A stretch of 23,965 nt of DNA, taken from positions 1 through 23,965 of IMG/VR virus record IMGVR_UViG_3300039326_000327; one strand, written 5' to 3'. Shown here piece by piece: positions 1-23,965 of the stretch. This DNA is from a virus. Made by a program: the position numbers and the translations under genes. How positions within the stretch are numbered: the first letter of the stretch is position 1; every line of letters starts with the position of its first letter. A model generated the notes under the pieces. The model made no database searches, was not told the origin of the DNA, and was given only the letters and a program-made list of their open reading frames with translations.

Positions 1-510
1 GTCTACCTGAACCAGCCCGATCTCGAATTCATTTGGGTCGGCGACGACGCGGTCGATCCGCTGCAGCAGGCGCAGACGCTGAACATCCTCGTCGCCGCCG
101 GCATCAAGACGCGCGAGGAGGCGCGGGCGGACCTGGGGCTGCCGCCGGAGGGCGGGAAGGCTACGGCGAGCGGCGTAGCGAAATGGAGCTTCGATCCCGA
201 CCAGCCGCGTGACGAGCGAGGACGGTGGACCGCCGATGGCGGGGACAGCGCGACGGAATCGAAACGACCCGAGGGCGTGCAGGTCGCATTCAATGACACG
301 GCGGCGATGATGACAGACGCCGGCGGGCCGGGGATCAACTCCGATACCCTCGCCGAAGTTATCCCCATCTGCATCGCACATGGAATTTCCGTTGCCACGG
401 ATCAATACGGTAATAAGCTGACAACTTGTCATTACGAGTGTTTTGGCGGGTTCACATTTTCGCGCACGACCAGGGGAGCCGGCGGCTGCCCACCGCTTCT
501 AGCCCCATGA
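1..510 (+). CDS. Portal protein C-terminus (partial) with a toxin-like C-terminal extension
   Basis: The frame is open from the first base, so the 5' end lies outside the window. The first 55 or so residues (LNQPDLEFIWVGDDAVDPLQQ followed by TREEARADLGLPPEGG) resemble the C-terminus of HK97-type phage portal proteins, the dodecameric ring through which DNA passes. From residue 64 a FDPDQPRDERGRWTADGG linker appears, and it is related to the linker in the two toxin-like proteins at 9883 and 11916. About 90 residues follow that I do not recognise. They contain four cysteines (ICIAHG, TTCHYECFGG, GGCPP), which are rare elsewhere here. The stop is 51 bp before a small gene with a good ribosome binding site. 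By analogy with phage structural proteins carrying variable toxin tips, this extension may be a toxin or a remnant of one. The portal assignment is fairly secure; the toxin idea is inference. Confidence 0.6.
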   Translation, partial: VYLNQPDLEFIWVGDDAVDPLQQAQTLNILVAAGIKTREEARADLGLPPEGGKATASGVAKWSFDPDQPRDERGRWTADGGDSATESKRPEGVQVAFNDTAAMMTDAGGPGINSDTLAEVIPICIAHGISVATDQYGNKLTTCHYECFGGFTFSRTTRGAGGCPPLLAP

Positions 511-560
511 CAGTGGGCGTCACAGGCATCGCGAGGCCGACTCTCGGAGGCGGATAAAAC

Positions 561-950
561 ATGTCGAATGGAGATAACACTCTCGGATTTAGCCATGACG
601 ATTTCGCGCCGCGTGGCGAGATCGCCCTTTCCCCCGACGCTCTCGATCAAGCGAGAAAATTCCGCGCCAACATGGAAAAGTATGACCCGACGTCAAAATG
701 GATCGTCGGATTTTCCTGGGCCGACGACAGGAAACTTCGCCCAGACTCGCATTCCGACTGGGTCGACATCGGACCAGGCGTCGATCTCTGCGGCTACAAA
801 CCGTCGGATCTGCCGAACGATGTCGTCGAAATTCGCGATGGGCTCGAGGTCGTTTTCCTTATCCCGCGAGACATAATTCACGCCGCCAATGAGAAAAAGA
901 TAATTTCCGTGAAGAGCATTCGGGGAAATCCCGCCGTTAAGCTGGTCTGA
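561..950 (+). CDS. Small hypothetical protein, candidate immunity protein
   Basis: This 129-residue soluble protein has no signal peptide or membrane segment. GGAGG at 546-550 sits 10 bases before the ATG and supports this start. The sequence is acidic and mixed alpha/beta in appearance, with stretches such as WIVGFSWADD, DIGPGVDLCGY and DGLEVVFLIP. I do not recognise the family with confidence. It lies immediately downstream of a gene whose C-terminus has the QPRDERGRWT linker, the position expected for an immunity gene in a polymorphic toxin cassette. Directly after its stop a second, degraded copy of the portal 3' end begins, so gene tail plus this gene looks like one inserted unit. The immunity role rests on context only. 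Confidence 0.6.
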   Translation: MSNGDNTLGFSHDDFAPRGEIALSPDALDQARKFRANMEKYDPTSKWIVGFSWADDRKLRPDSHSDWVDIGPGVDLCGYKPSDLPNDVVEIRDGLEVVFLIPRDIIHAANEKKIISVKSIRGNPAVKLV

Positions 951-959
951 ATTTTCGAT

Positions 960-1330
960 CGTTGGGATTGATCGCCTGCCCAAGCTACGCCGTGCGCGCG
1001 CATCATCTTCTACGCCCTCTCGGCGCCCGTCTCCGCGTTCGCCAGCCAGGTCAAGGTTCGCCACCAGCGAGACGCTCCGCACGCAGGCGACGCAAGAGGG
1101 CCTTGTGCCGCTCAAGGCGTGGGTCAAGAGCGCGCTCGATCACGTCATCCAGGTCTACCTGAACCAGCCCGATCTCGAATTCATCTCACGTCGGCGACGA
1201 CGCGATCGATCCGCTGCAGCAGGCGCAGGCGCTGAACATTCTGGTGAGCGCCAAGGACCAAGACGGGCGCGGGCGGATCTGGGTCTGGCGCCGGAGGGAA
1301 CGTTACGGCGGGATCGGAGCGGCGCTCGCC
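960..1330 (+). pseudogene. Degraded second copy of the portal gene 3' end
   Basis: Reading across frames recovers a portal C-terminal segment: RIIFYALSAPVSAFASQV from about 999, then TSETLRTQATQEGLVPLKAW and VKSALDHVIQVYLNQPDLEF to about 1183. The 32 bases at 1153-1184 are identical to bases 1-32 of the window. After that the copies differ by indels: the base-1 copy has a GVG-coding ttgggtcgg where this copy has ctcacgtcgg, which shifts the frame. Another frame break lies near 1050, within gtcaaggttcgcc. No intact reading frame spans the segment. It is best explained as a displaced 3' end left by duplication or cassette exchange. The sequence to about 1450, including GGAEHDCKIVDEPARALARR, may be the remains of its variable C-terminus and is not identifiable. 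Confidence 0.7.
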
Positions 1331-1697
1331 CCGGCGCTGACCGATCTCGCCTTCGGCCGCCAGACGCTCGGCGGCGCGGAGCATGACTGCAAGATCGTCG
1401 ACGAGCCGGCGCGCGCCCTAGCCCGGCGAATGATCCATGTGGCTCGCCAATAACCGCAGCAGGAAATGAATTCAGGCGAGGGGAAGGTGAAGGGCGCGAC
1501 GGTTTGGGCGCTTCGTATCCGGTGGGCTTGCGCGCAAACCTTCCTTGATTCTGCCAATAAGGGCGCATAGCTACGAAACACGAGGTCTCCCTTCCAGAGG
1601 ACGAGAGGGTTGGACAGATCGCAAAGTTGGGTTAGGTTAAGGACGTCTCGTTCAGGTCGCGTTTGGCGTGACACCCTCAGTTGAATGACTGCGACAA

Positions 1698-1715
1698 GTT
1701 GGAGAATTCTCCAAC
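1698..1715. repeat. 18-bp perfect palindrome, possible operator
   Basis: GTTGGAGAATTCTCCAAC is a perfect inverted repeat with no spacer, in noncoding sequence 12 bp before a terminator-like hairpin and about 90 bp before a small gene pair. Perfect dyads of this length are typical of dimeric repressor or recombinase binding sites, but no cognate regulator is visible in the window. Confidence 0.4.
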
Positions 1716-1726
1716 CTCTGGTGGTT

Positions 1727-1752
1727 GCAGGCGGCAAGCCGCCTGCGGTTTT
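1727..1752 (+). terminator. Candidate rho-independent terminator
   Basis: A 9-bp GC-rich stem (GCAGGCGGC pairing with GCCGCCTGC, with only AA between the arms, so the innermost pairs must open) is followed on the + strand by GGTTTTCC. The T tract is short and not immediately adjacent, so strength is uncertain. It would insulate the upstream portal/immunity segment from the gene pair beginning at 1808. Confidence 0.45.
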
Positions 1753-1807
1753 CCGTTGCAGTTTAACGTTCAATCAAGGGAGATGAGAGACAATTAGGGG
1801 GACGGTT

Positions 1808-2140
1808 ATGGCAGCCACAGCAGAGAAGCGCACGATGTCTGCATCAACAGTTTCGCGTTCGTTTGGCCGATGGTCCCCACCTCCGGACAGCCTTCTGTCC
1901 GAGGCGGCTGCCGGACGCGCGGTTGAAGACCTGACAGGTGGCCTTATTGGCGTAGGGATGCCCCTTGAAGAGGCTCAGGCAATAACCAAGGCAGTCAAGG
2001 AATTCCTATTGGCCTTCCCCGGATATCGGGAACGGGCGCTTAAGGAAGTGATAAATGCCGGAGTTCCAGCCGATGAAGCCGATAAGGTGATCGAGCAAAT
2101 TGGTCAGGCAGTTCACACCGGTGAGTCGGTGAGCACGTAG
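1808..2140 (+). CDS. Small helical hypothetical protein of an accessory gene pair
   Basis: This 110-residue protein starts at an ATG preceded by AGGGGGA at 1796-1802. The N-terminal 40 residues are Ser/Thr-rich and probably disordered. The rest is predicted by eye to be helical (EEAQAITKAVKEFLLAFPGY, then RERALKEVINAGVPADEADK). No signal peptide, membrane segment or enzyme motif is visible, and I do not recognise the family. Local sequence is visibly AT-richer than the tail genes. The next gene starts 11 bases after this stop in the same direction, suggesting a two-gene unit. Position between structural genes, different base composition and an upstream terminator-like hairpin fit a phage moron, possibly a defence or exclusion function. 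That is inference. Confidence 0.6.
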   Translation: MAATAEKRTMSASTVSRSFGRWSPPPDSLLSEAAAGRAVEDLTGGLIGVGMPLEEAQAITKAVKEFLLAFPGYRERALKEVINAGVPADEADKVIEQIGQAVHTGESVST

Positions 2141-2151
2141 TTCGGAGCGAT

Positions 2152-2616
2152 GTGTTGGCTGGCGAGCCCCCAAAAGACGGCCCGGGCGGCGACCCAGCCG
2201 GCAAATCGACAACCAGCGGGGTTGCGCTCAACCCCGCGGCGTTAGATATTTTACGTCGAACAGTAGCACGCTACAGTACCGAGCGTAAGCAACTGAACCG
2301 AACATATGGTGACGGTGGTCGCTTTGGAGAGTGGATTGGTGGCCTCGAATATCAGCCGGGGCATATTGCGCTAGTTACGATCATTGGCCTACTGCTGATC
2401 TTACTCGTGGCGGTTCTCGGAATTGTGTTCGCGTCGGCAGATTTGCCTTCTGGCTCCGCTAAAATCGAAAACATAAAAAATGTCATATTGTCGATATTAG
2501 GGCTCACAGGAACAATTTTGGGGTACATCTTCGGAAAAAGCGGGGCGCTAGATAAACGTGTGGGTAGGGAAACTACGCCAGAATCAAAACCTGACCGTCC
2601 TCAGCAACCGAATTGA
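2152..2616 (+). CDS. Two-transmembrane hypothetical protein of an accessory gene pair
   Basis: This 154-residue protein starts at GTG, with GGAG at 2144-2147. The N-terminal 70 residues are hydrophilic, with a Gly/Pro-rich start and a basic stretch (LRRTVARYSTERKQLNR). Two hydrophobic helices follow, at about residues 71-94 (ALVTIIGLLLILLVAVLGIV) and 110-129 (NVILSILGLTGTILGYIFGK). The tail is charged and Pro-rich. Both termini would be on the same side of the inner membrane. The gene is AT-rich compared with its neighbours and is coupled to the gene at 1808. A small soluble protein followed by a two-helix membrane protein recalls exclusion or abortive-infection pairs, but no family match is claimed. 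A holin is less likely because of the long soluble N-terminus and the distance from the lysis block. Confidence 0.6.
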   Translation: MLAGEPPKDGPGGDPAGKSTTSGVALNPAALDILRRTVARYSTERKQLNRTYGDGGRFGEWIGGLEYQPGHIALVTIIGLLLILLVAVLGIVFASADLPSGSAKIENIKNVILSILGLTGTILGYIFGKSGALDKRVGRETTPESKPDRPQQPN

Positions 2617-3071
2617 CACAATCCGATAATTGCGCTGCCGAGTGTTGCGGCGAGCAGCCGCAAAAATCCGGGCTCAGCTCGCGCCCCATGGCGAACCCGA
2701 TGATGTGCGCGGCCTGATCGTCGTTTGACAGTTCACTGGCGCTACGACAATGCAGACCTATTTCAGTACGGCAAATTCGCGCGAAACTTCGTCGTAACGC
2801 CCTTGTTTTCGGAGCAACCCTGTTTTCCAGGATGGCGGCGACCGCTGAACGCGTGATTGTACGAACTTGGCGCCGTAGACCGAAAACCAAGGTCTTGTAG
2901 TTCGGGCGGCGAACCACGTCGAAATTCCGAGGGCTATGCACCGTCGGACACTCCCACGTTATCTCAGTAGCGCCAGCACCCGACCTACACGCACTGCACG
3001 ACGGCGCGAGTCGCGCCGCATTGTCGCCACGCTATATCGACCCCTTCCCTTCCCCACAGGAGACCTCCCCC
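2617..3071. other. Intergenic stretch with no confident gene
   Basis: About 455 bases separate the accessory gene pair from the tail tube gene. An open frame exists on the minus strand (2573-2941, with a CGCSPQHSAAQL segment), but it overlaps the 3' end of the membrane protein gene and shows no ribosome binding site or recognisable domain. In a complete siphophage, capsid, head-completion and tail-terminator genes would lie between portal and tail tube; none is found here. The last bases carry the AGGAGA at 3058-3063 that serves the tail tube start. Confidence 0.45.
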
Positions 3072-3806
3072 ATGTTCGTATTCGGCTCCGGCGTGCTGAT
3101 CGGCACGCCGCAAGGCGGGACGCCGATCAATTTCGGCCTCGCGCAGGAAATCTCGCTCAACGTCGCGATGTCGACCAAGGCGCTCTACGGCCAATATAAC
3201 TTTCCCGTCGCCATCGGCTCGGGCACGCGCAAGATGACCGGCAAGGCCAAGCTCGCGCGCATTTCCGGCCAGGCGCTCGGCTCGCTGTTTTTCGGCGTCA
3301 GCCCGAGCGCCGGCGGCGTGCAGACGCAGTTCGGCGAGGCGGCGAGCGTTCCCTCGTCCTCCCCCTACGCCTACACGACGAGCCTGCACACGACCTTCGT
3401 CGCCGACCAGGGCGTCGTCTACGCCGCGAGCGCGCTGCCCTTGAAGCAAGTCGCGTCGAGCCCGACGACCGGGCAATATTCCGTCTCCGCCGGCGTCTAC
3501 ACCTTCGCCGCCGGCGACGCGGGCGCGGCGGTGCTCATCTCCTACACCTACACGGTGGCGTCGAGCGGCGAGAGCATCGCGGTCGCCTCGGCGCTCATCG
3601 GCCCGTCGATCACGTTCTCGGCCAATCTCTTCGCCTCCGACCCGACGACCGGCAAGCAGTTCTCGGTGCTGCTGTACAATTGCGTCGCTGACAAACTCGC
3701 GTTCGGCACCAAGCTCGAAGACTTCATGGTGCCCGAGCTCGACTTCGCCTGTTTCGCCAACGCGGCCGGCCAAGTGTGCCAGCTCAACTTCGGAGACGCC
3801 GCGTGA
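3072..3806 (+). CDS. Phage major tail tube protein
   Basis: This 244-residue protein is the likely subunit of the tail tube. The start is set by AGGAGA at 3058-3063 ahead of ATG 3072; an in-frame TTG at 3021 has no comparable signal. The body is rich in Gly, Ser, Thr and Ala with alternating beta-strand character. Typical features are an early GVLIGTPQGGTPINFGLAQE, a KMTGKAKLARISGQALGSLF segment as in tail tube families of alphaproteobacterial phages, and a C-terminal PELDFACFANAAGQVCQLNF strand. Residues 116-163 form a separable beta module (GVYTFAAGDAGAAVLISYTY) that also occurs in the tip protein at 15567. Its stop overlaps the GTG of the chaperone gene by four bases. Order with chaperone and tape measure downstream supports the call. 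Confidence 0.75.
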   Translation: MFVFGSGVLIGTPQGGTPINFGLAQEISLNVAMSTKALYGQYNFPVAIGSGTRKMTGKAKLARISGQALGSLFFGVSPSAGGVQTQFGEAASVPSSSPYAYTTSLHTTFVADQGVVYAASALPLKQVASSPTTGQYSVSAGVYTFAAGDAGAAVLISYTYTVASSGESIAVASALIGPSITFSANLFASDPTTGKQFSVLLYNCVADKLAFGTKLEDFMVPELDFACFANAAGQVCQLNFGDAA

Positions 3807-4183
3807 GCGAGGAAACCTTCGTCATCGCGCTCGCCGGGCGCCGATGGGCGCTGCCCCATCTGCCGTTCCGCGCGATCAAGGCGATTCAGCCGGCCCTATT
3901 CCAGGTCTACGCCGAGGCCGGCGGCGCGGACCTCTCGACCGCGAGCGTCGCCCGCCTTGGCGAGGCGCAATTCGACCGCCTCGCCGAGGCGACGTGGCGC
4001 GCCATCGCCGTCGTCGATCCCACGCTCGGCTACGAAGAGTTTCTCGAACTGCCGTTCTCGGTCGGCGAATTGATCCAGGCGTTTCCGGCGCTGGCCAAAG
4101 CCGCAGGCCTGCGCGCCGCCGAGCCCTCGGATGCGACGCGGGAGGCGTCGCCCCATGCGGGAAAATCGACTTCGACCGTCTGA
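3803..4183 (+). CDS. Tail assembly chaperone, short (gpG-like) form
   Basis: This 126-residue soluble protein starts at GTG 3803, overlapping the tail tube stop (GTGA). It lies in the invariant position between tail tube and tape measure genes, where siphophages encode the chaperones that coat the tape measure during tail assembly. The sequence is mostly helical (LPHLPFRAIKAIQPALFQVY at the start, FSVGELIQAFPALAKAAGL near the end), compatible with GTA gp10-like or gpG-like proteins. The last codons contain a GGGAAAA heptamer in register for -1 slippage (4159-4165). Normal termination gives this form; slippage gives the longer form ending at 4410. Confidence 0.75.
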   Translation: MSEETFVIALAGRRWALPHLPFRAIKAIQPALFQVYAEAGGADLSTASVARLGEAQFDRLAEATWRAIAVVDPTLGYEEFLELPFSVGELIQAFPALAKAAGLRAAEPSDATREASPHAGKSTSTV

Positions 4184-4410
4184 TCGCCCACGTCGTCGCC
4201 AACACCGGCTGGACCTGGGATCAGACGCTCGATTGTCTGACCGTGCCGCGCTACCTCGCCCTCGCGGCGGAGTGGCGCGCCAACCCGCCCGCGCACTGGC
4301 TCCTCGCCGCCGCGCTGAAATATCGCCCCGCCGATCGCGACGCCAAGTCGCCGGCGCGTCAGCCGACGGTCGCGGAAATGAAAGCCGCGTTCCCGAGCGG
4401 CAAGCTTTGA
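3803..4410 (+). CDS. Tail assembly chaperone, frameshifted long (gpGT-like) form
   Basis: Slipping back one base at 4159-4165 joins the first 121 residues of the chaperone, ending in HAGK, to IDFDRLIAHVVANTGWTWDQ and onward to the stop at 4408-4410, giving about 202 residues. The downstream part has no good ATG or GTG with a ribosome binding site of its own near the junction, and it contains the conserved-looking WTWDQTLDCLTVPRYLALAA segment typical of the second tail-chaperone domain. Lambda makes gpGT the same way and needs both forms in a fixed ratio; this is established for lambda and inferred here. The alternative is an independently started small protein of about 80 residues. Confidence 0.72.
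4159..4165 (+). promoter_or_regulatory. Programmed -1 ribosomal frameshift site
   Basis: In the chaperone frame the codons read GCG GGA AAA TCG, so G GGA AAA fits the X XXY YYZ rule exactly. It is one base different from the lambda G/T slip site (GGGAAAG). The zero frame ends 18 bases later at TGA 4181-4183, and the -1 frame stays open for 80 more codons. I did not identify a clear stimulatory pseudoknot. Confidence 0.75.
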
Positions 4411-4435
4411 CCCCGCGCCGCCAGGAGGCTAGCCG

Positions 4436-5755
4436 ATGACCGACGCGAATGTCGCCGTCAACTTCACCGCGTCGGTAGGCGATCTCGTCTCCGGCGTCGC
4501 CGACGCCAAGGACGCGCTGACTGGCCTTTCCGAGCCGTTCGCGCAACTGAACGGCCAATACGCCGCGCTCGGCGCCTCGATCGGCGAGGCGTTCGCTCCG
4601 ACGCGCCTGCAAGGCTTCGACAGCGCGCTCATGACGTCGGCTTCGCTCGAAAAGACGCTCGCCGCCGCCCATGCACAAACCGCCGAGGCGATCCGCACAA
4701 GCGACGAGGCCACATCCGCCGACGCGATCCGAACGGCGAAACTGGCGATTTCCGAAGAGATCAAGGCGGTCGAAGACGGCCTCAAGCAAAAGCTCGCGCT
4801 CTATGCGGACGAGGCGCGCCAGCATCAGATCACCCAGATGCAGAAGGTCGCGCTGTCGCGCCAGGCCCTCGACGAGGAATATGGCGCGCAGATTTCGGCG
4901 TTGCAGCGCGAGGCCGCGCTCGACGATCAGTCGGGCGCGCAAAAGCAACGCATCGACGATCAAATGCTCGACGCCGAGCGGCGCCACCAGGACCAGATGA
5001 CGGCGCTGGTTCGCAACGCGGTCAACGAACAGGAGCGCGAATACCAAGCGTTCGGCAATACGGTCACGCAAGCCTTCAATTCGCAATTGCACGGCCTGCT
5101 CTCGGGCACTGAGAACTGGCACACCGCGTTCAAGAATGTTCTCGAAGACCTACTGATCAAATTCATCGAATGGGGCGAGGAAACCGTCGTTCGGCAGATA
5201 GCGACCGAGGCGGCGAAGACGGCGGCGACGACCGCCGGCGTGACCGCGCGCACCGGCGCCGAGCAGGGGGGCGCGGCGGCTTCGCTGGCTACGCAATCGG
5301 CGACGATCGTTCGCTCGATCCTTTCCTCCGCGGCAGAAGCCTTCGCGGGCGTGTTCGGCTTTCTCGCGCCGATCATGGGGCCGTTCGCCGCCGGCCCGGC
5401 GACGGCCGCGCAGGCGACGGTCGCCGGCATGGCCGGCGCGGTCGCCTCGGCCGACATCGGCATGTGGCAAGTCCCGCAGGACATGCTGACGCTGGTGCAT
5501 CACAACGAACTCGTCATGCCCGCCGCGCAGGCCGGCGCGCTTCGCGAAATGCTGTCGGGCGAGGCGCCGGCGAGCGGCGGCGCGCAGGGCGGCGCTGTCC
5601 ATATCCACCCCACGACGAATTTTCATGTCTCGGCGGTCGATTCCGGCTCCGTCGCGCAATGGATGAAGGCCAACAGCTCGACGATGCTGAAGGCGATCGA
5701 CGAGGCGGTGCGCCACGGCGCACATCTCGGCCTGCGTCGCCTCGCCGGCGCTTGA
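4436..5755 (+). CDS. Phage tail tape measure protein (short)
   Basis: This 439-residue protein follows the chaperones, with an ideal AGGAGG at 4423-4428 ahead of the ATG. Residues 1-60 are Ala/Gly-rich. About residues 75-205 are charged, heptad-like helix (EEIKAVEDGLKQKLALYADE, then DQMLDAERRHQDQMTALVRN), probably a long coiled coil. About 250-340 is hydrophobic and Ala/Gly-rich (SSAAEAFAGVFGFLAPIMGP), as in tape measures that contact the host membrane. The C-terminus has VHHNELVMPAAQAGALREML and a HIHPTTNFHVSAVDSGSV segment seen in tail proteins of this group. Tape measure length sets tail length; 439 residues is short for siphophages and nearer to GTA-type tails. A minor tail protein with a separate tape measure elsewhere is the alternative. 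Confidence 0.75.
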   Translation: MTDANVAVNFTASVGDLVSGVADAKDALTGLSEPFAQLNGQYAALGASIGEAFAPTRLQGFDSALMTSASLEKTLAAAHAQTAEAIRTSDEATSADAIRTAKLAISEEIKAVEDGLKQKLALYADEARQHQITQMQKVALSRQALDEEYGAQISALQREAALDDQSGAQKQRIDDQMLDAERRHQDQMTALVRNAVNEQEREYQAFGNTVTQAFNSQLHGLLSGTENWHTAFKNVLEDLLIKFIEWGEETVVRQIATEAAKTAATTAGVTARTGAEQGGAAASLATQSATIVRSILSSAAEAFAGVFGFLAPIMGPFAAGPATAAQATVAGMAGAVASADIGMWQVPQDMLTLVHHNELVMPAAQAGALREMLSGEAPASGGAQGGAVHIHPTTNFHVSAVDSGSVAQWMKANSSTMLKAIDEAVRHGAHLGLRRLAGA

Positions 5756-5764
5756 GGCAAGGCC

Positions 5765-8254
5765 ATGGGCGCCGTGCTGGGAGTTCATCTTCTGCCGTCG
5801 ACGGGCGAGTTCACCTATGACACGGTCGCACACCAAGGCGCGACCTCGGGCGGCGCGCTGGCTGGGCTCAACACGTTCTATGCGCCCGGCGGCTCGAAGA
5901 CCGATTATTCCTATGCGATCGACCAGTTGCAGGCCGCGCACCCGGAATGCACGACGGTCTCGGTCGTCTGCGCATGGTTCGGCAATTCGCTCGACTCCGC
6001 GAACTGCCAAATTTTTCCCTCGACGAATTTCATCGGCGGGTCGTTCCAGCAATGGAACGGCAGCGCCTATGTCGCCGACAGCTGGCGCGTGTCGAGCCTG
6101 ACGCAATCATCGAGCGGGCTTATCGCGATCCCGGCGCTGCCCGGCGGCGGCGCGGTCTACGGCGGCACGCCGTCCGATCCGAGCATCGTGCGCTGCATCC
6201 GAGATTTGAAGGCGCGCGGCTTCAAAGTCATTTTCTATCCGTTCCTCTTGATGACCGCCTCGGGCTATCCCTGGCGCGGGCTCGTCACCTATTCGCCGGA
6301 CGTGAGTTCGGCGGCGACGAGCGCGGTCGCGGCGTTTCTCGGCGCCGCGACGACGTCGCAGTTCACGCCTGATGCGGTCAATCTGACGGTGGCCTATTCG
6401 GGATCGGCGACCGATTACACCTATCGCCGCATGATCCTGCATTACGCATGGCTGTGCACGATCGCCGGCGGGGTCGATTTGTTTCTGCTCGGCTCGGAAC
6501 TGCGCGGGCTGGAGACGATCCGCGGCCCCGCCTGGACACCAGCGGGAACGACGGACGGCTCGGGCTGCGCGGTGTGGGACTATCCGTTCGTCGCCGGGCT
6601 GCAGGCGCTCGCCGCCGACGTGCGCGCGATCTTCGACGGGCAAGGCCTGACCAAGAACCTTTCGACCCTTTCGAATCTCATCGCCTATTCCGCCGATTGG
6701 TCGGATTGGATGGGCTTTCAGCATCCGGGCGCGAACGGCCAGTGGCCGCATCTCGACGCGCTGTGGGCCTCGTCGGATATCGATCTCGTCGGCTTCGACA
6801 ATTACCTGCCTTTGTCGGATTGGACGACGGGAATCGGCGGGCTCGACGCGATCAACTGGCTGAACCCGGCGCCGTCCGGCGCCTGGCCCCCGGCGCCGAC
6901 CGCCATGAGCGGCCTCGGCCTCTCCGGCGCGCCGACGATCTACTCGCTGCCCTATCTCAAGGCCAATATCGAGGGAGGCGAGAAGTTCAATTGGTACTAC
7001 AACGACGGCGACAACGACGCGCGCGGGCTCGATCCCAACGGCTCCGATCTTCTCGTCTCGCTGCCCGAGGGCGATCGCCTGACGCAGGCGCGCAATCCCT
7101 ATTTCGCCAATCAGCAATTGCTCGCCAACAAACAGCTGCGCTGGTGGTGGAACAACACGCACCGGGCGATCTACGACGACGGCGACGGCAATGGCTGGGC
7201 GCCGCACGGGCCGCCGACGGAATGGATCGCGCAATCGAAGTCGCTTTGCTTCATCGAATATGGCTTCCCCGCTTGCGACAAGGCGACCAATCAGCCGAAC
7301 GTCTTCTTCGACCCGAAATCGAGCGGCAGCGCGACCCCTTATTGGTCGATCTGGCAGTCGATTCCCGGCGGCGGATATCTGCCGCAGCGCGACGACACGC
7401 TCGCGAGCCTCGCGCTGCAAGCGGTCTACGAATATTGGAACACGGACGGCCACAACGCGGTCTCCGGCGCCAGCCTGCCGATGGTGCAGTTCGCCTTCTC
7501 CTGCGTCTGGAATTGGGACGCGCGGCCGTTCCCGATCTTCCCCCTGCTCGCCAGCCAATGGGGCGACGCAGGCGACTGGCAGACGGGCGATTGGATCGGC
7601 GGCCGAGGGCCGGCGCTTCCGCCTGTGGCGCCATCGCCGGCGCCGACGCCGGGGCCTTTCGCAAGCTTCCCGACGCTCGCGACGGCAGGCTGGTCGGCGC
7701 ATGTCAGGCCAAGGTTCGGCACGGACATTGCCGATCACGTCTCGGGCCGGTCGAGCCGGCGGCCCCGCTACGCGTCCGCCTATTACGACGTCGAACTGAC
7801 CTATGACCTGCTGCGCTCGGACGAAGCGCATCTCGAGATGCAGGCGATCGCCGGATTTTTCGAGCAAATGTCCGGAGCGGCGACGCCGTTCTGGATCGCG
7901 CCGCCAGGGCTGTCTGACGTCACCGGACAAATCCTCGGCGTCGGCGACGGGACGACGATGTCTTTTGCGCTCGTGCGCTCGTTCGGGACTTACACGGAGC
8001 CGGTCGCGGGAACGTCGGGCGTCGCGGCCGCCTATCTCAACGGCGTCACGCAGCCGGGCTCGAGTTGGTCGATTTCCAGCGGCTACGCGCCAGCGATCGT
8101 CTTTGGCGCCGCCCCCGCCGCCGGCGTCGTCGTCTCGGCCGATTTCGGCGTCTTGTGGCTCTGCCGCTTCGCCGACGACGCACTCGATTTCGAGGAGTTC
8201 ATGGCGATGCTGTTCACACTGACGACGGTGAAACTGACGACGGTGAGGCCGTGA
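5765..8254 (+). CDS. GTA TIM-barrel-like tail protein fused to a DUF2460 (distal tail) domain
   Basis: This is an 829-residue two-part protein. Residues about 1-610 match the GTA TIM-barrel-like glycoside hydrolase domain of GTA megatron proteins: LLGSELRGLETIRG around E245, SDIDLVGFDNYLPLSDW, and CFIEYGFPACDKATNQPNVF around E498. E245 and E498 are plausible acid/base and nucleophile positions. A Pro/Ala linker (PPVAPSPAPTPGP) leads to a DUF2460 domain at about 632-829, beginning FASFPTLATAGWSAHVRPRF. That domain is clearly paralogous to the whole next protein. In the Rhodobacter GTA these functions sit on separate proteins (gp15 and gp12). The likely role is at the distal tail/baseplate, perhaps degrading cell-surface glycan. 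ATG 5765 lies 10 bases after the tape measure stop. Confidence 0.82.
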   Translation: MGAVLGVHLLPSTGEFTYDTVAHQGATSGGALAGLNTFYAPGGSKTDYSYAIDQLQAAHPECTTVSVVCAWFGNSLDSANCQIFPSTNFIGGSFQQWNGSAYVADSWRVSSLTQSSSGLIAIPALPGGGAVYGGTPSDPSIVRCIRDLKARGFKVIFYPFLLMTASGYPWRGLVTYSPDVSSAATSAVAAFLGAATTSQFTPDAVNLTVAYSGSATDYTYRRMILHYAWLCTIAGGVDLFLLGSELRGLETIRGPAWTPAGTTDGSGCAVWDYPFVAGLQALAADVRAIFDGQGLTKNLSTLSNLIAYSADWSDWMGFQHPGANGQWPHLDALWASSDIDLVGFDNYLPLSDWTTGIGGLDAINWLNPAPSGAWPPAPTAMSGLGLSGAPTIYSLPYLKANIEGGEKFNWYYNDGDNDARGLDPNGSDLLVSLPEGDRLTQARNPYFANQQLLANKQLRWWWNNTHRAIYDDGDGNGWAPHGPPTEWIAQSKSLCFIEYGFPACDKATNQPNVFFDPKSSGSATPYWSIWQSIPGGGYLPQRDDTLASLALQAVYEYWNTDGHNAVSGASLPMVQFAFSCVWNWDARPFPIFPLLASQWGDAGDWQTGDWIGGRGPALPPVAPSPAPTPGPFASFPTLATAGWSAHVRPRFGTDIADHVSGRSSRRPRYASAYYDVELTYDLLRSDEAHLEMQAIAGFFEQMSGAATPFWIAPPGLSDVTGQILGVGDGTTMSFALVRSFGTYTEPVAGTSGVAAAYLNGVTQPGSSWSISSGYAPAIVFGAAPAAGVVVSADFGVLWLCRFADDALDFEEFMAMLFTLTTVKLTTVRP

Positions 8255-8868
8255 CGACGCCGCCATCCTTCCCGACGCTGCCCGGCCAGGGCTGGAGCGT
8301 CCACAAGACGCCGAGCTTCGCCACGATCGTCGCCGGCCACGTCTCTGGCCGCGAAGTGCGCGACGCGCTCTATCAAAACCCGATCTGGCGGTTCGAGTTG
8401 AGCTTCGACGGGCTCGCGTCGGATTCGGCTTCCTATCCCGGCCTCGGCGCGCAATCGCTGCAAAGCCTGATGGGGCTGTTCTTGCAATGCCAGGGGCAGT
8501 TCGGGACGTTCCTCTACACGGACCCGACCGACAATTCCGCGACGAGCCAGTCCTTCGCGACGGGCGACGGGTCGACCACGACGTTCACTTTCGCACGCGC
8601 GCTCGGCGGCTTCCTCGAGCCCGTGGGATGGGTGACGAGCGTTTCCCAGGTCACCGTCGCCGGCGTCGCGCAGAGCACGGGCTGGTCGCTGTCGACGCCG
8701 AACAGCCTCGTCTTCGCCACAGCGCCGGCGAGCGGCGCGCTGATCGGCGCATCGTTCGCCTACGCCTTCCAATGCCGCTTCAACGACGACGCGGCGGATT
8801 TCGAGCAGTTCATGCAGAACCTCTGGATCCTGCAAAGCCTCAAATTCCGATCGGTGCGCACGTCATGA
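8251..8868 (+). CDS. DUF2460 distal tail protein
   Basis: This 205-residue protein starts at GTG 8251, which overlaps the preceding stop, with GGTGAGG just upstream. It spans a single DUF2460 domain: FPTLPGQGWSVHKTPSFATI at the N-terminus, then SGREVRDALYQNPIWRFELS, a GDGSTTTFTFARALGGFLEP beta segment, and FNDDAADFEQFMQNLWILQS near the end. In the Rhodobacter GTA the DUF2460 protein is the distal tail protein linking tube and baseplate hub. Here it follows a TIM-barrel protein that ends in a second DUF2460 domain, so the particle may contain two kinds of distal tail subunit. Its stop overlaps the ATG of the DUF2163 gene by four bases. Confidence 0.85.
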   Translation: MTTPPSFPTLPGQGWSVHKTPSFATIVAGHVSGREVRDALYQNPIWRFELSFDGLASDSASYPGLGAQSLQSLMGLFLQCQGQFGTFLYTDPTDNSATSQSFATGDGSTTTFTFARALGGFLEPVGWVTSVSQVTVAGVAQSTGWSLSTPNSLVFATAPASGALIGASFAYAFQCRFNDDAADFEQFMQNLWILQSLKFRSVRTS

Positions 8869-9734
8869 AAACCGCGTCGAGCGCACTCATCGCCTTTCTC
8901 AACGCCGCGCGCGCCAACCCCGACGCGCCGATCGCCTTCGCCGATTGCTTCACGTTCACGCTCGCGACGGGAACGATCCTCACCTATACGAACATCGATC
9001 AGCCGGTCATCTACAACGGCTTCACTTTTCTCGCCGACGGCCCGCTGGTGCAGGGGCTCAAATACAAGGCTTCGGTCGGGCTCGAGGTCGACAAGCAGCA
9101 GATCACGATCGCCGCGCGGCCGACCGACCTCGTCAACGGATCGCCGTTTCTCAACGCGCTGCGCGATGGCGCCTTCGACGGCGCGATCGTGCAACGCGAC
9201 CGCGTGTTCATGAGCGCGCTGGGCCAGACGCCGATCGGCGGCGTGACGCTGTTCCACGGCCGGGTGTCGACGATCGATCAGGTCGGACGCACCAGCGCGA
9301 CGATCACGGTGGCGTCCGACCTCGTCGTGCTCGACTATGACATGCCGAGGAATCTTTATTCGCCGACCTGTCTGCATACGCTCTACGACTCCGGGTGCGG
9401 CGTGGTGCGCGGAACGTACGCCGCCAGCGGAACGGTCGGCGCCGGTTCGACGGCGAGCCTCATCGATTTTTCCGGCGCGCTGGCGAGCCACGCGCAGGGC
9501 TCGATCGTCTTCACCTCCGGCGTCAACGCCAATCTGCGCGCGACGGTGAAGAGCGTCGCCGCCGGCGCCTCGCTATCGCTAATGTATCCCCTGCCCTCGC
9601 CGCCGGCGACCGGCGACGCCTTCACCGTCTACGCCGGCTGCGACCATACGCAGGCGACCTGTTCGTCGCGCTTTTCCAATCTCGCCAACTTCCGCGGCTT
9701 CCCCTTCGTGCCGCCGCCGCAGATCGCCTACTGA
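8865..9734 (+). CDS. DUF2163 / phage BR0599-type baseplate hub protein
   Basis: This 289-residue protein starts at ATG 8865, overlapping the previous stop. The N-terminal half is the DUF2163 domain (FADCFTFTLATGTILTYTNI, then YKASVGLEVDKQQITIAARP). The C-terminal part matches the BR0599-type domain and ends FSNLANFRGFPFVPPPQIAY. Four C-terminal cysteines, C169, C178, C259 and C266, are placed as in the related lambda gpL and GTA hub proteins, which bind an iron-sulfur cluster; cluster binding here is inferred. In GTA-like clusters the next gene is the NlpC/P60 tail peptidase, but here 5.3 kb of toxin and immunity genes intervene. A diverged copy of its last 21 codons occurs at 11806-11868. 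Confidence 0.85.
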   Translation: MKTASSALIAFLNAARANPDAPIAFADCFTFTLATGTILTYTNIDQPVIYNGFTFLADGPLVQGLKYKASVGLEVDKQQITIAARPTDLVNGSPFLNALRDGAFDGAIVQRDRVFMSALGQTPIGGVTLFHGRVSTIDQVGRTSATITVASDLVVLDYDMPRNLYSPTCLHTLYDSGCGVVRGTYAASGTVGAGSTASLIDFSGALASHAQGSIVFTSGVNANLRATVKSVAAGASLSLMYPLPSPPATGDAFTVYAGCDHTQATCSSRFSNLANFRGFPFVPPPQIAY

Positions 9735-9882
9735 GCGGTCGGCAGTTTCCCTCGCGGAGCGCGAAAGAGCGGTCGACGCGCGCAGATACAATGAGCGACG
9801 CCAACGCCCTGCCCTCGACCACGCCTATCGGCGCAAGCGCGGCGCCCTCGCGGTCGATCCATCCAAGAATGCGAGATGTGCG

Positions 9883-11025
9883 ATGCTTTTCGAGCAATTA
9901 CGCAAGCAATGGGACGCGCACGGTTCGCGCGCACCGCTGCATGCTGCGCTGACCTTCGTCGACGACTGGCTGGTCCTTGGCGCCGGGACGAGGCTCGCCT
10001 TGGCGAAGCGCGGCGTTTGCTCGCCGGCAATCGACGACGCCCGCGTCAGCGCGTTGCTTTGCGCCGCCTACCAACGGCCGCTCGAACCCCGCGCGCTCAG
10101 CTATATCGGGCGAGCAATCGTCAAGCACGGCGAAGGCGATACGACGCTCGCCTTGATGCACTTGGCGATGACCGCCCCGTGGCCTCTGACCCAACCGAAG
10201 CAAGCGGCCTACCGGCTATTCATGGCCGACGCCTTGATGAAGGCGGGCATGACCACGCGCGACGTCTGGCATGCGCTCGGTTTCGACTCGGCGCTGATCG
10301 AGCGGATCGAAAAATACTCGCCGGACCAGCCGCGCGTGCCCGCCGGCAACGGCCGCCCCAGCGGTCAATGGACGCGCGACCGAGCCGAAAATGCCACGGC
10401 TCCGGGCCGATCCGCCGGCTCGGGAGCGGGAAACGACAGGCCACCGGAACCGCAATCATCGGCCGGCGGGAAGGCAGGCTCAAGCGGTTCGCATAATTCT
10501 ACCGAAATCTCCGTAACGCTTCACGAGCCATCTCAACCCGATCAGATTCTCAGCGACGCCAATCCTGATTCGATCCAGCCGGGAGAGCAATACGCCCAAA
10601 TCGCGATCGGCAAGGTTCCCTCCAAGGGCGATCCTCGGATCGATGGGACGACCAGCGCGTTGGTGGACATTCTCGCGGCGGTCGACACCGCCATCCCGAG
10701 AGGCGTCGGACCGCTCTACGGGATTGCAGTGCATGTGGCATTTGCGAACGCTGTGCGCGCGGCGAACCTTCCCGGCGTCGGAACTGACAGCGTCGAGCAG
10801 AGCTTCAACCTGAACTACGTGGTCGATTATGGTGTAGACGGCAGCATCAGAACCGACGTCTCGCTCTGGGACGATGCCCACGAAAACGTTATCGCGATTT
10901 ACGACTTGAAGACCGGTGGGGCAAAGCTTTCCAACGCGAGGGCGGAGCAACTGAGGAACGGGGTGACTCTAGAAGAAGGCGCCGACAAGCCGGTCGTCTT
11001 CGAGCTTCGGATTAAGCGCAATTAG
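9883..11025 (+). CDS. Polymorphic toxin-like protein with PD-(D/E)xK-like C-terminus
   Basis: This 380-residue protein starts at the first ATG in a frame that is open but has no start upstream; the ribosome binding site is weak. Residues 1-144 form a helical domain that aligns along its length with the N-terminus of the protein at 11916 and that I do not recognise. Residues 145-164 are the YSPDQPRVPAGNG...SGQWT linker. Residues 165-235 are low-complexity (Ser, Gly, Pro). The C-terminus has H284 (AVHVAF), E305, D325 (RTDVSL) and D341-x-K343 (IYDLKTGG), the pattern of a PD-(D/E)xK nuclease core. Variable tip after a shared N-terminus is the architecture of polymorphic toxins. The 3' end overlaps a convergent gene by 14 bases, probably its immunity gene. 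Nuclease activity and delivery are inferred. Confidence 0.72.
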   Translation: MLFEQLRKQWDAHGSRAPLHAALTFVDDWLVLGAGTRLALAKRGVCSPAIDDARVSALLCAAYQRPLEPRALSYIGRAIVKHGEGDTTLALMHLAMTAPWPLTQPKQAAYRLFMADALMKAGMTTRDVWHALGFDSALIERIEKYSPDQPRVPAGNGRPSGQWTRDRAENATAPGRSAGSGAGNDRPPEPQSSAGGKAGSSGSHNSTEISVTLHEPSQPDQILSDANPDSIQPGEQYAQIAIGKVPSKGDPRIDGTTSALVDILAAVDTAIPRGVGPLYGIAVHVAFANAVRAANLPGVGTDSVEQSFNLNYVVDYGVDGSIRTDVSLWDDAHENVIAIYDLKTGGAKLSNARAEQLRNGVTLEEGADKPVVFELRIKRN

Positions 11026-11716
11026 GTTGAGACGCGGGGCGGCTTTCGCCCTCCGTCACGGTCGAATCCACCCCCTCGAGACAATCGGCGATCGGCGGAA
11101 GGCGAGCTTGTCTCCGCCTAGCGTCGATTATGCGACGAACCGCGGCGCGAAATTGCGCCGTATCATCAAGGAGTGCAAGCAGCGCCGCTGCTTCAGAATG
11201 CAGCTTTACCCGCCGCTCGTCGTCGGCGGGATAACTGAGCATTTCATGAAATCGCTTGCGCGACAGCTCAACTTCATGGTTGAGCCCCGCTGCGACGGCG
11301 GCGCTGAACATATGGATCAACTGCCGATTTGGCACTGCGTTGAGAAATCGGGAGATCGTGGCGATCGAAGCGAATTTTGCTCTCATGGCCAACACTGCTT
11401 CGGCCGCCTGAGCCGCCATCCTTTCGATCAAGGGGCGAAACTGCTCGGAATTCTCGAAGGATATGAAGCCGGCGCGCGCCACTCGATAGCCGACATTAAA
11501 CGCCAATCCGGGCATCTCGTACCACAACCAGCTTGCGCCGACATTCAGATAGGAGCCCCTGGAGAAGCCGCTGGGCTGGAATTCGATCATGATCGCCCAA
11601 TAACGCTGGTCGGAAAGCCAGACGCGCGATTGCCCGCGGCGCACGCATCCGATCGGCGCCAAGGCCGCTTTCGCCGCCGCGGCGATCAAACGGCCATGTT
11701 CGTTCTGCGTCGCCAT
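11012..11716 (-). CDS. DUF4304-like protein, candidate immunity to the 9883 toxin
   Basis: This 234-residue soluble protein is the only convincing minus-strand gene in the window. Its stop (TTA at 11012-11014 on the + strand) lies inside the end of the toxin gene. The N-terminal half, with ALAPIGCVRRGQSRVWLSDQ, IEFQPSGFSRGSYLNVGASW and a WLWYEMPG segment, resembles the DUF4304 fold, which often neighbours toxins. The C-terminal half is helical (MFSAAVAAGLNHEVELSRKR, then ALLALLDDTAQFRAAVRRII) and could be a binding surface. The opposite orientation is unusual for an immunity gene but could allow expression from its own promoter when late phage genes are silent. I found no clear promoter or strong ribosome binding site on its 5' side. 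Confidence 0.6.
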   Translation of the reverse strand: MATQNEHGRLIAAAAKAALAPIGCVRRGQSRVWLSDQRYWAIMIEFQPSGFSRGSYLNVGASWLWYEMPGLAFNVGYRVARAGFISFENSEQFRPLIERMAAQAAEAVLAMRAKFASIATISRFLNAVPNRQLIHMFSAAVAAGLNHEVELSRKRFHEMLSYPADDERRVKLHSEAAALLALLDDTAQFRAAVRRIIDARRRQARLPPIADCLEGVDSTVTEGESRPASQPNCA

Positions 11717-11805
11717 AAGATTTCAGTCCCGTCCCGATCGGCGGGCGACCGTCGAATCAATAGCGCCTTCGGAGCGACGCCTCAACACGGCGGATTCGGT
11801 CGAGA

Positions 11806-11868
11806 TTCAGCAACCTCGCCAACTTCCGGGGCTTCCCCTTCGTGCCGCCGCCGCAGATCGCCCACTGA
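11806..11868 (+). repeat. Displaced copy of the DUF2163 gene 3' end
   Basis: These 21 codons encode FSNLANFRGFPFVPPPQIAH and a stop, matching the last 20 residues of the DUF2163 protein (9672-9734) except for the final residue. By eye 57 of 63 bases agree, and five of the six differences are silent, so the copy derives from a related phage gene and not from a fresh duplication. It ends 47 bases before the second toxin gene, with no intact gene upstream in this frame. It marks the left edge of a second cassette. Confidence 0.85.
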
Positions 11869-11915
11869 CCGGCGCTCGCTGAAAATCTTCGAACGCGCGA
11901 ACGGCGGAGTTCGCC

Positions 11916-13262
11916 ATGATCCCGCATGAGTTGGAGAAGGCCTGGGCGGCGCGCGCTTCGCTCGGGCCGCTCCTCAGCGCGCCGACCTTCGCAGGCGATC
12001 GCCTGATGCTCGGCGCGCAGACCGAGATCGCGGTCGCGGGCCGGCGAAGCGCAGACGGCGAAGCGCGCATGATCGCACTGCTGTCGGCGGCCTACAGCGC
12101 GCCGGTCTCCGATCGCGCGCTCGCCCATCTTCGCCGCGCCCTCGAAAGACAAGCCGAAGGCGACGCGCTGCTGTCTTCGACGCATCTCGCGTTGGCCGGC
12201 TACTGGCCGTTACGAGATCCGCTGGCGGCGGCGAAGCGCGTGTTCTTCAGCGACGGCCTGACGAGATGCGGCGCTGCGCCGGCGATGATCCTCGCCGCGC
12301 TCGATCTCGACCCGCGCCGGCTCGATGGTCTCGAGCGCTTCGACCCCGCCCAGCCGCGCGTGCCCGCGGGCAACGGCGTCGAGAGCGGCCGCTGGACCAG
12401 CGACGGCGGCGCAACCGGCGGGAACGAGGTCGCCGTCGGCGACGAGCCGCGATCGGACGAGGATTCGCTGTTTTCGGAAAACCTTCCGGCGCGTGTCGTC
12501 CAAGGTCTCATACGGCTTGCGGCGCGGAGCAGCGTTCCGTCGATCGTGTTCGACACGTTGTTCGTGCCGTCGGCCGGCAAAAGCGGCGTCACCGAGGGCG
12601 ATGTTCCCGGCCGAACCGGTCTGCAATATTCCTGGGACAAGCCTGCCGGACAGGTCCTCTCTCGCGTCTTCATCGACGGCCACTGGGTCACGCTGACTGG
12701 GGGCCGCGACAACCTCAACCAGTTCTATCGCGACGCCGACGGCAACGTCATCGCGCGCGCCGCCGGCGACGCGCTGGTCGTCGATTTGGGGTCGCTCGAT
12801 CGCGCGCGCGAACGGCTTGCCGAAGGCTCCGGCGGTCAGCCGCCAAGCGACCCCTCGTCGCGCGAACCCAAGCTCTGCCCAGACAAGTCGCGCGAGGATA
12901 TAACCGGTCGTTCGGAAGCCGCACTCGCTTATCAGGAATACGTCAGCGGTCTCCCGCGGGAATTCATCATAGAGTTCAATGGCGTTGAATACGACGGGTG
13001 CGATCAACTCACGGGTCTATTGAAAGAAGGCAAGGGGAACTACGCACACCTATTAACGAAAGACGGCACTTGGCAGGATTGGGCGTCAGATTCCAGAGAT
13101 GATATTCAGAACCAAATAATGCGGCAGTCCAAAGCCGCGGCCCTCAGCGGCCGGCGCGTGGCGTGGTATGTTCAACAGAACCCGGTCGCCAATATTTTCC
13201 GCGAATGGGTGAACGATCTAGGCATTACGAATATTGACGTATATTACGATCCGGGGCCTTAG
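11916..13262 (+). CDS. Polymorphic toxin with Tox-REase-5-like C-terminus
   Basis: This 448-residue protein has GGAG at 11906-11909 supporting the ATG. Residues 1-141 are homologous to the N-terminus of the 9883 protein (shared pattern LLSAAYSAPVSDRALAHLRR, HLALAGYWPLRDP). The linker FDPAQPRVPAGNG...SGRWT spans 142-161. A middle region of about 165-335 includes LQYSWDKPAGQVLSRVFIDG and is unrecognised. The C-terminus from Y339 (YQEYVSGLPREF, GVEYDGCD, LLKEGKGNYAHLL, QIMRQSKAAA, ITNIDVYYDP) fits the Tox-REase-5 family of PD-(D/E)xK nucleases, with D in YDG and the E-x-K of EGK as the expected catalytic residues. Pseudomonas TseT, a type VI effector, has this domain with an Imm52 partner. The two genes downstream are Imm52-like, which strengthens the call. 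The first of them begins two bases after this stop. Confidence 0.82.
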   Translation: MIPHELEKAWAARASLGPLLSAPTFAGDRLMLGAQTEIAVAGRRSADGEARMIALLSAAYSAPVSDRALAHLRRALERQAEGDALLSSTHLALAGYWPLRDPLAAAKRVFFSDGLTRCGAAPAMILAALDLDPRRLDGLERFDPAQPRVPAGNGVESGRWTSDGGATGGNEVAVGDEPRSDEDSLFSENLPARVVQGLIRLAARSSVPSIVFDTLFVPSAGKSGVTEGDVPGRTGLQYSWDKPAGQVLSRVFIDGHWVTLTGGRDNLNQFYRDADGNVIARAAGDALVVDLGSLDRARERLAEGSGGQPPSDPSSREPKLCPDKSREDITGRSEAALAYQEYVSGLPREFIIEFNGVEYDGCDQLTGLLKEGKGNYAHLLTKDGTWQDWASDSRDDIQNQIMRQSKAAALSGRRVAWYVQQNPVANIFREWVNDLGITNIDVYYDPGP

Positions 13263-13264
13263 CT

Positions 13265-14074
13265 ATGAGCGACGAATCCTACCGTTTGGCCGCCTGGTGG
13301 GGCAGCCGGCAAATAACCATAGAGCAATTTGCCGACGATTTCGGGGCATTCCTCAACACCCTGCCCGAAATCGATTCGATTTTCCTCAGTTGGCTCAACT
13401 ATCGACCTTCCGATAAGCCGCGATTTCCCGTGCCGATGGCCCACGAGGACACGATTTGCGCCGCGACGAAAGCGCAATCGCGTTACGACAAACCGAAAGA
13501 CAAAATCTGGCCGGAAATGGGCTTTCACTTGAGCGGCCGCCACGCGGGCTCGCCTGAATACTTTCGACGCCCGGAATTTGAAATGTCGACCATAGTTTGG
13601 GCCGGCGCCTACGGCGGCAACAATCCTCACTGCAATCACGTCGAAATTCAAATTGGCACGAAACGGATCTCTACGGGGCAACCCTGGCGCGCTTCGGAAC
13701 TGATTCCGCTCATGAAGCTCGTGCTGCGTATCTGGCAGCCCCGCGAAATGAGCGTGGACTGTTGGCGCTACGGCGACCTTAGGGCGTCCGTGCCGGACGC
13801 GGTGGGTGCGGCGCGCCATGCAGCGCTTTCCCCTCGCTTGCAGCTTCTCAACCCGCTTCAAGATCGGACGTTACTCCCCTGGGTCGGCTGGCTGACCTAT
13901 CTGCCCGCGGACCTCGCCGCCAAAGTGACGATCCCTGGGGAAATCGCGGTCGAGCGCCTCGACGACGGCGGGATCATCGCCACGCTCTGCGACGAGCCGT
14001 TCACCATCGACAATCCCATCCACACGGCGCGCGCGCGAGCGATGGAGGCGGCGATCAGGCCGGTGCAGTCCTAG
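13265..14074 (+). CDS. Imm52-like immunity protein (first copy)
   Basis: This 269-residue soluble protein begins two bases after the toxin stop, so it is probably translationally coupled. Motifs consistent with Imm52 are MGFHLSGRHAG, a PWRASELIPLMKLVLRIWQP stretch, and a C-terminal VGWLTYLPADLAAKV followed by VERLDDGGIIAT and DNPIHTARARAMEAAIRPVQ. Imm52 proteins are known partners of Tox-REase-5 toxins (for example TsiT with TseT in Pseudomonas), so gene order and domain pairing agree. It presumably binds and blocks the nuclease tip in the cytoplasm of the producing lysogen. Base composition is somewhat less GC-biased than the tail genes. A related gene follows after 147 bases. Confidence 0.82.
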   Translation: MSDESYRLAAWWGSRQITIEQFADDFGAFLNTLPEIDSIFLSWLNYRPSDKPRFPVPMAHEDTICAATKAQSRYDKPKDKIWPEMGFHLSGRHAGSPEYFRRPEFEMSTIVWAGAYGGNNPHCNHVEIQIGTKRISTGQPWRASELIPLMKLVLRIWQPREMSVDCWRYGDLRASVPDAVGAARHAALSPRLQLLNPLQDRTLLPWVGWLTYLPADLAAKVTIPGEIAVERLDDGGIIATLCDEPFTIDNPIHTARARAMEAAIRPVQS

Positions 14075-14221
14075 GCCTTGGGCGCGGCGCAAGCCGGAGT
14101 CGGCACACGGCAATTCAAGATTGAGCGTCGCCTGCCGAGCGAGCGCGGCAATTTTTTCGAATGCCGGGCGACCGCAAAATTGGTAGCGTCGTTTCTCAGC
14201 CCGACGCCCGAAGGCAAGAAC

Positions 14222-15001
14222 ATGGCGCAAACTCTGTACAGCCTCAACGGGTTTTGGAGTTCGCAGCGTTTGACTGCCGAGGAATGCGCGGAGAGATTTC
14301 GTTCGTTCGTCAACGAGCTTCCGAGTATCGACCCCATATACGAAACTTGGCTTCGTATGTCGCCGTCGAAGAAACCTTTTTGTTCCGTCCCGATCTCGCT
14401 CGACGAGGCGCGTCGGCTGGTCGAGAAGGGTCGATTGCGCGCCGTTGTGGCGGAGAGATTTTCGCAGGAAGGCGGCTTTCATCTCGGCGGCCGCAACGTT
14501 GGACCGCATCCGCGTGACGACGTCGGGCCATCTGACGCCATGACGGAAGTGCGCGCCGGAGTGTGCTGTCCTGATGTCAGTCAGTGCAACTTCATCGTCA
14601 TGCACCTCAGCAGAGTCCGCCTAACCACGGGACGCCCATGGCGCGCTTCCGAGATTCGCCGGTTGATGAGACTGGTTCTTCGCGTCTGGTCTCCCCGCGA
14701 AATCAGCGTCGATGGCGGACAACACCTCTACATGGCTGCCAAGACGGAATTCATTAACTCGATCGGACAAACGCGAACACGGGTGCTGATCCCGCGCATC
14801 GGTTGGCTCACCTATCTGCCTGCCGACCTCGCCGCTAAGGTGAGGCTGCCGGCGACCGTCGACGTCGAGCGCCTCGATGACGGCGGAGTCGTCATTTCAA
14901 TTTGCGAAGACCTCTTTCGGTCGACAACCCTGATCACATGGCGCGAATTCGGGCGGTCGAGCACGCCGTGCGTCCGATTCAATCCTGACTCATCTCGGTG
15001 A
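14222..15001 (+). CDS. Imm52-like immunity protein (second copy, frameshifted near its end)
   Basis: This 259-residue paralog of the preceding gene shares GGFHLGGRNVG, PWRASEIRRLMRLVLRVWSP, VSPREISVDG-like context, IGWLTYLPADLAAKV and VERLDDGGVV. ATG 14222 is preferred over an in-frame TTG at 14078 because alignment with the first copy begins here. After F232 the reading frame loses homology. In the frame one base back, from 14920, it reads VDNPDHMARIRAVEHAVRPI and stops at 14986-14988, matching the end of the first copy. A one-base deletion around 14915-14921 is therefore likely, leaving 27 unrelated residues at the C-terminus. It may still fold, since most of the domain is intact, or it may be decaying. 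Extra immunity paralogs are usual in polymorphic toxin loci. Confidence 0.75.
   Translation: MAQTLYSLNGFWSSQRLTAEECAERFRSFVNELPSIDPIYETWLRMSPSKKPFCSVPISLDEARRLVEKGRLRAVVAERFSQEGGFHLGGRNVGPHPRDDVGPSDAMTEVRAGVCCPDVSQCNFIVMHLSRVRLTTGRPWRASEIRRLMRLVLRVWSPREISVDGGQHLYMAAKTEFINSIGQTRTRVLIPRIGWLTYLPADLAAKVRLPATVDVERLDDGGVVISICEDLFRSTTLITWREFGRSSTPCVRFNPDSSR
14915..14988 (+). other. Frameshift scar: original 3' end of the second Imm52 gene in another frame
   Basis: The zero frame reads LFRSTTLITW here, while the alternative frame from 14920 to the TGA at 14986-14988 restores the DNP-H-AR-RA-E-A-RP-QS pattern of the first copy. No slippery heptamer is evident, so a mutation, or a sequencing error, is more likely than programmed shifting. 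Confidence 0.75.
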
Positions 15002-15090
15002 CCGGCAACACGCTCCGCACCAGCTTACTGTGGGCCTACGGCTCGCCATTGCACGGCGGCGCCCTAGCGCCTCTATTTCCGGACATCACC

Positions 15091-15570
15091 ATGACAATCT
15101 CTTACGATCGCGCCCGCGTCGTCGCCGCGGCGCGCGAATGGATCGGCACGCCCTATCACCACATGGCCGACGTCAAGGGCGTGGGCTGCGACTGCGCCAT
15201 GCTGCTGGTGCGCGTCTTCTGCGATCTGAAACTCGTCGAGCCGTTCGACCCGCGCCCCTATGTCAGAGACTGGCATCTGCACCGCGGCGAGGAGCGCTAT
15301 CTGACCTTCCTGCTGGCGCGCGCGCATGAAGTCGCCTCGCCGCTGCCCGGCGACGTGATCCTGTTCAAATACGGCCGCTGCTTCAGCCATGGCGGAATCG
15401 TCACCCGATCCGATCCACTGACGATCGTCCACGCGTTTCACCCCGCGCGGGTCGTCCTCGAGGAGGAGATCGCGCACAACGTCGAAGTCGCCGCGCGGCT
15501 GCCGGAATCCAAGTTCTTCAGCTACTGGGGCGCGGCGACGCCCGCCAACCAAGGGGTTGCCGGGACATGA
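15091..15570 (+). CDS. NlpC/P60 family tail peptidase
   Basis: This 159-residue protein is taken to begin at ATG 15091 (MTISYDRARVVAAAREWIGT). An in-frame GTG at 14998 would add 31 residues with no family similarity. The catalytic triad of NlpC/P60 cysteine peptidases is visible: C35 in GVGCDCAMLLVRVF, H100 in FSHGGIV and H114 in TIVHAFHPARVV. Homologues in GTAs (gp14) and alphaproteobacterial phages sit at the tail tip and are thought to cut peptidoglycan during entry. It normally follows the DUF2163 gene directly, which makes the intervening 5.3 kb an insertion. Its stop overlaps the next ATG by four bases (ATGA). Confidence 0.85.
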   Translation: MTISYDRARVVAAAREWIGTPYHHMADVKGVGCDCAMLLVRVFCDLKLVEPFDPRPYVRDWHLHRGEERYLTFLLARAHEVASPLPGDVILFKYGRCFSHGGIVTRSDPLTIVHAFHPARVVLEEEIAHNVEVAARLPESKFFSYWGAATPANQGVAGT

Positions 15571-17942
15571 GCTGGTTTCGCCAAAAGAACGGCCAAAAGC
15601 CCGATTACACCGGGCTGCAACTGCAAACCTCGGTCAACACGCTGCCGATCCCGATCATCTGGGGCCGAACCAAGGTCGCGGCGAACGTGATCTGGTACGC
15701 CAATTTCCAGACGCACGGCAGCAGCGGCGGCGGCGGCAAGGGCGGCATCTTCAGGTCGCCGACCAGCGGCTACACCTACAGCGCCGACCTGATCATGGCG
15801 CTGTGCGAGGGCCCGGTGTCCGGCATCGGCATCATCTGGCGCGACCAGTCGACCTATACGCTGGCCGAACTCGGCCTGACCTTCTTCGAAGGCGCGACGC
15901 CGCAAACGACCTGGGGCTATCTCCAGGCGAATTATTCGATCGAAGCGCTCGCTTATCAGGGCACGTCCTACGTCTGCGCGGCAAGCTACGCGCTCGGCGA
16001 CAACGCCGACATCGGCAACCACAATTTCGAGATCATCGGCATTCTCGCCGGCACCGGCGTCAATGGCGTCGACGCCGATCCAGCTGAGGTCATCAACGAC
16101 TTTCTGACCAATCCGCAATATGGCGCCGGCTTCTCTGGCGCCAGCATCGACGCGACGACGCTGTACGGCTCGGGCGGCGACGCGAGCTTGCAAACCTATT
16201 GCAAGGCGCTCGGCATCGCCTTCAGCCCGGCGTTGGTCAACCAGGAACAGGGATCGAGCATCCTGTCGCGCTGGTTGCAACTTCTGAACTGCGCCGCCGT
16301 CTGGAGCGGCGGAATGCTCAAGTTCATCCCTTATGGGGACGAAGTGATATCCGCCGGCAATGTGACGAAGACGGTCCAGTATCCGGTCCCGACCCCGGTG
16401 CAGGAGGGTTCCGGCGTCATTACGCCGCCCTCGATCGCGGTCTGCACCGCCGCGCAATTCTTCTCCGACGGCGGCGTGAAATATGCCTTCACCGGCGTCG
16501 CGCTGACCTATATCGGGGCCTCGCAGCCATCGTCGGCCGGGACATACGGAATTTCGCCGGCGGGAACCTATCTCTTCGCCGGCGGCGACGAGAACCAGGT
16601 CGCGCTGATCTCGTACACATTCGCCAACGCGACGAGCTACGTCCCCGACCTCACGCCGATCTACAATCTGACGGACCTCGATTTCGTCGACGAAAAAGGC
16701 AATAAGGATCCGGTCCAGGCCGCGCGCGTCGATCCCTTCTCGCTGCCGACGATTCAGCGGGTCGAATGCCTGTCGCGCACGAATCAGTACGGCGCCACGC
16801 CGGTCGAGGCGCGCGATCAATCGCAGATCGAAATCTACGGCCCGCTCGTCGGCTCGACGATCCAAGGCCACGAAATCTGCGACGAGATCAACGTCGGCCC
16901 CATCGTCGCGCAGACTATCCTGCAACGCCAGCTCTATGTGCGCGCGCATTTCGCCTTCAAGCTGTCGTGGGAATACGGCCTCCTCGATCCGATGGACGTC
17001 GTGACGATCAGCGACGCCAACCTCGGACTCTCCGATTATCCCGTGCGCATCACCGCGATCGAAGAGGACGACAAGGGCCTGCTCACGATCACGGCCGAGG
17101 AGTTGACCGTCGGCGTCTCGACGCCCGTTCTCTACCCCAATTCCGGGCCGTCGGGGTTCCTGCCGAACCAGGGCGCCGCCGCCGACCCGGTCAACGACGC
17201 CCCGCTGATCTACGAGCCGCCGGCCACGCTGACCGGCGGGTCGCCCCAGATTTGGGTCGGCGCGGCGGGCGGCTCGGGCGGCGTCGCCGATCAGAACTGG
17301 GGCGGCGCCAATGTCTGGATATCGCTCGACAACGTCACTTATTCGCAAATCGCCGTCATCGCGCAGCCGCTGCGCCAAGGGATCCTGACCGCCGCGCTCG
17401 CCTCGGCGAGCGGATGGGATGCGACGGACACGTTGAGCGTCAATCTGGCGGAGAGCGCGGGCGCCCTCTCGGGGACATCGCAGGCGTCGGCGCAGCAGGG
17501 CGCTACGCGCTCGCTCGTCGACGGCGAACTCCTCGCCTATGAGAGCGCGACCTTGACGGGGACGAGCGCCTACAATCTGACCGGCCTGCAGCGCGGCCTC
17601 TACGGGACCGCGCCAACGGCGCATTCGTCGGGCGCGCCCTTCGCGCGGCTCGACGGCGCCGTCGTCGCTTACGATCTGCCGTCGAATTACATCGGCCAGA
17701 CGCTCTACTTCAAGTTTCAAAGCTTCAACGTGTTCGGCGCTGGCGTGCAGAGCTTGTCGACTTGCGCGGTCTATACCTACGTGCCTGCCGGCGCGGGAGT
17801 CGCCGATCCGATCGCCGCGCAGCTCGCGGGCGGAATGCCGCTCGATCTCGGCTTTGTCAATCTCACTCCGGCCCTCGCGGACGATTTCGGGACGGTCGGC
17901 CCCAGCGTCGTTCTCGGCGCGCTCGATCTTGGAACAGCCTGA
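15567..17942 (+). CDS. Phage-tail_3 family tail tip protein (host-specificity, megatron-like)
   Basis: This 791-residue protein, coupled to the peptidase gene, corresponds to the C-terminal half of GTA gp15: an N-terminal [20 protein letters not shown] segment, [20 protein letters not shown], a central region with [20 protein letters not shown], a [20 protein letters not shown] segment, and the [13 protein letters not shown] motif near residue 670. It should sit at the tail tip below the hub and contact the cell surface. The TIM-barrel part found on the same polypeptide in GTAs is here on the separate protein at 5765. Residues about 305-352 hold a beta module ([20 protein letters not shown]) shared with the tail tube protein. 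Confidence 0.82.
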
Positions 17943-20900
17943 TGACGGAACAGCTTCAGCTTAGACGCGGAACCGCGACGCAAGTCGGCGCCTTCACCGG
18001 CGCGCAAGGCGAGGTCGTGGTCGACACGACGAACAATCGCGCCGTGGTGAACGACGGCTCGACCGCGGGCGGCTGGCCCGCGGCCAAGCTCAGCGAGGTC
18101 GTCACCAACACGCGAACGGCGGTGTCGGACGCAGCGTATTCGGCGCTCGCTGCCGACCGGCTGATCGCGTACACTGCGCTGACCGGCCCGCGCGTCGTCA
18201 CGCTGCCGGCGGCGTCGGCCTACCCGACAGGGACGGCGCTGACGATCGTCGACGAGACCGGCAATTGTTCGTCGAGTAAAACGATCACGGTCGATCGCGC
18301 CGGCGCCGACACGATCGATGGGGCGACGAGCTTCGTCATCAACGCCGCCTACGCCGGCCTTGAGCTCGAAAGCAACGGGTCGGGCGCCTGGACGATTCTG
18401 TCTCCGAAGCCCAACGTCATCGCCTCGCTGGTCGGCGTCGGCACGGCGCCGGACCCGAACAATCCGCTGTCGGTTTATGGACCGAGCGCTCTGTTCAACG
18501 GCGCGACGAACATGAATGTGACTGTCAACAAGGCCGCCAGTGCGGACACGGCGTCGCTCATCTTCGAGGATGGGTTCTCCGGCCGCGCCCAGCTGGGCCT
18601 CAACGGCAGCGACAATTTCAGCTTCAAGGTGTCGCCGAACGGATCGAGCTGGACCACCGCCATCGCCCTCGACGCGACGACCGGCGTCGCGACCTTCGCC
18701 AACCAGCGCACCGCCGTCTCCGACGCGGCCTATTCGGCTTTGGTCACCGACCGGTTGATCGCCTACACCGCGCTCACGGCGGCGCGCATCGTCACCCTGC
18801 CGGCGGCGAGCGCGTTTCCCGCGGGCCAATCGCTCACCATCGCCGATGAAAGCGGGTCTTGCTCGGCGACCGATACGATCACTGTCGCCGCGGCGGGAAG
18901 CGACACGATCAGCGGCGGTTCATCGAGCGTCCTCAACCAGGCCTATGCCTTCGTCGCGCTGGAGAGCAACGGCGCCGGCAAGTGGACGATCGTCGCGGCA
19001 TCGACGGCCTCGTCGTCCGTCGCGGCTTTCACCAGCGGAACGATCAATGGCGCGAGTATCGGCGCGTCGAATCCTTCGACCGGCGCCTTCACCACGCTCT
19101 CGCTCGCGCGACACGCCGTCGCCGACGCCGCCTATACCGTCGCCGCCGGAATCTCGACCGTCGCCTACACCGCGCTGACCGCGGCGCGCGTCGTCACCCT
19201 GCCTGCGGCGAGCTCCTTCGCCGCCGGCCAGCAATTGCTCGTCGTCGACGAGAGCGGCGCCTGCTCGGCGACCAACACCCTGACCGCGACCCGCGCCGGC
19301 TCGGATGCGATCAACGGCGCGACGACGGCGGTCCTCTCCACCGCCTACGCCTATCTCGCTCTGGAGAGCAACGGCTCCAACGCCTGGACGATCGTCGACC
19401 AATCGACGCTGAGCATGGCGCAGCAGGCCGCCAGCGCCGTCGCGATCAGCGGCGGCGCAATCAACGGAACGACGATTGGCGCGACGACGCCGGCCGCAGT
19501 GACCGCGACGACGCTCTCGCTCGCGCGACACGCCGTCGCCGACGCCGCCTATACCGTCGCCGCCGGAATCTCGACCGTCGCCTACACCGCGCTGACCGCG
19601 GCGCGCGTCGTCACCCTGCCTGCGGCGAGCTCCTTCGCCGCCGGCCAGCAATTGCTCGTCGTCGACGAGAGCGGCGCCTGCTCGGCGACCAACACCCTGA
19701 CCGCGACCCGCGCCGGCTCGGATGCGATCAACGGCGCGACGACGGCGGTCCTCTCCACCGCCTACGCCTATCTCGCTCTGGAGAGCAACGGCTCCAACGC
19801 CTGGACGATCGTCGACCAATCGACGCTGAGCATGGCGCAGCAGGCCGCCAGCGCCGTCGCGATCAGCGGCGGCGCAATCAACGGAACGACGATTGGCGCG
19901 ACGACGCCGGCCGCAGTGACCGCGACGACGCTCTCGCTCGCGCGACACGCCGTCGCCGACGCCGCCTATACCGTCGCCGCCGGGGTTTCGACCGTCGCCT
20001 ATACGTCGATCACGGCGGCGCGCATCGTCGCCCTTCCGGCGGCAAGCTCCTTCGCCGCCGGCCAGCAAGTGCTGATCGTCGACGAATCGGGGGCGTGTTC
20101 CGCGACCAAGACGATCACCGCCAGCCGCGCCGGCTCGGACGCGATCAACGGCGCGACCAGCGCCGTCATCGCCAGCGCCTACGGCTATCTCTGCCTGGAG
20201 AGCAACGGCTCGAACGCCTGGACCGTCGTCGACCAGAACCAGGTCGCCATGATCGGCGACAGCGGCTCGGGCGGCGCGGCGGGCTACGTTCCCGCGCCGC
20301 CGTCCGGCTCGGCCGCCTATAACGAAGTGCTCGGCGCCGGCGGCTCCTGGGTCGGTCCAATGGCCGGTTTCCGCAATCGCATCATCAACGGCGCGATGGC
20401 GATCGACCAGCGCGGCGTTTCGTCGAGCGCGGCGAGCGTCACCGGCTATATCTCGGGAACCACGCTGACGGTGACCGCCGTCACGTCGGGCGTTCTTGTC
20501 ACTGGCCAGGCGCTGAGCGCGACCGGCATGACGGCGGGGACGTACATCACCGCCCTCGGGACGGGGACGGGCGGGACCGGAACCTACACGGTCAACAATT
20601 CGCAGACGCTGTTCTCGTCGGGCTCGCCGGGCGCGATCGCCGGCGCTGGTCAGCAAATCGTCGCCGCCGCCGCGCTCGCCTATACGATCGACCGGTTCTA
20701 CGCCTATTGCACCGGCGCCAACATCTATGGGCAGAAAATCGGCGGCTCGGCCCCCGATCAATATCTCTATCGATTCACCGGCGCGGCCTCGGTCACCGCG
20801 ATCGGCTTCGCCCAGCGCATCGAGACGGCGAACAGCTTCGACCTCGCGGGGACGACGGCGACTCTGAGCGTCAAGCTCGCTAATTCGCTGCTCACCACCG

Positions 20901-21466
20901 TCACCTGGACCGCCTATTACGCCACGACGGCGGATGCGTTCGGCACGCTGGCGAGCCCGACCAAGACGCAGATCGCGACGGGAGCATTCACGGTCAATTC
21001 GACCCCCGCCAGCTACAACGCGCAGATCGCGATTCCCTCGGCGGCGACGACGGGGATCGAGATCGTTCTCAGCGTCGGCGCGCAGACCAGCGGGACGTGG
21101 ACGATCGGCGAGGTTCAACTCGAGCCGGGGCAAATCGCGACGCCGTTCGAGAGAAGGCCGATCGTGATCGAGACGATCCAATGCTATCGGTACTTCCAGT
21201 CTTTCGTCTATGCGACCGCGGGCGTGCTCGACGTCGGCGGCTACCAAGCCGCCGGCGGCGGACTCGACGCCTATATCACGATCGCCCCAATGCGCGCGAC
21301 GCCGACAGGGGCCTTCGTCGGAACATGGACGTATACCAACGGAAGCGGCGGCGGCATCACGACCGCCATCAACCTGTTCCTGCTGTGGTTCGCGGTGACG
21401 GCGGCGGGGAGCGGCTATTTCGAGAACCCAGTCAACGGCGGCGTTACATTGAGCGCGGAGCTTTGA
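17942..21466 (+). CDS. Repeat-containing phage tail fibre
   Basis: This 1174-residue protein starts at ATG 17942, overlapping the tip protein stop. Residues 1-50 ([30 protein letters not shown]) are the fibre attachment type of N-terminus. Five modules of about 90 residues follow (pattern [33 protein letters not shown]), beginning near 18120, 18715, 19115, 19532 and 19949. Two of them lie in a perfect 417-bp tandem repeat. From about residue 807 ([16 protein letters not shown]) comes a receptor-binding type C-terminus with a [16 protein letters not shown] insert, [19 protein letters not shown] and [15 protein letters not shown] plus CYRYF, common in tail fibres and often carbohydrate-binding. 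It probably trimerises and determines host range. Confidence 0.85.
19094..19982 (+). repeat. 417-bp perfect tandem repeat inside the fibre gene
   Basis: Unit one (19094-19510) and unit two (19511-19927) are identical by reading, and the first 55 or so bases recur at 19928-19982 before divergence. The unit is 139 codons, so the frame is kept. Identity at every silent position indicates a very recent duplication or continuing unequal exchange. Assembly artefact is possible, but such artefacts usually collapse repeats. Confidence 0.9.
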
Positions 21467-21467
21467 C

Positions 21468-21863
21468 ATGACTTACACCTTGCAGAATCCGCCGCTGACC
21501 GGCGTCATCCGCGACGCCGACGGCGCGTTCATCCCCAGCGATCCCGCCAACACCGACTGGCAGGCCTATCAGGCCTGGCTCGCCGCCGGCAACCCGCCGA
21601 CGCCCGCGCCAGCTCCGCCGGCGCCGATCCCGTCTTGCGCGCTCTGGCAGCTCCAGGCCGTCATGACGACGGCGCAATGGGCCTCGGTGACATCGGCCGT
21701 CGCCGCGTTGAACAATCCCGCCGTGAGCGCGTTTTTCGCCCACGGCACGAACATCATCCCGGCGAACTCGACGACGCTGCTTTCGCTTGGCGCAACGCTC
21801 GGCATGAGCGCCGATCAGGTGAACGCGCTGGTCGCCGCGGCAAGCGCCGTTTCCATTCCCTGA
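21468..21863 (+). CDS. Small fibre-associated phage protein
   Basis: This 131-residue protein begins one base after the fibre stop. The N-terminus (VIRDADGAFIPSDPANTDWQ, then AYQAWLAAGN) resembles the short proteins that follow tail fibre genes and are often called fibre assembly or fibre-associated. A Pro/Ala stretch (PPTPAPAPPAPIP) separates it from a helical C-terminus with WQLQAVMTTAQWASVTSAVA and LGMSADQVNALVAAAS. No enzyme motif is seen. A chaperone role for the fibre is plausible from position only. Confidence 0.7.
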   Translation: MTYTLQNPPLTGVIRDADGAFIPSDPANTDWQAYQAWLAAGNPPTPAPAPPAPIPSCALWQLQAVMTTAQWASVTSAVAALNNPAVSAFFAHGTNIIPANSTTLLSLGATLGMSADQVNALVAAASAVSIP

Positions 21864-21880
21864 TCCTCGAAAGGACCGCC

Positions 21881-22297
21881 ATGCCCGACCCTCGCCTGAA
21901 GCGGGGCGCGTTTCTGCGCCTCGGATTCGTCGTCGCGATCGGCCCCGCGCTGTTCGCGCCGTGCCGTGCTCACGCCGACGAGGCGTCGCAATTCCCCTGC
22001 GGCGCGATCGAGAGGGCCAAAGAGATGGTCCATGCGATGGGCGGCGGCGACTTCGTCGCCCTGACCAACGATCAGTTTCAGTTCGTGCGCGGCCTGTTCG
22101 TCATGGCCCCGGACACGCCCGCGTCGCTGCCGCCCGGCGATCATGCCGAAATGTCGCTGCGTCCCGACGGCTCGGCCTCGATCATCTTTGTCGACGGCGA
22201 CCGGGCCTGCGCGCCGATCAAGCTCGGTCCAGAAGCGATCCGGATCGTCATGCAGGTCGGCGCCGGCGATCTCGTCCACGCGGGGCGCGGGCTTTGA
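21881..22297 (+). CDS. Secreted hypothetical protein in the lysis region
   Basis: This 138-residue protein starts at ATG 21881, with GAAAGGA at 21869-21875. It opens with a Sec-type signal: basic start (MPDPRLKRGA), hydrophobic core (FLRLGFVVAIGPALFAP) and an AHA-DE cleavage site near residue 33. The mature part has two cysteines (FPCGAIERA and RACAPIKLG), suggesting one disulfide in the periplasm, and a VALTNDQFQFVRGLFVM stretch. I do not recognise a family. Its stop overlaps the TTG of the following exported hydrolase, so the two may act together in the envelope. Spanin is unlikely because no lipobox or coiled coil is seen. Confidence 0.65.
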   Translation: MPDPRLKRGAFLRLGFVVAIGPALFAPCRAHADEASQFPCGAIERAKEMVHAMGGGDFVALTNDQFQFVRGLFVMAPDTPASLPPGDHAEMSLRPDGSASIIFVDGDRACAPIKLGPEAIRIVMQVGAGDLVHAGRGL

Positions 22298-22818
22298 CGG
22301 GCCTGCGCGGCCACAGGGCGTTCGGAAGAACGCCCGTCTTTCGACGGGCTATGCTGGCCGGCGTCGCGGCTTTTGCGGCGCTTTGCCTCGGCTCATCGAC
22401 CGAGGCGAGCGCGCGCGGCTGGCGAGAGCCGGCGAGGGGAGAATTCGTCGCGCCGGCCTCTCGCGGCTCCGACGTGCTCGCCGAGGCGGCGCGCTGGCTC
22501 GGCTCGGGCAACATGACGGGCACGATCGGGCCGTGGTGCGCCGACGCGGTTTCGTTCTGGCTGCGCCGCACCGGCCATCGGCCGCTCGCCAACAGGCTCG
22601 CCGCCTCGGCGCTCGGCTACGGCCCGCATCTCGCCGCCCCGCGCATCGGCGCGCTCGCGGTGATGCGCACGCGGCGCGGGCCTTACGGTCACGTCGGGCT
22701 GGTCGAAGGCGTCGAGCCGGATGGTTCGATCGACCTGTTGAGCGGGAATTGGGGCCACAGGGTGGCGCGCTCGCTGGCGCCGCGGTGGACGATCGTGGCG
22801 TTCGTGGAGGCGCCATGA
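22294..22818 (+). CDS. Exported CHAP/NlpC-like cell wall hydrolase (TIGR02594-like)
   Basis: This 174-residue protein starts most likely at TTG 22294, which overlaps the previous stop as TTGA. That start provides a basic segment (FRRAM) before the hydrophobic core (LAGVAAFAALCLG); ATG 22351 would leave a signal without a basic end. The mature domain has WCADAVSFWLRRTGHRP with the nucleophile Cys, YGHVGLVEGV with the catalytic His, and LLSGNWGHRVARS, the pattern of TIGR02594/CHAP-like peptidoglycan amidases. As an exported enzyme it could aid lysis without a holin, or act on the wall during infection. The amidase at 23177 is a second hydrolase in the same block. Confidence 0.75.
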   Translation: MTGLRGHRAFGRTPVFRRAMLAGVAAFAALCLGSSTEASARGWREPARGEFVAPASRGSDVLAEAARWLGSGNMTGTIGPWCADAVSFWLRRTGHRPLANRLAASALGYGPHLAAPRIGALAVMRTRRGPYGHVGLVEGVEPDGSIDLLSGNWGHRVARSLAPRWTIVAFVEAP

Positions 22819-22979
22819 TCGCCGCGGCGCGTCGTTTGTCGAGATCGTTGACGGAGGGATTCGCCATGTCGCTCGCATTGGGAATCGCCGTCTGCGTCGG
22901 CGCGCTCGCGGCTGTCGTCTACATCGGCGTCGCGTCGGCGATCGGCGCCTGGGATCGCCTGCGCGGGCGCCGCCCGTGA
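22815..22979 (+). CDS. Small membrane protein, holin candidate
   Basis: This 54-residue protein starts at ATG 22815, overlapping the hydrolase stop (ATGA). One strong hydrophobic helix (SLALGIAVCVGALAAVVYIG) lies at about residues 18-40 and a basic end follows (WDRLRGRRP). An internal ATG at 22866 would give 37 residues. Size, a single membrane segment, a positively charged tail and position before the endolysin fit a class III-type holin or antiholin, but no family is recognised. Confidence 0.6.
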   Translation: MIAAARRLSRSLTEGFAMSLALGIAVCVGALAAVVYIGVASAIGAWDRLRGRRP

Positions 22980-23101
22980 CCCGGCGTTTCGAATGGCCCG
23001 TCGAGCTTTCTCCGCTTGCGCTGCGCGACGCCGCGATCGAGGCGCAGATCATCGCCTTCGCCGTCTGGGCCCTCTGGCTCGCCGCCTGGGGCCTCGCGTG
23101 A
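22976..23101 (+). CDS. Tiny membrane protein (41 residues)
   Basis: The start is GTG 22976, overlapping the previous stop (GTGA). The sequence begins MTRRFEWPVELSPLALRDAA, then has a Trp-rich hydrophobic stretch (IIAFAVWALWLAAWGLA) to the stop at 23099-23101. Tail-anchored topology is likely. In many phages, tail tube and tape measure loci have short GTA gp10.1-type proteins, but this one lies in the lysis block and forms part of a coupled series. Function unknown; a holin partner is possible. Confidence 0.5.
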   Translation: MTRRFEWPVELSPLALRDAAIEAQIIAFAVWALWLAAWGLA

Positions 23102-23175
23102 GCGCGCACTGGCCCGACGTCGCGCTGGCGCTCGCCGTCGGCTGGCTCATTTTTCAAGTCATGAAGAGGATGTGA
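23098..23175 (+). CDS. Tiny membrane peptide (25 residues)
   Basis: GTG 23098 overlaps the previous stop (GTGA), and the frame encodes SAHWPDVALALAVGWLIFQV and a basic KRM end. It is nearly all one hydrophobic helix. The stop is one base before the amidase ATG, and its last codons supply the AGAGGA ribosome binding site (23165-23170) for that gene. Stop/start overlap is the main support; a leader for translational coupling is an alternative explanation. Confidence 0.45.
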   Translation: MSAHWPDVALALAVGWLIFQVMKRM

Positions 23176-23176
23176 G

Positions 23177-23965
23177 ATGACGCTTCAGCTTCCGACCCTG
23201 TCGTGGACCAAGTCGCCCAACTATTCCTCGCGCGGCGGCGCGCGCGTGCGCCTCATCGTCGCGCACGATTGCGAGGGAAGCTTCGACGGCTCGGTCTCGT
23301 GGTTCGCAATGGCCAGGTCGCAGGTCTCGGCGCACATCGTCATGAGCAGCGATGGCGCGCGCGCGGTGCAGATGGTCGCTTGGGCGAACAAGGCGTGGCA
23401 CGTCTGCGACTTCAACTCCGTCGCAGAGGGAATCGAAATGGCGGGATACGCCGCCAAAGGCTTCGACGCGCCGGAATGGGCCGCGGCGGCGGCGATCCTC
23501 GCCTTCCGGCTCAAGGCCAACAGCCTGCCGCCGGTCTGGGCGAAGGGCGGCCAGGGCGCCGGCTTCTGCTCGCATCATGATCTCGGCCAGGCGGGCGGCG
23601 GCCACGATGATCCGACGACGGACGCGCAGGTCTGGGCGGCGTTCGTCGAGCGCGTGCAGGACGCCTATGCGCAGCCCATGCCCGCCTCGTGGGTGGCCGG
23701 CGGGGCGATCGCCGCGCCGGCCGCGCCTGCGGGATGGAAGCCGAGCGGCGCGATCCGCCATGATTTTTCCGCCGGCTCGCTCGAATGGGTCCAGGCCGCG
23801 CTCAACGCGCTCGACATCCCGACCGATCCGCTCACCGTCGACGGCATCGAGGGCGACAAGACGCGCGCTGCGATCGAGGCGTTCCAGGCCAGGGCGAAGA
23901 TCGGCGTCGACGGCGACGTCGGGACTGAGACCGTCGCTGCGATCCAGAAGGCGCTCGCCGCTTAA
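23177..23965 (+). CDS. N-acetylmuramoyl-L-alanine amidase with peptidoglycan-binding domain (endolysin)
   Basis: This 262-residue protein has AGAGGA at 23165-23170 ahead of the ATG. Residues about 15-160 are an Amidase_2 domain: RLIVAHDCEGSFDGSVSWF with the first zinc-type His, VSAHIVMSSDGARAVQMVAW, AWHVCDFNSVAEGIEMAGYA, and FCSHHDLGQAGGGHDDPTTD supplying the later ligands. A Pro/Ala linker leads to a PG_binding_1 domain at about 200-262 (LEWVQAALNALDIPTDPLTV, DKTRAAIEAFQARAKIGVDG). No signal peptide is present, so release would need a holin. This is the likely endolysin; the stop codon is the last three bases of the window. Confidence 0.88.
   Translation: MTLQLPTLSWTKSPNYSSRGGARVRLIVAHDCEGSFDGSVSWFAMARSQVSAHIVMSSDGARAVQMVAWANKAWHVCDFNSVAEGIEMAGYAAKGFDAPEWAAAAAILAFRLKANSLPPVWAKGGQGAGFCSHHDLGQAGGGHDDPTTDAQVWAAFVERVQDAYAQPMPASWVAGGAIAAPAAPAGWKPSGAIRHDFSAGSLEWVQAALNALDIPTDPLTVDGIEGDKTRAAIEAFQARAKIGVDGDVGTETVAAIQKALAA

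Follow-up and report, generated by a model that had tools for sequence, protein, structure and literature searches.

A candidate membrane toxin-antitoxin pair in an accessory slot of a phage, with relatives of the putative toxin behind varied soluble partners

Introduction

Why does a phage carry two small, AT-rich genes among the genes of its virion? The pair in question lies in a stretch of 23,965 bases, IMG/VR virus record IMGVR_UViG_3300039326_000327, which we refer to as the window. An earlier note, made from the sequence alone, read the two genes as a moron that may encode an exclusion or defence pair. Here we examine the genes (P1 and P2), the place they occupy in the phage, their recurrence elsewhere and the partners of P2-like proteins.

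Results

The P1 and P2 genes

1808..2140, plus strand: P1, 110 aa, soluble helical candidate antitoxin; its homologue lies beside a P2 homologue in genome G272
2152..2616, plus strand: P2, 154 aa, candidate membrane toxin; homologue in G272

The coordinates and frames that the earlier note gave for a two-gene unit at 1808-2616 are correct. By eye, GGGGGAC stands directly ahead of the P1 start and GGAG directly ahead of the GTG start of P2. The genes are 11 nt apart, a short spacing of the kind expected between the adjacent small genes of a type II toxin-antitoxin pair. Length is no proof that these open reading frames (ORFs) are genes, since shuffling the insert yields two frames as long in 121 of 600 cases. 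It is the conservation of both frames in another genome, G272, that argues that P1 and P2 are genuine genes.

P1 has no hydrophobic segment and P2 has two (residues 67-102 and 110-129). Single-sequence structure predictions are all helical for both proteins, at low confidence (pLDDT 66.7 for P1, 63.6 for P2), in agreement with their earlier description as a soluble helical protein and a two-helix membrane protein. The low-confidence P2 model places a disordered start, a helix at 28-52 and a short helix at 58-63 ahead of the two membrane helices, after which the protein ends in GTILGYIFGKS.

The pair has a GC content of 54.6%, against 65.1% for the whole window. Of 2316 sliding windows as long as the pair, 42 fall below it in GC, and the lowest 8 of these start at 1961-2241. 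Third-position GC is 0.55 in P1 and 0.50 in P2, compared with 0.83-0.91 in the tape-measure and tail-tube-like genes and 0.63-0.76 in other accessory genes. The low GC reported earlier thus stands, whereas the claim that the pair is AT-richer than everything around it goes too far: GC is just as low in a gene at 561-950 (54.1%) and across 1500-1807 (54.2%).

An identical pair (809 of 809 bases) is present in each of two further IMG/VR records, one of which aligns to the window across its entire 13,933 bases. Frameshifted, adjoining gene fragments on the left side of the pair could indicate that it is non-functional passenger DNA inside a decaying phage segment. We consider this very improbable given that both frames are intact and base-identical across three records, are preceded by ribosome-binding-like sites (by eye) and have in-frame homologues in G272.

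A probable insertion missing from relatives

1430..3037, no strand: stretch of 1.6 kb with the pair, taken as an insertion from blastn depth against other fetched loci
1725..1748, plus strand: terminator-like hairpin, 10-bp stem (1725-1734/1739-1748), then GGTTTTCC and a short T run
23177-23965, strand not given: endolysin (phrog_1493 1.4e-15, Amidase_2 7.2e-15)

With the phage's own records excluded and depth sampled every 50 nt, blastn against the other fetched loci gives a depth of zero between 1451 and 3001; matches stop at 1429 and restart at 3038. A two-gene accessory insert that is missing from close relatives and deviates in base composition does look like a moron, as had been proposed. 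An insertion-sequence origin was rejected, as long direct repeats were not found at the insert borders. An imperfect 15-nt inverted repeat (80%) near both borders, at 1480-1494 and 3041-3055, may be due to chance.

The hairpin said to precede the pair exists, but as a terminator it looks weak, with a z of -1.39 and equally good folds in 13 of 200 shuffles, and it was not among the results of the terminator scan. A promoter scan, of the sigma-70 type alone, returned no site in 1400-3100, with 0.9 expected in shuffles.

A holin, another lysis protein or a virion protein is hardly credible. A weak match to a holin profile (phrog_297, E 0.077) speaks for it, while the endolysin lies at the window's far right end and the insert is absent from every other fetched locus. 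None of the relatives found is a conserved virion or housekeeping protein, the kind of homologue that the earlier note regarded as damaging to its proposal.

A recurrent accessory slot

995..1300, plus strand: remnant of the 3' part of a portal gene, with shifted frames (its DNA is 67-83% identical to the portal genes of many relatives)
1306..1418, plus strand: 3' fragment of a tail-terminator-like gene, abutting the portal fragment (residues 90-124 of L113:9519-9953, 63%)
3072..3806, plus strand: tail-tube-like structural gene, the right border of the slot (phrog_8234 1.4e-46; phrog_2729, virion structural, 3.5e-4)

The names tail terminator, tail tube and capsid (the last for L113:6537-8168) follow gene order, the PHROG matches being of unknown function (phrog_8150 for the terminator-like gene, phrog_8234 for the tail-tube-like gene). 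Head genes had been expected where the pair sits. In relatives, however, the interval between the terminator-like and tail-tube-like genes comes after the genes for the protease-like protein and the presumed capsid; in L113, a weak head-protease match (1802-2857, 5e-7) and a neck-connector match (8701-9522, 2.2e-6) both precede the terminator-like gene. Loss of the head module, considered from the adjoining portal and terminator-like fragments, was rejected because relatives with such arrays keep their head genes upstream.

For this interval we surveyed relatives that have both a tail-tube-like gene and a complete terminator-like gene (100 rows, the window's own phage excluded). The gap measures 20-370 nt in 78 rows (some of these short-gap rows are duplicates or near-duplicates) and 455-908 nt in 5. 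The remaining 17 rows, which represent 15 different contigs because L030/L108 and L029/L097 are duplicates, have gaps of 1.7-7.0 kb. In all 17 large-gap rows the tube protein is at least 74% identical to that of the window. With large cargo in 17 of 100 rows, P1-P2 occupy a recurrent accessory slot. Its cargo comprises extra or partial portal genes (13 of the 17 rows), variable portal tips, Imm-NTF2 matches in L019 and L035 and, in L026 (4118-4713), a HigB gene (2.2e-13) with a HigA-like helix-turn-helix gene. Another occupant of the slot is therefore a standard toxin-antitoxin pair. Its proteins are unrelated to P1 and P2, and HigB, an RNase toxin, is unlike P2 no membrane protein.

Variable portal ends and other features of the window

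1..510, plus strand: portal protein C terminus, with linker DPDQPRDERGRWTADGG and a variable tip (phrog_12 2.6e-5, phrog_2662 0.0018; relatives found)
561..950, plus strand: small, AT-rich candidate immunity gene that follows the portal tip (homologues in L086, L087, L016, L090 and L034)

The homologues of 561-950 in L086, L087, L016 and L090 adjoin a homologous tip. Phage_portal scored over its cut-off in all six scanned ORFs with variable tips (L029, L115, L016, L112, L019 and L041), and L019:496-2289 is a portal fused to a Colicin_E5 ribonuclease domain (8.5e-10, over cut-off). The portal ends of relatives form 51 distinct ORFs, some of which may be frameshifted fragments; 33 extend more than 60 aa past the core and 20 carry a G(R/Q)(W/F)T linker.

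In polymorphic toxin systems, the toxin is carried on the MuF protein beside the portal, as the accessible parts of three papers describe (PMC5576092, PMC11699363, PMC3482391); these parts contain no toxin-portal fusion. The likeness to MuF toxins is one of context: a head-module protein bears a toxin domain and is followed by a small gene (PMC5576092, in the part available). The carrier here, in contrast, is the portal protein, and P1-P2 is no such fusion.

The window holds a second tip array at 9883-15001. Two proteins, 9883-11025 and 11916-13262, share their N-terminal part; the latter carries Tox-REase-5 (1.9e-11) and is followed by Imm52 at 13265-14074 (2.6e-11) and 14078-15001 (4.1e-11). 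Further along, near the tail genes, 17942-21466 encodes a large protein whose translation shows long near-identical internal repeats by eye. At the record's left end, a 32-base repeat is identical between 1-32 and 1153-1184. A second record (L250) likewise begins there, at window base 3, and contigs may end at this point because portal ends are repeated.

The pair recurs in another genome

Searching 298 genomes from the family of G003 (the genome of Roseiarcus fermentans locus L116), we found a clear P2 match in one, G272 (per-genome E-value 8.3e-15; BLASTP 35% over 120 aa, E 5e-19). Directly upstream, at L193:1141-1452, lies a homologue of P1, a protein that was absent from the query (BLASTP 34% over 61 aa, E 4e-8). 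G272 keeps the order and adjacency of the pair and is the sole independent locus with both genes. Beside the pair there, one gene resembles SH3 and Clp-protease families weakly, below cut-off in both cases, and another encodes an rve-type transposase. A P1 homologue upstream of a P2 homologue in non-phage surroundings indicates that the pair recurs as a unit elsewhere, and the two genes are thus kept together, as in type II toxin-antitoxin pairs, in one independent case. In a P1 profile search of 385 genomes, G272 was the only convincing match. Seven others (E 8.5e-5 to 0.008), all within frames 295-1058 aa long, were treated as unrelated, and a P2 match in G008 (E 0.026, in a 436-aa frame) was rejected as chance.

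Family searches were largely negative. P1 and P2 gave only weak matches in Pfam, PHROGs and NCBIfam (none better than E 0.036, and all below the curated cut-off wherever one exists), and P1 matched no antitoxin family in these three libraries or in PADLOC. The P1 model had no Foldseek match at E up to 0.001. For the pair, the co-occurrence with prophages or defence islands that the earlier note proposed to look for was not seen: PADLOC, the collection of known defence families, returned nothing for either protein at E up to 1, and by eye the 17 kb around the G272 pair hold no phage genes, prophage or defence island.

Scans of sequence collections, seeded by short exact peptide patterns and so reaching close relatives only, turned up no relatives besides the phage itself: for P1 and P2 in viral_contigs (by sequences, two-sequence alignments and a motif scan) and in the phages and plasmids collections, and for P2 in genome_contigs. 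The G272 proteins and two other P2-like proteins yielded no further relatives among plasmids.

P2-like proteins and their upstream partners

Three overlapping searches, none using partner information, gave P2 relatives in 8 distinct genomes. The P2 sequence alone picked out 2 of the 298 genomes searched, a profile that joined it with the homologue from G272 picked out 4 of 397 (E up to 0.001), and a six-row family profile 5 of 398 (E up to 1e-5). The relatives are small, have two membrane segments and in most cases end in a C terminus like LGYIFGKS. Directly upstream of the relative, on the same strand and at a spacing of -23 to +18 nt, 7 of the 8 genomes encode a soluble partner; the relative in G248 (L194) has no such partner.

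The partners are of four types. One is P1-like (G272). Two are Panacea proteins. That of G312 matches in Pfam at 2.5e-18; that of G369 does so at 4.1e-5, narrowly below cut-off, and matches NCBIfam SocA at 6e-18, again below its cut-off. Three are DUF6864 proteins, with a match over cut-off in G1308 (9e-15) and under it in G141 and G614 (1.3e-5 and 9.5e-5). The seventh, in G592, is of the ImmA/IrrE type (Peptidase_M78 5.8e-18, with capP and RmrA matches too), and its gene adjoins a patatin gene and an oligonucleotide-cyclase gene. P2-type proteins thus sit behind varied soluble partners that include two known antitoxin domains, Panacea and ImmA. The Panacea, ImmA/IrrE and DUF6864 partners point to a toxin-antitoxin or defence pair.

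How firmly do these proteins belong together? When the 7 further relatives are scored with the profile of P2 and its G272 homologue, all but one exceed each of the 164 controls (two-segment six-frame ORFs from fetched loci) and each of the 900 shuffles. Two of these six pass the best shuffle (11.9 bits) by a small margin, G1308 with 15.0 bits and G141 with 13.0, and the exception, the G592 member, reaches 8.8 bits against 9.6 for the best control. The relatives in G369, G312, G614 and G248 were first found with P2 or with this same profile, so that their rank is partly selection. With four of the six passing relatives found by the same queries, the control says that such scores are unusual for membrane ORFs, and no more. 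The per-genome E-values of G248 (6.3e-4, 298 genomes) and, initially, G614 (7.5e-4, 397 genomes) are near chance. The wider P2 family, which rests on short, membrane-biased similarity, is best regarded as diffuse.

In the reverse direction, 27 of 199 genomes had a Panacea match. Of these 27 loci, 7 have a small membrane-protein ORF directly downstream, or 8 if a 66-aa frame in L226 is counted, and the one P2-like gene among them was that of G312 again. A DUF6864 search of 200 genomes found none; its control search recovered one of three assigned genomes, the other two being under cut-off, so that this negative is a poor guide to rarity. Our literature search turned up no paper on DUF6864.

In three genomes, a DUF6864-like protein is followed directly by a two-segment membrane protein (L213:5623-6365, L214:5633-6240 and L216:5845-6557). 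The L214 pair lies among phage tail genes and the L216 pair near a cytosine methylase. DUF6864 with a two-segment membrane protein is possibly an unrecognised toxin-antitoxin or defence pair. At L215:6192-9277, genes for an ImmA/IrrE-like protein, a small membrane protein, a patatin effector and an oligonucleotide cyclase adjoin one another in a CBASS-like arrangement.

Discussion

We think it probable that P1-P2 is a mobile, partner-swapping toxin-antitoxin unit that forms a moron, in which P2 is a membrane toxin and P1 an antitoxin of a new kind. Published systems offer close parallels. Panacea antitoxins neutralise small toxins that have a charged N-terminal part and C-terminal membrane helices and depolarise the cell, according to the available part of PMC8832971. 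The accessible text of a second study describes Panacea, ImmA and an AAA ATPase as hubs of a partner-swapping toxin-antitoxin network, and predicts that Panacea touches the unstructured start of one toxin and the short helix before its membrane region (PMC10440598). It further reports, in the same portion, that an ImmA-type pair of phage Kita depolarises membranes and protects against some phages, its toxin being incompletely neutralised (PMC10440598).

P1-P2 resembles PanAT in that a small protein with a soluble start and C-terminal membrane helices is encoded next to a soluble one, and two P2 relatives (G369 and G312) sit behind Panacea genes. The predicted layout of P2, from a low-confidence model, is of the same kind as that of the published Panacea-contacted toxin, with a start, a short helix and a membrane region. 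This likeness is one of layout and of relatives with Panacea neighbours. RosmerTA (RmrT/RmrA, the Kita system), as far as the available text goes, is likewise a phage-borne two-gene unit with a membrane-acting toxin, a property that in P2 is predicted, and one weak P2 relative follows an ImmA-type protein with an RmrA-profile match. Unlike these antitoxins, P1 has neither a Panacea (SocA/DUF4065) match in Pfam or NCBIfam nor a protease domain, Peptidase_M78 or RmrA match. P1-P2 cannot, for want of either domain, be named a PanAT or RosmerTA system; that it may work like them remains.

Several observations count against a toxin-antitoxin reading. P1 matches no antitoxin family, P1 and P2 occur together at a single independent locus, and DUF6864 is no established antitoxin. 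The partner gene comes first here, whereas PanAT order is mostly toxin-first: in the accessible part of PMC10440598, the toxin leads in 78% of Panacea pairs and 58% of ImmA pairs.

Two alternatives place the pair in phage conflict by other routes. P1-P2 could be a superinfection-exclusion or abortive-infection pair outside the toxin-antitoxin class, with P2 blocking entry of foreign phage DNA at the inner membrane and P1 as helper or sensor. A two-segment membrane protein within a phage moron would suit this role, and P2 relatives occur with a DUF6864 partner among phage tail genes (L214) and beside a CBASS-like locus (L215). We nevertheless find it unlikely: two P2 relatives follow Panacea and a weak one follows an ImmA-type protein, both known antitoxin domains, and by eye the 17 kb around the G272 pair show no phage genes. 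A toxin-antitoxin unit fits P1-P2 better than dedicated superinfection exclusion.

Alternatively, P1, P2 or both could be immunity genes that guard against a toxin tip, on the portal or tail of this or related phages, that has since been lost. The pair lies just downstream of the decayed portal fragment, the slot's cargo includes portal tips and immunity-like genes, and one portal tip of the clade is a colicin E5 domain. This explanation is improbable, as G272 has no tip in the region examined and the Panacea, ImmA and DUF6864 proteins that precede P2 relatives do not have an immunity fold.

If P1-P2 is a toxin-antitoxin unit, we infer the toxicity of P2, its neutralisation by P1, the trigger and the benefit as follows. 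P1 would be made first, bind P2 and keep it silent, probably by contacting the disordered start and the helix ahead of the membrane segments. Loss, overwhelming or disabling of P1, for example when another phage infects or the prophage is lost, would free P2 to assemble in the inner membrane and collapse the membrane potential. Such a collapse would stop growth and block any phage in the cell. A role in antiphage defence is plausible by analogy, as related units defend.

A more far-reaching proposal is tentative, and we hold it with some doubt. P1 may found a new antitoxin family, and the P2 family may be a single membrane toxin that swaps partners and is kept in check by four or more unrelated soluble proteins (P1, DUF6864, Panacea and ImmA/IrrE). 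The slot before the tail tube would then be a dock for conflict genes, loaded with portal-borne toxin tips or toxin-antitoxin pairs by recombination at duplicated portal and terminator-like ends.

The pair stands among virion genes, in a slot that related phages reuse for conflict genes and that adjoins portal genes with variable ends, one of them colicin-like. If our interpretation is true, a helical antitoxin candidate and DUF6864 would join the proteins able to silence membrane toxins. One toxin family would then move between antitoxins, an idea that can be tested with a few small gene pairs.
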